Source: Martelella sp. NC20 (lineage in GTDB: Bacteria > Pseudomonadota > Alphaproteobacteria > Rhizobiales > Rhizobiaceae). From it: 64,000 bases of DNA. A model generated the notes under the pieces. The model did no database searches. It saw nothing but the letters and a program-made list of their open reading frames with translations, and was not told the DNA's origin. Shown one piece after another: positions 1-64,000 of the stretch. The position numbers and the translations under genes were made by a program. Every line of letters starts with the position of its first letter. Position 1 is the stretch's first letter. The stretch is from the NCBI RefSeq assembly GCF_013459645.1, contig NZ_CP054862.1, positions 195,515-259,514 of the forward strand. The letters run 5' to 3'.

Positions 1-472
1 GCTCGACCTCATCGTAGAAGGGGGCCAGATCGCTGTAGGAAACCGGCCAGTCCTCGCCCTTGCCAGTTCGTGATCTGATCTTGAAGTCCGCATCGCTCCA
101 GCGCAACAGCACACGCCCGAAACTATGAAGGCGACCGCCGCCCTGCCGGCCGCGAATCCAGAGAAAGGGTTCGCCCTTCGGCGTGGTATAGGGATTTTTC
201 CTGTCGTTGACGAAGAAATGGCTCAGACGCTCGCTGAAGAACGCGGCCCGCGCCTGGATCGGCTGGCCCTTCAGCGTCGCGCGCATGCGCTCCCAGACAT
301 TGATGGCGCCGGCCGGCGGCTTCTTCCGGTCTGGATCGAAATCCTTCGCTCCGATCTCGCGACCGGCCTCCAGAAGAAGGACGGAAAGCCCCTGTTCGGT
401 GAGTTCCTTTGCCGCGAAGGAACCGGCAGCGCCGGAACCGATCACAAGCGCGTCGTATATCTTGGTGGACAT
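1..472 (-). CDS. GMC-family oxidoreductase, N-terminal part (cut by window edge)
   Basis: Flavoprotein that probably oxidises a sugar or polyol alcohol. The visible 157 residues begin with a Rossmann fold: GSGAAG at residues 12-17 and the ribose-binding Glu at about residue 35 (LLLEAG). A GRQGGG stretch near residue 110 and a tryptophan-proline-rich segment (DWPVSYSDLAPFYDEVE) follow; both are typical of GMC enzymes such as bacterial glucoside 3-dehydrogenases. The start is the ATG at 472, 23 bases after the stop of the ABC ATPase, so it is the last visible gene of the sugar operon that begins at 5741. The rest lies outside the window. Family assignment is firm; the substrate is inferred only from the operon. 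Confidence 0.85.
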   Translation of the reverse strand, partial: MSTKIYDALVIGSGAAGSFAAKELTEQGLSVLLLEAGREIGAKDFDPDRKKPPAGAINVWERMRATLKGQPIQARAAFFSERLSHFFVNDRKNPYTTPKGEPFLWIRGRQGGGRLHSFGRVLLRWSDADFKIRSRTGKGEDWPVSYSDLAPFYDEVE

Positions 473-495
473 GGATTTCCGATCGTATTTGCGTA

Positions 496-1578
496 TTACA
501 GACGGTGGCCGGCGTCATCGAAGAGCGACGCTCTGGCGATATCGATCCCGGGCACGATGGCGTCTCCGGGCTGCAGGGCCACCTCGTCCATGGTTCTGAG
601 CGAAAGGCTGCTCCCGCCCCGGTCGAACCACACGATCGCGTCAGAGCCCATCGGTTCAACGACAGCGACACGGCCGGCAATGACAGGAAGCCCCGCTGCC
701 GCGCCGTCGATCGCAAGATGCTCGGGACGGAAGCCGAGCGTCGCCTGGCCGGGTCTCGCGCCCTCCCGGAAAGCATAGCCCGAAAGGTCGAGCGAAAGAT
801 CCGGGCTGACAAAAACCGGTCCGCCATCCGCAAGATCGATGCTGCCGGATATGAAATTCATCCCGGGAGCGCCGATGAAGCCCGCGACGAACAGGTTGAC
901 GGGACGATGATAGATTTCCGATGGCGCGGCTATCTGCTGGATGACGCCGTCACGCATGATCGCAATGCGGTCCGCCAATGTCAGCGCCTCAACCTGGTCG
1001 TGGGTAACGTAGATCATCGTGTTGCCGAGTTGCTGATGCAGCTTCTTGATCTCTACGCGCAGCTCATTGCGCAGCTTGGCGTCGAGGTTCGACAGCGGCT
1101 CGTCGAACAGAAAGACGTCGACTTCGCGCACAAGCGCCCGGCCGATGGCAACACGCTGGCGTTGTCCGCCGGAAAGTTCCGATGGCTTGCGGTCCAGCAG
1201 TTTTTCAAGGTGGAGCAATCGCGCGGCGCGGTCCACGCGGGCCTCGATTTCCGCCTTCGGCAGACCGGCGACGCGCAAGCCGAAGGAGAGGTTTTTCCGA
1301 ACCGACATCCGCGGATAAAGCGCATAGGATTGGAAAACCATCCCTATGCCGCGATCCTTCGGTTCCTCCCAGGTGACATTTTTGCCATGGATCCAGATTT
1401 CACCGTCGGTGATATCCTGCAACCCGGCGATGGAGTTCAGCAGTGTTGACTTGCCGCAACCGGAAGGGCCGAGCAGAACGAGAAATTCGCGGTGGGAGAT
1501 ATCGATCGACAATTCCTCGATGACCGTGTGGTCGCCATAGGCGATCTTCAGATCCCTGACTGAAACGGCGGTTTCCAT
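496..1578 (-). CDS. Carbohydrate ABC transporter ATPase (UgpC/MalK type)
   Basis: Cytoplasmic ATPase of 360 residues that should energise the two permeases encoded just upstream. Walker A (GPSGCGKST) lies at residues 37-45, the Q-loop Gln at 83, the signature LSGGQ at 135-139, Walker B (FLFDE) at 156-160 and the switch His at 193. The last third is the TOBE/OB-fold regulatory domain of the MalK/UgpC group (GFRPEHLAI). It starts 9 bases after the stop of the MalG-like permease, so the genes are co-transcribed. All catalytic motifs are intact. The transported sugar cannot be read from the ATPase, as members of this group are shared between transporters. Confidence 0.95.
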   Translation of the reverse strand: METAVSVRDLKIAYGDHTVIEELSIDISHREFLVLLGPSGCGKSTLLNSIAGLQDITDGEIWIHGKNVTWEEPKDRGIGMVFQSYALYPRMSVRKNLSFGLRVAGLPKAEIEARVDRAARLLHLEKLLDRKPSELSGGQRQRVAIGRALVREVDVFLFDEPLSNLDAKLRNELRVEIKKLHQQLGNTMIYVTHDQVEALTLADRIAIMRDGVIQQIAAPSEIYHRPVNLFVAGFIGAPGMNFISGSIDLADGGPVFVSPDLSLDLSGYAFREGARPGQATLGFRPEHLAIDGAAAGLPVIAGRVAVVEPMGSDAIVWFDRGGSSLSLRTMDEVALQPGDAIVPGIDIARASLFDDAGHRL

Positions 1579-1587
1579 GATTGAGCC

Positions 1588-2466
1588 TTATCCTTTGACG
1601 GCGCCGGCGGCGATACCGCGCACGAACCAGCGGCCGGAGAGGAAATAGATGGAAAGCGGCACGAGCGCGGTGAGCATGGTGGCCGCCATGTTGACGTTGT
1701 AGAGGCGTTCGCCGGTCGTGGTGTTGACGACATTGTTGAGCTGTATCGTCATCGGAAGATTGTCCCGGCCGGCAAAGACGAGGCCGAGCAGAAAATCGTT
1801 CCAGATGCCGGTGAACTGAAACATCGAAGCGACCACGATCATCGGAGCGGCCATCGGCAGCATGATCTCCAGAAGGATGCGCCAGAAGCCGGCGCCATCA
1901 ACGCGCGCGGCCTTGAACAGCTCTTCGGGGATCGTCACGAAATAGTTGCGGAACAGAAGCGTGACCAGCGGCAGGCCGAAAAGCACATGCACCAGGATGA
2001 TGCCGCCGAGGGAATTGTAGAGCCCGAGCGTGGCCATTGCGCGGACCAGCGGATAGAGAAACACCTGATAGGGTATCAGGGCGCCGGTCATCAGCAGCGC
2101 AAACAGAAGCTTCGATCCCTTCACCCGCCAGAACGACAGGGCGTAGCCGTTGACGGCGCCGACGAAAACCGAAATGGCAACCGCGGGAATGGTGATCCTG
2201 ACGGAGTTCCAGAAACCGACGCGGATGCCTCCACATTCTGTTCCGGTGCAGGCCGCCGTCCAGGCCGTGATCCAGGCCGACAAATCGAAATGACGCGGCA
2301 GGGCGAAGATCTGGCCGAGACGTATCTCCTCCATGGTTTTCAGCGACGTGACGATCATGACGTAAAGCGGCACGGCGAAGAACAGGACGGCGCTCAGCAG
2401 GAACAGATAGAGGCCGACGCGGCCCGCCGTCATGCGTCCGGGCTTTGGTCCGCGGGGTTGGGTCAT
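1588..2466 (-). CDS. Carbohydrate ABC transporter permease, MalG-like
   Basis: Inner-membrane permease of 292 residues with about six hydrophobic segments, the first at residues 16-38 after a basic N-terminus. The cytoplasmic EAA loop that contacts the ATPase is visible (EELFKAARVDGAGFWRILLE, about 185-205). It ends in the short C-terminus usual for MalG-type subunits. Its ATG overlaps the stop of the upstream permease by 4 bases (ATGA), which indicates translational coupling and an MFS-like heterodimer with that subunit. Confidence 0.93.
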   Translation of the reverse strand: MTQPRGPKPGRMTAGRVGLYLFLLSAVLFFAVPLYVMIVTSLKTMEEIRLGQIFALPRHFDLSAWITAWTAACTGTECGGIRVGFWNSVRITIPAVAISVFVGAVNGYALSFWRVKGSKLLFALLMTGALIPYQVFLYPLVRAMATLGLYNSLGGIILVHVLFGLPLVTLLFRNYFVTIPEELFKAARVDGAGFWRILLEIMLPMAAPMIVVASMFQFTGIWNDFLLGLVFAGRDNLPMTIQLNNVVNTTTGERLYNVNMAATMLTALVPLSIYFLSGRWFVRGIAAGAVKG

Positions 2467-3347
2467 AAGGTACCTGCCTTGCGCCGGGCGCTGATTGTCT
2501 GGGCATAGCGAAAGGGTGCGACGATGATGACAACCATCAGAAGAAGCGAGGTGGCGGCGGCCATGGCGAGGCCCAGATTCTGCCGCTGAAACAGATTGTC
2601 CATGATGAATTTGGCCGGCACTTCGGTGGCCGATCCCGGCCCGCCATTGGTGAGCGCGACCACGAGGTCATAGGTCTTGATCACCCCCATCGTCAGCAGC
2701 GTTCCGGCGGCCGCAAGCACCGGGCCGAGTTGCGGCAGAACGATCGACACATAAACGCGCCAGACGGGGATGCCGTCAATCCTCGCCGCCCGCCACTGCT
2801 CCCCGTCCACACCGCGCATGCCGGCCAGCGCCAGCACCATGACCAGACCCGCCCCCTGCCAGATGCCGGCGACGACAACCGCGTAGATCGCCATTTCCCG
2901 CGAGGTCAGCCAGTCGAACCGGAAACTGGTCCAGCCAAGCATGTTGACGCTGGCCTGCAAGCCGAATGTCGGGTTTGCCAGCCATTGCCAGACAAGGCCG
3001 GTCACGATGAAGGACATGGCATAGGGGTAAAGAAAAATGGTCCGGAAGGCACTTTCGAAACGGACCTTGCGGTCGAGCGCTGCGGCCAGCACAAACCCCA
3101 GGACCAGGCAGCCAACGACGTAGAGCACGCCGAAGATCACCAGATTCTGCAGCGCCGTCAGCCATTTGCTGGACGAAAAGAGCTTTTCGTATTGCGCGAA
3201 GCCGACATAGTTCGACGACGGGAAAAGCCGGGAATCCGTAAACGAAAGACGCACGGACCAGACCATTGTACCGATATAGACAAGGATCACCGCCAGCCAT
3301 GTGGGCGACAGCGCGACGATAGCGGCGATGGGGTGTTTGCGTTTCAT
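2463..3347 (-). CDS. Carbohydrate ABC transporter permease, MalF-like
   Basis: Second membrane subunit, 294 residues from the ATG at 3347 (MKRKHPIAAIV). The frame is open further upstream to 3419, but that extension is polar and lacks family character, so I chose the later start. Six membrane spans and an EAA-type loop (QWRAARIDGIPVWRVYVSIVLP, roughly residues 190-211) identify a binding-protein-dependent sugar permease. A 9-bp-stem hairpin at 3421-3450 separates it from the binding-protein gene, which is normally expressed at a higher level than the membrane subunits. Confidence 0.93.
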   Translation of the reverse strand: MKRKHPIAAIVALSPTWLAVILVYIGTMVWSVRLSFTDSRLFPSSNYVGFAQYEKLFSSSKWLTALQNLVIFGVLYVVGCLVLGFVLAAALDRKVRFESAFRTIFLYPYAMSFIVTGLVWQWLANPTFGLQASVNMLGWTSFRFDWLTSREMAIYAVVVAGIWQGAGLVMVLALAGMRGVDGEQWRAARIDGIPVWRVYVSIVLPQLGPVLAAAGTLLTMGVIKTYDLVVALTNGGPGSATEVPAKFIMDNLFQRQNLGLAMAAATSLLLMVVIIVAPFRYAQTISARRKAGTL

Positions 3348-3420
3348 CGGTTGTTCTCTGTCGATGCGATTGACGCACGCCCTGGCGAAGACGAGGGCGG
3401 CAGGCGGCGGATCGGGCACG

Positions 3421-3450
3421 CGCTCCCGGTCGATCGACCGTCCGGGAGCG
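3421..3450 (-). terminator. Intercistronic hairpin after the binding-protein gene
   Basis: The arms CGCTCCCGG (3421-3429) and CCGGGAGCG (3442-3450) are perfectly complementary, and the 12-base loop is itself part of a palindrome. There is no T run. Position directly after the solute-binding protein stop and before the permeases fits a transcript-stabilising or partially terminating hairpin that favours binding-protein expression. Confidence 0.5.
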
Positions 3451-3491
3451 TCAGGGCCTTTGGTGCAAGGTCAACCGTTCATGTCTGGGCG

Positions 3492-4724
3492 CTACTCGAA
3501 AATTGCCGAGAACTGCGCGACCGCATCATCAATGTCGGGAGACGGTTCGCTCCAGAACTCGCCGACGAAATCAGTCAGCATACCGACTGCTTCCGGCGTC
3601 AGCGTAATCGCATGCTCGGGCACGATCTTGCCCTCGGCCATCATCGCCATGCCCTTTTGGGTGCACATGTCGAACTGCGATTTGTCGACATCGGTCCGCG
3701 CCGGAATCGAGCCCTTGCTGAGGCTGAACGCCACCTGTACCGACGGGTCCATCACCACGTCCGCTATCAGTTTCTGGGCCGCCGCGCCGTTCGGGTCGGA
3801 AACCGTGGGGAAGCCGAAGGCGTCACCGATGTAGATCATGCCCGGCGTGGCCGGCGAAAACGCGCAGCCGAAATCCTCGCCGGGCGCCTGTCCGGCCGCC
3901 GTGAACTCGCCCTTGGCCCAATCGCCCATGAACTGGACGCCGGCCTTGCCGGTAATCACCATGGCAGTGGCATCGTTCCAGTTCCGCCCCGGTGAACCCT
4001 CATCGACATAGTCACGCATTTTGCCGAAGATCTCGAGCGTGTTTCGAACACCATCCGAAGCCAGCACCTCCTGATCGCCATCAACGTAAATCCTGAGGAA
4101 GCCGTCAAGGCCAACCTGAGACAGCAGAACCATGTTGAAAACCTTGGTTTCCTGCCAGGCCTGACCGCCCCACGCGATCGGCACGAGGCCGGCCGCCTTG
4201 AGCTTGTCCATATCGGCGAAGAACGCATCCCAGGTCGCCGGCTCTTCGGTGATGCCGGCCGCGTCAAAGGCGGCCTTGGAGTAGAACATCCAGCTTTCGC
4301 CGTGGATGCCCGTCGGCACAAGATAGACCTTGCCATCATAGGTGATGTAGTCCGACAGCGCCTTCGGCAGCACCGCGTCCCAGTTTCCGGCTGTCGCGAC
4401 GTCGTCGATCGGGGTCATCAGGCCAAGCGCGATGAACTCCGCGGGATCCTTCCCGACGATAAGCTGCTTGACAGTCGGCGGGTCGCCGGCCACCAGGCGG
4501 TTCTGGAACGCGGCATTGGCATTTTCAAAACCGGCGATCGAGGAATTTTCCCACGTGCCGCCGCGCTTTTCGAATTCGCTCTTGATCGCCTGCAGCGCGC
4601 GGCCCTCGCCGCCCGAAGTCCACGAGCTGAAGACCTCCGCCTTTGGCGCTTCCTGTGCCTGGGCGGCGGCGAATGTTATGCCTAGCGCCGCGCTTGCGAG
4701 TAACAGTCTGGTTTTATTGATCAT
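3492..4724 (-). CDS. Extracellular solute-binding protein, family 1 (sugar)
   Basis: Periplasmic receptor of 410 residues for the importer encoded next to it. It has a Sec signal peptide with probable cleavage after AQA near residue 23. Family 1 features of glucose/mannose-type binding proteins are present: EVFSSWTSGGEGRALQ at the mature N-terminus, the WDAFFADMDKLKAAG hinge region near residue 166, and GDWAKGEF near residue 270. It lies second in the operon, after the TIM-barrel gene. Many Trp and Tyr residues suit a carbohydrate ligand, but the exact sugar is unknown. Confidence 0.92.
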   Translation of the reverse strand: MINKTRLLLASAALGITFAAAQAQEAPKAEVFSSWTSGGEGRALQAIKSEFEKRGGTWENSSIAGFENANAAFQNRLVAGDPPTVKQLIVGKDPAEFIALGLMTPIDDVATAGNWDAVLPKALSDYITYDGKVYLVPTGIHGESWMFYSKAAFDAAGITEEPATWDAFFADMDKLKAAGLVPIAWGGQAWQETKVFNMVLLSQVGLDGFLRIYVDGDQEVLASDGVRNTLEIFGKMRDYVDEGSPGRNWNDATAMVITGKAGVQFMGDWAKGEFTAAGQAPGEDFGCAFSPATPGMIYIGDAFGFPTVSDPNGAAAQKLIADVVMDPSVQVAFSLSKGSIPARTDVDKSQFDMCTQKGMAMMAEGKIVPEHAITLTPEAVGMLTDFVGEFWSEPSPDIDDAVAQFSAIFE

Positions 4725-4787
4725 TGTTCCACCTCTTCTGTTTTTGGTTCAGGGCCGTTTGTTGCAGCTTCTCTGGTCGTTCTGACG

Positions 4788-5741
4788 TCAGCGATAGATC
4801 GGCAGGAGCGCCTGCCTGACGAGCGTCAACCCGCCGGCAATGTCGCGCACGGGATCCGGCGCGGCATCGAGTTCGAGGATTGCCCACCCTTCGAAATTGC
4901 GATCGCGGAGAAGACGGATCCAGGCGGGCCAGTCGACCCGGCCCAGGCCGAAACCGCAGAAATAGGGACGATGGCGATCATGAATATGCTCATCGATCGG
5001 GGTGTCGGCGGGCATCGGCCCGATCGCATCCTTCCAGTGAGCGATGATCATGCGCTCATGATGACGATCGACGAGCTGGATCGGGTCGGAACCGGACAGG
5101 ATGATGTGGGCGGTGTCCGGGCACATATGCACATAGGTCGGATCGGTCAGCAGCATCATCAGGTCCACGTCGCGCGCGGCGGCGAAAACGGAATGCGCCT
5201 CGGTGTGAAGCGCAAGACGCACGCCGCGGGCAAGAAGGATCGCGCCAAGGCGGTTCAGGAAATCAGCGATCGCCTTCACGCGATCAAAGTCGTGAAACAC
5301 GACCGGCTGTTCGCCCGGCGTTTGCCGCAAGGGCGCGCCGATGACCATGATGTCGCTGCCGCACGCCTTCAGAAAATCGGCATAGCGTTCGGCCTTGTCG
5401 ATGATCGCCTGCTGCGCCTCCGGCGCCGCAAAATCCCCGGCCGCTTCGAGTTCGGCGAAAAAACCGCTGCAAAGCGTAAGCCCGCGCCCGGAAAGTGCGT
5501 CCGCGACCCCCTCGACCGAGCCGTATGTCTCGATCGCATCCTGCCAGTTGAAAGGCGAGAAGGTCAGCTCGACGCCCGTGACGCCGGAAGACTGCACGCT
5601 GTCGAGTATCCGATCCCAGAAGGCGCGCGGCGCCTCGTGGGCATACGCGATGACAGCGTCCTGATCGGGCACATTCCAAAAGCCCGGATGGAAGAAGGTT
5701 ACCAGGTCGACGCCAAAGCGGAGTCCGTTGCGGGAAGTCAT
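4788..5741 (-). CDS. Sugar phosphate isomerase/epimerase-like TIM-barrel protein
   Basis: Xylose isomerase-like (AP endonuclease family 2) TIM barrel of 317 residues. Candidate metal ligands are visible in the usual places: GVELTFS early, LALHTEAHS in the middle, CPDTAHIIL and IAHWKD later, and AILELDA at the end. The ATG at 5741 is preceded by GGAG at a good distance; a longer open frame to 5834 has no such site. It is the first gene of the operon and faces a LacI gene. With a GMC dehydrogenase at the operon end, it could act as an isomerase or lyase on a keto-sugar; that is an inference. Confidence 0.85.
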   Translation of the reverse strand: MTSRNGLRFGVDLVTFFHPGFWNVPDQDAVIAYAHEAPRAFWDRILDSVQSSGVTGVELTFSPFNWQDAIETYGSVEGVADALSGRGLTLCSGFFAELEAAGDFAAPEAQQAIIDKAERYADFLKACGSDIMVIGAPLRQTPGEQPVVFHDFDRVKAIADFLNRLGAILLARGVRLALHTEAHSVFAAARDVDLMMLLTDPTYVHMCPDTAHIILSGSDPIQLVDRHHERMIIAHWKDAIGPMPADTPIDEHIHDRHRPYFCGFGLGRVDWPAWIRLLRDRNFEGWAILELDAAPDPVRDIAGGLTLVRQALLPIYR

Positions 5742-5829
5742 GACTGCTCCATTTTCCAGGCACGCTGCAGGTTTGCGGAAAACGCGTCCCCACAAAAGAA
5801 AATCTATATTTCTCAGTATGTTGCAAAGT

Positions 5830-5843
5830 GGCAAACGATTGCC
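5830..5843. promoter_or_regulatory. LacI-type operator, distal copy
   Basis: GGCAAACGATTGCC is a near-perfect palindrome with the central CG typical of LacI-family sites. It lies 89 bases upstream of the sugar operon start and overlaps the likely minus-strand promoter (TTGCCA, 17 bases, AAATAT). The related second site is 59 bp away centre to centre. Confidence 0.7.
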
Positions 5844-5889
5844 ATGACCAGATAATAATCAGGCCTATATTTTTTGCAAGAGCTTTTTG

Positions 5890-5901
5890 GCAAACGTTTG
5901 C
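5890..5901. promoter_or_regulatory. LacI-type operator, copy next to the regulator gene
   Basis: GCAAACGTTTGC is a perfect 12-bp palindrome and shares the GCAAACG half site with 5830-5843. It sits 58 bases before the TTG start of the LacI gene, so it probably gives autoregulation and could form a repression loop with the other site. Confidence 0.75.
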
Positions 5902-5958
5902 TATAGACTGACCGGAGGGATCGTGCACCGCGACGCAAGTGTCCACGAGGAGACAAAA

Positions 5959-7041
5959 TTGAGCAAAAGCAATGGCGTGACTCCGGACGAGCAATCAGGC
6001 CCGCTGATGGCGGATGTCGCCCGGCTTGCGGGCGTTGCAATTTCGACGGTCAGCCGCGCGCTTGCCAATCCCGGTCGCGTCAACGAAAAGACGCGCGCCA
6101 AGATCGATGCGGCGGCCAAGCAACTGGGTTATACGCCGAACGCCATGGCGCGGTCTCTCAGGGTCGGCAAACCCAACACCATCATGATTATCCTTCCGGG
6201 ATCGCTCTATTATGGCGCGTCCCAGATTATCCCGCAGGTCCTGCAAAGCATCAACAAATCGCTGATCAAGGCCGGCTACACTCTGATGATCGCCAACCTC
6301 GATCGCGACGAGGCCTCGGAACGCCACATTCTCGATCTCGCCTTCGGCGGCACGGCGCGGGGCGTCATCATCCTGTCCTCGAAATTGCCGGAAGTCGACG
6401 GCCGCTCGCTTGCCCAGGCGGGCCTTCCGGTCGTCTCGATGCTTCTGGACATAAGCGACGCCGGCACGCCGAGCGTCGTGACCAACGATCGCGCGGCCGT
6501 GCGCGCCGTGACCCGCGATCTGATCGGACTGGGTCACAGGCGGTTCTTCTATATTGCCGGGCCGAAGGGCAGTTATCACGACATTGAGCGCTATGCCGGC
6601 GTTATCGAGGCATTGTCCGAGGCGGGTCTTGGAGATGATGCCGTGGTGCGCTCGGGCGGCAGCCGCGACTACCAGCAAGGCTTCAGAATCGGTCTTGAGG
6701 GCGTCGCCGATTTCGAGGCGCTCGAAAACAGGCCGACGGCGGTGATCGCCACCAGCGACGACATGGCAATTTCCTTCATGAGCGGGATCCGCAAGCTTGG
6801 CTTGCGCATTCCAGAGGACGTTTCGATCGTTTCCTTCGACGGTTCCCCTGTTTGCGCATTCTGCACGCCGCCGCTTTCGACGATCGAGCAGCCAGTGGAA
6901 GAGATGGGGCATACGGCCGCCACCTTGCTTCTCGAGGCGATCGAAAACGGCGGAGCGGCGCCGGCGCGCCGCATCGTGGTACCGAGCCGGCTGATCACAC
7001 GCGAGAGCGTGGCGCCGCTTGTCAGACTATCCGGCGGATAG
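5959..7041 (+). CDS. LacI-family transcriptional repressor of the sugar operon
   Basis: Repressor of 360 residues. The helix-turn-helix and hinge are at residues 17-70 (MADVARLAGVAISTVSRALA, then the MARSLR hinge helix), followed by a periplasmic-binding-protein-like effector domain ending in the typical dimer segment (MGHTAATLLLEAIENG). The start is most likely the TTG at 5959, because GAGGAG lies just before it; the frame is open further up to 5887. It is divergent from the sugar operon, and two matching operators lie between the genes. The effector is presumably the transported sugar or a derivative. Confidence 0.92.
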   Translation: MSKSNGVTPDEQSGPLMADVARLAGVAISTVSRALANPGRVNEKTRAKIDAAAKQLGYTPNAMARSLRVGKPNTIMIILPGSLYYGASQIIPQVLQSINKSLIKAGYTLMIANLDRDEASERHILDLAFGGTARGVIILSSKLPEVDGRSLAQAGLPVVSMLLDISDAGTPSVVTNDRAAVRAVTRDLIGLGHRRFFYIAGPKGSYHDIERYAGVIEALSEAGLGDDAVVRSGGSRDYQQGFRIGLEGVADFEALENRPTAVIATSDDMAISFMSGIRKLGLRIPEDVSIVSFDGSPVCAFCTPPLSTIEQPVEEMGHTAATLLLEAIENGGAAPARRIVVPSRLITRESVAPLVRLSGG

Positions 7042-7043
7042 TC
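7025..7043 (+). terminator. Hairpin at the end of the LacI gene
   Basis: GACTATCC (7025-7032) and GGATAGTC (7036-7043) form a perfect 8-bp stem with a 3-base loop that overlaps the stop codon. There is no T run, so it is only a possible terminator. Confidence 0.35.
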
Positions 7044-7050
7044 CGAACCG

Positions 7051-7263
7051 TTAATCTGCGATCATCGCAATCCGGTCCACGGCCCGTCGCGCGACCTCAG
7101 CAAGCACCGGTTTCTGCGCCTGATGAGCGGGGTTGCTGTCATCATCGTTCAGGAAACTCTCGAGCCCGGGATGCCGCCGGAAGGCGGGCACGCTCCCTCC
7201 AACAATGTGCACGAATAACGATTTACACAACATACAAAACATCTTTAGCCGGATAGTAGGCAA
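7051..7263 (-). other. Unidentified 70-codon open frame, possible gene remnant
   Basis: A minus-strand frame whose last 45 residues (from GLESFLNDDDSNPAHQ to DRIAMIAD) have a protein-like composition, while the first 20 do not. I cannot name a family. It may be the C-terminal remnant of an enzyme gene lost when this region decayed, as the neighbouring features at 7280-10600 are also fragments. It could equally be a chance frame. Confidence 0.25.
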
Positions 7264-7279
7264 ACAAATGGAGGGCTAT

Positions 7280-7480
7280 ATGCGCATTGGGTTCGTTGGG
7301 CTGGGCGTCATGGGGCGGCCGATGGCGGCCCATCTGATCGCTGCAGGTCATCAGGCTCACCTCAATCGGGTGAAGGAGGAAAGTTCGTACCTTGTGCAAC
7401 GAGGGGGCACGCGGCTCAGACGCCGATGTCCGCCGCCAAAGATGCCGATGCAGCGATCAGGCCGCCGCACCTCCGGCCCG
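7280..7480 (+). pseudogene. Remnant of a 3-hydroxyisobutyrate dehydrogenase/tartronate semialdehyde reductase-type gene
   Basis: The ATG at 7280 follows GGAGGG. The first 40 codons encode the NAD(P)-binding start of the beta-hydroxyacid dehydrogenase family (GFVGLGVMGRPMAAHLIAAG). After about 7400 the frame is lost, but the next part of the family can still be read in another frame (QTPMSAAKDADAAI at about 7411-7453). The remaining four fifths of the usual 290-300 residues are missing, and the remnant runs into the 3' end of a LacI gene on the other strand. Clear decay by frameshift plus truncation. Confidence 0.75.
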
Positions 7481-8497
7481 GCTCAAGGAGCACTCCCAGT
7501 CAGGCTGGCCAGGCCGGCCGCTTGACTCCCGCTCAACCAGCTCTGCCACGAGATGGACGCGCATACTGAGATGTTGCGCCGGACCGAGTGACTGGGAGAT
7601 TCTGTTGCGGATCATGTGCACCGCCTGCAATCCAATCTCCCGGTGCGGCATATCAATTGTCGTCAGCATGGGCGAGACCTGGGTCGCCAGCGGATAATCC
7701 GCATGACCAATGACCGTCACATCGTCGGGAACACGCAAGCCGAGCCGCAGGATCTCTGACTGGCAGGTTATGGCGACGCCGTCCGAGCCGCAGAAAAACG
7801 CGGTTGGCGACGCGCCATTATCGAGAATGCGCCGCATGGCCGGCGCAAACTCGCTTGACGCATAATCCTTGCTGAGGGCAAGTTCGCTGATCCGCGCCGA
7901 GTCGCCGACGGCCGACAACAAGCCACGCAAGCGCGCTTCACGACCGGGAAAGCCCGTCTGGCCGTGAACGTAAACGATATCGCGATGCCCGAGCGAAACC
8001 AGAAACTCTCCGACCACGGCCCCTGACTCCTCGTCCGAACCGGTGACCTGATCGATTTCCAGCAATGGCGGAATATTGTGACAACAGGCGACGACAGGTC
8101 GCCCTGACGCATGAGCCGCCTCCATCACGGACCGCCGGTTGGGACCGAGAATGATGACACCGAGGTTGGTTTCGGCCAGTTCCCCAACCTCGTCGGCATC
8201 CTCGCTCTCGGCCATGCGGACGTTGAACCCTTCACGCATCGCCTGCATCTCTATGCCGTTGCGCACGTCAATCCACAATTCTCTGTTTGCAGTCGGCGCA
8301 TCCCGCACGATCACGACGAGCTGATCGGTGGTCACCCGACGAAAGTCCCGCGGCTGATACCCCTGCCGCTTCGCAGCCTCCTCAACCAGCTTCCGGGTCC
8401 CCTCGCTGACCCCCGATTTGCCGCTCAATGCACGGGAAACGGCGAATTTGGAGAGGCCGAGTTCGTTGGCTATCGATTGTAATGTCGGCCGTGCCAT
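7457..8497 (-). CDS. LacI-family transcriptional regulator
   Basis: A 346-residue regulator with an N-terminal helix-turn-helix (LQSIANELGLSKFAVSRALSGKSGVS, residues 5-30) and a ribose-binding-like effector domain (GVIILGPNRRSVMEAA, then TAFFCGSDGVAI and VTVIGHADYPLA). Two ATG codons are adjacent (8500 and 8497). It is a full-length repressor whose target operon appears lost: the neighbours on both sides are truncated remnants. The last 15 residues overlap the degraded dehydrogenase remnant on the other strand. Confidence 0.88.
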   Translation of the reverse strand: MARPTLQSIANELGLSKFAVSRALSGKSGVSEGTRKLVEEAAKRQGYQPRDFRRVTTDQLVVIVRDAPTANRELWIDVRNGIEMQAMREGFNVRMAESEDADEVGELAETNLGVIILGPNRRSVMEAAHASGRPVVACCHNIPPLLEIDQVTGSDEESGAVVGEFLVSLGHRDIVYVHGQTGFPGREARLRGLLSAVGDSARISELALSKDYASSEFAPAMRRILDNGASPTAFFCGSDGVAITCQSEILRLGLRVPDDVTVIGHADYPLATQVSPMLTTIDMPHREIGLQAVHMIRNRISQSLGPAQHLSMRVHLVAELVERESSGRPGQPDWECSLSRAGGAAA

Positions 8498-8705
8498 CAA
8501 TCATCAGATCTCCGTTATTACGCCTGTAATCCTGACCCCGCCAAAGATTGTCAATGACCGGACGACCACAAAAATAACAAAACTACAAAAACGACAAACA
8601 TAAATTAAAAACATCGACAGCTAACGAAATGTGCGGGGTATTTAATAACAAAATTCATGCCTGGGAGGAGCATATGAACCTGTTTTCAGACCGCAGGGAC
8701 GCGCT

Positions 8706-8875
8706 ATGAGCAGCGTGGATATGAAGTTTGATGCCTCCAAGGCCGCGATGGCCGATGAGGACAGCCACGCCATCGGAAACGCCAGCCAGTGGCGCCTGAC
8801 ATGGGAAAAGTTCCGCGACCACAGGCTTGCGTTCTGGAGTGGCGTCGTCATCATACTGATCTACCTCACCGAAAG
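8706..8875 (+). pseudogene. Remnant of a Dpp/Opp-type ABC permease (DppC N-terminus)
   Basis: After the ATG at 8706 come about 55 residues that match the start of DppC-like permeases: a polar leader, WRLTWEKFRDHRLAFWSGV, and the beginning of the first membrane helix (VVIILIYL). The frame then runs out of the family at about 8875, where it joins unrelated sequence, and stops at 8933. Roughly 80 percent of the gene is absent. An 11-codon frame (MNLFSDRRDAL) with a strong GGAGGAG site at 8664-8670 precedes it. Confidence 0.7.
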
Positions 8876-8879
8876 TTGT

Positions 8880-9339
8880 GTCAGCGAGGTGCGCAGCAGC
8901 ACGGCATCGAGCCGACGCCGCTTGCCGTGTTGACCATGACGATAAAGGCCGTGGCATAGGCGATCAGCAGGATCTTCGACATTTCACCGACGCCGAACCA
9001 GACGATGAACAGCGTGACAAGCGCGATCGCCGGCACGAAGCGGAAGAAATGGATGAACGGATCGACGATCGCCCGTCCGCGCGCCGAAATGCCGACCATC
9101 AGGCCGAGCGGAATGGCAACGGCGCTGCCGATCAGCCAGCCGACGAGTATCCGCATGATGCTGATCAGAACGGATTGCACCATCGTGCCGTTGCCGAGAA
9201 ACTCGATGAAACCTGACAAAACGACCGTCGGCTGCGGCAGGAAGAATGGATCGATGATCGTCATCGATGCCACTTGCCAGATCAGCACGAAACAGACCAC
9301 CCTTGCGATCGAAAGGTAGACACACAGATGCTTGCCCAT
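8880..9339 (-). pseudogene. Truncated, frameshifted SsuC/TauC-type ABC permease
   Basis: The 152-residue frame shows the N-terminal half of a nitrate/sulfonate/taurine-type permease (FLPQPTVVLSGFIEFLGNG, then GWLIGSAVAIPLGLMVG). Family members have about 250-270 residues. At about 8915 the frame shifts: the family-like continuation DAVLLRTSLT is read in a neighbouring frame until about 8880, where the sequence is cut. It belongs to the same decayed transporter as the ATPase and binding-protein remnants at 9282-10128. Confidence 0.8.
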
Positions 9340-10015
9340 TGGCTCGAGGCCTCCCTTTCAATGTCGTCTTCCAGCGAGCGTATTATCGTGGTGAATTCCG
9401 GGTCGAGATCGTCGCGGGGATAGTCGAGCGCGATGCCGTAGACTTGGCTGATGTTGGCGCACGGTCCCCGGCTCATCACGCCGGCGCGTTCGCCCAGAAG
9501 CACGGCCTCGCGGAGGTCGTGGGTGACGTATATGAAGGTGCGCCCGGTTTCCTTCCAGATGCGCGCAAGCTCCTTCTGCAGCACCCGGCGGGTCAGGGCG
9601 TCAAGGGCTGCGAAGGGCTCTCGTCCATCAGCACGATTTCGGGCCCGGCGGCGAGCGTTCTGGCGATCTGGACGCGTTGCTTCATGCCGCCGGAAAGCTC
9701 CGACGGCAGCTTCTTCTCATGCCCCTTGAGGCCGACCATGTCGATATATTCTGCGGCGATCGCGCGGCGGACCTTGCGGTCGCGACCGGCCATTTTCGGG
9801 CCGCTGTTCGATTGGCTGAGCGTCGAGGACAATGTCGCCTTCGGCCCGATGAGAAGGAAAAACTCGCCCCGCCTTATGTCGAGGATGATACCTTTGAGGA
9901 TGGGATCGCTCCCGGCCGGTTGGCCGGGATAGATCATGGCGACATCGCGAAACGAGACCGCCGGTTGCGCCTCGCCGCCTGTCGGCGGGGCCACTGTTTC
10001 AGGAGCGGAGGCCAT
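9282..10015 (-). pseudogene. Decayed SsuB/TauB-type ABC ATPase with frameshift, deletion and small inversion
   Basis: The N-terminal part starts at 10015 ([14 protein letters not shown]) and the C-terminal part ends at 9282. Three lesions can be seen. Walker A and the following ~50 residues are missing after FFLLIGP. A 54-bp segment at 9796-9849 is inverted: read on the other strand it gives [15 protein letters not shown], which belongs in this protein. At Walker B a 2-base insertion turns the expected [11 protein letters not shown] into [10 protein letters not shown] and a stop at 9593; the C-terminal VTHDLREAV then continues in another frame. The gene cannot make a functional ATPase. Confidence 0.88.
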
Positions 10016-10027
10016 CGGGTCGCTTTC

Positions 10028-10128
10028 TTACTGGGCGGAAAGCGTGACGCTGCCCGGAACGGCCTCTTCTAGGTAGTCCGGGTCGACGGCGGAATCGAAG
10101 GTGATCGGCGTCTTCAGAACGCCCGAGG
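10028..10128 (-). pseudogene. C-terminal remnant of a nitrate/sulfonate/taurine-type binding protein
   Basis: The last 33 codons, ending VPGSVTLSAQ and a TAA at 10028-10030, match in style the end of SsuA/TauA-like binding proteins (LKTPITFDSAVDPDYL). The stop lies 12 bases before the start of the ATPase remnant, which fits the usual binding protein-ATPase-permease order. Everything upstream is replaced at about 10129 by transposase sequence, so the element removed the rest of the gene. Confidence 0.6.
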
Positions 10129-10577
10129 CTCATGGCCGCATCGAGATCCGTCGCCACTTTGTCAGCCACGATGTCGGCTGGCTTGCCTCCGACCGGCGCT
10201 TTCCCGGCGAACCGCGTTTCCCCGCCCTTGCGGCCATCGCCATGGTCGAGGCTGAAGTCGAGCGCAACGGGGCAACATCGCTGTCACGGCGATACTATCT
10301 CACCTCCGCAAGGCTCACGGCGGCTCCGTTCGCCCGCGCCGTTCGCGCCCATTGGGGCGTCGAGAACAGGCTCCACTGGGTCATGGATGTCGTCTTCCAT
10401 GACGACCTCATGCGGCTGCGAACCGAAAACGGACCCGCAAACATGGCCACTATCCGCCACGCACCCATCAATATAGTCAAACAAATCAACGATAAGGCAA
10501 GCTGCAAGGTCAGACGAAAAACCCTCGGCTGGGACGACCAATACCTCTTCAACGCGATCACAAGTCAAAACATGTGA
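10129..10577 (+). pseudogene. ISAs1-family transposase, C-terminal fragment
   Basis: About 149 codons match the C-terminal part of ISAs1 (H-repeat associated) DDE transposases: YYLTSARLTAAPFARAVRAH, then HWGVENRLHWVMDVVFHDD, then KTLGWDDQYL near the end. Intact family proteins have about 370 residues, so the first 60 percent and the left end are gone. It joins the binding-protein remnant at about 10129. It marks the left edge of the compositionally different block that follows. Confidence 0.85.
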
Positions 10578-10582
10578 CCTTC

Positions 10583-10596
10583 AAGCGATTGCCCTG
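10583..10596 (+). repeat. Probable right end of the ISAs1-family element
   Basis: AAGCGATTGCCCTG lies just after the transposase stop and resembles the terminal sequence I know from ISAs1-family elements. No left partner is present, as that end was deleted. Confidence 0.45.
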
Positions 10597-10771
10597 CAGC
10601 AAGCTCACCCCTCTTGACCGCGGGCTTCGCGCATAAAGGGGCAGGTTTCGATTTCCAATTTTCGCAAGCGTGACGTCGGTCACAGAGGTAACGTGGTGAA
10701 GCGTTCATGAGCGCCCGATACTCATTCACTGCATCTTATCAATCACTATTCGAGAAGTGATCGATAAACAG

Positions 10772-11083
10772 CTATGGAGCAACAACAATATCCAGCAACC
10801 GCACAAATGTCTGCCCACTGTGCATGTCCCGCTCCAGCACGCCACCTTGCGAATGATCGCGTGGAAATGAGAACTTTATGGTGTTGAGGCGGGGAATTTC
10901 GAACCTCTTCAACATCTTGGGATCGACCCCCAGCCGTTCAGCGATGAAGGAAGCGGACAATTCTGGCTTGTCTTTATAGCAGTTGAATTCCTTCTCGCTT
11001 TCGAAAAACATATCGACCGTTACCCAGAATGGCCCGGCATTCTTTGAACGCACATATTTTGTGATGTCTTTCAAAGTAGTCAT
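10772..11083 (-). CDS. DUF4387 domain protein
   Basis: A 103-residue protein made of one DUF4387 domain, with the family hallmarks KDITKYVRSKNAGPFWVT at the start and GGVLERDMHSGQ near the end. This domain is known as a separate small protein or as the C-terminal part of AtuA/DUF1446 proteins. Here it is separate: its ATG overlaps the stop of the DUF1446 gene by 4 bases, so the two are likely made in equal amounts and act as one enzyme. The reaction is not known. It is the last gene of an operon starting near 15336. Confidence 0.9.
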   Translation of the reverse strand: MTTLKDITKYVRSKNAGPFWVTVDMFFESEKEFNCYKDKPELSASFIAERLGVDPKMLKRFEIPRLNTIKFSFPRDHSQGGVLERDMHSGQTFVRLLDIVVAP

Positions 11084-12462
11084 GCCGCGTTCTCCCGCGC
11101 ATCGAAATGATATTTTACGCGTACCAACTCACCGGGTTCCGATACCTCCACTACATGATTGAGCAAAAATTCATAAACTTGGCCGATCTGAATTTCTGCC
11201 GGCGAAAAGGGGAACCCATAACTGGGCAAAGGAATGCCGCGTTTGATGGGGAAATGAAAAAAGGTAGAGTTGCACGCCTTAGTCATGCGCGTCGCAATAT
11301 CCTGGGTGGGCGCGGTGACAACCAGCATCAGCAACACCTCTCGAGGCACGAAACCATCCGGTGGGGCATCGCCGGAAACTGCATTCCAGCCGTAAGGGCG
11401 AAGCGAGATAGTCCAGTCGTTTTGCCCAGGAAAGGTTTCGGTGATGATCAATGAGAGGCGCTCATGCATACGCTCCATGAAAACTTCAAGGGAACCCAAT
11501 ACTGTTGGGTCCTGTATTCCGACTATCATCATGGTCTGATAGGGCCCAACCCCCGCCCCCTCCAGCTTCATGGTATAAGGCTTTTCAACAAATTCGGACC
11601 CGCGCACCCGCACCGTTCTGCCGTCCAGCTTTTCATATACTGCCGCCTCGACCTCAAGAACGCCCCCCGGCTCTACCAACCGGTGCGGGTCGCTGTTTTC
11701 ATACAGCATATGCGCAGACACCGAATAGACCGTGCAGACATTATCGGGGTTGAGCGGACACACATCGAAATGGTCTTTGCCAATGGTAATCAGCACGCCG
11801 CCTTCCCGGGGGTTCTCGGTGCAAAGGCCACCACATTCGGCAATCTTCGCCGCATGCCAGGCCTGCGGCTTGCCCGCACCCAGCATCAACGGCACCGCGG
11901 CAAGAATTGCAGTGTCGGTAGTCCGCCCGCCAAGAACGATGTCGGCACCATTTTGTACCGCCTCGATATAGGGCTCGGGGCCCAATAGCGCCACGATATG
12001 CTCGCACTGCTCAACAACACCCGCTTCGAGATCCTTTGAAGGGGCCAGCGCCGAAATTTTCCCATCCGATAGCTTTTGCAAAACCGTCTTTTTGCTCTGT
12101 TCGCTATAGATAAGCGCCACCTTCGGCGAAACTTTCAGTTCAGCCGCGATCTCCATGACGATCGCATGGGTCCAGTCAACGCCGGCATCAGTGCCCGCCG
12201 TGCCGCAGGTACCCACCAATATCGGTTTGCCTGCCGGCAAGGCAACCCGTATCATTGCCGCCAGATCGCGCTTGATCGCATCGCGGCTCATTTTGGAAAT
12301 GCCGGTCGCAAGACATGACGGTCCGCTATCGGTGGAGCCGGCATCCACGGCAATCGCCTCGGCACCTTGATCGAGGCCCCATTGCACCTGCGCCAAGGAA
12401 ATACCTCCGCCCAAGACCCCAGCGGGAACAACCACGCCAACCGGTTTGAAATCATCGCTCAT
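11080..12462 (-). CDS. AtuA/DUF1446-family protein
   Basis: A 460-residue cytoplasmic protein of the DUF1446 family, named after AtuA of acyclic terpene (citronellol/geraniol) utilisation. Family marks include a glycine-rich start (PAGVLGGGISLAQVQ), DAGSTDSGPSCLATG at 41-55, GTCGTAGTDAGVDW near 84-97 and GGRTTDTAILAAVP near 178-191. The exact reaction is not established. The start overlaps the ATPase stop by 4 bases (ATGA). No other Atu or Liu genes (carboxylase, acyl-CoA dehydrogenase) are nearby, so a terpene role should not be assumed. It probably processes the compound taken up by the adjacent transporter. Confidence 0.88.
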   Translation of the reverse strand: MSDDFKPVGVVVPAGVLGGGISLAQVQWGLDQGAEAIAVDAGSTDSGPSCLATGISKMSRDAIKRDLAAMIRVALPAGKPILVGTCGTAGTDAGVDWTHAIVMEIAAELKVSPKVALIYSEQSKKTVLQKLSDGKISALAPSKDLEAGVVEQCEHIVALLGPEPYIEAVQNGADIVLGGRTTDTAILAAVPLMLGAGKPQAWHAAKIAECGGLCTENPREGGVLITIGKDHFDVCPLNPDNVCTVYSVSAHMLYENSDPHRLVEPGGVLEVEAAVYEKLDGRTVRVRGSEFVEKPYTMKLEGAGVGPYQTMMIVGIQDPTVLGSLEVFMERMHERLSLIITETFPGQNDWTISLRPYGWNAVSGDAPPDGFVPREVLLMLVVTAPTQDIATRMTKACNSTFFHFPIKRGIPLPSYGFPFSPAEIQIGQVYEFLLNHVVEVSEPGELVRVKYHFDARENAA

Positions 12463-13598
12463 TGCGCAGCTACTCCCTGTCCACCCATCAGATCGGCTTC
12501 CACATTTTCAAGCCCATCGAACCAGTCATCGACGGGAAACAATCGCACCGCCTCCCTGGGCATTTTCAAAAATCCCGAAGAAAGTTCTTTTACACTGCCG
12601 GTGGTCTCCACCCGCAACTTCGCGCCATCCATTTCCGCAACCACCAGCGAGTGCGAACCCAGATAGCTGGCGCTCAACACCTTGCACGGGAGCACGTTTT
12701 CACCGGTAGCATCTTTCTGCATGGCCACTACTTCCGGACGTATGCTCACAACAACGTCGCCTTCGGGCAAATTGCCCGCCGCTTCGGCATCGACCCGAAT
12801 TTCCGATGTTTCGCCGAACTGAACCACACGGCCCGCGCCCTTTTTTCGCAGCCTGCCGCGCAACAGATTGCTCGCCCCGACGAAATCGGCAACGAACGGG
12901 TCTGCCGGTGATTTATAAACCTCATTCGGGGTGCCGATCTGGGCAATCTTACCCCTGTTCATCACAATAATACGGTCGCTCAATGAAAGCGCTTCGGCCT
13001 GATCATGGGTCACAAACACCATTGTCACGCCGGTTCTGCGCTGCAAATCGCCCAGCCACAGCCGCGCCTTTTCGCGCAGCTTGGCGTCGAGATTGGACAA
13101 GGGCTCGTCGAGTAGCAACACATCGGGCCGATAAACCAGCGTTCGCGCAAGCGCGACGCGCTGTTGCTGCCCGCCTGACAATTCAGCCGGGTACCGCTCG
13201 GCATAAGCATCCATATCCACCATGGTCAGCGCCTCGTGAATCCGCTCGCGCGCGGTCGCCCCGCGCACCTTGCGCACCTCCAACGCGAAGTCCAGGTTTT
13301 CAAATACATTCATATGAGGCCACAGAGCATATGACTGAAACATCAGACCCAGATTACGGAACTGGGCATCGATAAACAGGTTCTTGTCGGAATTGAACAC
13401 TTCCCGCTCGCCAATGGTGATTGTACCAAGCGTTGGCCGGTCAAGGCCCGCCAAGGCGCTCAGCGTCGTCGATTTTCCGCAACCGGACGGCCCCAAAAGG
13501 GTGAGAAACTCACCACTTTGAACATCAAAGGAAACATCGTCGAGCGCGACGAACGCCCCATATCTGCGGCACAAATTACGAACTTTTACATCAGTCAT
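12459..13598 (-). CDS. ABC transporter ATPase (PotA/FbpC type)
   Basis: A 379-residue ATPase with Walker A GPSGCGKST near residues 36-44, signature LSGGQQQRVALARTL near 138-152, Walker B LLLDEPLSNLD near 159-169 and switch FVTHDQAEAL near 193. A TOBE domain forms the C-terminal third. The closest groups are importers for Fe3+, polyamine and aminoethylphosphonate. It overlaps the permease gene by 8 bases and the DUF1446 gene by 4, so the transporter and the enzymes form one operon. Confidence 0.93.
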   Translation of the reverse strand: MTDVKVRNLCRRYGAFVALDDVSFDVQSGEFLTLLGPSGCGKSTTLSALAGLDRPTLGTITIGEREVFNSDKNLFIDAQFRNLGLMFQSYALWPHMNVFENLDFALEVRKVRGATARERIHEALTMVDMDAYAERYPAELSGGQQQRVALARTLVYRPDVLLLDEPLSNLDAKLREKARLWLGDLQRRTGVTMVFVTHDQAEALSLSDRIIVMNRGKIAQIGTPNEVYKSPADPFVADFVGASNLLRGRLRKKGAGRVVQFGETSEIRVDAEAAGNLPEGDVVVSIRPEVVAMQKDATGENVLPCKVLSASYLGSHSLVVAEMDGAKLRVETTGSVKELSSGFLKMPREAVRLFPVDDWFDGLENVEADLMGGQGVAAQ

Positions 13599-15336
13599 GA
13601 AGCTTTACTCCGAACAAGCGTGAAGCGACCGTGATCAACGCTCCGGTGAGAAGAATTTGAAGCACTGCCAGCGCCGCAACGGGGCCGGTCTGCCCCTGAA
13701 TCCACAAGCTGAGCATTGTGGTGCCGATAACTTCGCTGCCAGGCGACATGAGGAACACAGCCGCCGAATATTCCTTGACAATCAGGATCATCAACAAAAC
13801 GAAACACGACAAAAGCGCCTGCTTTTGCAGAGGCAGAACAATGCGCGCCATCGTTCGTGTCCACCCCGCGCCTGCAGCCTTTGCCGCCCGGTCGAAATCC
13901 GTGGTGATCTGAAACAGGGCTGGCAGCACAATGCCATAACCCGCACTCATGAACCGGATCAGATAGGCGAGCAGCAATAACCAGATAGTATTGCGCATCC
14001 AGCTCAGCATCGGCACATAAACCGATGCATAAAACACCCCGAGTCCCACAATCAAACCGGGCAGGACTCTGGGCATCTGGGCCAATCCGTCGACGAACCG
14101 CCGCAGCGGGAAGTTTGATCGCTGCGCCACCAGCGCCACAGCCGCGATCAGAGCCGTGCCTAATCCGGCGCCGACCAAGGCCAGAATAATCGTGTTGATG
14201 ATCGATCTTTTGTAAACCTCGACAGTGAGAATATCAGCGTAGTTCTGCAATGTGACCACGTCGAAGAACGGCACATAAGGCGAAAGCAAGAAGGCGAACG
14301 ACCGCAAAAATACAGCGCCGAGCAAAAACAGGATGGCAAAAATAACGTAGGTCCACACCAGCCCAAATGCAGGCCATTTCCACACACCTAGCTCCAAGGG
14401 CTTGGCACCGCCAACGCGCGATCCTATGCTGACGAACCGGTATTCCCGCTGTAAAACGAGCCGCTGCAGACCGAACAGGATCGCCACCAGACCGATCATC
14501 GACACAGCAAGGGCGGACACCAGCCCGTATTCGGGAATGCCAGAGGTTTCAAACGCCTTTTCATAAATCAGCGTGGTCATCAGCTTAATGTTCGCAGGCC
14601 CGCCAATGATCAGCGGTATCGAAAGCGTTTCAAGCGCATGCACCACATTCATGATCAGCGCAAAGACCAGTGCGGGGCGCATCAGGGGCAACGTCACCTT
14701 GGTCAAAATACGCCAAGGCTTGGCACCAGCCATACGCGCGGCGGCATCATGATTTGGATCCTGCTGGCGCGCCGCCACAATGCAGTACAGAGTCGTAACC
14801 GGTGCACTGGCTATAGCTGTGATCACCGCCATGCCGACAACCGTATATAAATCCCACACCGGAAGCCCAAGGAAGTCGCGGACGAAGATCGTCACAATTC
14901 CCGAGGGACCATACGAAAGGATCGCGCCAAACCCGATAACCTGCGGCGACAAAAACAGCGGCCAAAGCAAGATCGCCGTAAGCGGTGCTTTGCCTGGCAA
15001 ATCCGTGCGCCCCAGCAAAATAGCAAAGCACGTGCCCAAAAGCATGGACAACACGACGACAATCACGGTGAAAACAAGGGTCGTCCCATAGGTTCTGACA
15101 ACCTCGGGGTCAGTGAAAATTCTCGACAGATTGGTGAGTGTGAAGACGGCATCAGGATAATAAAGCGGCTTATCCAGAAAAAGCTGAACAAATGCAGGTG
15201 CCATTGCGACCCCAATAAGAACAAATGCCAGCACGGCAATCGTTGCTTGAAGCCATGCGCCTGTCCCATTGAGAATGCCGCCGCTCGGCACAGCAGACAT
15301 CATGTCTTCGGTTGAATTTGACACATTCCCTCCCAC
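13591..15336 (-). CDS. Two-domain ABC permease (FbpB/AfuB type)
   Basis: A 581-residue membrane protein containing two fused permease units with about 12 membrane segments. EAA loops occur near residues 200-225 (AARMAGAKPWRILTKVTLPLM) and 490-515 (AAKAAGAGWTRTMARIVLPL). This double architecture is typical of Fe3+-type and aminoethylphosphonate-type importers, in which one polypeptide replaces the permease dimer. The frame opens with GTG at 15336; a GTG at 15324 after GGGAGGG and ATG codons at 15303/15300 are alternatives. It appears to be the first gene of the operon running to 10772. Confidence 0.9.
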   Translation of the reverse strand: MGGNVSNSTEDMMSAVPSGGILNGTGAWLQATIAVLAFVLIGVAMAPAFVQLFLDKPLYYPDAVFTLTNLSRIFTDPEVVRTYGTTLVFTVIVVVLSMLLGTCFAILLGRTDLPGKAPLTAILLWPLFLSPQVIGFGAILSYGPSGIVTIFVRDFLGLPVWDLYTVVGMAVITAIASAPVTTLYCIVAARQQDPNHDAAARMAGAKPWRILTKVTLPLMRPALVFALIMNVVHALETLSIPLIIGGPANIKLMTTLIYEKAFETSGIPEYGLVSALAVSMIGLVAILFGLQRLVLQREYRFVSIGSRVGGAKPLELGVWKWPAFGLVWTYVIFAILFLLGAVFLRSFAFLLSPYVPFFDVVTLQNYADILTVEVYKRSIINTIILALVGAGLGTALIAAVALVAQRSNFPLRRFVDGLAQMPRVLPGLIVGLGVFYASVYVPMLSWMRNTIWLLLLAYLIRFMSAGYGIVLPALFQITTDFDRAAKAAGAGWTRTMARIVLPLQKQALLSCFVLLMILIVKEYSAAVFLMSPGSEVIGTTMLSLWIQGQTGPVAALAVLQILLTGALITVASRLFGVKLHD

Positions 15337-15381
15337 CGCCTGCGCGGAATTCTTGCAAGCCCCCGAGGCTGCGGTTCCTGG

Positions 15382-16041
15382 TTATCCCTTGTTGCCGCTG
15401 GTTTCCTGCAGCAGCTCTTTGCAAGCATTGCCGATATGGCGCAGCATCAGCAGCTCGGCGAGCTCGCCGTCCCGCTGTGCTAGAGCCTCCACCACACCCG
15501 CATGTTCTTTCGAGGCGACCGCCAGACGCTCAGGCGACCGACCAAATCGAGTATGCGCCACCCGCAGGAACTGCCAAATCTCTCGGCCGAGAAGCTTCTG
15601 CAATCCCGCGTTGTTTGAAATTCGAGCAATTTCTGTGTGAATATCGCGAATAGCTGGCAACAGGCGGGCGTCATTCGACCCGAATTCCCGCACGCGAATT
15701 TCACCCTCGTCTACATAGCTGCGCAGAACCGCAATCTCCTCATCTGTGATCCGCTCCGCCGCACGCCTGGCCGCCAACCCCTCAAGCACACCACGAATCT
15801 CATAAAGCTCCACCAACTCGGGAACGCCCAGTACAGCAACGCGCATACCCGAATAAGGCACCCGCTCGATCAGATCACGCTCCTCAAGACGCAACAGTGC
15901 CTCCCGGAGAGGCGCCCGGTTCACTCCGAGGTCTCTTGCCATCGCTGCTTCGGTTAGCTTCGCGCCCGGCTCCAGCTCACCGCTCAAGATGGAAAGACCG
16001 ATTTGCTCGAAAAGCTTTTGGGAACTGGCACTCTGGTGCAT
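15382..16041 (-). CDS. GntR-family regulator (FCD type)
   Basis: A 219-residue regulator with an N-terminal winged helix (LFEQIGLSILSGELEPGAKLTEAAMARDLGVNRAPLREALLRLE, residues 9-51) and an all-helical FCD effector domain after about residue 75. FCD domains usually bind a carboxylated metabolite through a metal ion. It sits between the transporter operon and the divergent binding-protein gene. Two identical TTGTCGACAA palindromes lie in the gap to that gene and are its likely operators. Confidence 0.9.
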   Translation of the reverse strand: MHQSASSQKLFEQIGLSILSGELEPGAKLTEAAMARDLGVNRAPLREALLRLEERDLIERVPYSGMRVAVLGVPELVELYEIRGVLEGLAARRAAERITDEEIAVLRSYVDEGEIRVREFGSNDARLLPAIRDIHTEIARISNNAGLQKLLGREIWQFLRVAHTRFGRSPERLAVASKEHAGVVEALAQRDGELAELLMLRHIGNACKELLQETSGNKG

Positions 16042-16059
16042 GTCGACTCTTTCTCATTT

Positions 16060-16069
16060 TTGTCGACAA
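16060..16069. promoter_or_regulatory. Palindromic operator candidate, copy 1
   Basis: TTGTCGACAA is a perfect 10-bp palindrome, 18 bases upstream of the GntR start. The same 10 bases recur at 16154-16163. Position and repetition suggest autoregulation by the GntR protein. Confidence 0.65.
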
Positions 16070-16137
16070 TTTCCTATACGCTTCCTGAGTACTCGTCAAT
16101 ACTCCGCGACAATTTGGGCTCTGAAGTGTCCATTGCA

Positions 16138-16167
16138 TTGACAGCGGTCTATTTTGTCGACAATATC
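16138..16167 (+). promoter_or_regulatory. Promoter of the binding-protein gene with operator copy 2
   Basis: TTGACA at 16138-16143 and AATATC at 16162-16167 (18 bases apart; CAATAT gives 17) form a good sigma-70-type promoter for the gene at 16351. The second TTGTCGACAA palindrome (16154-16163) fills the spacer just before the -10, so a bound repressor would block it. A further inverted repeat (AATGTCC/GGACATT, 16173-16192) follows. Confidence 0.6.
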
Positions 16168-16350
16168 TGCCGAATGTCCGAAAGTGGACATTACCCTCAC
16201 CAAGTGAAAGCAACCTTGGCTTAGGGCAATTTTGCGCCCCTACAACGGGCCCAATGGAGCAAACGCTGCATTCTAAAAACCGCAAACGGTCGCGTGCGCT
16301 ATCGCCCGGTGAATAGGATTTATCGGGGTCAATAATGGAGGAGAACGTAC

Positions 16351-17436
16351 ATGTTTATCACTAAGCTACTGACCGCGGGCATTATGGTCGCCGCAGCGGC
16401 AACATCCGTGCAGGCACAGGAATTTCAGATCCCGGATTCCTATCCATCTGATTACGCCCAGGTTCTAGAAGGGGCCAAATCGGAGGACCGATTGCTGGTT
16501 TATTCCAACGTCTCCGCTGGCAACTGGCAACCCTTTATCGATCTGGCCAAACAGAAGTTTCCCTGGATGACCATTGAGACAACCGACGACAACTCGCTGT
16601 GGGAAAAGTATTTCGCGGAGAGCGGTTCCAATGTGCGCACCGCCGATCTCATCGTCAACACTTCACCTGAACGCTGGGTCGATGGGGTCGAGCGCAGTGC
16701 GTTCCTTGACTATAAGTCACCTGAAATTCCCAATCTGCCTGAATGGAGCATCACAACCGGGCCCGGCGTCTACGCGGCGTCGGCAGATCCGTTCATTCTA
16801 GCCTACAACAAGCGTGCCTTTGCCGAGCCGCCAAAGTCGATTGCTGATGTTATCGCCGTTTATAAGGATAATCCCAGCATGCAAGGCAAGGTCAGCACAT
16901 ACACTCCGGAGCGTTCCATCGGCATGTCACTGTGGAAAAGCTGGAGTGAGAGCCAGGATGGTTCTAAACAGCTCATTGAGCAGCTGGGGCCCTATATGAC
17001 CCCTGACACCAGCGCGGGTACAATGCGTGAAAAAGTGATGACCGGAGAATACTCCGCCGCCATCTTCACCTCCGGCGCCGGCATCCGGCAATATGAGCAA
17101 CCAGCCGTTAAAGCTGTTGCGGGTTGGGTATTTGCGGCCGATGGCACGCCAGTGTTACAACGCAGTGTTGCCATCACCTCGGCAGCCTCCAGCGTCAATT
17201 CCGCCAAGCTTTTCCTTGATTTGCTTTTGTCGCGTGAAGGACAGATTGCCTTCGCGAATGGTGGTCAAACGCCATATCGCGCCGACATCGAGCCAGATGA
17301 CGTGCCCTATGCCAGCCTCAGCCGCATCATCCAGGAAATCGGTGAAGACAATATCGTGTTCATCACCCCAAAGGCTGATCTGGAAGATGGTTCCGAAGAG
17401 TTCTTGACTTTCTGGAACGAAGCTCTGGGACGCTAA
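16351..17436 (+). CDS. ABC transporter solute-binding protein (Fe3+/phosphonate type)
   Basis: A periplasmic binding protein of 361 residues with a Sec signal peptide cleaved near residue 22 (VQAQ). It resembles AfuA/FbpA and PhnS-type receptors: LLVYSNVSAGNWQPF at the start of the mature lobe, GVYAASADPFILAYNKRAF in the middle, and GEYSAAIFTSGAG near residue 230. The tyrosine cluster used by true iron binders is not evident, so an organic ligand is more likely. It follows a strong GGAGGAG ribosome site and is divergent from the permease operon, which has no binding protein of its own; the two transcription units presumably make one importer. Confidence 0.88.
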   Translation: MFITKLLTAGIMVAAAATSVQAQEFQIPDSYPSDYAQVLEGAKSEDRLLVYSNVSAGNWQPFIDLAKQKFPWMTIETTDDNSLWEKYFAESGSNVRTADLIVNTSPERWVDGVERSAFLDYKSPEIPNLPEWSITTGPGVYAASADPFILAYNKRAFAEPPKSIADVIAVYKDNPSMQGKVSTYTPERSIGMSLWKSWSESQDGSKQLIEQLGPYMTPDTSAGTMREKVMTGEYSAAIFTSGAGIRQYEQPAVKAVAGWVFAADGTPVLQRSVAITSAASSVNSAKLFLDLLLSREGQIAFANGGQTPYRADIEPDDVPYASLSRIIQEIGEDNIVFITPKADLEDGSEEFLTFWNEALGR

Positions 17437-17450
17437 CCTTAAAGCCTGAT

Positions 17451-17473
17451 GGATCGGGGCCGTCCCCGGTCCA
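17451..17473 (+). terminator. Hairpin between binding protein and hydrolase genes
   Basis: The segments TGGATCGGGG and CCCCGGTCCA flank a short loop and pair with one G-T wobble. This lies 15 bases after the binding-protein stop and likely reduces transcription into the hydrolase gene. It also argues against using the ATG at 17449 as the start of that gene. Confidence 0.5.
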
Positions 17474-17502
17474 TTAAACATTCGTTTTACGGGGCCAGTT
17501 CA

Positions 17503-18297
17503 ATGCCATATCACCTGCCCGGCCGGCAATGGCCTGAAGCCTTCCATTTCAGCACAGCGTTTCCACGCTTCGCTTATTGTTCCCACATCCCGCAAAATCC
17601 TCAATCCGGGCCCGATGGCGGCAAACTTCTAGTCGCTATACACGGATCGGGACGCGATGCCATGGCTTATCGGAATGCTTTGATCGATTTCTCAGAAGCC
17701 ACCGGTTGCGTTATTCTGGCACCGCTATTCCCTACATCCCCCTATGGTGACGGCAATGCTGATGGTTACAAATATCTGGTTGAACAGGACATCCGCTACG
17801 ATCTGATTTTACTGGCGATGGTCGCAGAATTGGAAACCGCAACCGGACTGTGCTTTGATAAATTTGGGCTTTTCGGCTTCTCGGGCGGCGGGCATTTCGC
17901 CCATCGCTTTCTTTATGTACACCCCGAGAGCCTGAGCGCTGTCAGCATTGGCGCGCCGGGCGGCATCACCCCGCTCGATCCGTCACAACTCTGCTGGACC
18001 GGCACCGCCGATCTTCCCGAGATATTCGGCAAACCATTTGACGAAGAAGCGCTCAAGTCCATCCCCATTCAACTGGTGGTTGGCAGCAACGATTCCGTAC
18101 GGTTCGCATCCTCAACAACCGCCAGCCTGTCACTTATCAAGGGGCGCAACCGGATCGAACGCATTGGCGAACTTCACGATAACTATCTTAAGGCCGGACT
18201 GTCCGTCCGGCTGGATATTGTTCCCGACTGCGGCCATGAAGCAATGAAAATCATCCCGACAGTTGTTGGATTTATGAATGGCCATTTCGTAAAATAG
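17503..18297 (+). CDS. Alpha/beta hydrolase
   Basis: A 264-residue serine hydrolase of the alpha/beta fold. The oxyanion-hole region is LLVAIHGSGRDAM near residues 43-55, the nucleophile elbow GFSGGGH near 125-131, and the catalytic His is in CGHEAMKI near residue 247. No signal peptide is seen, so it acts in the cytoplasm. I took the ATG at 17503, because the earlier ATG (17449) lies inside a hairpin. It follows the binding protein on the same strand, so it probably cleaves an ester or lactone imported by this system. The substrate is unknown. Confidence 0.82.
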   Translation: MPYHLPGRQWPEAFHFSTAFPRFAYCSHIPQNPQSGPDGGKLLVAIHGSGRDAMAYRNALIDFSEATGCVILAPLFPTSPYGDGNADGYKYLVEQDIRYDLILLAMVAELETATGLCFDKFGLFGFSGGGHFAHRFLYVHPESLSAVSIGAPGGITPLDPSQLCWTGTADLPEIFGKPFDEEALKSIPIQLVVGSNDSVRFASSTTASLSLIKGRNRIERIGELHDNYLKAGLSVRLDIVPDCGHEAMKIIPTVVGFMNGHFVK

Positions 18298-18364
18298 AGC
18301 GTTTTCCCGAGCCTTCCGGGTCATATCCGCACGATCTGACCCGGAAGGGTCGGAAAACGCTCTA
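18295..18364. repeat. Long dispersed-type palindrome after the hydrolase gene
   Basis: The outer arms TAGAGCGTTTTCC (18295-18307) and GGAAAACGCTCTA (18352-18364) pair perfectly. The inner arms CCTTCCGGGTCA (18312-18323) and TGACCCGGAAGG (18337-18348) also pair. The hydrolase stop codon is part of the left arm. Such elements are common as scattered intergenic repeats in rhizobial genomes and probably act here as a transcription terminator. Confidence 0.8.
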
Positions 18365-18421
18365 AGCCAAAGTCAAGCAGAAATTCCACTTATCAAGGCT
18401 GTGCAGTTTTCCCGAGCCACT

Positions 18422-19235
18422 TCAATCATCGAGAGCCTTGTCACTGCGAAGGTGCAAGGACCATCTACGGAGGATGGTGCCCCGTATTGCCTTGAGCGCC
18501 GTCGAACTGGCCGCAGGACTGAATGCAACACCCATGCCCCCGGCCCTCTTGCTCACCAGACCCGGCCGGAAAGTGTTGCCGAGAAAGTCGAACTTGTAGA
18601 GCGGGTGAGGACCTCGTCGACTTTCATCCTTGCAGTAGACGATTTTGGTCTTCTCAGGATGAAGCGTCAGCCCACAGTCAGTACAACGAGCCTCCAAAGC
18701 TTCCTGAAGCGCCATCGCTTGCCTCTCACTTCTACAGTGACAGATCGCGTCATCAGCATAGCGCTCAAACGGAATGTCCGGGAAATTCCGACACATCCAC
18801 ATGTCAAACGCATAGTGAAGAAAGAGGTTTGCCAAGAGGGGGCTGATCACCCCGCCTTGTGGCGTTCCTCGTTCTCTGGCGACGAGACTTCCGTCCGGCA
18901 TCTGCACTGGCGCCTCTAGTGGTTCGATTCCAACATTTGGTTCCCCTCGCTGCGACCTCATCAGCAAATGTTGGAATCATGGGAACCACTAGCAAATATA
19001 TATTTTCTAGTGGAATTTTAGAATTTGACATTTGATGTACGAGGTCGCTGAAACGGGACTCAAATGTCAAATTCACTCCACTAGCCATCGTTCGATGTAT
19101 AAAAGCACCCACGCGCAATCGGTGTGCTTGCGCACAGCCCGCATCAGCAGGTCCGGTTCGATGCTATCGAAGAAAGCCTTGATATCGAGATCAAGAACCC
19201 AATCGTAACGCCAGCATCGCTGCCGTGCCACGCCG
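18422..19235 (-). pseudogene. Group II intron reverse transcriptase/maturase fragment, interrupted
   Basis: Two pieces of one LtrA-type reverse transcriptase are present. The first (19235 to 19085) encodes CWRYDWVLDLDIKAFFDSI to IERWL. The second (18918 to 18422) encodes APVQMPDGS, GTPQGGVISPLLANL and the catalytic YADD box, and ends after SLHLRSDKALDD. Removing the insertion at 18919-19081 plus one TA restores RWLEAPVQ in frame. The N-terminal quarter, the maturase X domain and the intron RNA ends are missing, so neither splicing nor movement is possible. Confidence 0.88.
18919..19081. mobile_element. 163-bp twin-hairpin MITE-like insertion in a CTAG target
   Basis: The insertion splits the reverse transcriptase frame and is flanked by CTAG on both sides (18916-18919 and 19081-19084), as expected for TA duplication inside a CTAG target. 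It holds two separate hairpins, each bounded by CTAGTGG and CCACTAG: 18916-18992 (inner 14-bp arms 18926-18939/18965-18978) and 19007-19084 (inner 15-bp arms 19021-19035/19060-19074). An AT-rich palindrome (18994-19005) lies between them. It has no coding capacity. Confidence 0.8.
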
Positions 19236-19771
19236 GCACGTCGAGTGCCGGCGGCGTTCAACAATGTCGGCGGCAGGTCGATCAGCGCGGCGGCGCGGGT
19301 GATTTCGCCTCTGCCATTCAGACCCGGTCCCGCAAGCAGCGGCGGCACCCTGATCGAGGCCTCGTGACAGGATCGCTTGTATTCCGCGTTGCGGGTCTTG
19401 AAGTGACAGCCGTGGTCGGATGTGAACAGGACGATCGTGTTGTCGAGTTCGCCGCGCGAAATCAGCGCGTCGATAATCCTGCCAAAGGCTTCGTCAAGAC
19501 GCGCGATCATGCCCATATCAGGGGCATGATCGCGCGTTCGGAAATTATTCGAAACGGTGTTCGGCGAAGACATCGGCTGACGCTTCGCTGGGACTCGGAA
19601 AATTTTGGGAGAAGCGTTCGCAGGGTCGCCGTCGCCAGGTCCCGGAAACAGCTGACGTTTGCGGAAATGCGTCGCGCCAATTGGATAGAGCCGCTCGATA
19701 GTGCGGCGTTGGTCGGCCGGTGCTCGGCTCGAGCAACGGCCACGGCATGGCGGTCGCTCACCGGTCGTGCG
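19236..19771 (-). pseudogene. Sulfatase fragment fused to the reverse transcriptase remnant
   Basis: The C-terminal half of a sulfatase/alkaline phosphatase-superfamily protein: RLDEAFGRIIDALISRGELD, then TIVLFTSDHG with the metal-binding Asp-His pair, then EASIRVPPLLAGPGL and a break at LIDLPPTLLNAAGT. At about 19235 the frame continues without a stop into reverse transcriptase sequence. Upstream it is open to a TAA at 19772-19774 with no convincing start, and the N-terminal part with the formylglycine site is absent. A 15-bp foldback (19500-19536) lies inside it. Read as the product of a deletion joining two genes. Confidence 0.78.
19500..19536. repeat. Perfect 15-bp foldback inside the sulfatase remnant
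   Basis: CGCGCGATCATGCCC (19500-19514) and GGGCATGATCGCGCG (19522-19536) are perfect inverse complements around a 7-base loop. The right arm is the one that belongs to the sulfatase frame, or both may be; a short inverted duplication at a rearrangement site is the simplest reading. Confidence 0.7.
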
Positions 19772-19881
19772 TTAACACTTGGCGTGCATCAAATATCCGT
19801 CGTGGTCTGATCTGAAGTGCAGATCCTTACATGTCAGTCTCGCGCAAAAAATACGCGATGTGCGTGTTCCGGTTTCGAAGA

Positions 19882-20307
19882 TCAATCGATGGCGGATGCC
19901 GTTGCCAGGGCGGCTGCGCCGATGCGGCCGATGTCGCCGTCCTCCTCGTCGCTTGCCCCCGAAACGCCGATGGCGCCGATGATCTCGGAACCGGAGCGAA
20001 GCAGCACGCCGCCGTCAAGCGGAACGCCGTTGGGTATGCAGAGCAAGGCATAGCGACCTTCACCCTCGACGACTTTCTGGAAATCGAGGGTGTCGCGCCT
20101 GAAGAGTACGGCAGTGCGCGCCTTCAGGGTTGCAATCTCGACGCTGCCGACCTGGGCATTGTCCTCGCGATGCAGCAGCACGAGATGGCCGCCATCATCG
20201 ACGATCGCGATCACCAGCCTGAGGCCTCGGCTCCGGGCCTCCGTGTCGCAGGCGGCGGCTATGGTTCTGGCGGCTTCAAGCGTGAGTGCGGTTTTCGTGG
20301 CGAGCAT
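19882..20307 (-). CDS. GlcG/HbpS-family (DUF336) protein
   Basis: A 141-residue single-domain protein of the GlcG/HbpS family. The family core is visible: TLEAARTIAAACDTEA at the start, VIAIVDDGGHLVLLHRED near residues 32-49, and GGVLLRSGSEIIGAIGVSGAS near 97-117. GGAGGAAAAG directly precedes the ATG at 20307, so I reject the longer frame to 20397. Members occur beside glycolate and small hydroxyacid genes, but their biochemical role is unclear; some bind haem. It is the last gene of the erythronate-type operon, 15 bases after the isomerase gene. Confidence 0.88.
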   Translation of the reverse strand: MLATKTALTLEAARTIAAACDTEARSRGLRLVIAIVDDGGHLVLLHREDNAQVGSVEIATLKARTAVLFRRDTLDFQKVVEGEGRYALLCIPNGVPLDGGVLLRSGSEIIGAIGVSGASDEEDGDIGRIGAAALATASAID

Positions 20308-20321
20308 TTCTTTTCCTCCAG

Positions 20322-21101
20322 TCAATAAAGCCGGGCTCCCAGGTCTTGCATCCAGTGCAGGCCCTCGTCCGTTCCGGCGCGGGGTTTGTATTCGCAACCG
20401 ATCCAGCCGCGGTAGCCAAGGCGATCGAGTTCGCTGATGAGATTGCCATAGTGGACCTCGCCCTCATCGGGTTCGGCGCGGCTCGGGACGGCCGCGATCT
20501 GAACATGTGCGATGAGCGGCAGATGGGTTTTCAGCCGCGTGAAGATGTCGCCCTGCGCGACGCCGACATGATAGGCATCGAACATGATCTTCACGTTCGG
20601 GGCGCCGATTTGCCGGATGATGTCCGCCTTTTCCTCGATTGTGGAGTAGAAATAGCCCGGCTTGTCTCTCTGGTTGATGCCCTCCAGAAGCAGCATCATG
20701 TCCGGTGCGCGGGCGGCGGCCTTCTTGACGTTCTCGACCAATACCGTCCGCGCCTTATCCTTCTGTGCCGGCTCGACCACGCCGGCCATGACATGGATCG
20801 CGGATGCCCCGGAAAGTCTTGCCCAGTCGAGCGCCTGTTCGAAATCGGCTTCGAACGCCTGCCGGCAATCGGCGAGCGCTGCCCGCCCGAACTCGCCCTT
20901 CCCGGCGTCGCCGGGCGGCGTGTTGATGCCAAGCAGCGTGAGACCGAGGGCCTGGCAGCGGTCGCGCACGTCCTGCGGCGGGATATCATAGGGCCAGTGC
21001 AGTTCGACGGCGCGAAAACCCGCAGCGGCGGCGGCATCGATGCGTTCCAGCAGCGGACGGTCGGGCCAGAGAAAGCCGAGATTGGCGGAAAATCGGGGCA
21101 T
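20322..21101 (-). CDS. otnI: 2-oxo-tetronate isomerase (hydroxypyruvate isomerase family)
   Basis: A 259-residue TIM barrel of the hydroxypyruvate isomerase family. Characteristic segments are FSANLGFLW at the start, GFRAVELHWPY near residues 26-36, INTPPGD near 57, LLLEGINQRDKPGYF near 136-150, KIMFDAYHV near 172-180 and GCEYKPRAGT near 235-244. Next to OtnK and OtnC homologues it should convert 2-oxo-tetronate to 3-oxo-tetronate, as in the characterised D-erythronate/D-threonate pathways. The stop of the aldolase gene is 3 bases before its start. Confidence 0.85.
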   Translation of the reverse strand: MPRFSANLGFLWPDRPLLERIDAAAAAGFRAVELHWPYDIPPQDVRDRCQALGLTLLGINTPPGDAGKGEFGRAALADCRQAFEADFEQALDWARLSGASAIHVMAGVVEPAQKDKARTVLVENVKKAAARAPDMMLLLEGINQRDKPGYFYSTIEEKADIIRQIGAPNVKIMFDAYHVGVAQGDIFTRLKTHLPLIAHVQIAAVPSRAEPDEGEVHYGNLISELDRLGYRGWIGCEYKPRAGTDEGLHWMQDLGARLY

Positions 21102-21104
21102 GGG

Positions 21105-21737
21105 TCACCGCAGCCTGAATGTCGCGTTGAGATCGGCGATCGCCGAAGGCGCAAGATGCCTGACCGGCATTCCACGGGTGATGATCGCAAGCTTTGCCGC
21201 CTCTTCCAACTCCTCGATGGCGAAAACCGCTGCGTCGAGGCTCGCTCCGCAGACGATCGGCCCGTGGTTCTCGAGAAGTGCGGCGCTGTGGTCGGCGACG
21301 ATTTCGGCAATCCGCGCCTTTACCTCCGCAGAACCCGGCCGCGTGTAGGGCACGACGGGCACGGTGCCCACGCGCATCACCACGTAAGGCGTGATCGGTG
21401 GGATGGCGTCGGCCGGATCCGTATCCGAAAGACAGGCAAGCGCGGTCGCGTAGGAGGAGTGCAGATGGACGACGGCGGCGCATGAACGCCCCTGGTAGAA
21501 GGCGAAATGCAGCGGCAGTTCCTTCGTCGGCTTTTCGCCGGAAATATGGTTCCCGTCGATATCAAGCTTTGAAAGGCGATCGGCCTGAAGAAAGCCGAGG
21601 CACGAATTCGTCGGCGTGGCGATGTAGCCGCCGTCGATGCGCGCGGAAATATTGCCGGATGAACCGGCCGTCAAGCCTCGCTCGAAAAGCGAGCGGCCCC
21701 ATTTCACGATGTCCGCGCGAACGTCTTCTTCGGTCAT
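21105..21737 (-). CDS. otnC: 3-oxo-tetronate 4-phosphate decarboxylase (class II aldolase family)
   Basis: A 210-residue class II aldolase/adducin protein. The zinc histidines can be seen in VVHLHSSYATALA (near residue 94) and the later LLENHGPIVCG (near residue 156); GSSGNISAR near 22-30 forms the phosphate-binding loop. In the OtnK/OtnC pathway this enzyme decarboxylates 3-oxo-tetronate 4-phosphate to dihydroxyacetone phosphate. The ATG overlaps the kinase stop by 4 bases. Alternative family functions (fuculose-phosphate aldolase) fit the neighbours less well. Confidence 0.87.
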   Translation of the reverse strand: MTEEDVRADIVKWGRSLFERGLTAGSSGNISARIDGGYIATPTNSCLGFLQADRLSKLDIDGNHISGEKPTKELPLHFAFYQGRSCAAVVHLHSSYATALACLSDTDPADAIPPITPYVVMRVGTVPVVPYTRPGSAEVKARIAEIVADHSAALLENHGPIVCGASLDAAVFAIEELEEAAKLAIITRGMPVRHLAPSAIADLNATFRLR

Positions 21738-22996
21738 GGTCGTTCAAGCTCCTGCAGGGCTTTCGTGAAAAAGTCGGGACCGCCGAAATTGCCGCTCTTC
21801 AGCGCCAGGCCGAGCGGGCCGTTTCTCTCGCCAACGAGCATGGGCACGCCGGGATCGATTTCGCGGCCGACACGCATGCTGGCAAGGCCCAGAGCTTCCA
21901 CCACCGCCCCCGATGTCTCTCCGCCGCCGACGACGATGCGGCGGATGCCGGCGTCAGCAAGGCTTCGGGCGAGTGCGGCGAAGAAGCTTTCGATGTGTCC
22001 CGCTATAGCCTCCCGTCCGAACCGCCGTTGCGCTTCGGCAACCGCGTCCGGCGCGGCGGTCGAGAACACGATCGGCGTGTTATCGCCCTGCTCGGCAACC
22101 CATGCGGAAACGCCCTCCGGCGAGATCTCGCCGCCTGCTAGCGCGCGGGGATCGACGGCCAGGGAAGGATTGGCAGTTGCATAGCGGGCGACCTGTTGCT
22201 GCGAATTGGTTGAGCAGGAACCGCACAACACGACGCCCGGACCGGTCACCGGGGGCAAAGTCTCCGCCGCGTCGGCGAGCTTTCCCCTGGCCCTGAAGTT
22301 TTGCGGAAGGCCCTGGGCAATGCCGGACGCGCCGGTGACAAGCCTGTGGCCGGCAACGGCAAGACCGATCGTGACGAGGTCGTCGTCGCTGATGGCGTCG
22401 GTGACGACAAGGCGCCGGCCCGCCTGTCTCTCGGCGGCGAATGCCGCAGCCAGCGAAGCGCTTCCGGCGCGCACCGTATCGAGGGCAATGCCGCCAACGG
22501 CGCCCCTGGTCTGGTATCCGAGCCAGCGACGGATATCGGGATCGGTCATCGGCGTCAGCGGGTGATGCTGCATGCCGCTTTCGCAAAGCAGGCGGTCTCC
22601 GACAAAAAGATGTCCCATGAAAACCCGCCGGCCGGTCGCCGGAAACGCCGGGCAGACGACGGCGACGTCGGTCTGCAGCAGGTCGAGCAGAGCTTCCGCC
22701 ACCGGCCCGATATTGCCGTCCTGCGTGGAATCGAAGGTCGAGCAATATTTGAAGATGATCTGTTCGCAGCCCTGGTCGAGCAGCCAGCGCACGGTCGCGA
22801 GAGACTGCGATACCGCCTCTGAAACCGGCGCGGATCGGGTCTTCAGCGCGACGACGCCGGCCTCGCAGGCGGGCGCGTTGGAGGCGATGCCGGAAAACTG
22901 CCCGGAAAATTGCAAGGTCGCCATGCCGCCCTTGGCAAGCGTGTTGGCGAGATCGCTCGCACCGGTAAAATCATCCGCGATGGCGCCGAGCAGCAT
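21734..22996 (-). CDS. otnK: 3-oxo-tetronate kinase (DUF1537 four-carbon acid sugar kinase)
   Basis: A 420-residue kinase of the four-carbon acid sugar kinase family. The N-terminal substrate domain starts with IADDFTGASDLANTLAKGG, and the C-terminal nucleotide-binding domain contains VVGGGETSGAVVEALG near residues 359-374. The expected product is 3-oxo-tetronate 4-phosphate. It starts 1 base after the stop of the dehydrogenase gene and overlaps the aldolase gene, giving a tightly coupled operon. Length and motifs match intact family members. Confidence 0.9.
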   Translation of the reverse strand: MLLGAIADDFTGASDLANTLAKGGMATLQFSGQFSGIASNAPACEAGVVALKTRSAPVSEAVSQSLATVRWLLDQGCEQIIFKYCSTFDSTQDGNIGPVAEALLDLLQTDVAVVCPAFPATGRRVFMGHLFVGDRLLCESGMQHHPLTPMTDPDIRRWLGYQTRGAVGGIALDTVRAGSASLAAAFAAERQAGRRLVVTDAISDDDLVTIGLAVAGHRLVTGASGIAQGLPQNFRARGKLADAAETLPPVTGPGVVLCGSCSTNSQQQVARYATANPSLAVDPRALAGGEISPEGVSAWVAEQGDNTPIVFSTAAPDAVAEAQRRFGREAIAGHIESFFAALARSLADAGIRRIVVGGGETSGAVVEALGLASMRVGREIDPGVPMLVGERNGPLGLALKSGNFGGPDFFTKALQELERP

Positions 22997-22997
22997 A

Positions 22998-23990
22998 TCA
23001 ATGGTGCTCCGCTATCCGGCTTTCGAGTTCATCCTCGAGATGGACCCGAATGATTTCCTCGAACGATGCCTCGCCGCGGAAGCCGAGCGCCTCGGCGCGG
23101 CGGGCGTCGAAGCCCTGCGGCCAGCCGGAGATGATGGCCGCGATGTCCCTGTCGGGCTCGCGGCGGATCAGCCGGACCGCCTGTTCACCGGCGACGCGGC
23201 GCAACGCCTCGATCTGATCGCCGACCGTTGCCGAAAGGCCCGGCATGGTCAGCGTGCGCAGCTGGCCGAGCGGGCGGGTATCGATTTCGGCCGCATGAAG
23301 CAGGAACCCGATCGCCGCGCGCGGACTTGCAAACCAGTGACGAACGGTCTCGCTCACGGGAAGGACCGCTTCCTCTCCGATCAGCGGCTCCCGCAGGATC
23401 GAGGAAAAGAACCCCGAGGCGGCCTTGTTGGGCTTGCCGGGCCGGATCGAAATGGTCGGCAACCGGATTCCGATGCCGTCGAAAAAGCCGTTGCGCGAAT
23501 AGTCGGCGAGCAGCAGTTCGCAGATGGCCTTCTGCGTGCCGTAGCTTGTCAGCGGGGTCAGGCAATGGCTGTCGCCGATGACAGGGGGCAGCGGATTGCC
23601 GAAGACGACGATCGAAGAGGTGAAGACGACGCGCGGCATGTAGGGCCGTTCCCGGCCGACAAGCCGAATGGCCTCGAACAGGGCGCGCGTTCCGTCGAGA
23701 TTGACGCGATAGCCTTTCTCGAAGTCGGCTTCCGCTTCGCCTGACACGATGGCTGCCAGGTGAAAGATGAGATCAGGCCGTTCAGCGATGAGGCTCTCAG
23801 CGGCGCCGGGCTGCGAAAGGTCCGTCGCCAGGGTCTCGATCTCCACGTCGAGATCGGGCGCTTCCGGCGCAATGATATCGGCGAGGATCAGGTGGCGTAT
23901 CGGCTGGCCGCGCACTTTCCCGGAGCGCATCAGAGCGTGTACCAGCTTGCGGCCGATCATTCCGGCCGCGCCGGTAATGAGGATTTTCAT
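22998..23990 (-). CDS. denD: D-erythronate dehydrogenase (NAD-dependent epimerase/dehydratase family)
   Basis: A 330-residue extended short-chain dehydrogenase. The Rossmann motif GAAGMIG is at residues 7-13 and the catalytic YxxxK (YGTQK) near residue 150, with the Ser in VVFTSSIVVFG before it. DenD homologues oxidise D-erythronate to 2-oxo-tetronate. The presence of the OtnI, OtnK and OtnC homologues directly downstream supports that role over a nucleotide-sugar epimerase. It is the first enzyme gene after the GntR regulator, 12 bases from it. Confidence 0.85.
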   Translation of the reverse strand: MKILITGAAGMIGRKLVHALMRSGKVRGQPIRHLILADIIAPEAPDLDVEIETLATDLSQPGAAESLIAERPDLIFHLAAIVSGEAEADFEKGYRVNLDGTRALFEAIRLVGRERPYMPRVVFTSSIVVFGNPLPPVIGDSHCLTPLTSYGTQKAICELLLADYSRNGFFDGIGIRLPTISIRPGKPNKAASGFFSSILREPLIGEEAVLPVSETVRHWFASPRAAIGFLLHAAEIDTRPLGQLRTLTMPGLSATVGDQIEALRRVAGEQAVRLIRREPDRDIAAIISGWPQGFDARRAEALGFRGEASFEEIIRVHLEDELESRIAEHH

Positions 23991-24002
23991 GCTGCCCGCT
24001 CC

Positions 24003-24791
24003 CTATTTTCCGTCGTTGGCGTGCGAAACCGCCGCGCCATTGGCGGGGCTGCCCGCCCGCGCGATGCCGCTTTCGTCGACGGCACGCGATGTGTCGTGAA
24101 TGCGAAGTATGTGCTCGGAAAACGCCGCCGCCACCGCTTCGGGATTGTGCATCTTCAGCGCCCGCACGATGAAACGGTGATCTTCGAGGCTTTTCTCGAT
24201 CGCGCCCGGCTGGCCCATGGCGATACGGCGGTGATCAAGCATATAGGTGTAGAGGTCGACCACAAAGTCGGCGAGCAGCCGGTTCGTTGACGCGTAGTAG
24301 ATCGTCAGGTGGAATTCCCTGTCGCAGATCAGAAAGCGGACCGGATCGTTGATGGCCTGCTCCTGCGCTGCGATCGAGGACTCGAGGCGCTGGATATCCT
24401 CCGGCCCCAGGTGGCGCGCGGCGTCCGCGGCCACGGCCGTTTCGACCAATAGCCGCGCGGCGTGCACCGCTTCCAGGCTGTAGCCGTTGATCGAGGAGGG
24501 GTCGGTAACGCCGATACGTTGTGTGCTGACCTTGACGTCCACGCGCGCGACCCGTGTGCGCGCGCCCTGCGAGACCTGAACCACGCCCTGGCCGGCGAGC
24601 AACTGTATCGCGCCGCGCACCGTTTCCCGGCTGACCGCCAGCATCGTGGAAAGTTCCCGCTCGCTCGGCAACTCATCGCCGCGCTGCAATATGCCGGAGG
24701 CGATCATCGAGACGATCTTATCCCGGATCATTTCCTTGGCGGTCTGCTTGTGGATCACCTCATGGAGAGGCGATAGCGGAAGGTTGGTCAT
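24003..24791 (-). CDS. GntR/FadR-type regulator of the erythronate operon
   Basis: A 262-residue regulator with an N-terminal winged helix (MIRDKIVSMIASGILQRGDELPSERELSTML, residues 21-51; SRETVRGAIQLL follows) and an FCD effector domain from about residue 95. It heads the minus-strand operon and faces the ABC transporter genes across a 424-base gap. The direct repeat ACTAGTTAA/ACCAGTTAA at 24809-24829 in front of its start is a candidate binding site. It probably controls both directions. Confidence 0.9.
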   Translation of the reverse strand: MTNLPLSPLHEVIHKQTAKEMIRDKIVSMIASGILQRGDELPSERELSTMLAVSRETVRGAIQLLAGQGVVQVSQGARTRVARVDVKVSTQRIGVTDPSSINGYSLEAVHAARLLVETAVAADAARHLGPEDIQRLESSIAAQEQAINDPVRFLICDREFHLTIYYASTNRLLADFVVDLYTYMLDHRRIAMGQPGAIEKSLEDHRFIVRALKMHNPEAVAAAFSEHILRIHDTSRAVDESGIARAGSPANGAAVSHANDGK

Positions 24792-25215
24792 TGATACCCC
24801 TAGAATGGACTAGTTAATAGACCAGTTAAACCATTCGGAGGTAGCTGTCACCTCCCTTTCAGCAAAAAAAGCGAAATGGCGGGAGGCGAGGATGTGACGA
24901 GTGTGTCACTGCCAGAATAGGCGTACCCTGTTAATCGAGTTAAAAAAATAGCATTAAAACAATATATTAAAGAGGCTTTTCATTCCCTGTAGCGGCTTCA
25001 TGGATTTCCCGTGTGAAAATTTTCTCCAGAATCGGACGAGATATCGGGTCTGAAAGACCCGTGGTCTCGGGTTTGACTTCTGTGAAGGAAATTTCAACTG
25101 GCACGGTGTTACGGCCAGTTGACAAGTGGACCGGTCCCTACTAGCGTGCAGATCGTCGGACATGAAGCTGCGGTTTCGGGCCGGCACGCCGGGGAGCGGC
25201 GGGGAGGAATCGAAA
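24792..25215. promoter_or_regulatory. Divergent control region between regulator and ABC transporter
   Basis: Near the regulator start, ACTAGTTAA (24809-24817) and ACCAGTTAA (24821-24829) form a direct repeat with a 12-base period. On the transporter side, TTGACA (25119-25124) is a good -35 box but the -10 (TAGCGT at 25142) is weak, which suggests activation or repression control; GGACCGGTCC (25128-25137) is a perfect palindrome in the spacer. The AT-rich middle (24925-24970) shows no gene. Confidence 0.5.
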
Positions 25216-26784
25216 ATGGTTATTGGTCTGGAGCCGGCCCGGCATGACGGGGCCGGTGCGATGAATATTGCCGAGTCGGGCGCCGCGGTGGGCCGCGGAG
25301 CTGGCGAACGGCGTAGCGTCCTGGTGGCCCGGGGCGTGACCAAATCGTTTCCCGGCGTGCTTGCGCTCGACAATGTCGATTTCGATGTGCGTGCCGGCGA
25401 AGTGACCGCGCTTCTGGGCGAAAACGGAGCGGGCAAATCGACGCTCATCAAGCTCATGGCCGGCTTCTATACGCCAGATCGCGGCGAGATCACGGTAGAC
25501 GGCGTCGCTCTGCAGGCCGATCCGGCCGCCGCGCACCGCATCGGCGTCGCCACGATCCATCAGGATGCCCATCTGGTTCCCGCGGTATCGGTCGCGGAAA
25601 ACATCATGCTCGGCCGCTGGCCCGGCCGTTATGGCTGGCTCTCCAGGCAGAAGCAGAAGGAGAAGGCGCGCGCCGCGGTAGCCCGCGTCGCGCCGCATCT
25701 CAATATCACCACCCCGGCCGGCCGGCTGTCGCCTGCGGACCAGCAACTGGTGGAAATTGCCCGCGCCATTTCCGAGGATTCCAAGGTTCTGGTCATGGAC
25801 GAGCCCACCACCTCTCTTTCCCCGCCTGAGATCGAGCGCCTGTTCCGCGTGGTCGACGATCTCAGGGCGCACGGCCTCGGCATCGTGTTCGTGTCGCACT
25901 GGCTCGAAGAAGTGTTCGCCATCGCCGACAGGGTCACGGTGCTTCGCGACGGCCGGCTGGTGGCGACCAGGCCGATAGACGAACTGGATCATCAAAAGGT
26001 CATCCACATGATGGTCGGCCGGGAGGTCCGCCAGACCGAACACAAGTCCCGCCCGATCGGCGACGTCGTCCTCAAGGTCAGCAATCTCAAGCGCGAAGGC
26101 GTTCTGGACGATATTTCATTCGAGGTCAGGGCCGGCGAGATCGTCGGCATGTCGGGACTCGTTGGCGCCGGGCGAAGCGAGCTTGCGGCCTGCATCTTCG
26201 GTATCGATCCCTATGACGAGGGCAGCGTCGAGGTCTCCGGCCGCCGGGTGCGCCCGAACAAACCCAAGGCGGCGATCGATGCCGGCATCGGCCTCGTGCC
26301 CGAGGATCGGCGACGCCAGGCCCTTGTGGGGCTGATGAGCGTGCGCAACAACATGACGCTCGGCATGTTCGACAAGATTTCCCGCCACGGTTTCCTGTCG
26401 AATGCCCTTGAGGATGAAATCGTCGGACGTGAGATGCGCGGCCTTGCAGTGAAGGCGCCATCCTCCAAGGTGCGCGTCTCGACACTGTCGGGCGGCAACC
26501 AGCAGAAGGTCGTGCTCGGCCGATGGCTGGCGCACAAACCGAAGCTTCTGATCCTCGATGAGCCGACCAAGGGTATCGATGTCGGCGCCAAATCGGAAAT
26601 CAGCGAACTGATCCTCCGTCTGGCCGAAAGCGGAATGGCCATCCTGCTGATCAGTTCGGAATTGCCGGAAATCCTGTCGCTGTCGGACCGTGTGCTGGTG
26701 ATGCGTTCGGGGCGGATCTCCGCCTCGCTCACCAGGGCGGAAATCACCAGCGAAACCATCATGAGCTATGCGACGACGGGTTGA
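25216..26784 (+). CDS. Sugar ABC transporter ATPase, tandem-domain (RbsA/MglA type)
   Basis: A 522-residue protein with two nucleotide-binding domains. The first has Walker A GENGAGKST near residues 69-77 and Walker B VLVMDEPTTSLS; its signature region is degenerate (RLSPADQQLVEIA), as is usual for this class. The second has LSGGNQQKVVLGRWL near 426-440 and a degenerate P-loop (GLVGAGRSE). The ATG at 25216 follows GGGGAGGA by 8 bases; an open extension to 25126 lacks this. The genes for permease and binding protein follow, so this is a ribose-type carbohydrate importer. Confidence 0.93.
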   Translation: MVIGLEPARHDGAGAMNIAESGAAVGRGAGERRSVLVARGVTKSFPGVLALDNVDFDVRAGEVTALLGENGAGKSTLIKLMAGFYTPDRGEITVDGVALQADPAAAHRIGVATIHQDAHLVPAVSVAENIMLGRWPGRYGWLSRQKQKEKARAAVARVAPHLNITTPAGRLSPADQQLVEIARAISEDSKVLVMDEPTTSLSPPEIERLFRVVDDLRAHGLGIVFVSHWLEEVFAIADRVTVLRDGRLVATRPIDELDHQKVIHMMVGREVRQTEHKSRPIGDVVLKVSNLKREGVLDDISFEVRAGEIVGMSGLVGAGRSELAACIFGIDPYDEGSVEVSGRRVRPNKPKAAIDAGIGLVPEDRRRQALVGLMSVRNNMTLGMFDKISRHGFLSNALEDEIVGREMRGLAVKAPSSKVRVSTLSGGNQQKVVLGRWLAHKPKLLILDEPTKGIDVGAKSEISELILRLAESGMAILLISSELPEILSLSDRVLVMRSGRISASLTRAEITSETIMSYATTG

Positions 26785-26802
26785 CGTCGGGGAGAAACTT
26801 GA

Positions 26803-27855
26803 ATGGCACTGGAGAACACACCGATGAGCGATATTGCCCCGAACGGCGAGGGCAGGATTTCCACCTGGCGCGGACGCATATCCTTCATCGATATGATGCA
26901 GAGTGTGGGACTGCTTGCCGTGATCCTGCTCGGCAGCGCCATCATGAGCGTTCTGAGCCCGGTCTTCGCCACCGTACGCAATATCGAGAACGTGTTGCAG
27001 GCGGCAACGATCATCGCCGTCGTCGCGATCGGCCAGACCTTCGTTATCCTGGTGGCCGGTATCGACCTCTCGGTCGCCTCCGTACTGGTGCTGTCATCGG
27101 TGCTGTCGGTGGGGCTGGTTGAATTCCAGGGCTTCTCGCCGGTGGTCGGCGTCGTTGTGGCGCTCGGGGCGGGTCTCGGTCTCGGGCTTTTGAACGGCCT
27201 TGCCGTAACCAAGCTGCGCATCCCGGCGTTGATCGCGACGCTTGCAACCATGACCATCGGTCGCGGCCTTGCCTATATCTATTCCGGAGGCACGAATATC
27301 GCCCCCGTTCCGTCCTTCTTCGTCGAACTCCAGGCCGCGCGCATCTTCGGCATACCGGCGGTCATCGTCCTGACGCTGGCGCTGGCGCTCATCGCCCAGA
27401 TCGTGCTTTCGCGAACGGCCTTCGGTCGCTCGGTCTATGCGACCGGTGGAAATCCGCTTGCCGCGCGGCTGGCCGGTATCAACACCGAGCGCGTCATCGT
27501 CATCGCCTTCATGATTTCGGGCCTGATGTCGGCGATTGCGGGGCTGCTCATTACGGCCCGGTTCGAGGCGGGGGCCGCCACGGCGGCCCAGGGGCTGGAG
27601 CTTGCCGTCATCGCGGCGGTGGTGATCGGCGGGGTCAGCCTGTTCGGCGGCGAGGGGAATATGGGAAGCATGCTGCTCGGCGTGCTGCTGCTCGGGCTGG
27701 TCCAGAACGCGGTCAACCTGCTCAACGTTCCGCCGAACTGGGATTCGGTCGTCTCGGGGCTGGTGATCGCCGCCGCCGCCGCGCTCGATGTCTATCGCCG
27801 AAACTATCTGGAGGCGGGCATGCGCAGGAAAATCATCGCAAGCAAGTCGTCCTAG
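26803..27855 (+). CDS. Sugar ABC transporter permease (RbsC type)
   Basis: A 350-residue permease of the branched-chain/ribose family with eight or more hydrophobic segments. Hallmarks are GQTFVILVAGIDLSVASVLVLSS, the conserved cytoplasmic GNPLAARLAGIN loop, and the GGVSLFGGEGNMGSMLLGVL segment near the C-terminus. It starts 18 bases after the ATPase stop; a second in-frame ATG occurs at 26824. One permease gene means a homodimeric channel. Confidence 0.93.
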   Translation: MALENTPMSDIAPNGEGRISTWRGRISFIDMMQSVGLLAVILLGSAIMSVLSPVFATVRNIENVLQAATIIAVVAIGQTFVILVAGIDLSVASVLVLSSVLSVGLVEFQGFSPVVGVVVALGAGLGLGLLNGLAVTKLRIPALIATLATMTIGRGLAYIYSGGTNIAPVPSFFVELQAARIFGIPAVIVLTLALALIAQIVLSRTAFGRSVYATGGNPLAARLAGINTERVIVIAFMISGLMSAIAGLLITARFEAGAATAAQGLELAVIAAVVIGGVSLFGGEGNMGSMLLGVLLLGLVQNAVNLLNVPPNWDSVVSGLVIAAAAALDVYRRNYLEAGMRRKIIASKSS

Positions 27856-28032
27856 AGACAGACAGGCCTCGCGTTCGCGGTGCGATTTGCGGCGAAGGGA
27901 AATGCAAACCTATCGGTCGAAAAAATTAGCGCCCTCCGGGGCGAAGGGGATCCGCTTGCCCGATGGATCGGCAAACGGGAATGGCAATACCACCCCGAAA
28001 AGGGTGTCTCGAAGGTCCAACTGGGAGGAAAC

Positions 28033-29046
28033 ATGATGGACAAGAAGACCGGAATGCCAACGAAACGCCGCACGGTTTTGCAGTTCGCTGCGGGCGCGGC
28101 CATGCTGCTGACAAGCGCTATTGCCCTGCCAGGGCATGCGCAGGCCGAGGATAGCGCGCTCAAGGGCAAGAACCTCGCCTATATCGCGTTCGGCCTGCAA
28201 TACGAGTACCAGGTGACGCTGGTCGATCACATCAAGAAGCTCGCCGCCGAAAAGGGAATGAAAATTTCCGTCTATGACGGCAAGGGCGACCCGTCCGCCC
28301 AGACCACACAGTTGCTGGACGTACTCTCCAAGCAGCCGGACATCATCCTGCTCAATCCGGTTGACGCGAAACTGCTGCAGGGCGGCGTGCGCAAGGCCAA
28401 TCAGGCCGACATTCCGCTGTTCATGCTCGAAAACCTGCCGCCCGAAGGCGAATGGGTTGCCTACAATACCTTTGACGACGTCGCCGGCGGCCGGGCTGCG
28501 GCCGATGCCGTTGCAGAGCTGACGGGCGGAAAGGGGCGTGTCCTCGAGGTCCGCGGCGCGATCGGCTCCGGGCAATCCGAGAAGCGTTACCAGGGTTTTC
28601 ATGAGCAGATGGCGGAGAAATATCCGGACATCACGATCGAAACGCTGAAGGCGGAATGGACGGCGGACAATGCCCATACGCTGACGGTCGATGCCTTTAC
28701 CCGCGATCCGAACGTCGCCGCCATCTGGGCGCATAACGACGAAATGATCCGCGGCGTGGTTTCGGCGCTGCGTCAGATCGACCGGCTGAAGCCGCAAGGC
28801 GAGGAAGGCGCCATTCCGGTAATCGGATTCGACGGCACCCCGCTTGGCCTCGAGCGCATCCGCGAGGGAACGCAGACCGCCGATGTCGGACAGAATCCGT
28901 TCTCCATGGGCTCATCCATCGTCGAGCAGATGGAGAATCATTTCAGCGGCAAGCCGGTGCAGGAGACCACGCTGATCCAGCCGGTGATGATCTGGAAGGA
29001 CAATGTCGACAGTCCCGAAAACTGGGGCAACATGGTCAAGGGCTGA
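28033..29046 (+). CDS. Sugar-binding protein of the ABC transporter (RbsB type)
   Basis: A 337-residue periplasmic binding protein of the ribose/galactose class 2 family. The export signal contains KRRTVLQFAAGAAML, which resembles a twin-arginine signal, and ends at AQAE near residue 38. Ligand-binding features include YDGKGDPSAQTTQLLDVL, QPDIILLNPVDA and VIGFDGTPLGLE. GGGAGGAAAC directly precedes the ATG at 28033, so the longer open frame from 27880 is rejected. Given the divergent operon, a four-carbon sugar acid or a precursor is the likely ligand; this is inferred. Confidence 0.9.
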   Translation: MMDKKTGMPTKRRTVLQFAAGAAMLLTSAIALPGHAQAEDSALKGKNLAYIAFGLQYEYQVTLVDHIKKLAAEKGMKISVYDGKGDPSAQTTQLLDVLSKQPDIILLNPVDAKLLQGGVRKANQADIPLFMLENLPPEGEWVAYNTFDDVAGGRAAADAVAELTGGKGRVLEVRGAIGSGQSEKRYQGFHEQMAEKYPDITIETLKAEWTADNAHTLTVDAFTRDPNVAAIWAHNDEMIRGVVSALRQIDRLKPQGEEGAIPVIGFDGTPLGLERIREGTQTADVGQNPFSMGSSIVEQMENHFSGKPVQETTLIQPVMIWKDNVDSPENWGNMVKG

Positions 29047-29061
29047 CCCCTTGATGCCGAA

Positions 29062-29093
29062 GCGGGGCGCGCCGTGCTGCGTGCGCGCCCCGC
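29062..29093 (+). terminator. Strong hairpin after the binding-protein gene
   Basis: GCGGGGCGCGC (29062-29072) and GCGCGCCCCGC (29083-29093) pair perfectly around a 10-base loop. Without a T run it is more likely an mRNA-stabilising or attenuating structure that separates high binding-protein expression from the downstream genes. Confidence 0.6.
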
Positions 29094-29123
29094 ATAATAT
29101 CACGCCAACCGACGGAATGACGC

Positions 29124-30377
29124 ATGACGAGAGACATCATGAAACCCGACCACGCCCGCAATATGCGCCTCGTGGGCCATTCGGACCAGGGCGGCCGCAG
29201 GGACGGCATCCAGGTGATGGTCGAGGATGGATTCGCCTATATCGGCCATCTGTTCAGCCGGGGATTTTCGGTGGTCGACGTGCGCGATCCCGCCAATCCG
29301 AAGCCGGCGGGTTATGTTCAGGCGCCGGAAAACACCTGGAACGTGCATCTTCAGGCGGCTGACGGCCTGTTGCTCGTCATTCACGGCAAGGACGTTTTTG
29401 CCGACGCCGCTTTCGCCGACGAAGCGTCCTACTACAAGGCCGCTGCGGGCACCGCGCTCGGAACGGCCGAGCCGAAGAAGGGGCGGGACTGGGATGCGGG
29501 GCTCGCGGTCTACGATATCGCCACCGAGCCCGGCCGTCCCCGGCGTATCGGCTTCATGCCCGTGTCGGGCGGCATTCACCGCATCTGGTGGGTCGGTGGC
29601 AAGTGGGCCTATGTCTCCGCGCTCCTGGATGGCTATACCGATTTCATTTTCATGACGGTCGACATGTCGGATCCGGAAAATCCGAGGGAAGCGGGCCGCT
29701 ACGCGCTGCCGGGCATGCACAAGGCGGGAGGCGAGACGCCGGCCTGGTCCCCGAACGCGAAATTCGGGCTTCACCATGCGATTGTCGATGGCGATATCGC
29801 CTGGGGCGCATGGCGCGATGCCGGCCTCGTGGTGATGGATGTCGCCGACCGTACGCAGCCCAGGCTCATCCGCCACACCAACTGGTCGCCGCCTTTTCAG
29901 GGCGGAACGCATAACTGCCTGCCGATCAGCGGGCGGGATCTGCTGGTGGTCGTCGACGAGGCAGTGCTCGACGATTTCGAGGACGGGCTGAAGAATATCT
30001 GGATCTTCGATGTCGCGAACCCGGAAAATCCGGTTCCGATCGCGACCATGCCGCCGCCCTCGGACCAGGATTATACCCACAAAGGCGCCCATTACGGCCC
30101 GCACAACGTCCACGAGAACAGGCCGGGAAGCTTCCAGAGTTCATCGCTGATCTTCTCGACCTGGCAGAATGCCGGCGTGCGCGTCTACGACATTTCGAAC
30201 GCCTACCAGCCGAAGGAAGTTGGCGCGCTGGTGCCGCCGGCGCCCGAAGGCCTTATGGACAAAAGGCCGGGCAAGAAGCCGATCATCCAGTCCTGCGACA
30301 TTTTCGTCGACACGGCGGGCCTGGTCTATGTGACCGACTACAATGCCGGTCTCTACATCATGGAATATACCGGCTGA
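29124..30377 (+). CDS. LVIVD-repeat beta-propeller protein
   Basis: A 417-residue protein with repeated blades of the LVIVD type: GFSVVDVRDPANPKPAG, LAVYDIATEPGRPRRIG, FMTVDMSDPENPREAG, LVVMDVADRTQPRLI, IWIFDVANPENPVPI and VRVYDISNAYQPKEVG, so six blades are visible. His-rich loops (HRIWWVGG, FGLHHAIVDG, GTHNCLP, GAHYGPHNVHENRPG) could bind a metal at the centre, as in selenium-binding and other propeller enzymes. No signal peptide is seen. It lies between the sugar importer and an FAD oxidoreductase. Its function is not known to me. Confidence 0.8.
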   Translation: MTRDIMKPDHARNMRLVGHSDQGGRRDGIQVMVEDGFAYIGHLFSRGFSVVDVRDPANPKPAGYVQAPENTWNVHLQAADGLLLVIHGKDVFADAAFADEASYYKAAAGTALGTAEPKKGRDWDAGLAVYDIATEPGRPRRIGFMPVSGGIHRIWWVGGKWAYVSALLDGYTDFIFMTVDMSDPENPREAGRYALPGMHKAGGETPAWSPNAKFGLHHAIVDGDIAWGAWRDAGLVVMDVADRTQPRLIRHTNWSPPFQGGTHNCLPISGRDLLVVVDEAVLDDFEDGLKNIWIFDVANPENPVPIATMPPPSDQDYTHKGAHYGPHNVHENRPGSFQSSSLIFSTWQNAGVRVYDISNAYQPKEVGALVPPAPEGLMDKRPGKKPIIQSCDIFVDTAGLVYVTDYNAGLYIMEYTG

Positions 30378-30407
30378 TCCCGCGCCGCTTGCTTGAAAGG
30401 AATGACC

Positions 30408-31790
30408 ATGAACCTGTTTGGCTCTTATGACGTGGTGGTGACCGGCGCCGGCTCCTCCGGTATCGTCGCGGCAATCCGCGCGGCAAGGGAAGGCGCCAGA
30501 GTGCTTCTGCTTGAAGGCACCGGCTTTCTCGGCGGCCTGATCACGGGCGGCCGGCTGACCAAGCCCACGGGGCTCATCAACTCGAAGATATTCGAGGAAA
30601 TGCTGGAGCGTTGCGTTGGCTATCGCGGGGCGGACGGTCGCATCCGGGAATCCTACTGGGGCAAGTATACGGGCACGTTCGATGCCGAGGTGATGCAGCG
30701 CGTCATCATCGAAATGGTAGAGGAGTCCGGTGTTGAAGTGCTTCTGCGCGCCAATGTCGTCCAGACGGTGATGAAGGACGGTGCGATGCACGGGCTTTTG
30801 ATCCGCGCCAAATCCGGCGAAAGCCTCGTCATCGCCCATGCCTTCATCGATGCATCGGGCGATGGGGATGTCGCGGCCCTTGCCGGCGCCGATTTCATGC
30901 TCGGCCGGCAAAGCGACGGCCTGACGCAGCCGATCACGTCCTATTTCCGCGTGCTGAACGTGAACGTGCCGGCGCTGATTGCCGATTGCGAGGAAAACCG
31001 CGCCGATATGTGGGAGGTCGTCTATCCGAAGGAGGCCGGGGATCGCAACGAGGATTATGCGATGGCTGTGCTCCTGACCGGCTTCCAGCAGCGCATCAAG
31101 GACAAGGTCGCGGAAGGCTTCGACTGGATCATCCCCAAGGACCATATCACCATGAAAACCGGCCTGATCCCGGGCGAGATCAGCGTGAACGTCACCCGGT
31201 TCCAGGGCAATGGCCTTGATGACCGGGATCTCAGCCGCGCGGAGATCGAGATCCGCAAACAGGCTTATTGCGCGTTCGATTTTCTGCAACGCTACGTCAG
31301 GGGTTTTGAAAACGCGATCTTCCTCGAGGTCGCGCCGAAGCTCGGCATCAGGGAGACCCGCCGCGTGAGAGGCGAGTATGTCCTGACCGAAGCCGAGGTT
31401 CGCGGCAATCATCGCTTCGAAGACGCGATCGGCCTTTGCAATTCGCCCGTCGACGTGCACGAGCCCGGCGGCAGTCGCGCGATCATGGATCATGTGGGCA
31501 TTGGTTACGGCATTCCCTTCCGCTGCCTCGTGCCGCTGAAGATCGACAACCTGCTTCTCGCCGGACGCTGCATTTCCGTCGATGAAAACGCCTTCGGCTC
31601 GACGCGGAACGTGCCGGCCTGCACCATGACGGGCGAGGCGGCGGCGATCGCGGCCGCTCTTGCGGCTGGCCGGCGCGTACCGACCTCGCAAATAGCTGTC
31701 GCCGAGGTGCAGGCGCGATTGCGCGATCTCGGGGTCTGGCTGGGCACGCCGGACGAGCCGGTGCCCGATGTCCTCCGGCAGGCTGGTTGA
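30408..31790 (+). CDS. FAD-dependent oxidoreductase (FAD_oxidored family)
   Basis: A 460-residue flavoprotein with an N-terminal dinucleotide-binding motif (VVVTGAGSSGIVAAIRAAREGARVLLLEG; split here only as a description of the Rossmann start at residues 7-35), GGLITGGRLTKPTG near residues 42-55, and the second FAD contact ALAGADFMLG. The C-terminal LLLAGRCISVDENAFGS and RNVPACTMTGEAA are the typical closing FAD-binding elements of this family. The start at 30408 follows AAAGGA. It lies 30 bases after the propeller gene. Substrate unknown; an alcohol or hydroxyacid is plausible. Confidence 0.82.
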   Translation: MNLFGSYDVVVTGAGSSGIVAAIRAAREGARVLLLEGTGFLGGLITGGRLTKPTGLINSKIFEEMLERCVGYRGADGRIRESYWGKYTGTFDAEVMQRVIIEMVEESGVEVLLRANVVQTVMKDGAMHGLLIRAKSGESLVIAHAFIDASGDGDVAALAGADFMLGRQSDGLTQPITSYFRVLNVNVPALIADCEENRADMWEVVYPKEAGDRNEDYAMAVLLTGFQQRIKDKVAEGFDWIIPKDHITMKTGLIPGEISVNVTRFQGNGLDDRDLSRAEIEIRKQAYCAFDFLQRYVRGFENAIFLEVAPKLGIRETRRVRGEYVLTEAEVRGNHRFEDAIGLCNSPVDVHEPGGSRAIMDHVGIGYGIPFRCLVPLKIDNLLLAGRCISVDENAFGSTRNVPACTMTGEAAAIAAALAAGRRVPTSQIAVAEVQARLRDLGVWLGTPDEPVPDVLRQAG

Positions 31791-31802
31791 GGCGATGGCT
31801 AA

Positions 31803-32105
31803 GGGCGCTCGAATGTCAAGCTGATGTTCGACACCTATCACGTCATCTATTGCAACGAAGTGTCCAGCGACTATGTCCGGCGCATGGGGGCGGACCTCCA
31901 CCATATCCACCTCGCCGACGAAAACCGCGCGGCTCCTTCCAACGGGGGCAGAGCGGACTACCGCGCGATCATTTCCGATCTGAAAGCGCTCGACTTCAAG
32001 GGTTATCTCACCATGGAGATCGGTTTCGACCACCGCTCGTCGGACCCGGACCGCTTTGCGCGCGAGGCGTTTGACTATATCAAGCCGCTAATCGGACGGC
32101 CGTAG
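31803..32105 (+). pseudogene. C-terminal fragment of a sugar isomerase-type TIM-barrel gene
   Basis: About 100 codons match the last third of hydroxypyruvate isomerase/IolE-like proteins: NVKLMFDTYHV, HIHLADENR and GYLTMEIGFD. The frame begins just after an in-frame TAA (31800-31802), and family sequence is already under way at codon 4, so the first two thirds are missing. A secondary ATG at 31824 could give a short product, but the barrel would be incomplete. It directly follows the FAD oxidoreductase stop, which suggests a deletion. Confidence 0.75.
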
Positions 32106-32241
32106 CAGGCAGGTTGCTCTGCGGAAAGAACAGCCGCAGAAGCTTCACTGGCCAAAGCCACCCGCATCGAGAAGCCGTGGGAGCCGCCTGACCGCGAAGC
32201 TCGGAATGCCAACAGGGCCGGCATCCCGAGCGAGCGTTATA

Positions 32242-32931
32242 TCAGGCGATCGAATAGCCGCCGTCGATCGGCAGGACCGCGCCGTGGACATAGGACGCTT
32301 CGTCGGACACCAGGAAATGGATCACATTCGCGATCTCCATCGGTTCGGCCCAGCGACCGAGCGGGATCCGTGCCGTGATCTTCGGGCCGCGTTCCGGATC
32401 GTTCTTCGCTCCGGCGCCCATGCGGGTATCAACCCAGCCCGGTGCCACGGCGTTGACGCGCACGCCGTTCTTGCCCCAGGCGACGGCCAGAGACCGGGTG
32501 AGGGAAACAATCGCGCCCTTGGAGGAGGCATAGGCAGGCGAACCTGCTGACCCGAAGAAGCTCCACATCGACGCGATGTTGACCACCGATCCGCCTGTAG
32601 CCTCGAGCCGGCTCTTCGCAAGGTTCGCGGCAGCAAGGCTTGCCGTCACGTTGATTTCCATCACCTGGCGGAATACCTCCGGCTCCCATTCGGCGGACTG
32701 GCGGATGATGCCGGCGCAATTGACAAGCGCGTCGATCCGGTCGGTCCGGTCCATCAATGCCGCAAGATCTGCTTGTGAGGTCACGTCCGTGCGGATGAAC
32801 TCGATCCCTTCGGTCATGTCGTCGTCAGCATCCAATCCTCCGGCGATGACCCGGTAGCCCTCCGCCAAAAGGCGCGTACCCGTTGCGAGACCGATGCCAG
32901 TCCCGCCTCCCGTGATAATTGCTGTTTTCAT
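32242..32931 (-). CDS. SDR-family NAD(P)-dependent oxidoreductase
   Basis: A 229-residue classical short-chain dehydrogenase. Cofactor motif TGGGTGIG at residues 7-14, NCAGI near 71-75, catalytic Ser in NIASMWSFFG and YxxxK in YASSK near 139-143, ending GAVLPIDGGYSIA. It is the last gene of the transketolase operon, 11 bases after the C-terminal transketolase subunit. It probably oxidises or reduces a polyol or ketose linked to the transketolase reaction; the substrate cannot be read from sequence. Confidence 0.9.
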   Translation of the reverse strand: MKTAIITGGGTGIGLATGTRLLAEGYRVIAGGLDADDDMTEGIEFIRTDVTSQADLAALMDRTDRIDALVNCAGIIRQSAEWEPEVFRQVMEINVTASLAAANLAKSRLEATGGSVVNIASMWSFFGSAGSPAYASSKGAIVSLTRSLAVAWGKNGVRVNAVAPGWVDTRMGAGAKNDPERGPKITARIPLGRWAEPMEIANVIHFLVSDEASYVHGAVLPIDGGYSIA

Positions 32932-32942
32932 CGTCCGCTCCT

Positions 32943-33923
32943 TCAGCTTGCCAGAAACGCTTCGGCAACGTCCTTGATACCGGCGCTATCGAGCTTGTAA
33001 TGAGCAAGCAGATGCGTTGGCGGGGCGATCAGCGAATACTCGTCATAGATGCCATGACGCTTCAGCTTCTTGCCAACGCCCTCGTCGGCGAGAACCTCGG
33101 CAACGGCTGCGCCAAGACCACCCAGCACATTGTGCTCCTCGACCGTCATCAGCCGCGACGACCGTTCAGCCGCCTCGAGGACGGCGTCGCGATCCAGCGG
33201 CTTGATCGAAGCCATGTCTATGACGCCCACGGAACGGCCCGCGGCATTCATCGCATTCGCCGCCTCGATCGCGGCATGGACGGTGATCCCGCAGGCGATG
33301 ATCGTAAGCTCCTCACCGCGGCCATGCTCCTGCGCCTTGCCGAAGCGGAAGGTGGTTCCTCCTTCGTAGATGACAGGGTCGCGACCACGGCCGATGCGGA
33401 AATAGATCGGCTGGTCCCACTCCGCCGAAGCGCGGATAGCAGCTTCAAGCTGTGCGCCGTCGGAGGGCGAGACAATGGTCAGATCGGCAATCGAGCGCAT
33501 CGTCCCGATATCTTCCGTCGCATGATGCGAGGTGCCGTAAAAGCCCATCGATATGCCGGTGTGATGACCGATCAGGCGCACCGGCTGGGCGCTGTAGGCG
33601 ATGTCCATGCGGATCTGCTCGCAGGCTAGCAGTCCGACGAAGGATGCAAAGGTGGCAACGAAAGGCGTGACCCCGGTGGTTGCGATGCCGGCAGCGACGC
33701 TCACCATGTTCTGCTCGGAAATGCCGAAGGACAGATAGCGGTCCGGATACTTCTCCGCGAACCGGTTGAGCCCGTTGGAATACTGGAGATCTGCGGAGCC
33801 GGCGACGACATTGTGGCCGGCCTCGACTAGATCGATCAGCCCGTTAGACAGGTGATCGAGGCCTGGGTTTTTGATGTTCAAGGCACGGTAATGCCAGGAT
33901 TCGGAAGACTTCAGCGCACTCAT
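32943..33923 (-). CDS. Transketolase, C-terminal subunit
   Basis: A 326-residue protein corresponding to the pyrimidine-binding and C-terminal domains of transketolase. The catalytic Glu that activates thiamine diphosphate is in FGISEQNMVSVAAG near residue 69. The middle holds HATEDIGTMRSI and the third domain has TVEEHNVLGGLGAAVAEVL near residue 257. It lies 1 base from the stop of the N-terminal subunit, so the two chains must assemble into one enzyme. Split transketolases of this type are known from pathways such as apulose-4-phosphate and sulfosugar cleavage, and as unassigned homologues. Confidence 0.92.
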   Translation of the reverse strand: MSALKSSESWHYRALNIKNPGLDHLSNGLIDLVEAGHNVVAGSADLQYSNGLNRFAEKYPDRYLSFGISEQNMVSVAAGIATTGVTPFVATFASFVGLLACEQIRMDIAYSAQPVRLIGHHTGISMGFYGTSHHATEDIGTMRSIADLTIVSPSDGAQLEAAIRASAEWDQPIYFRIGRGRDPVIYEGGTTFRFGKAQEHGRGEELTIIACGITVHAAIEAANAMNAAGRSVGVIDMASIKPLDRDAVLEAAERSSRLMTVEEHNVLGGLGAAVAEVLADEGVGKKLKRHGIYDEYSLIAPPTHLLAHYKLDSAGIKDVAEAFLAS

Positions 33924-33924
33924 C

Positions 33925-34812
33925 TCAGATCACCTTCGAATTGATTTCTTCTATCGCAGCTTCGGCGTCCGGCGTATCGAGCCAGCCCAGATGCCAGCCC
34001 GGTTCCGTCTCCATGTAGGAGATGCCCTTTCCCTTGATCGTGCGGGAGATGATGCATACCGGCCCTTCGCGCGTTTCATCGGCGCGGAGCCGGCGCAGAA
34101 GCTCGGTCAGGGCGGAAATGTCATGGCCATCCACGGTGTGGACTTCCCAGCCGAAGGAGCGCCATTTCTCGTCCAGCGGCTCGATATTCATGACGTCATC
34201 AACCTTGCCGTCGAGCTGATAGCCATTGCGATCGACGATCGCGATCAGGTTCTTCGCTTTATGCTGGGCGGCGCAGAGTGCCGCTTCCCAGACCTGGCCT
34301 TCCTGCATTTCGCCATCGCCCATCATGCAGAAGACCTTGTAGTCTTCGCCGGTCCAGCGCTGCGCCAGCGCGATGCCGAGACCGTTGGAGAGCGCATGGC
34401 CGATGGATCCGGAGGAGAAGTCGACGCCCGGAACCTTTCGCATGTCAGGGTGGTCGCCGAGCGGGCTGCCGAGACGGGTGTAGCTGTCGAGCCACTCCGT
34501 CGGGAAGAAGTCGAGATCGGCATAGATCGGGAACAGGCCGACGGCGGCATGGCCCTTGCCGATCGTGAACCGGTCGCGCCCGGACCAGTCCGGCTCGCCT
34601 CGTCGGATGTTCATGACATCGTAGTAGAGCGCCGCAAAGGCTTCAGCGGCGGAGAAGACCGAGGTGTAGTGCCCGGTCTTGGCGATGTCGATCAGCCGCA
34701 CCGTTTCCAGCCGGATGAACTTTGCGCGCTCGCGCAGCATTTCGATGGTGTCCTGCGTCGGGGTGAAATTGTTCGGCACCGGCGCCGCCCCCCCTTCCGT
34801 TTGACCTGACAT
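33925..34812 (-). CDS. Transketolase, N-terminal (thiamine diphosphate-binding) subunit
   Basis: A 295-residue subunit carrying the diphosphate-binding motif GDGEMQEGQVWEAAL followed by IAIVDRN (about residues 150-180), which binds the metal and cofactor. GKGHAAVGLFPIYADLDFF and LGDHPDMRKVPGVDFSSGS correspond to the substrate entrance seen in transketolases. The ATG at 34812 follows GGAGGAAAG, so the open extension to 34920 is rejected. No sugar kinase gene is in this operon or the adjacent transporter operon, which raises the question of whether the donor ketose is phosphorylated. Confidence 0.92.
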   Translation of the reverse strand: MSGQTEGGAAPVPNNFTPTQDTIEMLRERAKFIRLETVRLIDIAKTGHYTSVFSAAEAFAALYYDVMNIRRGEPDWSGRDRFTIGKGHAAVGLFPIYADLDFFPTEWLDSYTRLGSPLGDHPDMRKVPGVDFSSGSIGHALSNGLGIALAQRWTGEDYKVFCMMGDGEMQEGQVWEAALCAAQHKAKNLIAIVDRNGYQLDGKVDDVMNIEPLDEKWRSFGWEVHTVDGHDISALTELLRRLRADETREGPVCIISRTIKGKGISYMETEPGWHLGWLDTPDAEAAIEEINSKVI

Positions 34813-34987
34813 GTCTTTCCTCCTGATGAGGTTGGCTGACCGGATGCGGTCAGCGGGCTTGCAAAGCATTTTCGTGACCGACCGGCGTCGCCTGCCGAAC
34901 TTGAAAATGCGTCTGAACAATTCACCGGAGCGCCTGCACCAGGGGCGGTGCCGCTCTCAGTATTTCACTGCAGCCAGATCAGATTGG

Positions 34988-35009
34988 ATCATTATATATG
35001 ATACACGAT
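34988..35009. promoter_or_regulatory. Operator candidate upstream of the transketolase operon
   Basis: The stretch contains TATATGATACACGA, which matches TATATGATGCATGA in front of the dehydrogenase-transporter operon at 42641-42664 except for two transitions. It lies about 180 bases upstream of the transketolase start and is the most AT-rich patch in this gap. It probably binds the GntR protein encoded next to it. Confidence 0.6.
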
Positions 35010-35092
35010 CTGTTGCGACGATGTCGTGACCCGGTCCGGCCGCGCGGGCCGGCAGCACTTGGCAAGGGTGGTCGGGTCTTCAGGTTGCGGAG

Positions 35093-35770
35093 CTAGGATT
35101 CCGTCTGCTCAGTGCCGTACTGGCGATCGACGAGCGTGATGCCCCAGCGGATATCGTCTTGCATCGCCGCCCGGGCGGCATCGGCGTCGCTGCGCCGCAT
35201 GGCTTCCAGCGCAGGGAAATGACGGTGGTTGTCCGCGGACAGCTGGCGGGCAGGGACCTCCTCGTGAAAGGTCCGCAGAAAAGGCCCCATCAGCGTCCAC
35301 ATCGTTTCGCAGATCGATTCGACAAACGGCATCTCGGCGAGCTGCAGAATCTTGAAGTGAAAATTGCGATTGATGCGGCTTGCCGCTTCCGGATCCTCTG
35401 CTGCCGCCTGGATGAAATGCCTGTTGATATCTTCCAGTTCAGCAATATCCGCCGGGGTGCAGATCTCGGCGCAGCGATAGGCCGCCATACCCTCAAGATC
35501 GATCCGGATCGAGATGATCTCGCGCAGATCGCGCGGCGTCAGCTTCGGCACGAACACCGATGTCGCGGCCTTGATCTCCAGCGCGCGTTCGCTGACAAGC
35601 CGGAACATCGCCTCCCGCACCGGCGTGCTGGAGGTGCCGTGCTGCTTTGCCAGTTCCGAAATCGTCAGGCGCTGGCCCGGATGGTACTGACCATCCATCA
35701 GCCCCTGGCGCAGGCGCTGGTAAAGCTGTTCGGAAAGATTTGCCCTGGAGATTGGTTCCGGCTGCGTCAT
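35093..35770 (-). CDS. GntR-family regulator (FCD type) of the transketolase regulon
   Basis: A 225-residue regulator with a winged helix (LYQRLRQGLMDGQYHPGQRL, then ISELAKQHGTSSTPVREAMFRL, about residues 15-57) and an FCD domain. The start could be the GTG at 35782, ATG at 35776 or ATG at 35770. It lies after the SMP-30 gene and before the transketolase genes, in the same direction as both. Similar palindromic sites in front of 34812 and 42618 suggest that it controls both operons. Confidence 0.9.
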   Translation of the reverse strand: MTQPEPISRANLSEQLYQRLRQGLMDGQYHPGQRLTISELAKQHGTSSTPVREAMFRLVSERALEIKAATSVFVPKLTPRDLREIISIRIDLEGMAAYRCAEICTPADIAELEDINRHFIQAAAEDPEAASRINRNFHFKILQLAEMPFVESICETMWTLMGPFLRTFHEEVPARQLSADNHRHFPALEAMRRSDADAARAAMQDDIRWGITLVDRQYGTEQTES

Positions 35771-35877
35771 CTTCATTCCCACTCAATCCACCTGGGGTTA
35801 AACGTAAGGCGACTATAGCGCCAATACCGGACGTGCGCCGATAGTTTTGTTTCTGAAACAACTGCGCATCGCATCGC

Positions 35878-36750
35878 TTAACCTCCGAACCGGTTCTCCG
35901 GAACACCGCGAATGCCGAGGCCGTCAATCACGAACAGCGATCCCGCATCGGGATGGGTCTCATCGACATCGGGAACCGGCGGTGTGCGCATGGTCGGCAC
36001 GTAGAGCCGATCGAGATTGGCCCCGCCGAACATCACCGATGCAACGCAGAGCGTCGGCATGTCGATCGTCAGAAGGCGCGCTCCGTCCGGTGCGATGCGG
36101 TGGATCTTGCCCTTGTAGACACCGGCCGACCAGACACAGCCTTCCGCATCCACGGTGGCGCCATCCGGCAAGCCGTCTTCGGGACCGAAGGCATGGAAAT
36201 CCCGCTTGTTCGAAACCGCGCCGGTTTCAAGATCATAATCATAGGCATAGATCATCTTCGCCCGGCTGTCGGCAAAGTAGAAGATCGACCCGTCCGGGCT
36301 CCAGCAGGGGCCGTTGGAAACGGTGATATTGTCGTCGATCTGACGGACCGACAGGTCGGTGCCGACCGAGTAGAGCAGCGCATCCGGCTTTGTTTCGGTC
36401 GTTTCGAGGCTACCGCAGACATAGCGTCCGTGCTTGTCCACCTTGCCGTCGTTCAGCCGCACGGTCGCAGATTTGTGCTGGACCTTTTCCAGCACCGTCG
36501 CTTCTCCGGTTTCGAAGTCGAAAGTATAGAAGCCGTCGGCAAGCGAGAGCAGGGCACCGCCCTTGTCCCTCAGCGCCATGGCGCCGATATTCTGGGGTAC
36601 GTCCCAGACCTTGACCTCGTTGCCGTCTTCGGTGGCGCGGAAGATCTTGTTGCCGAGGCTGTCGATCCAGTAAAGCCGCTGTTCGGGGATATCCCAGAGC
36701 GGGCCTTCGCCCAGCACGGTGTCGCAGGCGACAAGTTTCTTGATGTCCAT
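35878..36750 (-). CDS. SMP-30/gluconolactonase-family lactonase
   Basis: A 290-residue six-bladed propeller of the SMP-30 family. The four metal ligands are in place: Glu in GEGPLWD near residue 15, Asn in RLNDGKVD near 98, Asn in VSNGPCWSPDG near 146 and Asp in LPDGATVDAEG near 196. It should hydrolyse a sugar lactone. GGGAGAGAG before the ATG at 36750 decides the start. The gene overlaps or abuts the permease end (36765) and belongs to the transporter operon. A lactonase implies an aldose or polyol oxidised at C1 upstream in the pathway. Confidence 0.9.
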   Translation of the reverse strand: MDIKKLVACDTVLGEGPLWDIPEQRLYWIDSLGNKIFRATEDGNEVKVWDVPQNIGAMALRDKGGALLSLADGFYTFDFETGEATVLEKVQHKSATVRLNDGKVDKHGRYVCGSLETTETKPDALLYSVGTDLSVRQIDDNITVSNGPCWSPDGSIFYFADSRAKMIYAYDYDLETGAVSNKRDFHAFGPEDGLPDGATVDAEGCVWSAGVYKGKIHRIAPDGARLLTIDMPTLCVASVMFGGANLDRLYVPTMRTPPVPDVDETHPDAGSLFVIDGLGIRGVPENRFGG

Positions 36751-36764
36751 TTCTCTCTCCCTTT

Positions 36765-37703
36765 TCAAAGGCCAGGCGTGGATCGGCGGTGCGCGCTGAC
36801 CGCAAGGATCAGCAACACGCCCTTGATAATCATCTGATAGTAAGTCGACACATTCAGGAAGTTCAGCCCGTTGCCGAGCAGCGCCAGAAACAGCACCCCG
36901 CCAATGGGACCGAGAATGCCGCCCATACCGCCCGACAGCATGGTTCCCCCAAGCGCTGTCGCGGCGATGGAATCCACCGAGAACGGCACGCCGACCAGCG
37001 GATCGCCGCTTGCCAGCCTGCCGGCGACATTGATGCCGCCGAGGCAGGCGAAAAGCGATGACAGCAGATAGACCGAGACCACGATCCGGGTCGCATTGAC
37101 GCCACCAAGCCGCGCGCTCTCCTGCGAGGCGCCGGTGGCGTAGACATGCAGGCCGAAGCAGGTGCGGCCGAGCACATAGCTGACGCCGACAACGAGAATG
37201 AGGGCGGCAAGGATCGGCAGCGGAACCACGCCGAACAGCTTGCCCGAGCCATAGGCCGTCAGCCAGCCCGCCACCTCACCGCCCGGCACCGGGCGCACGA
37301 TCAACGCCAGCCCCTGAACGGCGGTCATGGTCGACAGCGTCATCAGGATCGGATGGATGCCAAACCGGGTGATGCCGAGCGCATTGACGAGACCGACGGC
37401 AAGGGCAGCGGCCAGCGCAGCTGGCAGCGACCATGCGGCGTTGTGGCTGAGAATGGCCGTCGTCAGGCTCACAACCGAGCCGACCGAAAGATCGAGCCCG
37501 CCTGTCAGGATGACGAAGGTCTGGCCAATGGTGACCGCGACCAGACTTGCCTGCTGATTCAGAATGTTCAGCAAGTTCTGCGGCATCAGGATGCGCGGTG
37601 ACAGGAAGGCCAGCGCAATCGCCAGAACGATAATCATAACCAGTACCGGTAGGGCTGCCCGACGACGCTGGCTTACGGCGGAAACAGAAGCGGAACGTCT
37701 CAT
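36765..37703 (-). CDS. Sugar ABC transporter permease (RbsC type), subunit 2
   Basis: A 312-residue permease: GQTFVILTGGLDLSVGSVVSLTT in the N-terminal half, GASQESARLGGVNATRIV for the cytoplasmic loop and GGTMLSGGMGGILGPIGG near the end are ribose-class hallmarks. Its ATG overlaps the ATPase stop by 4 bases. A second, distinct RbsC-type permease is encoded at 40330 in the same operon, so the channel may be a heterodimer. Confidence 0.92.
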   Translation of the reverse strand: MRRSASVSAVSQRRRAALPVLVMIIVLAIALAFLSPRILMPQNLLNILNQQASLVAVTIGQTFVILTGGLDLSVGSVVSLTTAILSHNAAWSLPAALAAALAVGLVNALGITRFGIHPILMTLSTMTAVQGLALIVRPVPGGEVAGWLTAYGSGKLFGVVPLPILAALILVVGVSYVLGRTCFGLHVYATGASQESARLGGVNATRIVVSVYLLSSLFACLGGINVAGRLASGDPLVGVPFSVDSIAATALGGTMLSGGMGGILGPIGGVLFLALLGNGLNFLNVSTYYQMIIKGVLLILAVSAHRRSTPGL

Positions 37704-39187
37704 GCAGCTACTCCCAGAACCGCAGCCTTCATCAGGCCTTCTTCAGTTGCCTCATCACTGGCGAATTCGGCAACGGTCGCGCCCTCGCTGAGGACGATGA
37801 TCCGGTCGCAAAGCCCGATCAGTTCGGGCAGTTCGCGCGATGTCACCAGAACCGGAACACCGCTTTCGGCAAGTTCGCGAAGAAGCGTGTAAATCTCGGA
37901 TTTCGCGCCGATGTCGACGCCTCTGGTCGGCTCTTCGCAGATCAGGAAACTCACGCCGCGCAGCAGCCAGCGCGCCAGTAGCGCCTTTTGCTGGTTGCCG
38001 CCGGACAGTTCGCCGATCGGCTGAGTTGGACCGCGCATGCGCACATTCAGCCGCTCGATCAGCTTTTCGATCTTGGGCGTCGGCATCGGCGCCAGTCCGA
38101 ACAGGCTGCGTCCCGGCAGCAGACCAAGCGAAATGTTCCGGTCGACGCCGAGAGACAGAAGAAGCCCTTCCGCCTTGCGGTCTTCCGGGATCAGCCCGAT
38201 GCCGGCCCTGATGCCGCCCATGGGGCCGGAATGATCGAAGGGCGCGCCATCAAACAGGATGTCGCCATCGACCAGCGTATGCCCTTCGAAGATGGCGCGG
38301 GTGACCTCGATCTGGCCCTGACCTTCGAGACCCGCGAGCCCGACGATCTCATGGGCGCCGACATGAAAGTTTACCGGGCCTTTCAGTCCTTCGACCTTCA
38401 CATTCTTCAGTTCCAGCATCGGATCCTGATTGAGGCCGCGTGAGGAGCGCGGCGGATAAAGTTGTTCAAGGTCGCGACCGACCATGGTCGCGATCAACTG
38501 GTCGTCGGTCACATCCTTCATCATGAAATGGCCGGCGAACTGACCATCTTTCAGAACCGTCACCTCATCGCAGAGTTCAAACAGTTCCGGAAGACGGTGC
38601 GAGATGTAGAGGATGCCTTTGCCGCGGGCCTGCAGATCGCGGATGAAGCCGAAGAGCTTTTCGGCCTCGCGATCGCCAAGTGCCGCCGTCGGTTCGTCGA
38701 ACACGAAAATATCGGCATCGCGGATCATGCCCTTGGCGATTTCCACCATCTGCTGATCGGCGACCCTGAGGCTGCCGGTGACCACGTCGGGGTCGATGGA
38801 AAGACCCATTTCATCGAGAATGGCGGCGGCATCGCGGCGCATGCGGGCGCGGTCGATCCCGCCGAAGCGGTTGCGGGGTTCGTTGCCAAGATAAAGGTTC
38901 TCGGCAACGGACAGGTTTGGCAACAGGATGAATTCCTGAAAAATCGTGGAGATGCCCGCGGCCCGTGCCTGTTCGGCATTGGCAAACCGCACGGCCTCTC
39001 CCTTGATACGAAAATCACCGCCGGAGGGCGCGTAAACGCCGGAAAAGATTTTCATCAAAGTGGACTTGCCAGCCCCGTTTTCACCGAGCACGGCATGAAC
39101 CGAGCCCTCACGCAGGGCAAGCGAGACCCCTTTCAGGGCCTGCACCGGCCCGAAGGACTTTTCGATGTCTATCGCTTCCAGAAGCAT
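37700..39187 (-). CDS. Sugar ABC transporter ATPase, tandem-domain (RbsA type)
   Basis: A 495-residue double ATPase. Domain 1: Walker A GENGAGKST near residues 36-44, Q-loop FQEFILLPNLSVAEN, Walker B IFVFDEPTAALG. Domain 2: GLEGQGQIEVTRA in place of a canonical P-loop, LSGGNQQKALLARWL near 394-408 and ICEEPTRGVDIG in place of the usual Walker B Asp (CEEP rather than LDEP). The second site therefore looks partly degenerate. It serves the two permeases of this operon. Confidence 0.93.
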   Translation of the reverse strand: MLLEAIDIEKSFGPVQALKGVSLALREGSVHAVLGENGAGKSTLMKIFSGVYAPSGGDFRIKGEAVRFANAEQARAAGISTIFQEFILLPNLSVAENLYLGNEPRNRFGGIDRARMRRDAAAILDEMGLSIDPDVVTGSLRVADQQMVEIAKGMIRDADIFVFDEPTAALGDREAEKLFGFIRDLQARGKGILYISHRLPELFELCDEVTVLKDGQFAGHFMMKDVTDDQLIATMVGRDLEQLYPPRSSRGLNQDPMLELKNVKVEGLKGPVNFHVGAHEIVGLAGLEGQGQIEVTRAIFEGHTLVDGDILFDGAPFDHSGPMGGIRAGIGLIPEDRKAEGLLLSLGVDRNISLGLLPGRSLFGLAPMPTPKIEKLIERLNVRMRGPTQPIGELSGGNQQKALLARWLLRGVSFLICEEPTRGVDIGAKSEIYTLLRELAESGVPVLVTSRELPELIGLCDRIIVLSEGATVAEFASDEATEEGLMKAAVLGVAA

Positions 39188-39204
39188 AGCGCCCTCCGAG
39201 CCTG

Positions 39205-40272
39205 TTACTTGCCGTAGATCTCGACGAGGGTTTCGTCCGGCAGGCTGGAGCCGACCCAGTAGGAGTCATTGAGGTCCGGACGGTAGTATTCGGCAATGGT
39301 TTCCTTGGTGATCGGCGTGGGACGCAGCGCATAGTCATGATAGACGGTCTCGCCTTCGAGCAGACGCACGGCGGCGATGACGGCCTGCTGGCCGAACCAG
39401 GTCGGGTATTGCGGCGCGACCGTATCCAGGTCCATTTCCTGCCAGATGCGCAGGAAGCCGTTATTGCCTTCACCGGTCATCGGGATCATCGGCAGGCCGT
39501 AATCCTCGATCACCTCGGCGCAGGCCTGGGTCATGGCGCCGCCGGACGACCAGATCGCGTCGACATCCGAATGGGCGACCAGAAGCGACTCGCACACCTG
39601 TTTGCCCTTGTCGTAGGCCCAGTCGGCAAAGCCTTCGTCGATCACTTTGATATCGGGATAGTTGGCGAAGACTTCCTCGACACCCTTCCAGCGGTCATTT
39701 TCAATCGAATTCCCGGAAATGCCGCGGATAGCGATCACATTGCCCTTGCCGTCCAGCGTGTCGGCCAGAAACTGTGCGCCGGCGCGACCGAAATCGACGT
39801 CGTCGCCGAGGATCTTGACGGTGTAGTCATCCGGCGTTGCATTGGAGGAGAAGATGATGACCGGAATACCGGCATCATAAACGCTCTGCAGCACGCCGTT
39901 GAGCGCTACTTCTGAACCCGGAGCGACCAGGAGGGCGTCAATGCCGCGCGAAACCAGATCCTCGATGTCGGAGACCTGCTTGCTGACATCGCCGCCCGCG
40001 TCGGTCACGATCATTTCGGAAACCGCCGGCTGGATTTCAGCTTCATGAATTGCTTCTTCGATCATCTGAACCCGCCAGGTGTTGACGACCGAAATATTGC
40101 TGAGGCCGAGAACGAAGGCGTCCTTGTCGACTTCCATGCCAGTCACCTCGGCGCTGCCTTCGAGCGGCTCAAGCGCCGGGTTGAGGGCGGGGACGTCCTG
40201 CGCGATCGCGCCGCTCCCGATAAAGGCCAGCGCAGAAACGCCGAGCAGCAGTTTGAACGAATGCATTTTCAT
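39205..40272 (-). CDS. Sugar-binding protein of the ABC transporter (RbsB type)
   Basis: A 355-residue class 2 periplasmic binding protein with a Sec signal peptide cleaved near residue 24 (AIAQ). Ribose-family segments include SNISVVNTWRVQMIEEAI, GIDALLVAPGSEVAL and IRGISGNSIENDRWKGVEEV. It lies between the two permease/ATPase parts of the operon. The ligand is unknown; the operon enzymes suggest a polyol, aldose or lactone. Confidence 0.92.
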   Translation of the reverse strand: MKMHSFKLLLGVSALAFIGSGAIAQDVPALNPALEPLEGSAEVTGMEVDKDAFVLGLSNISVVNTWRVQMIEEAIHEAEIQPAVSEMIVTDAGGDVSKQVSDIEDLVSRGIDALLVAPGSEVALNGVLQSVYDAGIPVIIFSSNATPDDYTVKILGDDVDFGRAGAQFLADTLDGKGNVIAIRGISGNSIENDRWKGVEEVFANYPDIKVIDEGFADWAYDKGKQVCESLLVAHSDVDAIWSSGGAMTQACAEVIEDYGLPMIPMTGEGNNGFLRIWQEMDLDTVAPQYPTWFGQQAVIAAVRLLEGETVYHDYALRPTPITKETIAEYYRPDLNDSYWVGSSLPDETLVEIYGK

Positions 40273-40329
40273 TTTCTCTCTCCCTTTGATGCGCCGACGG
40301 CGCTTTGATTACCGGACCCGGGGGCCAGG

Positions 40330-41295
40330 CTAATGAGACCGTCGCTTGGCAAGCCCTGCCGCGACCACGATGATTGCGCCCTGGATGATCAACTGCGCCG
40401 GCTTGCCGACGCCCATGCCCGTCAGCAGGTTGGCAAGGAAGGTCAGCGCCAGAGCGCCGGCCAGTGCGCCGAGCGCACCGCCAGTGCCGCCACCGAAACT
40501 GGTGCCTCCCAGCACCACGGCTGCAACCGAGGCCAGAACCAGATCGGCGCCGAGGTTCAGCGTGCCCGTGCCGATGTAGCCGGTCAGAAGGATAGCGGCG
40601 ACGCCGGCCAGAAGACCGCCTGCGACATGGGCCATGACCAGCGACCTGTTGACCGGAACGCCGCCGAGAAAGGCTGCCCCGAAGCTTGAGCCGAGCGCAT
40701 AGAGTCCGTGGCCGAACACGCCCTTCTTCAGAGCGAACCAGCACAGCGCGGTGAGCGCGAACAGCACAGCGCCGGCAATGGGGAAACGACCCCACCGGCC
40801 CGAACCGAGCCATTCGATCACCGCGTTAACCTCGCCGCCCGGCGCACCGCCGCTGACGATATAGCTGATGCCGACCAGCACGATCGACATGCCGAGCGTG
40901 ACGACAACGGCGGATGCGCGCAGCCGCGCGATCAAAAAGGCATTGGCAAGACCCACCAGTCCGCCAACAGCCAGCGGCAGCAGCACCGATCCGGCAGCGG
41001 GCCCGTTGGCGATCATGGGCATGGCCAGAAGCACGTTGCAAAGGGCGATGACACCGCCGATCGACATATCGATGGACCGCCCGATCATCGGGTGAAGCTG
41101 TCCGAGCGCCAGCACACCCAGCGGGGCAGCCTGCCGCAGGACAATCATTAGAAACGGCAGCGTCAGCAGTCGCGGCTGGACGATCCAGGCAAGGATGATC
41201 AGCACGATCAGCGTCGGATAGGCTGGCACTTCCATAACCGTGCGCAACGCCGAGCGCGGCCAGAAACCGATCCTGCGCATCACCGTGTTCGTCAT
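40330..41295 (-). CDS. Sugar ABC transporter permease (RbsC type), subunit 1
   Basis: A 321-residue permease with eight or more hydrophobic segments and the family segments GRSIDMSIGGVIALC, FGAAFLGGVPVNRSLV and GGTSFGGGTGGALGAL. The GQT motif of subunit 2 is replaced by GQLHPMIG, a visible divergence. The ATG at 41295 is preceded by GGAAAG; the open extension to 41466 has no family character. It is transcribed before the binding protein. Confidence 0.9.
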   Translation of the reverse strand: MTNTVMRRIGFWPRSALRTVMEVPAYPTLIVLIILAWIVQPRLLTLPFLMIVLRQAAPLGVLALGQLHPMIGRSIDMSIGGVIALCNVLLAMPMIANGPAAGSVLLPLAVGGLVGLANAFLIARLRASAVVVTLGMSIVLVGISYIVSGGAPGGEVNAVIEWLGSGRWGRFPIAGAVLFALTALCWFALKKGVFGHGLYALGSSFGAAFLGGVPVNRSLVMAHVAGGLLAGVAAILLTGYIGTGTLNLGADLVLASVAAVVLGGTSFGGGTGGALGALAGALALTFLANLLTGMGVGKPAQLIIQGAIIVVAAGLAKRRSH

Positions 41296-41499
41296 CTCGC
41301 TTTCCTTTCTGGTGCTCGCTTCACCCCGGACGAAACCACGTCGGTTGCAATGCGCGGCTTCATCTCTGCTCCGATCATGGCAACTTGAACAAAGCGGCAG
41401 CGGGCCGCTGCGATGCGAGGTTCTCCAATAGTCGACACGCGTATTTCTCCGACGAAGGCCCGCCATAGCGGGTCGGCTTCGTTGCCTATGTCAAAGATC

Positions 41500-42618
41500 T
41501 CACAACTCGGTCTTTAGCAGTCCGTTACGGCTTTCGATCTGCGACAAAGCATCCCGGAAACCGGCTTCCGATACTTCATGGGGGAAGTTGCGCATATGCG
41601 GCACAGGCAGTGTTGCCTCGGTAATTGTCTCAATGTCGGCATCCGTCAGATCACGCCCTGCAAGAGCATGGAAACTGAGGGGAAGCCCGACATGACGATA
41701 GATCGCCAGCAGCGCGTCCGGCATCTTGCGGCCCTCCAGTTCACACTGGACCGTCGTTCCATAGGCGACCTGCAGACCGTGCTGCGCGGTGCGTGCGCCG
41801 GGAACCAGCGACAGGCCTCGGGTCATGGCATGCGCCACAGACAATCCGCCGCTCTCGAAGCCCAGGCCCGCCATCAGGATCATCGCCTCGATTGCCGCCT
41901 CGAAGGAGGGCGTTACCTTTCCGCCGCCGGCGGCATCATAGGCGGCTGCGCCATGCTCCAGCAGAACGGCCTCACAGGCTTCGGCGATGGCAAGAGCAGT
42001 CCGCGTCGGACGCGCGGCAAACATGTTGCGACCACCCACTGCAGCGCAGGCGCGCGCTTCGACGGCCTTGCTGAGCGCATCGCCCAGTCCGGCGGCGAAG
42101 AAGTGCTTCGGCGCCCGCGACAGAATTTCGGTGTCGATCAGGACGCAATCGGGATTGCGCGTCAGATGCCGCACTTCCAGAAGCTTGTGATCCTTGTCGT
42201 AGAGAACGAAATTTTTGCTGGTCGGCGCATCGTTTGATGCCGCCGTCGGGATCGTCACCAGCGGCGCGTTGATGCGCTCCACGAGCGCCTTGCCCGCATC
42301 GATCGCACGTCCGCCGCCGCAGGCAAGCACCACCGGCCACTGAAGGTCGGGCATCTGGCTTTCGAGGTCCGACGCAGTGTCGGGACCAAGTGCACCATCA
42401 AAGGTGAGGCTGACATTGTGAAGCCCGGCCTCCAGCAGAAGAGCGGAAATCTGCTCGCCATAAAGCTCAAGGATGACCGGGTCCGTCACCAGCACGGCGC
42501 TATCGCCCAAACGGCGCGCCAGTTCGCCAATATGGCGCACGGCGCCAGCGCCCTGAACATAGCGGGACGGCGCACCGAAGACGGCAACATCCGCAAAGAA
42601 AGCCCAATTCGATTCCAT
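41500..42618 (-). CDS. Iron-containing alcohol dehydrogenase (polyol/glycerol dehydrogenase-like)
   Basis: A 372-residue type III metal-dependent dehydrogenase. The nucleotide part shows VVLACGGGRAIDAGKAL near residues 108-124 and ITIPTAASNDAPTSK-like text near 136-150. Metal ligands are expected from FFAAGLGDALSKAVEA and from the two histidines in SVAHAMTRGL and ARTAQHGLQVAYG. GGAGGAAATC before the ATG at 42618 fixes the start; the frame upstream to 42885 is not coding. As first gene of the operon it may oxidise the imported polyol or ketose. Confidence 0.9.
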   Translation of the reverse strand: MESNWAFFADVAVFGAPSRYVQGAGAVRHIGELARRLGDSAVLVTDPVILELYGEQISALLLEAGLHNVSLTFDGALGPDTASDLESQMPDLQWPVVLACGGGRAIDAGKALVERINAPLVTIPTAASNDAPTSKNFVLYDKDHKLLEVRHLTRNPDCVLIDTEILSRAPKHFFAAGLGDALSKAVEARACAAVGGRNMFAARPTRTALAIAEACEAVLLEHGAAAYDAAGGGKVTPSFEAAIEAMILMAGLGFESGGLSVAHAMTRGLSLVPGARTAQHGLQVAYGTTVQCELEGRKMPDALLAIYRHVGLPLSFHALAGRDLTDADIETITEATLPVPHMRNFPHEVSEAGFRDALSQIESRNGLLKTEL

Positions 42619-42640
42619 CCCGATTTCCTCCACTGATCCA

Positions 42641-42664
42641 TGATGTATCATATATGATGCATGA
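42641..42664. promoter_or_regulatory. Palindromic operator candidate in front of the dehydrogenase operon
   Basis: TGATGTATCATATATGATGCATGA is a near-palindrome centred on ATATAT (shown in two parts: TGATGTATCATA then TATGATGCATGA). It lies 23 bases before the dehydrogenase start, where it would cover the promoter or first transcribed bases. It shares TATATGAT-CA-GA with 34988-35009. Probable GntR site. Confidence 0.65.
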
Positions 42665-43090
42665 GTCAACTCGTGAAAATTCTCCACATCCTTGGCATGC
42701 ATCTGGGCCGTGCGAGACCGGGCCCGCGAGTCAGGAGAAAGCGAAGACTTGAGAGCGGCGCCATCGGCCCGGTTAAGGGGCATGCCCGGAGAAATCACGG
42801 TTATTGCTGTGATCAGGTCATTCCCCTCGGCCGCAACGGCCAGGCGCGCGGGAGAAATCCGCAGGCTGACCGGCCGGTTTCGCAAAAGCCGCCGGCACGC
42901 TGTAGCGGTTTCGTTCGAAGGTAATCAGGCGGGTCGGTGAGACGCGTTTGCTTTGCCCGACGAAGCCGGCAAAGGCGGGTGGCAATGCCATCAATGCTGC
43001 CCGCTCGTCAGCCCAGACATTCGCCTTGCTCGGTCGAAACCAACACTCGAATAACAGAAAGGCCTCGAACCTTGCCGCGGGCTTTCCTGC
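42665..43090. other. Gene-poor gap before the toxin-antitoxin module
   Basis: About 425 bases without a convincing gene. Open frames here on either strand have no ribosome site or family character. I see no repeat or long hairpin. Confidence 0.5.
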
Positions 43091-43092
43091 TA

Positions 43093-43136
43093 TTGATTGA
43101 AGATGAGCGAGCTTCTATATAATAATCATTATATAG
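43093..43136 (+). promoter_or_regulatory. Promoter and autoregulatory palindrome of the toxin-antitoxin module
   Basis: TTGATT (43093-43098) and TATATA (43116-43121, 17 bases apart) form a promoter. The near-perfect palindrome 43115-43136 (arms CTATATAAT and ATTATATAG, 4-base centre) covers the -10 box, as expected for an operator bound by the AbrB-type antitoxin 14 bases before its ATG. Confidence 0.7.
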
Positions 43137-43149
43137 AGAGGTTGCAGCT

Positions 43150-43377
43150 ATGCAGAGTGTGAAGATTACAACGGTTGGCGCATCGTCCGGCGTCATCCTC
43201 ACCAAGGAAATAATGGCCCATCTGAAGGTCAAGAAGGGCGACACCCTCTATCTGACCGAAACAGCCGATGGAGGCTATCGCCTTACGCCCTATAATCCCG
43301 AATTCGTCCGCCAGATGGAACTCGCCGACGAAATCATGCACGACGACCGCGAGGTATTGCGCGCGCTGGCAAAATGA
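43150..43377 (+). CDS. AbrB/MazE-type antitoxin
   Basis: A 75-residue protein with an N-terminal SpoVT/AbrB swapped-hairpin DNA-binding domain (KITTVGASSGVILTKEIMAHLKVKKGD; residues 5-31 described, not a single motif) and a short acidic C-terminal tail (FVRQMELADEIMHDD) that would bind and neutralise the toxin. The downstream Doc toxin overlaps it by 4 bases. This pairing differs from the classical Phd antitoxin of P1 Doc. Confidence 0.88.
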   Translation: MQSVKITTVGASSGVILTKEIMAHLKVKKGDTLYLTETADGGYRLTPYNPEFVRQMELADEIMHDDREVLRALAK

Positions 43378-43775
43378 CGGGTGTCGCAATGAAGACTTGG
43401 CGGTGGATCGAACCGGCTGTCATATATGCGGTTCACGACAGGCAGCTGTCGGAACATGGCGGTTCCGAGGGCATCCGTAATGCTGACGGGATAGAAAGCG
43501 CCTTGGCCCGTCCGCAGAATCTGGCCGCGTATGGCACGCCGGACGCGTCAGACCTTGCCGCAGCCTATGCCTTCGGTCTCGCCAAGAACCATGGTTTCAT
43601 GGATGGCAACAAACGCACGGCATGGATCGCGGCGCGTCTTTTTCTTGCTGATAACGGATACCGGCTTAGCTTTCAGCCCGCCGAAGCAATCCAGTTGATG
43701 GAAGGGGTTGCTGGCGGCGTGATCGGAGAAGAGGAACTCGCGCGCTGGTTCAGAGAACGTCTGTTAGAAGAGTAG
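43374..43775 (+). CDS. doc: Doc-type (Fic superfamily) death-on-curing toxin
   Basis: A 133-residue toxin with the Doc/Fic active-site motif HGFMDGNKRTAW near residues 72-83, matching HxFx(N/D)(A/G)NKR. P1 Doc phosphorylates elongation factor Tu and stops translation; the same activity is likely here because the motif is complete. GSEGIRNADGIESALARPQN near 30-49 is the family N-terminal part. ATG at 43374 overlaps the antitoxin stop; an internal ATG at 43389 is an alternative start. Confidence 0.92.
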   Translation: MTGVAMKTWRWIEPAVIYAVHDRQLSEHGGSEGIRNADGIESALARPQNLAAYGTPDASDLAAAYAFGLAKNHGFMDGNKRTAWIAARLFLADNGYRLSFQPAEAIQLMEGVAGGVIGEEELARWFRERLLEE

Positions 43776-43871
43776 ACAGAGGCCTCGCAATTTTGGGCTT
43801 TTTCGGCGAGCAAAGGCGGCTTTCAGCCGAAGTCAATTCATGATTCCGGACCTATGGTTTCCTAAGAGTTA

Positions 43872-43938
43872 GCGCGTCGGGCGAAAAAGTGGAATCCGGT
43901 TTCTCGTTAACCCGACGCGCCAAAATAAAGAATCTAGA
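43872..43938. repeat. Dispersed rhizobial-type repeat, copy 1
   Basis: Arms GCGCGTCGGG (43872-43881) and CCCGACGCGC (43911-43920) are perfect inverse complements around a centre containing AGTGGAATCCGGTTTCTCG. The following AAAATAAAGAATCTAGA belongs to the same unit. A diverged copy lies at 62395-62456. Such units are scattered in intergenic DNA of many rhizobia. Confidence 0.75.
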
Positions 43939-43970
43939 CCCTCGGGCGATGCCGTTTAGTCGCCCGAGGG
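43939..43970. terminator. Perfect 11-bp-stem hairpin
   Basis: CCCTCGGGCGA (43939-43949) and TCGCCCGAGGG (43960-43970) pair perfectly around a 10-base loop. It lies between the convergent toxin-antitoxin module and TetR gene and may stop transcription from both sides. No T run on either strand. Confidence 0.55.
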
Positions 43971-44128
43971 GCTAGTCTGGCGGAATCTCTGCGGCCAGAG
44001 AGACGGCAGGTTCATCGATGCATAAAATCCGACCGTCACTCAAACAGATCCAATTCTAGACAACCTCGAGATCATCCTGTTGATCTGCCATTGTGAAATG
44101 CTCTGGCCGAAAAGCCCGCGCGGGATAT

Positions 44129-44779
44129 TCAGGTTTCGTTTCCAGGCGCAGCATCCCCTTCGGGCGCCTTGTACACGGCACGGCTCCATATGCTGCTTGC
44201 TTCCTTCACAACCTTGTCGAAATCGAAATCGCCGGATTTCGGCTGCCAGTCGAAAGAAAGCCAGCTGTAAGATGTAAACTCGACCATAATCACCAGCAGG
44301 AACGATGCAATGTCCGGGTCGACATCATGGCATTTTCCGCTTTCAACGCCGCGTTCGATATGTTCGCGAACGCGGTTGATGAACTTCCCGCGCAGTTCGT
44401 TCAGGGTTTCCGCCACTTCGGTATCGAAGGTGGCGACCTGAATGACGCTGCGCATGAAGGCCCGGTGGCGATAGAACATCTCCATATAGGTGCGGTTGGC
44501 ATTTTCGACGCGTTGCTGCGGCGTGCCCGACTGGCGCGAGGAAGACAGCATGAACATCTCCCCCACAACGGTCGCAAGAATCGCCGAGAACACCTCGTTG
44601 CGATTCTTGAAATAGAGATAGAACGCTCCCCTGCTGACTCCAGCCCGTTCAACGATGTCGGCGACTGTGGTGCCGAAGTAGCCTTTCTGCGAGAAGACCG
44701 TTTCCGCCGCCTGAAGGATGAGGGTCTCGGTGTCATGGCTCGAGCCGCGCTCGGGCTTGGCGTGTGCTGGTTGTTTCAA
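44129..44779 (-). CDS. TetR-family regulator
   Basis: A 216-residue regulator with an N-terminal helix-turn-helix (ILQAAETVFSQKGYFGTTVADIVERAG then VSRGAFYLYFKNRNEVF, about residues 19-62) and an all-helical ligand domain typical of acyl-CoA or aromatic-responsive TetR proteins. It is divergent from the Liv-type transport operon. Three copies of TGACA-N4-TGTCA lie in the gap, one just before its own start, so it probably represses itself and the operon. Confidence 0.9.
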   Translation of the reverse strand: MKQPAHAKPERGSSHDTETLILQAAETVFSQKGYFGTTVADIVERAGVSRGAFYLYFKNRNEVFSAILATVVGEMFMLSSSRQSGTPQQRVENANRTYMEMFYRHRAFMRSVIQVATFDTEVAETLNELRGKFINRVREHIERGVESGKCHDVDPDIASFLLVIMVEFTSYSWLSFDWQPKSGDFDFDKVVKEASSIWSRAVYKAPEGDAAPGNET

Positions 44780-44825
44780 TGGTGTTTCCGTTGTTCGGTT
44801 ATGGTCGCGCGCTTGCGATGAACAC

Positions 44826-44839
44826 TGACATTTATGTCA
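44826..44839. promoter_or_regulatory. TetR operator candidate, copy 1
   Basis: TGACATTTATGTCA fits TGACA-N4-TGTCA and is a near-perfect palindrome. It lies 47 bases upstream of the TetR start. Confidence 0.7.
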
Positions 44840-44947
44840 CCTCGTTTCAATCGCAAACCCGAGCCGGTGTCGGGAAATTTCTCCTTAATATTCCTGCTAT
44901 TGGCGTGCCGACGCCATGTTCGGACAATTGATTTCGTTAGGTTCCAA

Positions 44948-44976
44948 TTGACACTGACATCAGTGTCAGTTATCCA
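44948..44976 (+). promoter_or_regulatory. Promoter of the Liv-type operon with TetR operator copy 2
   Basis: TTGACA (44948-44953) and TATCCA (44971-44976) are 17 bases apart. TGACATCAGTGTCA (44955-44968) fills the spacer, so a bound TetR dimer would exclude RNA polymerase. Confidence 0.68.
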
Positions 44977-45021
44977 TTCGTCACTCTTCGATATTTACAT
45001 TGGTACAAGCGAATTAGATGC

Positions 45022-45035
45022 TGACACCAATGTCA
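45022..45035. promoter_or_regulatory. TetR operator candidate, copy 3
   Basis: TGACACCAATGTCA matches TGACA-N4-TGTCA again, 32 bases before the binding-protein ATG and 67 bases from copy 2. It would act as a roadblock downstream of the promoter. Confidence 0.65.
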
Positions 45036-45066
45036 TATTTCGCGAAGAGCAGGAGGAGATTGAAAC

Positions 45067-46320
45067 ATGAACGGTTTTCGGAAATTACTCGCATCCGGTG
45101 CGCTTTCGGCGCTCGGCGTCGTTGCCGGCACCCTGCCAGCGACCGCAGCCGACCCCGTCAAGGTCGGCTATATCATCCCGCTTTCGGGTGGCGCCGCAGC
45201 CTCGATCGGCCAGGAGATGAGCAGGGCAACCCACATGGCCGTCGAGCAGATCAACGCTGCCGGCGGCATTGCCTCGCTCGACGGCGCCCCGATCGAGCTT
45301 CTCGAAGTTGACTCGCGCGGCGACCCGAAGGTTGCCCTCACCGAGGCCGAGAGGCTGATCACCGTCGAGGACGTCTCGGTCATGATCGGCGCCTTTCAGA
45401 GCTCGGTCACCTTCCCGGCCACGGCTGTTGCCGAAAAATACGGCGTTCCGTGGATCGTTGATCTGGCAGCCAAGGCCGACATCACCGAGCGCGGCTACAA
45501 ATATGTGTTCCGCCCCACGCAGGTTCCGTCTTCAGGCAATGCCGACAGCGTCGTCGATTTCGTGACCTGGGCGAACGAGACGACAGGCGACCCGGCGAAA
45601 ACCGCAGCGATCGTCTATGAAAACACCGATTGGGGTCAGGATCTGGCACAGCGCCTCCGCCAGCGCTTCGATGAAGCCGGGATCGAGATCGTGCTTGATG
45701 AATCCTACCCTGCCAATGCGCCGGACCTCAGGCCGCTGGTCCTGAAGGTGAAGGGCCGCAAGCCCGACGTGATTTCGGTCACAGCCTATGCCGCCGACGC
45801 CATCCAGCTTCACAAGCTGATCGCGCAGATGCAGATCGACGCCAAGGCCGTGATCGGCAGCGGCGCCGGCCAGGTCGACCCGACATTCATTCCCTCCGTC
45901 GGCGAGGCGGGAACGGAAGGCATTGTCAGCACCAATGGCTGGGCCGGCTACGAATCGACCATCAATACCCCCTTCGCCAAGGATTTCTGGGACAGTTATG
46001 TCGCAGCATACGACACTGAACCGTCAGAATTCTCGGTCGTCGCCTATTCTGTCGTCTGGATCCTCAAGGATGCCCTCGAGCGCGCCGGTTCCACTGATCC
46101 GGATGCAATTCGCGATGCGCTCGCCCAAACGCGTTTCGAAGGCAATGATGTCGCACAGTTGCTCGGCTACGACGTGGTGTTCGACGAGAAGGGGCAAAAC
46201 ACCAAAAAGCGCTTCGTTGTCCAGCAGATTTCGGAGGGTGTCTACCGGACCGTGTGGCCAGAGCAAGTGGCAGCTCCCGGCTACGAGATGAAGTGGCCCG
46301 TCGGCAAGGCCGTCAACTGA
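45067..46320 (+). CDS. Branched-chain amino acid-type binding protein (LivK family)
   Basis: A 417-residue periplasmic binding protein with a Sec signal peptide cleaved near residue 28 (ATAA). Family features are VGYIIPLSGGAAASIGQEM at the mature start, ELLEVDSRGDPKVALTEAERL in the first lobe and VIGSGAGQVDPTF in the second. AGGAGG precedes the ATG at 45067. Relatives bind amino acids, amides, urea or aromatic acids. Downstream acyl-CoA ligase and peptidase genes make an aromatic or acyl-amide ligand possible. Confidence 0.92.
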   Translation: MNGFRKLLASGALSALGVVAGTLPATAADPVKVGYIIPLSGGAAASIGQEMSRATHMAVEQINAAGGIASLDGAPIELLEVDSRGDPKVALTEAERLITVEDVSVMIGAFQSSVTFPATAVAEKYGVPWIVDLAAKADITERGYKYVFRPTQVPSSGNADSVVDFVTWANETTGDPAKTAAIVYENTDWGQDLAQRLRQRFDEAGIEIVLDESYPANAPDLRPLVLKVKGRKPDVISVTAYAADAIQLHKLIAQMQIDAKAVIGSGAGQVDPTFIPSVGEAGTEGIVSTNGWAGYESTINTPFAKDFWDSYVAAYDTEPSEFSVVAYSVVWILKDALERAGSTDPDAIRDALAQTRFEGNDVAQLLGYDVVFDEKGQNTKKRFVVQQISEGVYRTVWPEQVAAPGYEMKWPVGKAVN

Positions 46321-46403
46321 TCTCATCCGATCTACAGTCAGCATCGCCGCCCTTCAAGCGGAGGGCGGCTCCTGCATCAGACACTCATTTCGAGGGCCGA
46401 TCG

Positions 46404-47285
46404 ATGTCGACCATATTACTTCAGGCGCTCCTCAACGGAATCGCGAGCGGCGCTGTCTACGGGCTGATTGCGCTCGGGCTCAGTCTCCAGTTCGGCGTGA
46501 TGAAAATCATCAACTTCGCCCATGGCTCGTTTCTGATGATCGCGATGTATATCGCGGTCTGGGCGACAAGGAGCCTTGGGCTGCATCCGCTCGCCGTGAT
46601 CATTCCTGTCGCAGCCATACTGTTCGTCGCCGGTTATTACATCCAGCGTTTCATGATCGAGCCGATCTACCGTAAGGAAGCGACCCGTGAACCGATCGGG
46701 GTGCTGATCTTCACCACCGGGCTCTGGATATTCCTCGATCATCTGTTCCTGATGATTGCCGGACCGGATTACCAGGTCATGTCCGGCAACTGGTCAAACG
46801 AGATCGTTCTGATCGGAGACCTGATCTTCTCGCTGCCGCAGATCGCTGGCTTCGTCATCGCCACACTGGTGACGATCGGCGTGATCCTCTATCTCGGCAA
46901 AACCCGCAGCGGTCGCATGATCCGCGCGACCGGCCAGGACCGGGAAGCAGCAAGCGTGCTCGGCATCGACAGCACCCATGTCTACCAGGTGTCCTTCGCG
47001 ATCGGGCTCGCGGTCGTCGGCGTCGCCGGCTGCCTGCTGGTGCCGCTTTATCCGGTCAACCCCTTCGTCGGCGATATTTTCGGCCTGCGCGCCTTCATCA
47101 TCGTCGTGCTCGGCGGCATGGGCTCCATCGGCGGCGCCTTCTGGGGCGGAATCATCATAGGCATTCTCGAATCCGTCGGCGCGCAATTTGTGCCGGTATC
47201 CTTCGCCGAAGCCCTGATCTTCATCGTATTCCTCGCCGTGCTCTACATCCGGCCGGCGGGCCTGTTCGGACTGGAGCGCGAATGA
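46404..47285 (+). CDS. Branched-chain amino acid-type ABC permease (LivH)
   Basis: A 293-residue permease starting MSTILLQALLNGIASGAVYG, the standard LivH opening. Further marks are LIALGLSLQFGVMKIINFAHG near residues 20-40, GRMIRATGQDREAASVLGID near 170-189 and the closing LYIRPAGLFG. The frame is open further upstream into the 3' end of the binding-protein gene, but the family match begins at 46404. It overlaps the LivM gene by 4 bases. Confidence 0.92.
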   Translation: MSTILLQALLNGIASGAVYGLIALGLSLQFGVMKIINFAHGSFLMIAMYIAVWATRSLGLHPLAVIIPVAAILFVAGYYIQRFMIEPIYRKEATREPIGVLIFTTGLWIFLDHLFLMIAGPDYQVMSGNWSNEIVLIGDLIFSLPQIAGFVIATLVTIGVILYLGKTRSGRMIRATGQDREAASVLGIDSTHVYQVSFAIGLAVVGVAGCLLVPLYPVNPFVGDIFGLRAFIIVVLGGMGSIGGAFWGGIIIGILESVGAQFVPVSFAEALIFIVFLAVLYIRPAGLFGLERE

Positions 47286-48283
47286 CCATGCCATCAAAAC
47301 TGCTTGCGTGGGGCCTTGGCGCTGTTCTCGTACTTGGCATCCCCTTCGTCTTTTCCAACCCCTACTGGCTGTCCATCGTCATTCTGGTTCTGCTCTACGC
47401 CTATCTCGCCTATGCCTGGAACCTGATCGGCGGGATCGGCGGCCAGCTCTCGCTCGGCCATGCGGCCTGGTTCGGGATCGGCGCCTACACGTCGACCGTG
47501 CTGTTCATCGATTTCGGTCTCACTCCGTGGATCGGCATGCTTGCCGGTGCAGTTATTGCCGGTGCGATCGCCGCCGTCATCGGCCTGCCCTGCTTCAGGC
47601 TGCGCGGCGCCTATTTCGCCCTGGCGACGATTGCCGCCACAATGGTGCTGCGCATCATCGTGGAAAATACCCATGGCCTGCTCGGCGGTCCGCGCGGACT
47701 GGAAGTGACGCTGATGCGCGACGCTCCCCTGTTGTTCCAGCACACGCGTAAGGAGTTCTATTACGCCGTGGCGGTCGTTATGGTCGCGGCTGCCTTCCTG
47801 ATTAATCGCGCAGTGCTGCACTCGCGTTTCGGCGCCTATCTGACGGCGATCCGCAATGACCAGGAGGCCGCTCTCGCGCTTGGCGTCAACGTCGGGCGCT
47901 ACAAGCTCATGGCCTATGTGCTGAGTGCTGCCATGACCGCGATCGGCGGCACGTTCTACGCCCAGTTCGTGCTGTTCATCAGCCCGGAGAAGGTCTTCGG
48001 CGTCGCGCTCAGCGTCCAGATCGCTGTCGTCTGCATCATTGGCGGGAGAGGCACGCTCTGGGGGCCGATGCTCGGCGCCACCCTGCTGCTTCTCGGCGAG
48101 GAGGCGGCCCGCCGTTTCACCGGCGGCATCGTCGGCGCGGACATGCTGCTCTACGGCCTGATCCTGATGCTCGTCATCGCCTTTGAACCGCGCGGCCTCG
48201 TCGCCATCCTCGGCCGCATCGCCGCGTCACTTTCCCGTTCAAATGCAAAACCCTCCATGGAGAAGAATGATGGCGCTGCTTGA
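47282..48283 (+). CDS. Branched-chain amino acid-type ABC permease (LivM)
   Basis: A 333-residue permease partnered with LivH. Marks include YAYLAYAWNLIGGIGGQLSLGHAAWFGIGAY near residues 38-68 (quoted in part by function: the family's N-terminal helix pair), AIRNDQEAALALGVNV near 180-195, and GGRGTLWGPMLGATLLLLGEE near 250-270. ATGA overlap with LivH couples translation. The C-terminus overlaps the LivG start by 14-17 bases. Confidence 0.92.
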   Translation: MTMPSKLLAWGLGAVLVLGIPFVFSNPYWLSIVILVLLYAYLAYAWNLIGGIGGQLSLGHAAWFGIGAYTSTVLFIDFGLTPWIGMLAGAVIAGAIAAVIGLPCFRLRGAYFALATIAATMVLRIIVENTHGLLGGPRGLEVTLMRDAPLLFQHTRKEFYYAVAVVMVAAAFLINRAVLHSRFGAYLTAIRNDQEAALALGVNVGRYKLMAYVLSAAMTAIGGTFYAQFVLFISPEKVFGVALSVQIAVVCIIGGRGTLWGPMLGATLLLLGEEAARRFTGGIVGADMLLYGLILMLVIAFEPRGLVAILGRIAASLSRSNAKPSMEKNDGAA

Positions 48284-48989
48284 ATTTCGCAATGTTGCCA
48301 AAACCTTCGGCGGGTTGCCAGCCATCAGGGACATGTCCTTCGAGGTCGGGAATGGCGAGATTGTAGGCTTGATCGGCCCCAATGGCGCCGGCAAGACCAC
48401 CTTGTTCTCGATCGCATCCGGTTTCCTCCGTGCTACTCGCGGCAGCGTCTATTTCGATGGTAAGTCGATCGACAGGCTTTCCCCGCCGGCCATATGCCGA
48501 CAGGGCCTTTGCCGGACATTCCAGATCGTCCGTCCCTTCGGCGACATGACGGTGCTGGAAAACGTAGCGATCGGTGCGTTCCTGCGCCATCCCGGCCATC
48601 AAGAGGCCGAGCGGCGGGCCATGGCCGTGCTGGAGCGGGTCGGCCTTGTCAGCCGTGCCACCCAACGCGCCCGAACACTGACGCTTGCCGGGCGCAAGCG
48701 GCTGGAAGTGGCCAAAGCTCTCGCTACCGAACCGCGCATCCTGCTGCTTGACGAGGTGATGGCAGGACTGACCACGGTGGAGACCGGCGCAATGCTCGAC
48801 TTGCTGCGCAACCTCGCGGCAGACGGGCTCGCCGTGCTGCTGATTGAGCATAACATGCATGCGGTGATGAGCGTTTCCGACCGCATCGTCGTGTTGCATC
48901 ACGGCGTCAAGATCGGCGACGGGTTGCCGGCCGATGTCGCCGCCGACCCGACGGTGATCGCGGCTTATCTGGGAGGAGACGATGACTGA
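48270..48989 (+). CDS. Branched-chain amino acid-type ABC ATPase (LivG)
   Basis: A 239-residue ATPase with Walker A GPNGAGKTT near residues 37-45, Q-loop FQIVRPFGDMTVLENV, and Walker B ILLLDEVMAGL. The signature is altered: the usual LSYGQQRRLEIARAL reads LTLAGRKRLEVAKAL, a visible loss of the SYGQ/SGGQ core (see findings). Two ATG codons are adjacent; GGAG gives better spacing to 48270 than 48267. LivF overlaps its end by 8 bases. Confidence 0.9.
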   Translation: MALLEFRNVAKTFGGLPAIRDMSFEVGNGEIVGLIGPNGAGKTTLFSIASGFLRATRGSVYFDGKSIDRLSPPAICRQGLCRTFQIVRPFGDMTVLENVAIGAFLRHPGHQEAERRAMAVLERVGLVSRATQRARTLTLAGRKRLEVAKALATEPRILLLDEVMAGLTTVETGAMLDLLRNLAADGLAVLLIEHNMHAVMSVSDRIVVLHHGVKIGDGLPADVAADPTVIAAYLGGDDD

Positions 48990-49695
48990 CATCCTCGAAA
49001 TCAAACAACTCCATTCCGGCTATGGAGATATCCGCATACTGGAAGATATCTCGCTGTCGGTCGCAACCGGCGAGATCGTCAGCATTCTCGGCGCCAATGG
49101 CGCGGGCAAGACCACGCTGATCCGCACGGTCATGGGCACGCTGCCCGCAATGGCCGGGGAGATACGGTTCACGGGCGAGGTCATCTCCGGAAAACCCGCC
49201 CACCAGATCGCCCGGCTCGGGATCGCACAGGTGATGGAGGGCCGTCGGCTCTTCCCGCACATGAATGTCGAGGAAAACCTCTTCGTCGGCGGCGACATCC
49301 TGAAAGACAGGAACAGAACCCGCAACAATCTCGAGTGGATCTATTCGCTGTTCCCACGACTGAAGGAAAGGCGGCACCAACTCGCGCGCTCCTTCAGCGG
49401 CGGCGAACAGCAGATGCTGGCGATCGGCCGTGCGCTGATGACCTCGCCGAAACTGCTGCTGCTCGACGAACCGTCGATCGGGCTTGCGCCGGTCATGGTC
49501 AAGGACATCTTCGCCAAACTGCCGGCGATCAACCGCGAGGGCGTGACGATCCTGCTCGTCGAACAGGACGTGAAACGATCGCTCAAGCTCGCATCGCGTG
49601 GCTACGTCATCGAGCACGGCCGGATCGTGATGGCCGGCAGCAGCGAGCATCTTCTCAACGATGACGGCCTGCGCAAGGCCTATTTGGGACTTTGA
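48982..49695 (+). CDS. Branched-chain amino acid-type ABC ATPase (LivF)
   Basis: A 237-residue ATPase with Walker A GANGAGKTT near residues 36-44, signature FSGGEQQMLAIGRALM near 137-152, Walker B LLLLDEPSIGLAP near 158-170 and switch VEQDVKRSL. All motifs are intact and the sequence is typical LivF. It pairs with the LivG subunit, whose signature is degenerate. Confidence 0.92.
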   Translation: MTDILEIKQLHSGYGDIRILEDISLSVATGEIVSILGANGAGKTTLIRTVMGTLPAMAGEIRFTGEVISGKPAHQIARLGIAQVMEGRRLFPHMNVEENLFVGGDILKDRNRTRNNLEWIYSLFPRLKERRHQLARSFSGGEQQMLAIGRALMTSPKLLLLDEPSIGLAPVMVKDIFAKLPAINREGVTILLVEQDVKRSLKLASRGYVIEHGRIVMAGSSEHLLNDDGLRKAYLGL

Positions 49696-49704
49696 GGTAA
49701 ATCC

Positions 49705-51210
49705 ATGCTGACACTTTCCGACGCGCTTGCCGCCAATGCCGTCAAATGGCCGGACGCCGTCTGCCTTGCCGATGCGCAGCGGCAGTTGACCTTTTCAGAA
49801 CTGAACGCGCGAACAAGCCGGCTTGCCAATGGCCTTCTCTCCATGGGTGTCCGGTCCGGCGATGCCATTGCCGTCTATGCGCGCAATTCGATCGAATACA
49901 TGGAAGTTTTCCATGTCGCCGCCCGGCTCGGCATGCGCCTTGTCACGCTAAACTTCTGGCTTAGAACGACGGAGATGGCCGTGTTGCTGGATCACTCCGA
50001 AGCCCGTTTTCTCGTCATCGGCGAAAGCGCCCAGCACGAGATCGCGGCCCATCGGGCACTCTTTTCCAAAGTCGAGCATGTTCTGGTGATCGGAAATCCC
50101 GTCATCGATGATGCCTGTTCCTGGGCAAGCCTGATGGAGGCCGGAGACGACACCGATCCGGCGATAGCGGTCGATCCGCAGGCGCCTTTCTGGATGATGT
50201 ACACCTCCGGCACAACCGGAAACCCCAAGGGCCTCCACCGCTCCTTCCAGCGCACGGCCATGTGCATATGGGCCGGCATCATCGAGTTCGGCTACACCCG
50301 CCACGACCGCTTTCTGGCGCTTTCGCCGTTCTTCCACGGGGTGCATTTCATGCCCCTCATGGTGTTGCAGGCCGGCGGCGGCATCTACATTGAACCGGAA
50401 TTCAAAGCAGCCCGTGTCCTCGAGACCATCGAGAGGCAAGAGATCACGGCGACCTTCATGGTGCCGACCATGCTGAACCTGCTGATGCAGGAGCCGCGTT
50501 TCGAAGAAACCGACTTTTCCGCATTGCGCTCGGTGGTCACCGGCGGGGCGGCGCTTTCGACCGCGACGAAAGCCTGCGTCATGGAGGTTATGGGGCCGGT
50601 GCTCCACGAGTTCTACGGCGCCAGCGAAAGCGGCTTCATCACCGTGCTGCACCCGGAGGACCAATGGCGCAAGGAACGCTGCTGTGGCCAGCCCTGTTTC
50701 GGCGCCGAAGTCCAGATCCGCGACGAACTGGGCCATCCCCTTCGCGCCGGCGAGATCGGCGAGGTGTTCTCGCGCTGTGAAGGGCGCTTCGATGCCTACT
50801 ACAAGGACGAGGCCCGCACCGCTGCGGTTCTTGACAATGGCTGGTTCACCGCCGGCGATCTCGGCCGGATGGACGACGAGGGCTTCGTCTACATCGTTGA
50901 CCGCAAGTCCGACCTGATCATCAGCGGCGGCGAAAACGTCTATCCGCGAGAAATCGAAGACGTGCTCTCGAGCCACCCCGGCATTCTCGAATGCGCGGTG
51001 GTGGGCATGCCCGACCCGATCTGGGGTGAAATGGTGGTGGCCGTTGTTGTGCCCGCCGGCAAGACCGGCCCGCGCGCCGAAGACGTGATCGCCTACTGCT
51101 CTGAACGGCTCGCCGGCTTCAAGCGCCCGAGCCGCGTCGAATTCGTTTCCTCTCTCCCGAAAAATGCTTCCGGCAAGATCCTGAAGCGTGAACTGAAGAA
51201 TAACCTTTAA
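49705..51210 (+). CDS. Acyl-CoA synthetase (AMP-forming)
   Basis: A 501-residue member of the acyl-adenylate superfamily. The ATP loop YTSGTTGNPKG is at residues 166-176; EFYGASESGF near 301-310 is the AMP/acyl-binding motif; GWFTAGDLGRMDDEGFVYIVDRKSD near 379-403 holds the hinge; the catalytic Lys is in NASGKILKREL near 488-498. It activates a carboxylic acid to its CoA thioester in the cytoplasm. It lies 9 bases after LivF, so its acid substrate is likely imported by this transporter or released from it. Confidence 0.92.
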   Translation: MLTLSDALAANAVKWPDAVCLADAQRQLTFSELNARTSRLANGLLSMGVRSGDAIAVYARNSIEYMEVFHVAARLGMRLVTLNFWLRTTEMAVLLDHSEARFLVIGESAQHEIAAHRALFSKVEHVLVIGNPVIDDACSWASLMEAGDDTDPAIAVDPQAPFWMMYTSGTTGNPKGLHRSFQRTAMCIWAGIIEFGYTRHDRFLALSPFFHGVHFMPLMVLQAGGGIYIEPEFKAARVLETIERQEITATFMVPTMLNLLMQEPRFEETDFSALRSVVTGGAALSTATKACVMEVMGPVLHEFYGASESGFITVLHPEDQWRKERCCGQPCFGAEVQIRDELGHPLRAGEIGEVFSRCEGRFDAYYKDEARTAAVLDNGWFTAGDLGRMDDEGFVYIVDRKSDLIISGGENVYPREIEDVLSSHPGILECAVVGMPDPIWGEMVVAVVVPAGKTGPRAEDVIAYCSERLAGFKRPSRVEFVSSLPKNASGKILKRELKNNL

Positions 51211-51230
51211 GCATACCAGGAGTTCAATCA

Positions 51231-52394
51231 ATGCAGGTTCATATCGATTTTCAGAAGCGTCTTGGACGCTTCCAGGCCATGCTGCGCGACGAAGGCGTGG
51301 ATGTATTGGTCGGCACCCGGCTGAAAACCATCACCCACATGTCCGGCGCCTTCGTGCCGTGGCGCAGTGTTGTGATCGTTCCCGCCGTTGGCGAGATCCA
51401 GCTCATTACCGTCAACATGGATGCGCCGCGCGTTCTCGCCGAGGGTTGGCTCGAGAATGTTACCGGCTATGGCCGCCATTCTATGATCGAGATGGCCGTG
51501 CGCCGTATCCGCGAACTCGGCCTGCAGAACGGCCGGGTCGCGGTCGAGGACGGCTATTCCTGGTATCTGCCGGAGGGCATGATCACCAAGCACGAATACA
51601 GCACACTCGAAAGCGCCCTGCACGATGCCGAACTGACCAATCTGACCACGCCGATCGACCGGCTGATGCTGATCAAGGAGCCGGAGCAGATTGCCCTGAT
51701 GCGTCAGGCAACCGCCATCACCGATGCCGCCCAGGAAGCCGTTCGCCGCAGGGCGCGCCCGGGCATGGCCGAGACCGAGATCGCCGGCATTGGCGAGCAG
51801 GCTGCGCGCGACCTCGGCAGCGAGTTTGCCTGGACGTTTACCGGCGGCCAGGAAATCGCCTCCGGCCACCGAACCTGGACCGGCGCCTGCACGCCGTCGA
51901 CCCGCAAGGTTGTACAGCGCGGCGAATTCCTGCTGATCGATCTGCACGCCATGTATGAAATGATGCTCGGCGATGTGTCCCACAACGCGATCATGGGCAA
52001 ACCGACGGCTGAGCAGCAGCAGTTGATCGATGCCTATGTGGAAAGCTGCAACTATCTGACCGCAGCCCTGAAACCAGGCCGCACGATCGGTGATGTTGCA
52101 AGCGATGTCCGCCGCTTCACGGTTGAGAAGGGCTGGGGAGACATGATCCGCGGTTTCGGCCACGGCATCGGCGCTTTTGGCAACGAGTGGTATCCGTCCT
52201 TCACCGACTTCGCGATGGAATATGTCAGCGAACCCGACTACGTGATGGAGCCCGGTTTCATGGAAATCATCGCGCTCACCTGCAACCTGCCAGGCGTCGG
52301 CGGTCTGCGTTACGAGCGCGCCTGGGTGATCACCGAGGACGGCGCCGAATGCATGTCGAAAACGCCGATCGAGCCCTGGGTCTACGAAGGCTGA
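51231..52394 (+). CDS. M24-family metallopeptidase (Xaa-Pro aminopeptidase/creatinase type)
   Basis: A 387-residue pita-bread enzyme with a creatinase-type N-terminal domain (residues 1-130) and the catalytic domain after it. All five expected metal ligands can be placed: Asp in LLIDLHAMYE, Asp in LGDVSHN, His in GFGHGIG, Glu in VMEPGF and Glu in RYERAWVITEDG. It may cleave an amide or peptide bond adjacent to a carboxylate. Within an operon with an acyl-CoA ligase and aldehyde dehydrogenase, an amide-linked xenobiotic or N-acyl compound is a reasonable substrate, by inference. Confidence 0.88.
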   Translation: MQVHIDFQKRLGRFQAMLRDEGVDVLVGTRLKTITHMSGAFVPWRSVVIVPAVGEIQLITVNMDAPRVLAEGWLENVTGYGRHSMIEMAVRRIRELGLQNGRVAVEDGYSWYLPEGMITKHEYSTLESALHDAELTNLTTPIDRLMLIKEPEQIALMRQATAITDAAQEAVRRRARPGMAETEIAGIGEQAARDLGSEFAWTFTGGQEIASGHRTWTGACTPSTRKVVQRGEFLLIDLHAMYEMMLGDVSHNAIMGKPTAEQQQLIDAYVESCNYLTAALKPGRTIGDVASDVRRFTVEKGWGDMIRGFGHGIGAFGNEWYPSFTDFAMEYVSEPDYVMEPGFMEIIALTCNLPGVGGLRYERAWVITEDGAECMSKTPIEPWVYEG

Positions 52395-52423
52395 TCTGAC
52401 GCTGCATCGAAAAGGAGGACGAG

Positions 52424-53848
52424 ATGATGAATTACGACAGCTTCTACATCGGCGGCGCCTGGGTACCCCCCGAAGGAACGGGCGAATTCGTTATCGCCAG
52501 TCCCACGAACCTGAAACCGGTGGGCAGAGTGCCCGCCGGTATTCCCGCCGACGTCGCCAAGGCCGTCAGCGCCGCGCGCGGCGCGTTTGCGGCGTGGTCT
52601 GCAACCTCCGGTGCCGAGCGCGGTGCCATCCTTGCGTGCGCCGCCGAACTGCTTGAGGGACGCCGCGAGGACATCGCGCAGCTGATCACGAACGAAGTCG
52701 GCATGCCGATCAAGATGAGCCGGGCGATTCAGGCAGGATTGCCGATCGAGGCTTGGAAACGCTATGCCGAGCGCGCCAAAACCCATGCCTTCGAGACCCG
52801 GCTCGCAAATTCGCGCATTCTTGAGGTTCCCGTCGGCGTGGTTGCGTGCATTACACCCTGGAACTATCCGCTGCACCAGGTAACGGCGAAAGTCGCGGCT
52901 GCCCTTGCCGCCGGCTGCACGGTCGTCCTGAAACCCTCCGAGGTGGCGCCGCTCAGCGCCTTCCTGCTTGCCGAGGTGCTTGACCAGGCCGGCCTGCCCG
53001 CCGGCGTGTTCAATCTCGTGGTCGGAAATGGTGAAAGCGTCGGCGAGGCGCTGGTGACGAACTCGGGAGTCGACATGATCTCGTTTACCGGCTCCACTGC
53101 CGTCGGCAAACGGATCGCCCGGCTTGCGGCCGAAAACCTGACGCGGGTGTCGCTGGAACTCGGGGGCAAGTCCGCCGCCGTCATTCTCGAGGACGGCGAC
53201 CTGGAGCGCGCCGTCAAGAACACCGTCAATGCCTGCTTTTTGAACGGCGGACAGACCTGTTCGGCGCTGACGCGCCTGCTGGTGCCGGAAAGCCGCTATG
53301 AAGAGGCGAAGGCGATCGCTGCAAAGGCGGCGAGCCGCTTCGTCCCCGGCGACCCGGTCGACGATCAGACCCGGCTTGGCCCGCTGGTTTCCGAACGCCA
53401 GAAACACAGGGTGCTCGACTATATCGGCAAGGGGATCGAGAGCGGCGCGGAGCTGGTTGCAGGCGGTCTCGAACCGGTTGACGGCCCCGGCCACTTCGTA
53501 CGCGCGACAGTGTTCGGAAGGGTCGATCCCGCAAGCGACATCGCCCAGGAGGAGATCTTCGGGCCCGTATTGTCGATCATCTGCTATCGCGATGAGGACG
53601 AGGCACTGGCGATTGCCAACGGAACCAGGTATGGGCTGGCTGGCGCGGTCTGGTCGCTGGATGAGGCGAGGGCGCAAGACTTCGCTGCGCGCATGGAAAC
53701 CGGACAGATCGATATCAACGGCGCGCCCTTCAACCTGGACGCCCCATTCGGCGGCTTCAGACACTCCGGCTATGGCCGTGAAAACGGCCCCTTCGGACTG
53801 TCCGAATTCCTGGAGGAACGCGCCCTGCAGTTGCCGCAGGATGCCTGA
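52424..53848 (+). CDS. NAD(P)-dependent aldehyde dehydrogenase
   Basis: A 474-residue aldehyde dehydrogenase with complete catalytic residues: WNYPL at 146-150 with the Asn of the oxyanion hole at 147, Glu246 in ELGGKS, Cys279 in GGQTC, and EEIFGPVLS near 377. It oxidises an aldehyde to the acid that the synthetase could activate. The ATG pair at 52424/52427 follows AGGAGG. Last gene of the TetR-controlled operon. Confidence 0.92.
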   Translation: MMNYDSFYIGGAWVPPEGTGEFVIASPTNLKPVGRVPAGIPADVAKAVSAARGAFAAWSATSGAERGAILACAAELLEGRREDIAQLITNEVGMPIKMSRAIQAGLPIEAWKRYAERAKTHAFETRLANSRILEVPVGVVACITPWNYPLHQVTAKVAAALAAGCTVVLKPSEVAPLSAFLLAEVLDQAGLPAGVFNLVVGNGESVGEALVTNSGVDMISFTGSTAVGKRIARLAAENLTRVSLELGGKSAAVILEDGDLERAVKNTVNACFLNGGQTCSALTRLLVPESRYEEAKAIAAKAASRFVPGDPVDDQTRLGPLVSERQKHRVLDYIGKGIESGAELVAGGLEPVDGPGHFVRATVFGRVDPASDIAQEEIFGPVLSIICYRDEDEALAIANGTRYGLAGAVWSLDEARAQDFAARMETGQIDINGAPFNLDAPFGGFRHSGYGRENGPFGLSEFLEERALQLPQDA

Positions 53849-54030
53849 TCAAGGCGACAAAGCCGAGTGACGTCGGCTTCCTTGCAAGGCAGAAAGTTCC
53901 GCATGGTCCGTCTCCTCGTTCGAGGAACAGGCCAACCCAAGGCAGGTACATCGCAGGGAAGCGAGCCGAACCAATGGGCAGCATGTGCCACGAATGCGGC
54001 CCTGTGAGCGGGTGTTGCGCGGCAGAATGT

Positions 54031-54783
54031 TCAGGTCTTGAGCTCTTTCTGCCCCTTGTCGCGTTCGCTTCGGCGCGCCGTTACCAGCCCTTCATAGTCC
54101 AGCGCGCGCGAGTATTCGAGAATGTGTACCCTCATCAGATCGATGAACTGTTCCTCATCCCTTGCCTTCAGTTTCGCCAGCAGCTCGTCATGTTCCTCGA
54201 CGATCATGTGGAGTTCTTTTTGCAGGGTCGACAGGCCGAAGATGATGGTCAACTGGCGCGACAGCGGTTCCCACATACGCAGCAGCACGTCATTGCCGGA
54301 CAGGCGGCAAAGCGTGCGGTGAAATTCGGTGTCAAGGCGGGCGACGCCGTAGGAATCCTGGTTCTTCATCGCCACATGTAACTGCCGCACCACCTCCTCC
54401 AGGGGTTCGATGAGCGAGGGGTCTTCCTGCATCAGGTCGAGAACCTCCCGCGCGGCGAGCGTTTCGAGCGCGGTACGCACCTTCAGGATCTTCTCGAGCC
54501 TATCAATGCTGACGTCCATCAGACGCATGCCGCGATAGCGCGTATTTTCAACAATACCCTGGCTCTCCAGAATGCGCAGCGCCTCACGCACCGGGACGCG
54601 GCTGACGTTCAGCGAACGGGCGACTTCGGCCTCGACGACGCGGTCGCCGGGCAGGAACACGCCTGTCGCGGTCGCCTCGACGATCGCATCGACAACCTGG
54701 TCGACCAGGGTCTTCGCCTCAAGCGGCAGAAGCTTCGGCAGGTTGCCCTTGCTGGAGTTGGCTTGGTCTATGGACATGGTCAT
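54031..54783 (-). CDS. GntR-family regulator (FCD type)
   Basis: A 250-residue regulator: winged helix with LVDQVVDAIVEATATGVFLPGD, then EAEVARSLNVSRVPVREALRIL (about residues 27-75), followed by an FCD domain. The start is the ATG at 54783 or 54777; the longer open frame to 55011 crosses the operator and the divergent gene and is rejected. It faces the peptide-type transporter operon. The palindrome at 54814-54833 lies between the genes and resembles a site at 61313-61327 before a deacylase gene. Confidence 0.9.
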   Translation of the reverse strand: MTMSIDQANSSKGNLPKLLPLEAKTLVDQVVDAIVEATATGVFLPGDRVVEAEVARSLNVSRVPVREALRILESQGIVENTRYRGMRLMDVSIDRLEKILKVRTALETLAAREVLDLMQEDPSLIEPLEEVVRQLHVAMKNQDSYGVARLDTEFHRTLCRLSGNDVLLRMWEPLSRQLTIIFGLSTLQKELHMIVEEHDELLAKLKARDEEQFIDLMRVHILEYSRALDYEGLVTARRSERDKGQKELKT

Positions 54784-54813
54784 GTTCTCACGCTTCTTGC
54801 TTGCCTCTCTAAA

Positions 54814-54833
54814 ATCGTATACTATTATACGAT
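54814..54833. promoter_or_regulatory. Perfect palindromic GntR operator candidate
   Basis: ATCGTATA (54814-54821) and TATACGAT (54826-54833) are perfect 8-bp arms with a 4-base centre, 31 bases before the GntR start and 93 before the binding-protein ATG. FCD-type GntR proteins commonly bind such GTATAC-like sites. Confidence 0.78.
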
Positions 54834-54925
54834 AAGTGCAAAGCGATACCCCTCCGTTTTCCCGGAAACGCTGGCATGCCTGCACTTGAATGCCTGAAAC
54901 ATCACATAACAGAGGGAAATTAAAA

Positions 54926-56497
54926 ATGGCAAAAGCAGATCGGATGGGCAGAGTTTGGCATAGTTTAATGGCGGCGACCGTTGCGGCACTGGTGGGATTG
55001 TCGCCGGTCACGGCCGGGGCACAAACGGCAGGGGGAGATCTCGTTGTCGTTCAGAGTTCGAATCCTCCCAGTCTCGATGCGATGGTGACCTCCTCGCAGG
55101 CATCGCGCAACGTCACGATGAACATCTACGAGCCGCTGTTCGGCTTCAGTGAGAATATCCAGCCGATTCCGATCCTCGCGGAATCCGTTGACATCTCTCC
55201 CGACGGCAAGACTTACCACATTCCGCTGCGCCAGGGCGTCAAGTTCCATAACGGCAAAGAAATGACGGCCGAGGACGTCAAGGCATCGCTCGAACGCTAT
55301 ATCAAGTACGGGGCCACGCAGGCCATGCTGGAGCCGGTCGACAAGATCGACGTTGCCGGTCCCTACGAGGTCACCCTGACGCTCAAGGCGCCGTCTCCGA
55401 CCTTCCTCGAGGCTTTCGCCTCGCCGCGCGCGCCGGCCGTCATCATCCCGGCCGAAGAGGCGGTCAAGGGCCCCAACGAAATCGAGATCATCGGGACCGG
55501 TCCCTACAAGTTCGTCGAATATGTTCCAGACAGCCACGTGAAGCTGGAGCGGTTCGAAGACTACAGCGCAAATGAGGCCTATGACGGCATTGACGGGTTT
55601 GGCGGCAGGAAGACCGCCTATCTCGATACGGTCACTTTCCGGGTGATCCCCGAACCCGGCGCCGCCGTTGCCGCGCTTGAGACCGGCGAGGTTCAGTTGC
55701 TCGAACAGCTTCCGGTCCCCACGGCGCGCCGTCTGGCGGCCAATGGCGACATCGAGATCTACGAGAACATGCCATGGGCATTCCTGACGCTCATCTTCAA
55801 CATGAAGGAAGCGCCCGGCGACAATCCCAAGTTCCGCGAGGCTGTGCAGGTCGCCCTCAACGACGAGGAGATCATGGCGATCGCCACCGAGGGCCTGTTC
55901 CAGCTCTATCACGGCTGGATGTATGAGGGCTCGACCTATGATGCGGGCGACATCGGCAAGGATCGCTACAATGTGGCCGACGCCGAACGGGCAAAGGCGC
56001 TTCTCAAGGAGGCGGGATACAACAACGAGCCGTTCTCGATCCTGACCGATTCCACCATTCCCGAGCACGGCAAGGCAGCGGTGGTCATCGCCGAGCAATT
56101 GAAGGCTGTCGGCATCAACGCGGTGATCAATCAGGTCGATTGGCCGACGGCGTTGAAAATTCGGCTTCAGGACGAGGGCTGGAACGCCTGGACCCTGATG
56201 ATGGGAATCGAGCCCTATCTCGGACCGGCCGCCCTGATCTCCACCCTGACCGGGCAGGCGCCGCACTTCCGCGCCAATGACGAACAACTTGATGCGCTGT
56301 ATCAGGAACTGATCTCGACCGACAGTGTCGAGGGGCGCAAGGAGGTTTTCGCCGAGATCCAGGAACGGCTCTACGAATTCGGCGGCATCATCAAGCTTGG
56401 CGAAACCGGGCTGATGCAGGCTTCAACGGCCGATGTGAAGGGCTTCAAGCCGTTCCGGTTCCCGCGGGTCTATGATGTCTGGATCGAATCCAACTGA
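54926..56497 (+). CDS. Peptide/oligopeptide-type ABC binding protein (DppA family 5)
   Basis: A 523-residue family 5 solute-binding protein with a Sec signal peptide ending near AGAQT (residue 35). Hallmarks: LRQGVKFHNGKEMTAEDVKASLERY near residues 107-131 and GTGPYKFVEYVPDS near 190. GAGGGA precedes the ATG at 54926, so the open frame from 54890 is not used. Ligands of this family include peptides, sugars acids and opines; the downstream enzymes here point to an acylated or amide-containing compound. Confidence 0.92.
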   Translation: MAKADRMGRVWHSLMAATVAALVGLSPVTAGAQTAGGDLVVVQSSNPPSLDAMVTSSQASRNVTMNIYEPLFGFSENIQPIPILAESVDISPDGKTYHIPLRQGVKFHNGKEMTAEDVKASLERYIKYGATQAMLEPVDKIDVAGPYEVTLTLKAPSPTFLEAFASPRAPAVIIPAEEAVKGPNEIEIIGTGPYKFVEYVPDSHVKLERFEDYSANEAYDGIDGFGGRKTAYLDTVTFRVIPEPGAAVAALETGEVQLLEQLPVPTARRLAANGDIEIYENMPWAFLTLIFNMKEAPGDNPKFREAVQVALNDEEIMAIATEGLFQLYHGWMYEGSTYDAGDIGKDRYNVADAERAKALLKEAGYNNEPFSILTDSTIPEHGKAAVVIAEQLKAVGINAVINQVDWPTALKIRLQDEGWNAWTLMMGIEPYLGPAALISTLTGQAPHFRANDEQLDALYQELISTDSVEGRKEVFAEIQERLYEFGGIIKLGETGLMQASTADVKGFKPFRFPRVYDVWIESN

Positions 56498-56598
56498 TCT
56501 GTTCCGACGATCCGGGGCGTTGCTCCGGATCGCCGACGGAAGGCTGAAATCCGGCCCGCTGCCATCGCGGCGCGGCCGCACTGACCGGAGCATTGATA

Positions 56599-57546
56599 TT
56601 GTTTGGTTTTCTGGTTCGACGTCTGTTGAGCGCCCTGCCGGTGCTGTTTGTCGTGTCGCTGGTCAGCTTCGTCATCATCGCCATCGTTCCGGGCGATGTC
56701 ACGGCGGAGATCGCGGGCAGCGATTCCACAGAGGCTCAGCGTGCCGAGATTCGAGAACGGCTGGGCCTCGATCAGCCGATGCTCACGCAGGCGGTTCATT
56801 GGTACGGGCGGCTGCTGCAGGGAGATCTGGGCGAATCCTATCTGCTCAACAAGACCGTCGCCGAGGCGGTGCTGGAACGACTGCCGGTGACGTTGTCGCT
56901 GGCCGGGATTGCGCTCGTATTGGCGGTGGTTATGGGGGTTCTGCTCGGTATCCTGGCGGCGATCAAGCATGACAGCTGGCTTGATCAGGGGGCGATGTCG
57001 GTCGCTCTGTTCGGATTGTCGATTCCCGATTTCTGGTTCGGGCTGATCCTGATATCGGTTTTCGCGGTCGGGCTAGGCTGGCTGCCGACGGGCGGTTACG
57101 TGCCGGCCAGCGAAAGCGTGATCGGGTGGATGCGCTCGATGACGCTGCCGGCTTTGGCGCTGGCGATCACCCAGATGGGCGTGGTGGCGCGGATGACCCG
57201 TTCATCGATGCTGGACGTGTTAGGCCAGGACTATATCCGCACGGCGCGGGCCAAGGGCATGCGCCGTCGCACCGTGATCTTCAAGCACGCCCTGCGTAAT
57301 GCGCTGGTGCCCATTGTCACCGTGGTGGGGGTCATGACGGGTGTGCTGCTCGGCGGCGCCGTCGTCATCGAATCCGTATTCTCCTTGCCTGGCGTTGGCC
57401 GGCTGATCATCGGCGCGATCCAGCGCCGGGATTACCCGATCATTCAGGGCGGGCTGCTGATCACCGCCGCGACCTTCGTCTTTGTCAACATCCTGGTCGA
57501 CCTCGTCTATGGTTGGCTTGACCCGAGAGTGCGTGATGGCCGTTGA
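56599..57546 (+). CDS. Peptide-type ABC permease (DppB)
   Basis: A 315-residue permease with the classical N-terminus LVRRLLSALPVLFVVSLVSF, a periplasmic loop with RERLGLDQPML, and the EAA region DYIRTARAKGMRRRTVIFKHALRNAL near residues 215-240 (two adjacent motifs). The start is most likely the TTG at 56599, because GGAG lies 8 bases before it; no ATG is nearby. A TTG at 56593 is too close to the site. It overlaps the DppC gene by 11 bases. Confidence 0.92.
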   Translation: MFGFLVRRLLSALPVLFVVSLVSFVIIAIVPGDVTAEIAGSDSTEAQRAEIRERLGLDQPMLTQAVHWYGRLLQGDLGESYLLNKTVAEAVLERLPVTLSLAGIALVLAVVMGVLLGILAAIKHDSWLDQGAMSVALFGLSIPDFWFGLILISVFAVGLGWLPTGGYVPASESVIGWMRSMTLPALALAITQMGVVARMTRSSMLDVLGQDYIRTARAKGMRRRTVIFKHALRNALVPIVTVVGVMTGVLLGGAVVIESVFSLPGVGRLIIGAIQRRDYPIIQGGLLITAATFVFVNILVDLVYGWLDPRVRDGR

Positions 57547-58450
57547 AGCAGAAGTCGAAAACTCCGTATCCCTGCGGCGGGAGATTGCCCGCGCGCGACG
57601 GCGCGGATGGATGCAGTTCCTGCGCCGGCTGGCACGACACCGCTCGTTCCAGGTCGGATTCACGCTGTTCTTCCTGATCGTTCTTCTGGCTGTCTTCGCC
57701 GATGTGATCGCGCCTTATGATCCCAACAAGAACGACTACCGCAACCTGCTGATGCCGCCTTCCATGGCGCATTGGTTCGGAACCGACGGCTTCGGGCGCG
57801 ATATCCTGAGCCGGGTCATCTACGGCACCCGTGTGTCGCTCGGCATCGGCATCTCCGTCGTGGTGATGACGGGTGTTCTCGGCGTGTTCCTCGGCATGCT
57901 TGCCGGTTATGTCCGCTGGCTCGACAACGCGCTGATGCGTGTCATGGACGGGTTGATGGCGTTTCCGAGCGTGCTCTTAGCGATCGCGCTTGCCGCAGCG
58001 CTCGGGCCATCGACAATGAACGCGGTGATCGCGCTGACCGTCACCTTCACGCCGCGCACGGCCCGCGTGGTCCGGTCCAGCGTTCTGGTGATCCGCGAGC
58101 TTCCCTATGTCGAGGCGGCGATGGCGGTGGGCGCCGGTCATGCGCGGATCATCTTCCGCTATATTCTGGCCAATGCGTTGTCACCGCTGATCGTGCAGCT
58201 CACCTTCGTTTTCGCCGTGTCTATACTCGCCGAGGCGATCCTGAGCTTCCTTGGCGTCGGTCCTCCGCCGCCGGCCCCTTCGCTCGGCAACATCATCGCG
58301 GAAGGCCGCAATTATCTGCAGGATGCGAGCTGGATTGCATTCTTTCCGGGTATTGCCATAGCCGCCGCTGTTCTGGGACTCAATCTGATGGGCGACGGGC
58401 TGCGGGATGTCACAGATCCCCGCCTCGCGGCGACACGCGGCGCGGGCTGA
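57536..58450 (+). CDS. Peptide-type ABC permease (DppC)
   Basis: A 304-residue permease with an N-terminal basic cytoplasmic segment, the first helix near 35-57, LMPPSMAHWFGTDGFGRDILSRVIYGTR near residues 70-97 (the DppC periplasmic loop) and SFLGVGPPPPAPSLGNII near 237-254. No DppD/DppF ATPase gene follows in the window; the operon continues with enzymes instead, so the ATPases must come from elsewhere in the genome. Confidence 0.92.
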   Translation: MAVEAEVENSVSLRREIARARRRGWMQFLRRLARHRSFQVGFTLFFLIVLLAVFADVIAPYDPNKNDYRNLLMPPSMAHWFGTDGFGRDILSRVIYGTRVSLGIGISVVVMTGVLGVFLGMLAGYVRWLDNALMRVMDGLMAFPSVLLAIALAAALGPSTMNAVIALTVTFTPRTARVVRSSVLVIRELPYVEAAMAVGAGHARIIFRYILANALSPLIVQLTFVFAVSILAEAILSFLGVGPPPPAPSLGNIIAEGRNYLQDASWIAFFPGIAIAAAVLGLNLMGDGLRDVTDPRLAATRGAG

Positions 58451-58468
58451 ACGGGAGAACAAGGACCC

Positions 58469-59203
58469 ATGGATGGATCGCTCAAGGGCAAGCATGTACT
58501 CGTTACCGCAGCAGGGCAGGGCATAGGGCGCGCAAGTGCGCTGGCTTTCGCCCGGGCAGGCGCCTCGGTGACGGCGACCGATCGCGACGAGGCATTGCTC
58601 GGCGACCTCGCCGCGGTAACGGGCATTGCGGTGCAATGCCTCGACGTGCTGGACGATGCGGCGGTGGCTGGCATGGCGCGGGAGGTCGGACGGGTCGATG
58701 TCCTGTTCAACTGCGCGGGGATCGTGCATTCGGGTTCGATCCTCGATATGGCGGAGGGAGACCTTGATCTCGCCTTCGATCTCAATGTGAAGGGGATGGT
58801 GCGCATGATACGCGCCTTCCTGCCCGCCATGCTCGATCATGGCGACGGAAGCGTCATCAATATGGCATCGGTGGTCTCAAGCCTGAAGGGCGCGCCGAAC
58901 CGCTTCGTCTATGGCACCACCAAGGCGGCGGTGATCGGCCTCACCAAGGCGGTTGCCGCCGATTACGTGGCGCGCGGCATACGCTGCAACGCCATCTGCC
59001 CCGGCACGGTGGAAAGCCCGTCGCTGCAGCAACGCATGCGCGCCCAGGGTGATTACGATGCCACCCGGCGGGCCTTCATCGCCCGCCAGCCGATGGGCCG
59101 GCTTGGCACGCCCGACGAGATTGCAGCACTTGCGGTCCATCTGGCCGGCGCCACCTATACCACGGGACAGGCCTATGCCATCGACGGCGGCTGGTCGATC
59201 TGA
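58469..59203 (+). CDS. SDR-family oxidoreductase (2-keto-3-deoxy-sugar acid dehydrogenase-like)
   Basis: A 244-residue short-chain dehydrogenase. The opening LKGKHVLVTAAGQGIGRASALAFARAGA resembles 2-keto-3-deoxy-L-fuconate dehydrogenases and BDH2-like enzymes (motif VTAAGQGIG at residues 11-19, not one run). NCAG near 85, catalytic Ser in NMASVVSSL and YGTTK near 150, ending YAIDGGWSI. It follows DppC by 18 bases. Together with the enolase-superfamily dehydratase at 60052 it could oxidise a 2-keto-3-deoxy acid. Confidence 0.87.
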   Translation: MDGSLKGKHVLVTAAGQGIGRASALAFARAGASVTATDRDEALLGDLAAVTGIAVQCLDVLDDAAVAGMAREVGRVDVLFNCAGIVHSGSILDMAEGDLDLAFDLNVKGMVRMIRAFLPAMLDHGDGSVINMASVVSSLKGAPNRFVYGTTKAAVIGLTKAVAADYVARGIRCNAICPGTVESPSLQQRMRAQGDYDATRRAFIARQPMGRLGTPDEIAALAVHLAGATYTTGQAYAIDGGWSI

Positions 59204-59256
59204 TCGGTGTATCCGGTTCACCGATGCGTGGACGTTTCATGAGAGGGACCTGTTGC

Positions 59257-60003
59257 TCAATAGGTTGCCCGGCCCCCGGACAAGTCGAAGACCGCGCCGG
59301 TGGTGAAGCTGTTTTCCGCGCTGACAAGCCAGGCGACCATCGCCGCGGCTTCATGGACTTCGAGAAAGCGCCCCCGCGGGATCTTCGCCAGCATGTAGTC
59401 GATGTGCTGTTGCGACATCTGGTCGAATATCCGGGTGCGGGCGGCGGCGGGCGTGACGCAGTTGACCGCGATGTTCCTGTCCGCCAGTTCCTTGCCGAGC
59501 GATTTGGTGAGCGCGATGACGCCTGCCTTCGAGGCCGAATAGGCGGCGGCATTGGGATTTCCTTCCTTGCCGGCAATGGAGGCGACGTTGACGATGCGTC
59601 CGTAGTCGCGGGCGATCATGCCCGGCACGACCGCCTTGCAGCAGTGAAAGACACCGTTGAGGTTGATGTCGATGATCCGATGCCATTCGTCCACCGGATA
59701 GTCGGCGACCGTGGCATTGGCGCCGGCGATACCGGCATTGGCAACCAGAATGTCGATGCCGCCGAGCATTTTTTCGGTGCTCCCGGCCGCCGTCGCCACG
59801 GCGTCGAAATCCGTCTGGTCGACCGTCAGGAAATGCGCGGCGTTGCCCATTTCAGCCGCCACGGCCTCGCCCAGCGTGGCGTCGCGGTCCCAGATCATGA
59901 CCGTCGCGCCAGAGGCGATCAATCGTTCGACCACGGCGCGTCCAATGCCCTGGGCACCGCCGGTCACAACCGCGTTGCGTCCCTTGAGATCGATGTTATT
60001 CAT
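59257..60003 (-). CDS. SDR-family oxidoreductase
   Basis: A 248-residue classical short-chain dehydrogenase: VTGGAQGIGRAVVERL near residues 13-28, NAGIAGA near 91, catalytic Ser in VNVASIAGKEGN and YSASK near 157-161, closing with FDLSGGRATY. It is convergent with the SDR at 58469 and lies 48 bases after the enolase-family gene in the same direction. Its likely role is oxidation of a sugar or sugar acid before dehydration. Substrate unknown. Confidence 0.88.
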   Translation of the reverse strand: MNNIDLKGRNAVVTGGAQGIGRAVVERLIASGATVMIWDRDATLGEAVAAEMGNAAHFLTVDQTDFDAVATAAGSTEKMLGGIDILVANAGIAGANATVADYPVDEWHRIIDINLNGVFHCCKAVVPGMIARDYGRIVNVASIAGKEGNPNAAAYSASKAGVIALTKSLGKELADRNIAVNCVTPAAARTRIFDQMSQQHIDYMLAKIPRGRFLEVHEAAAMVAWLVSAENSFTTGAVFDLSGGRATY

Positions 60004-60051
60004 AGTCCTCTCCCTTTTGCTATCGTCGGCGCGACGCGGATGGCAAAGCGC

Positions 60052-61251
60052 TCAACCGGAAAAGAAGCGGCTTGCGTCCGGCGTGTAACGGGCCACCTGA
60101 TCGGGGTCGAGATCGATGCCGAGGCCGGGGCGGTCCGGGATCGCGAGGAAGCCTTCGTGGTCAAGCCGGAACGGTTCGCGCGCCAGACGGTCGACATAGG
60201 CGCTGCCGCCGATATACTCGACGAGATCGCAACCGGAAACCGCCGCAGCCAGTTGCAGGTCGGCGGCAAGGCCGAGCGCGGTGTTCCAGCCGTGACCGAT
60301 ATAGCGGATGCCGAATTCCTGCGCCATCCAGGCGATCCGCCGTTGCTCGCTGATCCCGCCGACCTTGGTGACGTCGGGCTGGACGATGTCGAACGCGCCG
60401 CCCACCAGCCATGGCGTATAGGCCTGCCGTCGGGTCAGTACCTCGCCGCCGGCTATGGGAACGGGGCTCGCCTTGCGCAAGGCGATGAAATCGTCGAGGG
60501 CGTCGGGCGGCAGGGCTTCCTCGAACCAGCCGACGCCATAGTCCTTCAGCATATGCGCGGTGTTGAGCGCCCATTTCAGGCCGTTCGGCCAGAAGGCATC
60601 GCTGGCGCCGGCATCGACGAACAGGCGCGCGTCGTCACCGGCGGCCTGCCGCACCGCGCGGACAATCGCCTCATCGAGCTTTGGGTTGTCGCGGCGGCCG
60701 AACGGTCCCCAGCCGATCTTGAAGGCACGGAAACCGTGATCGCGATGGGGGGCGATCACGTCGGCCATCCGCTCCGGTTCATCCATCAACAACGAGCAAT
60801 AGGGCTGGACCCGGTCGCGGTAGCGCCCGCCGAGCAAGCGCCCGACGGAAAGACCGGTGGCCTGCCCCAGAATATCCCAGAGGGCGATGTCGATGCCGCT
60901 GATCGCATGGGTGATCGCGCCGCCGCGGCCCATCCAGAATGTATTCTGGTGGAGCTTTTCGCTCACCCGTTCCGGTTCCAGGGCGTTCTCGTCGGCAAGC
61001 AACGGCATCAGCACGTCGACGGCGGCCTCGACTAGGCGGCCATTGGTGAACACGCTGCCATAGCCGGAAATTCCGGCATCGGTATGGACGGCCACCAGCG
61101 CGTGAACGGAATCCTCCGCGGCAATCTCGCTGCTCCATCCGCCTTGCGGGCTTTCTCCCCGCAGCGGTGCAACGCGCACCGCGGTGATGCGCGCCGGGGG
61201 CAGGGTCGCCTTGTTCTGCCGGGGGGAAGGCCTGTCGGTGGGCGAATGCAT
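60052..61251 (-). CDS. Mandelate racemase/muconate lactonizing enzyme family dehydratase
   Basis: A 399-residue enolase-superfamily enzyme. KIGWG near residue 190 provides a catalytic Lys. The magnesium ligands are Asp in LFVDAGAS, Glu in WFEEALPP and Glu in IAGGEVLT; the His-containing GHGWNTALG near 318 supplies the other acid-base residue, with QPDVTKVGG before it. This pattern is that of acid-sugar dehydratases. The gene heads the minus-strand pair and faces the deacylase gene. Which acid sugar it takes cannot be told from sequence. Confidence 0.88.
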   Translation of the reverse strand: MHSPTDRPSPRQNKATLPPARITAVRVAPLRGESPQGGWSSEIAAEDSVHALVAVHTDAGISGYGSVFTNGRLVEAAVDVLMPLLADENALEPERVSEKLHQNTFWMGRGGAITHAISGIDIALWDILGQATGLSVGRLLGGRYRDRVQPYCSLLMDEPERMADVIAPHRDHGFRAFKIGWGPFGRRDNPKLDEAIVRAVRQAAGDDARLFVDAGASDAFWPNGLKWALNTAHMLKDYGVGWFEEALPPDALDDFIALRKASPVPIAGGEVLTRRQAYTPWLVGGAFDIVQPDVTKVGGISEQRRIAWMAQEFGIRYIGHGWNTALGLAADLQLAAAVSGCDLVEYIGGSAYVDRLAREPFRLDHEGFLAIPDRPGLGIDLDPDQVARYTPDASRFFSG

Positions 61252-61312
61252 GGTCTACTCCAGAAAAATTGCTGATCGAGCGCCCCAAGGCACCTTGACA
61301 GCCATCAATATA

Positions 61313-61327
61313 GTATACAATCATACG
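61313..61327. promoter_or_regulatory. GntR operator candidate between dehydratase and deacylase genes
   Basis: GTATACAATCATACG followed by A resembles one orientation of the palindrome at 54814-54833 (GTATACTATTATACGA; 14 of 16 positions agree). It lies 31 bases before the deacylase start and 62 before the dehydratase start, so one regulator could control both. Confidence 0.65.
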
Positions 61328-61357
61328 AAACAAGTCCATTTTGAACAGGAAACCGAT

Positions 61358-62392
61358 ATGAGCGACACAGCGGCCAGGAGCCGGATCGTCTGCACCATCG
61401 ACTTCGACAAGAGCGGCCGGCAGACGGGCTATGCGCGCGCGCCGCTGTCGCGCAACAATTCCGGCTGGGGAACGGTCGAGATTCCGATCATCGTCGTCAA
61501 CAACGGGCGCGGCCCGACGGCTCTTCTGACCGGCGGGGTTCATGGCGACGAATATGAAGGTCCGATCGCGATCTCGCGGCTGGCGAAGAGCCTGAAGCCG
61601 GAAGACGTGCAGGGGCGGGTCATCATGATGCCAGCCGTCAATATCCCGGCGATCATGGCCGATACCCGGCTGTCGCCGATCGATGGCTGGGACATCAATC
61701 GCTGTTTTCCGGGCAACCCGAAGGGAAGCTTCAGCCAGATGCTGGCTCACTTCCTCGACAGCGTCATCCTGCCGATGGCCGATATCTCGGTCGACATGCA
61801 CACAGCCGGCCATTCCTTCGATTCCGCGCTTTCGACCAACATGCACCACGTGTCCGATCCGCAGATCCGCGAAAAGACGCTCGCCGCAGCAGCAGCATTC
61901 GGCGCGCCGTTCAATGTCGTCTTCGGCGGCGTTGATGAAGACTCGACCTTTACCTCCTGCGTCGAACGGCGCGGCATCATTTCGCTTGGCACCGAGCTTG
62001 GCGGCTGGGGCAGGGTGAATATCGAGGGCGTCCGCATCGGCCGGCGCGGCATCGACAATATCCTGAAGCATATGGGCGTCATCGAGGGTGAGCCCGACAC
62101 GGTGCAGCGCGACGGGTCGGCTGCGACGCGGCATATGATGGTCCGCGATCCCGAGTCCTACGTCTTTGCCCCGCGCGCCGGCCTGTTCGAGCCGACCCAT
62201 TATATCGGCGAGGCAGTGCGGGCCGGCGAGGTCGCCGGCTATCTGCATTTCATCGAGGATGTCGATTGCGAACCGCTGACGCTGACCTACCGCAAGGACG
62301 GCATGATCTGGTTCGGCGCCGGCCCCGGGCGCGTGGCGCGCGGCGATGCCCTGGCGGTGATCATGGAAGAATACAACTGGCCGGAACGCTGA
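61358..62392 (+). CDS. Succinylglutamate desuccinylase/aspartoacylase-family deacylase (DoeB-like)
   Basis: A 344-residue zinc carboxypeptidase-fold deacylase. Zinc ligands are expected from GGVHGDEYEGP near residues 60-70 (His and Glu) and from VDMHTAGHSFD near 147-157; INRCFPGNP near 114-122 is the substrate-carboxylate site. Family members remove an acyl group from an amino-acid nitrogen, as DoeB does with N-acetyl-diaminobutyrate. AGGAAAC precedes the ATG at 61358. It lies in a block with a Dpp-type importer and an M81 peptidase, which suggests breakdown of an acylated amino acid. Confidence 0.87.
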   Translation: MSDTAARSRIVCTIDFDKSGRQTGYARAPLSRNNSGWGTVEIPIIVVNNGRGPTALLTGGVHGDEYEGPIAISRLAKSLKPEDVQGRVIMMPAVNIPAIMADTRLSPIDGWDINRCFPGNPKGSFSQMLAHFLDSVILPMADISVDMHTAGHSFDSALSTNMHHVSDPQIREKTLAAAAAFGAPFNVVFGGVDEDSTFTSCVERRGIISLGTELGGWGRVNIEGVRIGRRGIDNILKHMGVIEGEPDTVQRDGSAATRHMMVRDPESYVFAPRAGLFEPTHYIGEAVRAGEVAGYLHFIEDVDCEPLTLTYRKDGMIWFGAGPGRVARGDALAVIMEEYNWPER

Positions 62393-62394
62393 TG

Positions 62395-62456
62395 GAGCGT
62401 CTGGCAAAATAGTGGAAGCCGGTTTTTCGCTAAACCGACGCGCCAGAATAAGGAAA
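62395..62456. repeat. Dispersed rhizobial-type repeat, copy 2
   Basis: This stretch aligns with 43872-43938: AGTGGAAGCCGGTTTTTCGC and ACCGACGCGCCAGAATAA are the best conserved parts. The left arm has diverged, so the hairpin is weaker than in copy 1. It lies between the deacylase stop and the M81 gene. Confidence 0.7.
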
Positions 62457-62474
62457 CCGGAGCAAAGACTGAAG

Positions 62475-64000
62475 ATGAAAAAGGTTCTGATCGTGGAATG
62501 CATGCAGGAGATATCCTCCTTCAATCCCGTTCCATCGCAATACGAGAACTTCGAGATCGAGCGCGGCGCGGCGCTGCTTGCCCACAGGGACAAGAATACG
62601 GCCATCGGGGGCGCGCTTTCGGTGCTGGAGGGCAACGGCGACATAGAGGTGGTTCCGACCTTCGCCGCCCGGGCGGGCAGCGCCGGTCTCCTGTCCTCAT
62701 CGGGCTGGGCGCAGCTTTCGGGCGAACTGCTCGCAGCCGTCGGCGAGCGGATCGAGGATGTGGACGGTATCTACGTCTCGCTGCATGGCGCGATGGGAGC
62801 GGACGGGGAACTGGATCCCGAAGGCTATCTGCTTGCGGAAATCCGCAGGATGGCCGGGCCGGGAAAGCCGATCGTCATCTCGCTCGACCTGCACGGCATC
62901 CTCACCGACCGCATGATCCGTCAGGTCGATGCGATGGCGATCTACCATACCTATCCGCATGTCGACTTTGCCGATACGGGCGCCCGGGCAGCGCGGCTGC
63001 TCGTCGATCTGCTGCAGGGGCGGCGGCGCCCGGTCGTGGCGCGCGCCGTCATCCCCGCTCTGGTGCGCGGCGACGAACTGATCACCCGCACCGGCTGCTA
63101 CGGCGACCTCATCGGCGAATGCCGGCGTCTCGAGCGGGAGGGCACGGCGCTTGCCGCCGGCATCATGATCGGCAATCCGTTTACCGATGTGCCGGAACTC
63201 TGCTGTCAGGTCATCATCGTTACCGATGGCGATCCGGAGACGGCCGCGAGCGAGGCCGAGCGACTGGCGGCGGAATTCTGGCCGATGCGTTACCGCATGC
63301 AGGGCAAACTCATCGCGCTTGATCGCGCCATCGCCCAGGCCCGGACCATCGACGGGCCGGTCTGCTTTACCGACGCCGCCGATGCGACGTCCTCGGGCGC
63401 GACGGGCGATTCCAACGTGATCCTGCGCGCGCTCGGGGAGGCGGGCTATCAGAAGCGCGTTCTGGCGCAGATCGTCGATCCGGCCGCGGCGGAGGCCGCC
63501 CATCGCGCCGGCGTCGGCGCGCAGATCGAGGTCACGCTCGGCGGTGCGATGGACCCGGAACGGTTTGCGCCCATGCCTGTCAGCGCGCGGGTCAGGCTTC
63601 TCTCGGACGGCTCCGGCCGGCTGGAAACCATGCGGCTGCCGCTCGACGCCGGCCCGACGGCCGTCCTCGCCTTCGACAATTTCACCGTCGTTGTCATGAG
63701 CCGTTCGGTCAGCCTGTTCGATCGCGCGATGTATTTCGCGAACGGGCTGGACCCGGCCGATTTCGACCTCGTCGTGGTCAAGTCGCCGCACACGGAATAC
63801 GCCATGTATGATCAGTGGGTGGAAAGAAATTTCAACATAGACGCGCCGGGCGCGACCTCGGCCGATATCCGCCAACTCGGCCATACCATCTGCGCCCGGC
63901 CGGTGTTTCCGCTCGACGACATCGATGACTTCGTTCCGCAAGCCACCCTCTACAGCCGCCCGTCAGTGCCGCCAGCGGCAGGAAGCGCCGGATCCCACGC
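62475..64000 (+). CDS. M81-family metallopeptidase (MlrC-like), cut by window end
   Basis: At least 508 codons from the ATG at 62475 without a stop before the window ends, close to the full family length of about 490-510. The M81/MlrC features are IVECMQEISSFNP at the start, VSLHGAMGADGELDPEG near residues 100-116, ISLDLHGILTDRMI near 135-148, AIYHTYPHVDFADTG near 156-170 and TDAADATSSGATGDS near 298-312. MlrC hydrolyses a peptide or amide bond with zinc; most relatives have unknown substrates. It follows the deacylase on the same strand. Confidence 0.88.
   Translation, partial: MKKVLIVECMQEISSFNPVPSQYENFEIERGAALLAHRDKNTAIGGALSVLEGNGDIEVVPTFAARAGSAGLLSSSGWAQLSGELLAAVGERIEDVDGIYVSLHGAMGADGELDPEGYLLAEIRRMAGPGKPIVISLDLHGILTDRMIRQVDAMAIYHTYPHVDFADTGARAARLLVDLLQGRRRPVVARAVIPALVRGDELITRTGCYGDLIGECRRLEREGTALAAGIMIGNPFTDVPELCCQVIIVTDGDPETAASEAERLAAEFWPMRYRMQGKLIALDRAIAQARTIDGPVCFTDAADATSSGATGDSNVILRALGEAGYQKRVLAQIVDPAAAEAAHRAGVGAQIEVTLGGAMDPERFAPMPVSARVRLLSDGSGRLETMRLPLDAGPTAVLAFDNFTVVVMSRSVSLFDRAMYFANGLDPADFDLVVVKSPHTEYAMYDQWVERNFNIDAPGATSADIRQLGHTICARPVFPLDDIDDFVPQATLYSRPSVPPAAGSAGSH

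Follow-up and report, generated by a model that had tools for sequence, protein, structure and literature searches.

What is taken up and degraded by the products of seven genes that combine an AtuA/DUF1446 protein and a DUF4387 protein with an ABC importer, a hydrolase, and a GntR regulator? The genes are located at positions 10772–18297 of a 64,000-nucleotide stretch of DNA (hereafter, the window) on plasmid unnamed2 of a Martelella sp. from sediment. The original prediction had read them as a catabolic system equipped with a dedicated importer, in which the hydrolase acts before the DUF1446–DUF4387 step; this system was supported by our analysis, and the order of the two enzymes was found to be plausible.

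Gene Content and Genomic Setting

All seven reading frames were open at the places where they had been called, and their products were scanned against Pfam at E 0.001. The features of the region are as follows.

10772..11083, minus strand: DUF4387 small subunit, CmlB-like (Pfam DUF4387, 98.9 bits; match to 9erq_B)
11080..12462, minus strand: AtuA/DUF1446 large subunit, putative CmlA-like lyase (Pfam AtuA, 73.7 bits against a cut-off of 22.8; match to 9erq_A)
12459..13598, minus strand: importer ATPase with a TOBE_2 domain (Pfam ABC_tran and TOBE_2)
13591..15336, minus strand: fused two-domain importer permease (two BPD_transp_1 stretches; member of a clade of five AtuA-linked importers)
15382..16041, minus strand: GntR/FCD regulator heading the leftward operon (Pfam GntR and FCD)
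16058..16070, no strand: operator 1, TTTTGTCGACAAT, adjoining the GntR start
16152..16164, no strand: operator 2, identical to operator 1 and 94 bp from it
16351..17436, plus strand: solute-binding protein (SBP), with a signal peptide by eye; nearest solved chains 7f6e–7f6u
17503..18297, plus strand: alpha/beta serine hydrolase, lacking a signal peptide on visual inspection; invariant S145, D215, and H263
18295..18364, no strand: palindrome 3' of the SBP–hydrolase operon, single copy in the genome, 85% match to its own reverse complement

The 4-base overlap claimed for the AtuA and DUF4387 genes was borne out by these coordinates; the frames also overlap by 4 bases between ATPase and AtuA and by 8 bases between permease and ATPase. 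The annotation of the record starts the permease at 15324. The hydrolase start had been predicted at 17449, probably 18 codons too early, as the annotation gives 17503 and the N-termini of its relatives fit the later start. The hydrolase had no match in the Pfam scan at E 0.001; its S145, D215, and H263 (numbered from 17449) were invariant in eight aligned proteins, and its best solved relative was poly(aspartic acid) hydrolase-1 (E 6e-9). The SBP scored under its two Pfam cut-offs. The palindrome is possibly the terminator of the SBP–hydrolase operon.

The cassette lies in a GC-poor island of foreign composition. The GC content was 53.4–56.5% in the eight 2-kb segments starting at 10001–17001 and 56.0% at 18001–20000, compared with 58.8–65.5% in the remaining segments of 1–40000. 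An ISAs1 transposase remnant was found at 10101–10577 and a group II intron remnant at 18422–19573. The same plasmid harbors a second, unrelated set consisting of GntR, AtuA, AtuA_ferredoxin, another ABC importer, and a carboxylesterase.

Kinship of the AtuA–DUF4387 Pair

DUF1446/DUF4387 proteins had been described as having no settled reaction, a statement that is out of date. The sole significant solved relatives of both window subunits belong to one DUF1446 (AtuA)–DUF4387 complex, PDB 9erq/9evf, deposited as citramalate lyase CmlA/CmlB. The window AtuA matched 9erq_A ("Citramalate lyase, subunit A (cmlA)") with 253.7 bits (E 3e-74, 35.5% identity), and the only solved relative of the window DUF4387 was 9erq_B ("Citramalate lyase, subunit B (cmlB)"; E 5e-10, 30% identity). 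The name is the depositor's label, for which the literature search found no describing paper. CmlA was 92% identical to an E. coli protein and 94% to a Salmonella protein, and CmlB was 85% identical to an E. coli protein. These E. coli and Salmonella pairs stand behind methylaspartate ammonia-lyase in operons that also hold glutamate mutase and class I fumarase, a context in which the fate of citramalate is "still unclear" according to a 2015 paper (PMC4682846).

The window pair and CmlA/CmlB belong to the same two families, are encoded by neighboring genes, and align over nearly their full length; a large AtuA subunit and a separate DUF4387 subunit encoded together, a feature of CmlAB, are present in the window. 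Forty-six residues were invariant across 15 diverse members that included CmlA and the window AtuA, and the family-wide conserved residues of CmlAB are kept in the latter. The neighbors differ, being methylaspartate genes for the E. coli and Salmonella pairs, and the ABC importer, hydrolase, and GntR for the window pair. As the window AtuA fell outside the group of CmlA and L098 in the tree, it is not classed as CmlAB, although it may act in a similar way. From this kinship, we infer that the window AtuA–DUF4387 would be a lyase releasing acetate and a 2-oxo acid.

Among 8000 scored candidates, 2432 relatives of the window AtuA were above the threshold. For the best 80 of 431 related AtuA loci (flanks of up to 10 kb, shorter at some loci), DUF4387 was directly behind AtuA in 78, the window importer type was present in just L004 and L035, and the window hydrolase type in L021 and L022 only. 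Importer and hydrolase occurred together at none of these 80 loci, and the complete seven-gene set was found nowhere else. Homologous loci with DUF1446/DUF4387 that are devoid of the importer and hydrolase, which the original prediction had counted against itself, are thus established in the narrow sense; the pair stands as an enzyme in its own right, and the set of seven genes is modular rather than obligate.

Operon contents were counted at 76 of the 80 loci, excluding L025 and L031 (AtuA not called) and L058 and L068 (zero genes called); the codon-based gene caller recognized DUF4387 at no more than 59 of these 76 loci. Two carboxylate transporters were found in the AtuA operons, CitMHS in 18/76 and TctC in 10/76. 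Compared with the other genes of the same loci, CitMHS (p 9e-7), TctC (p 0.0025), and MmgE/PrpD (p 0.00015) were enriched, with p values that are optimistic because the 76 loci are related.

A further family member, the AtuA of acyclic terpene degradation, belongs to the same Pfam family. In PMC4847356, it is assigned an acetate lyase step whose substrate is a tertiary 3-hydroxy acyl-CoA, a cleavage of the type proposed for the window pair; in a review (PMC4097962), this step is assigned to LiuE, not AtuA. The citronellol (Atu) route was rejected for the cassette on the type of small partner (DUF4387, not AtuA_ferredoxin) and on the annotated neighbors: as predicted, no other terpene genes were apparent, and no further gene bore an atu name across the 49 kb of annotation around the set. 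The canonical AtuA on this plasmid is paired with an AtuA_ferredoxin protein, not DUF4387, and is 23% identical to the window AtuA over 209 residues.

The Importer Family and the Regulator

A permease relative was present in 58 plasmid records, 15 of which were examined, the window's own record among them; one of those examined (L152) is not part of the importer tree. From three genome searches, all 17 permease places besides the window's own were taken. One of these searches was aimed, after a hit, at the order of G377; in the other two, at most three candidates were scored per genome, so that relatives were possibly missed. In the permease tree, the window formed a clade with L004, L125, L126, and L103 (support 100/99). 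These four closest importers found come from three lineages, are 51–64% identical to that of the window, and have gene orders unlike the window's; GntR, AtuA, and DUF4387 were present in all five rows of the clade, in four gene orders. The AtuA proteins of L125, L126, and L103 clustered with CmlA at 89/86, and their DUF4387 proteins were 41–48% identical to CmlB versus 30% for the window DUF4387. With 36%, 37%, and 33% identity to CmlA, respectively, these AtuA proteins are no closer to it than the window AtuA, and the link comes from the tree fork and the small subunit, not from AtuA identity. The lyases of two of these lineages group with CmlAB, with modest support.

Other C–C lyases were found within the enclosing 17-row importer group. 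Importers adjoin a CoA-transferase and a CitE-type lyase in L104, L131, L145, L146, and L127, an HpcH-type aldolase and a window-type hydrolase in L129, and a methylisocitrate-lyase-type enzyme and a serine hydrolase in L105. L128 has a CoA-transferase only, and an operonic C–C lyase was not seen in L147, L148, and L130. The CitE and HpcH types both belong to a single Pfam family (HpcH_HpaI), and tricarballylate genes also adjoin some importer relatives. Hydrolases of other families were found in the operons of L004 (two) and L105; that of L126 adjoins the SBP convergently. No hydrolase was recognized with the importers of L103, L102, or L035, and the L125 contig stops within the SBP. Relatives of the window hydrolase in L095–L097 are paired with other ABC importers, and two of these three have a C45 acyltransferase or peptidase as a neighbor, which may mean amides.

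The nearest solved chains to the SBP were 7f6e–7f6u (best E 4e-32); on visual comparison, the SBP encoded on plasmid pTT27 of Thermus thermophilus HB8 looks the same as 7f6e. We take the Thermus importer to be MctABC, transporting Mg-citrate. Its SBP, fused permease, and ATPase are homologous to those of the window, with 33% identity for the permease. Three positions that vary among the printed 7f6 chains, and that presumably contact the ligand, are Asp, Thr, and Tyr in 7f6e versus Ser, Ala, and Gly in the window SBP (by eye); as none of the three is kept, the ligand of the window SBP may differ.

The GntR regulator with two identical operators was confirmed by the two exact copies of TTTTGTCGACAAT, for which 0.06 occurrences were expected by chance at ≤1 mismatch and two copies appeared in 1 of 100 shuffles. 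Relatives of the regulator at 47–56% were found in L103, L004, L125, and L126. Pairs of TTGTNNACNA-type sites recur in the regulator gap of the window and these four loci, plus L102; two sites occurred in at most 1 of 2000 shuffles, for a pattern that was written after the regions had been seen. The pattern search found no pair in L101, nor was the operator pair found near the L147 and L106 regulators. The spacings of 94, 95, 97, 73, and 73 bp correspond to 8.95, 9.05, 9.24, 6.95, and 6.95 turns of 10.5 bp, which is only suggestive of helical phasing.

Proposed Pathway, Alternatives, and Wider Class

We consider it fairly probable that the cassette serves to import a conjugate of a citramalate-type acid, to hydrolyze it, and to cleave the acid by AtuA–DUF4387 to acetate and a 2-oxo acid, under GntR control. 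The SBP, fused permease, and ATPase would import an ester or amide conjugate of a tertiary 2-hydroxy di- or tricarboxylic acid of the citramalate type, from which the cytosolic serine hydrolase would release the acid. The CmlAB-like two-subunit lyase would then cleave the acid, with pyruvate as the 2-oxo acid in the case of citramalate. As both products join central metabolism, further pathway genes would be unneeded. The two operons would form a catabolic cassette under their own GntR repressor, which, bound to operators about nine helical turns apart, would keep both divergent promoters shut until the acid or a product causes its release. Within this scheme, the exact acid and conjugate, the order of hydrolase before lyase, repression, and the inducer are the parts that we infer. 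The literature search results on citramalic acid esters as a carbon source, judged from listings and the openings of abstracts, held nothing relevant.

The scheme would differ from the CoA-dependent (S)-citramalate route in mesaconate use, which, according to PMC4682846, comprises a CoA-transferase and citramalyl-CoA lyase and has the same net outcome, pyruvate plus an acetyl unit. Genes of this type stand behind the five sister importers with CitE-type lyases named above; the cassette has no CoA-activation gene, neither a CoA-transferase nor CitE.

The same architecture and chemistry may act on an acid that is not citramalate-sized, such as 3-hydroxy-3-methylglutarate, 2-isopropylmalate, benzylmalate, hydroxycitrate, or malate, which we regard as rather unlikely but worth weighing. 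The operons of the window AtuA subfamily hold CitMHS, TctC, MmgE, and class II aldolase genes, not methylaspartate genes, the L104 CoA-transferase resembles succinate-hydroxymethylglutarate and benzylsuccinate CoA-transferases, and the three variable 7f6 positions differ in the window SBP. Against this stands the grouping of L125, L126, and L103, whose importers are close kin of the window's, with CmlAB.

It is improbable that this AtuA–DUF4387 subfamily acts on a dicarboxylate as a hydratase, isomerase, or tautomerase instead of being a lyase. At the level of listings, the literature search gave no activity for the subfamily, and the terpene papers cited above disagree on the AtuA step; the sequence tie to the deposited citramalate lyase and the other C–C lyases in the same place beside relatives of the window importer argue for a lyase.

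An iron (ferric or ferric-carboxylate) or phosphonate importer, with the AtuA pair as a chance neighbor or chelator handler, was rejected as very improbable: the permease is annotated "iron ABC transporter permease" and 2-aminoethylphosphonate models are among the best NCBIfam matches, but these scored under their cut-offs (PhnT2, 351.7/457.7; PhnU2, 146.6/593.25; phnR_burk for the regulator, 93.5/271.5), AtuA and DUF4387 accompany the importer throughout its clade, and importer kin adjoin carboxylate enzymes. Ferric-binding proteins use a Tyr-Tyr dyad for iron, and this dyad is absent from the window SBP. The Fe3+-specific importer that the original prediction had named as a counter-case thus found no support, and "FbpC-type" for the ATPase proved a rough label, its best NCBIfam match being PhnT2.

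That the proposed citramalate-type pathway belongs to a wider, little-known group is suggested by related sets in which different lyases stand behind an importer of this kind. It is conceivable, though we hold this only tentatively, that a modular class of cassettes imports, hydrolyzes, and cleaves conjugates of tertiary hydroxy-carboxylic acids, and that the AtuA superfamily consists of acetate-releasing lyases. The C–C lyases combined with one importer family would then come from no fewer than three Pfam families, namely AtuA/DUF4387, HpcH_HpaI (as the CitE type with a CoA-transferase, or as a stand-alone aldolase), and PEP_mutase/isocitrate-lyase. The AtuA superfamily would be retro-aldol or retro-Claisen lyases with DUF4387 or AtuA_ferredoxin as interchangeable small partners. 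Such a family would account for citramalate cleavage as well as for the contested AtuA step in terpene breakdown, and the second AtuA set of the plasmid would be an independently assembled example.

AtuA/DUF1446 and DUF4387 proteins are widespread, and their usual annotation is either as terpene genes or as proteins of unknown function. The importers, regulator, and operators described here would tie a large subfamily to acid cleavage and to a testable class of substrates, putting the annotation labels "iron transporter" and "terpene" in question. One importer family is seen fitted with different lyases, and because this plasmid carries two AtuA sets, a general rule may be testable within one organism.

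Cassette anatomy and surroundings

Every gene of the original prediction was found, and every frame was open. The leftward run is ordered GntR, fused permease, ATPase, AtuA, and DUF4387, with a 45-base gap after GntR and overlaps between the later genes, and the rightward run comprises the binding protein (SBP) and then the hydrolase. The host genome is 6.11 Mb in three contigs, one of which contains the window as bases 195515–259514, and the stretch 10000–20400 was a 100.0% match to plasmid unnamed2 of Martelella sp. NC18 (NZ_CP054860.1). The cassette stretch is GC-poor and lies between a transposase remnant (left) and a group II intron remnant (right). At E 1e-60, AtuA was absent from all 12 listed same-genus genomes and was found in 11 of the 201 searched genomes including its own, the remaining ten being at 31–40% identity. 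The cassette looks like an acquired one.

Features around the cassette and on the same plasmid
Window 8655–10577: ABC importer operon broken into several frames, adjoining an ISAs1 transposase remnant
Window 18422–19573: group II intron maturase fragments
Window 19882–23990: D-erythronate cluster adjoining the island (D-erythronate dehydrogenase, 3-oxo-tetronate kinase, aldolase, TIM barrel, heme-binding-like protein)
Locus L106, 5756–15053 (NZ_CP054860.1 165755–175052), just beyond the window: second, unrelated AtuA set (GntR divergent to canonical AtuA, AtuA_ferredoxin protein, ABC importer of two permeases and two ATPases, carboxylesterase)

One frame at 18422–19573 has a choline-sulfatase-like piece followed by maturase sequence, and thus the intron remnant lies within or next to a damaged sulfatase gene. 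The genes otnK and otnC were also observed behind a sister importer (locus L149).

The AtuA and DUF4387 pair

Significant solved relatives of the window pair came from a single complex (9erq/9evf), whose chains A and B carry the depositors' labels "Citramalate lyase, subunit A (cmlA)" and "subunit B (cmlB)" in the PDB. CmlA is 92% identical to an E. coli protein and 94% identical to a Salmonella protein, both encoded after methylaspartate ammonia-lyase; the same operons code for glutamate mutase, DUF4387, a dicarboxylate symporter, and a class I fumarase. In the 2015 mesaconase paper (PMC4682846), the DUF1446 protein of that operon was noted as unknown and the fate of citramalate was left open. 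As the complex was deposited as citramalate lyase after that paper, the claim that DUF1446/DUF4387 proteins have no settled reaction needs amending, a reaction having since been proposed. The word DUF4387 was absent from the literature found for DUF1446 or DUF4387.

The window pair and CmlAB are distantly related, with AtuA 35% identical to CmlA (35.5% in the AtuA comparison) and DUF4387 30% identical to CmlB; AtuA shares with CmlA 46 residues that are invariant across 15 diverse AtuA members. The canonical AtuA of the same plasmid is far off, 23% identical to the window AtuA over 209 residues, and its partner is the AtuA_ferredoxin protein rather than DUF4387. A Klebsiella plasmid stretch (L098, 8935–18835) encodes an AtuA 56% identical to CmlA, DUF4387, fumarate hydratase, and several aldehyde/alcohol dehydrogenases, a set that might produce citramalate by oxidising a C5 alcohol.

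The window AtuA subfamily is large, with a relative encoded in 431 candidate stretches of species genomes, of which the best 80 were retained as loci. The top match among these 80 was from Pseudooceanicola onchidii (64%), and DUF4387 directly followed AtuA in 78 of them. Gene calls were usable in 76 of the 80 loci; in these, AtuA-operon genes were compared with the loci's remaining genes using p-values that ignore the relatedness of loci, and enrichment was found for CitMHS, the citrate-type transporter (18/188 vs 14/853), TctC (10/188 vs 12/853), MmgE/PrpD and class II aldolase (each 9/188 vs 5/853), TonB receptors (15/188 vs 20/853), and an AbrB-type membrane protein (6/188 vs 6/853). The operon itself was not enriched for 2-hydroxyacid dehydrogenase, GntR, glycerate kinase, or a citrate-synthase-type gene in the 76 loci. 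Divergent from and directly upstream of the operon, 12 of the 76 loci (e.g., L014, L020, L021, L027, and L057; domains scanned in L019, L021, and L057) carry a gene for a helix-turn-helix plus citrate synthase domain protein, perhaps a regulator sensing a citrate-like ligand through an enzyme fold.

The importer family, its lyases, and its regulator

In a permease tree of 34 rows picked by similarity to the window, some via AtuA, and including L099 as a very long outlier, the window grouped with L004, L125, L126, and L103 (100/99). These five loci share GntR, SBP, ATPase, AtuA, and DUF4387, arranged about the divergent promoter in four different orders. With its own match excluded, three permease-driven matches had at least 50% identity, namely genome G377, its genus-mate G929 (from a search directed at the order of G377), and Microvirga, and all three loci carry the same five genes.

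The enclosing permease group comprised 17 rows. A CoA-transferase and a CitE-type lyase lie beside the importer in five rows (L104, L131, L145, L146, and L127), a CitE-type gene only in L132, and a CoA-transferase only in L128. The L129 importer is accompanied by an HpcH-type aldolase and a window-hydrolase relative (42%), and that of L105 by a methylisocitrate-lyase-type gene and a serine hydrolase. In L147, L148, and L130, genes for hydrolases or nitrilases adjoin the importer, with no C–C lyase in the operon. As PF03328 covers both CitE and the L129 aldolase, the importer-linked C–C lyases represent three Pfam families. For the lyase and the CoA-transferase of L104, malyl-CoA/beta-methylmalyl-CoA lyase and succinate-hydroxymethylglutarate CoA-transferase were among the solved relatives; neither L104 protein matched an NCBIfam model at its cut-off. 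The 16 further tree rows comprised three loci of the tricarballylate type, one each with PrpF (L150), an isocitrate/isopropylmalate-dehydrogenase-type gene (L149), and an aconitase-like neighbour (L141), two that form a second and separate pairing with AtuA (L102 and L035), and eight rows, including Thermus, without a partner from the reference set used. We read the family as carboxylate importers, which the label "iron" describes poorly. Specificity may vary within the family: three positions that vary among the printed 7f6 chains, the nearest solved SBPs, are not retained in the window SBP.

The closest importers pair with two AtuA groups, the window and L004 versus L125, L126, and L103. The latter three join CmlA in the AtuA tree (fork 89/86; 99/97 one step out), and their DUF4387 proteins are 41–48% identical to CmlB; by plain identity their AtuA proteins (33–37% to CmlA) are no closer than that of the window (35.5%). 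A single regulator type and a single importer type combined with two enzyme versions would be expected if the acids handled by the two versions are similar.

The GntR regulator is kept throughout the clade of five at 47–56% identity. The divergent gap of the window contains two copies of TTTTGTCGACAAT, and a TTGTNNACNA-type operator pair is kept in all five clade loci, spaced by 94, 73, 73, 97, and 95 bp, and also occurs in the regulator gap of L102 at 19 bp; the same pattern gave no pair in that of L101. Shuffles with two sites numbered 1, 0, 0, 0, 0, and 0 of 2000 for the window, L004, L125, L126, L103, and L102, a descriptive count because the pattern was written after viewing the regions. 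Exact TTGTCGACAA occurs twice in the window, twice in L103, and once in L126.

The hydrolase and the proposed route

Ser145, Asp215, and His263 (numbering from 17449) are invariant in eight aligned hydrolases. No signal peptide was seen in the window hydrolase sequence, and it should thus act inside the cell. Two Sphingomonas loci have a relative (47%) immediately upstream of AtuA; further relatives adjoin sister importers in L129 (42%), L147 (35%), and L148 (31%), and other ABC importers in L095, L096, and L097. Other hydrolase families are represented as well: the L004 operon has an alpha/beta and a beta-lactamase-fold member, the L105 operon a beta-lactamase-fold member, and L126 an S15 hydrolase convergent to the SBP; none was recognised with the importers of L103, L102, and L035. 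This recurrence near importers and AtuA makes a conjugated substrate likely, an amide being as possible as an ester. In L095 and L097, one of them on a Klebsiella plasmid, the hydrolase relatives lie beside genes for GntR, a C45 acyltransferase/peptidase, and an ABC importer, perhaps an amide-conjugate uptake system.

From the observed anatomy, kinship, conservation, and co-occurrence of the cassette, we infer its activity, substrate, conjugate, and inducer. In the most economical reading, the importer would take up a conjugate, the hydrolase would split it to free a tertiary hydroxy acid, and AtuA with DUF4387 would cleave this acid to acetate and a 2-oxo acid, the whole route being under GntR control. 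Among the candidates for the acid cleaved, citramalate ranks first. For terpene breakdown, the acetate lyase step is assigned to AtuA in one paper (PMC4847356) and to LiuE in a review (PMC4097962). The enzyme type is already known from the deposited structure and the importer type from a solved relative; the literature searched, judged by listings and selected passages, yielded no description of the pairing with regulator, operators, and hydrolase, or of lyase exchange behind one importer family. If the terpene AtuA truly performs the acetate lyase step, one chemistry would be common to the whole AtuA superfamily.
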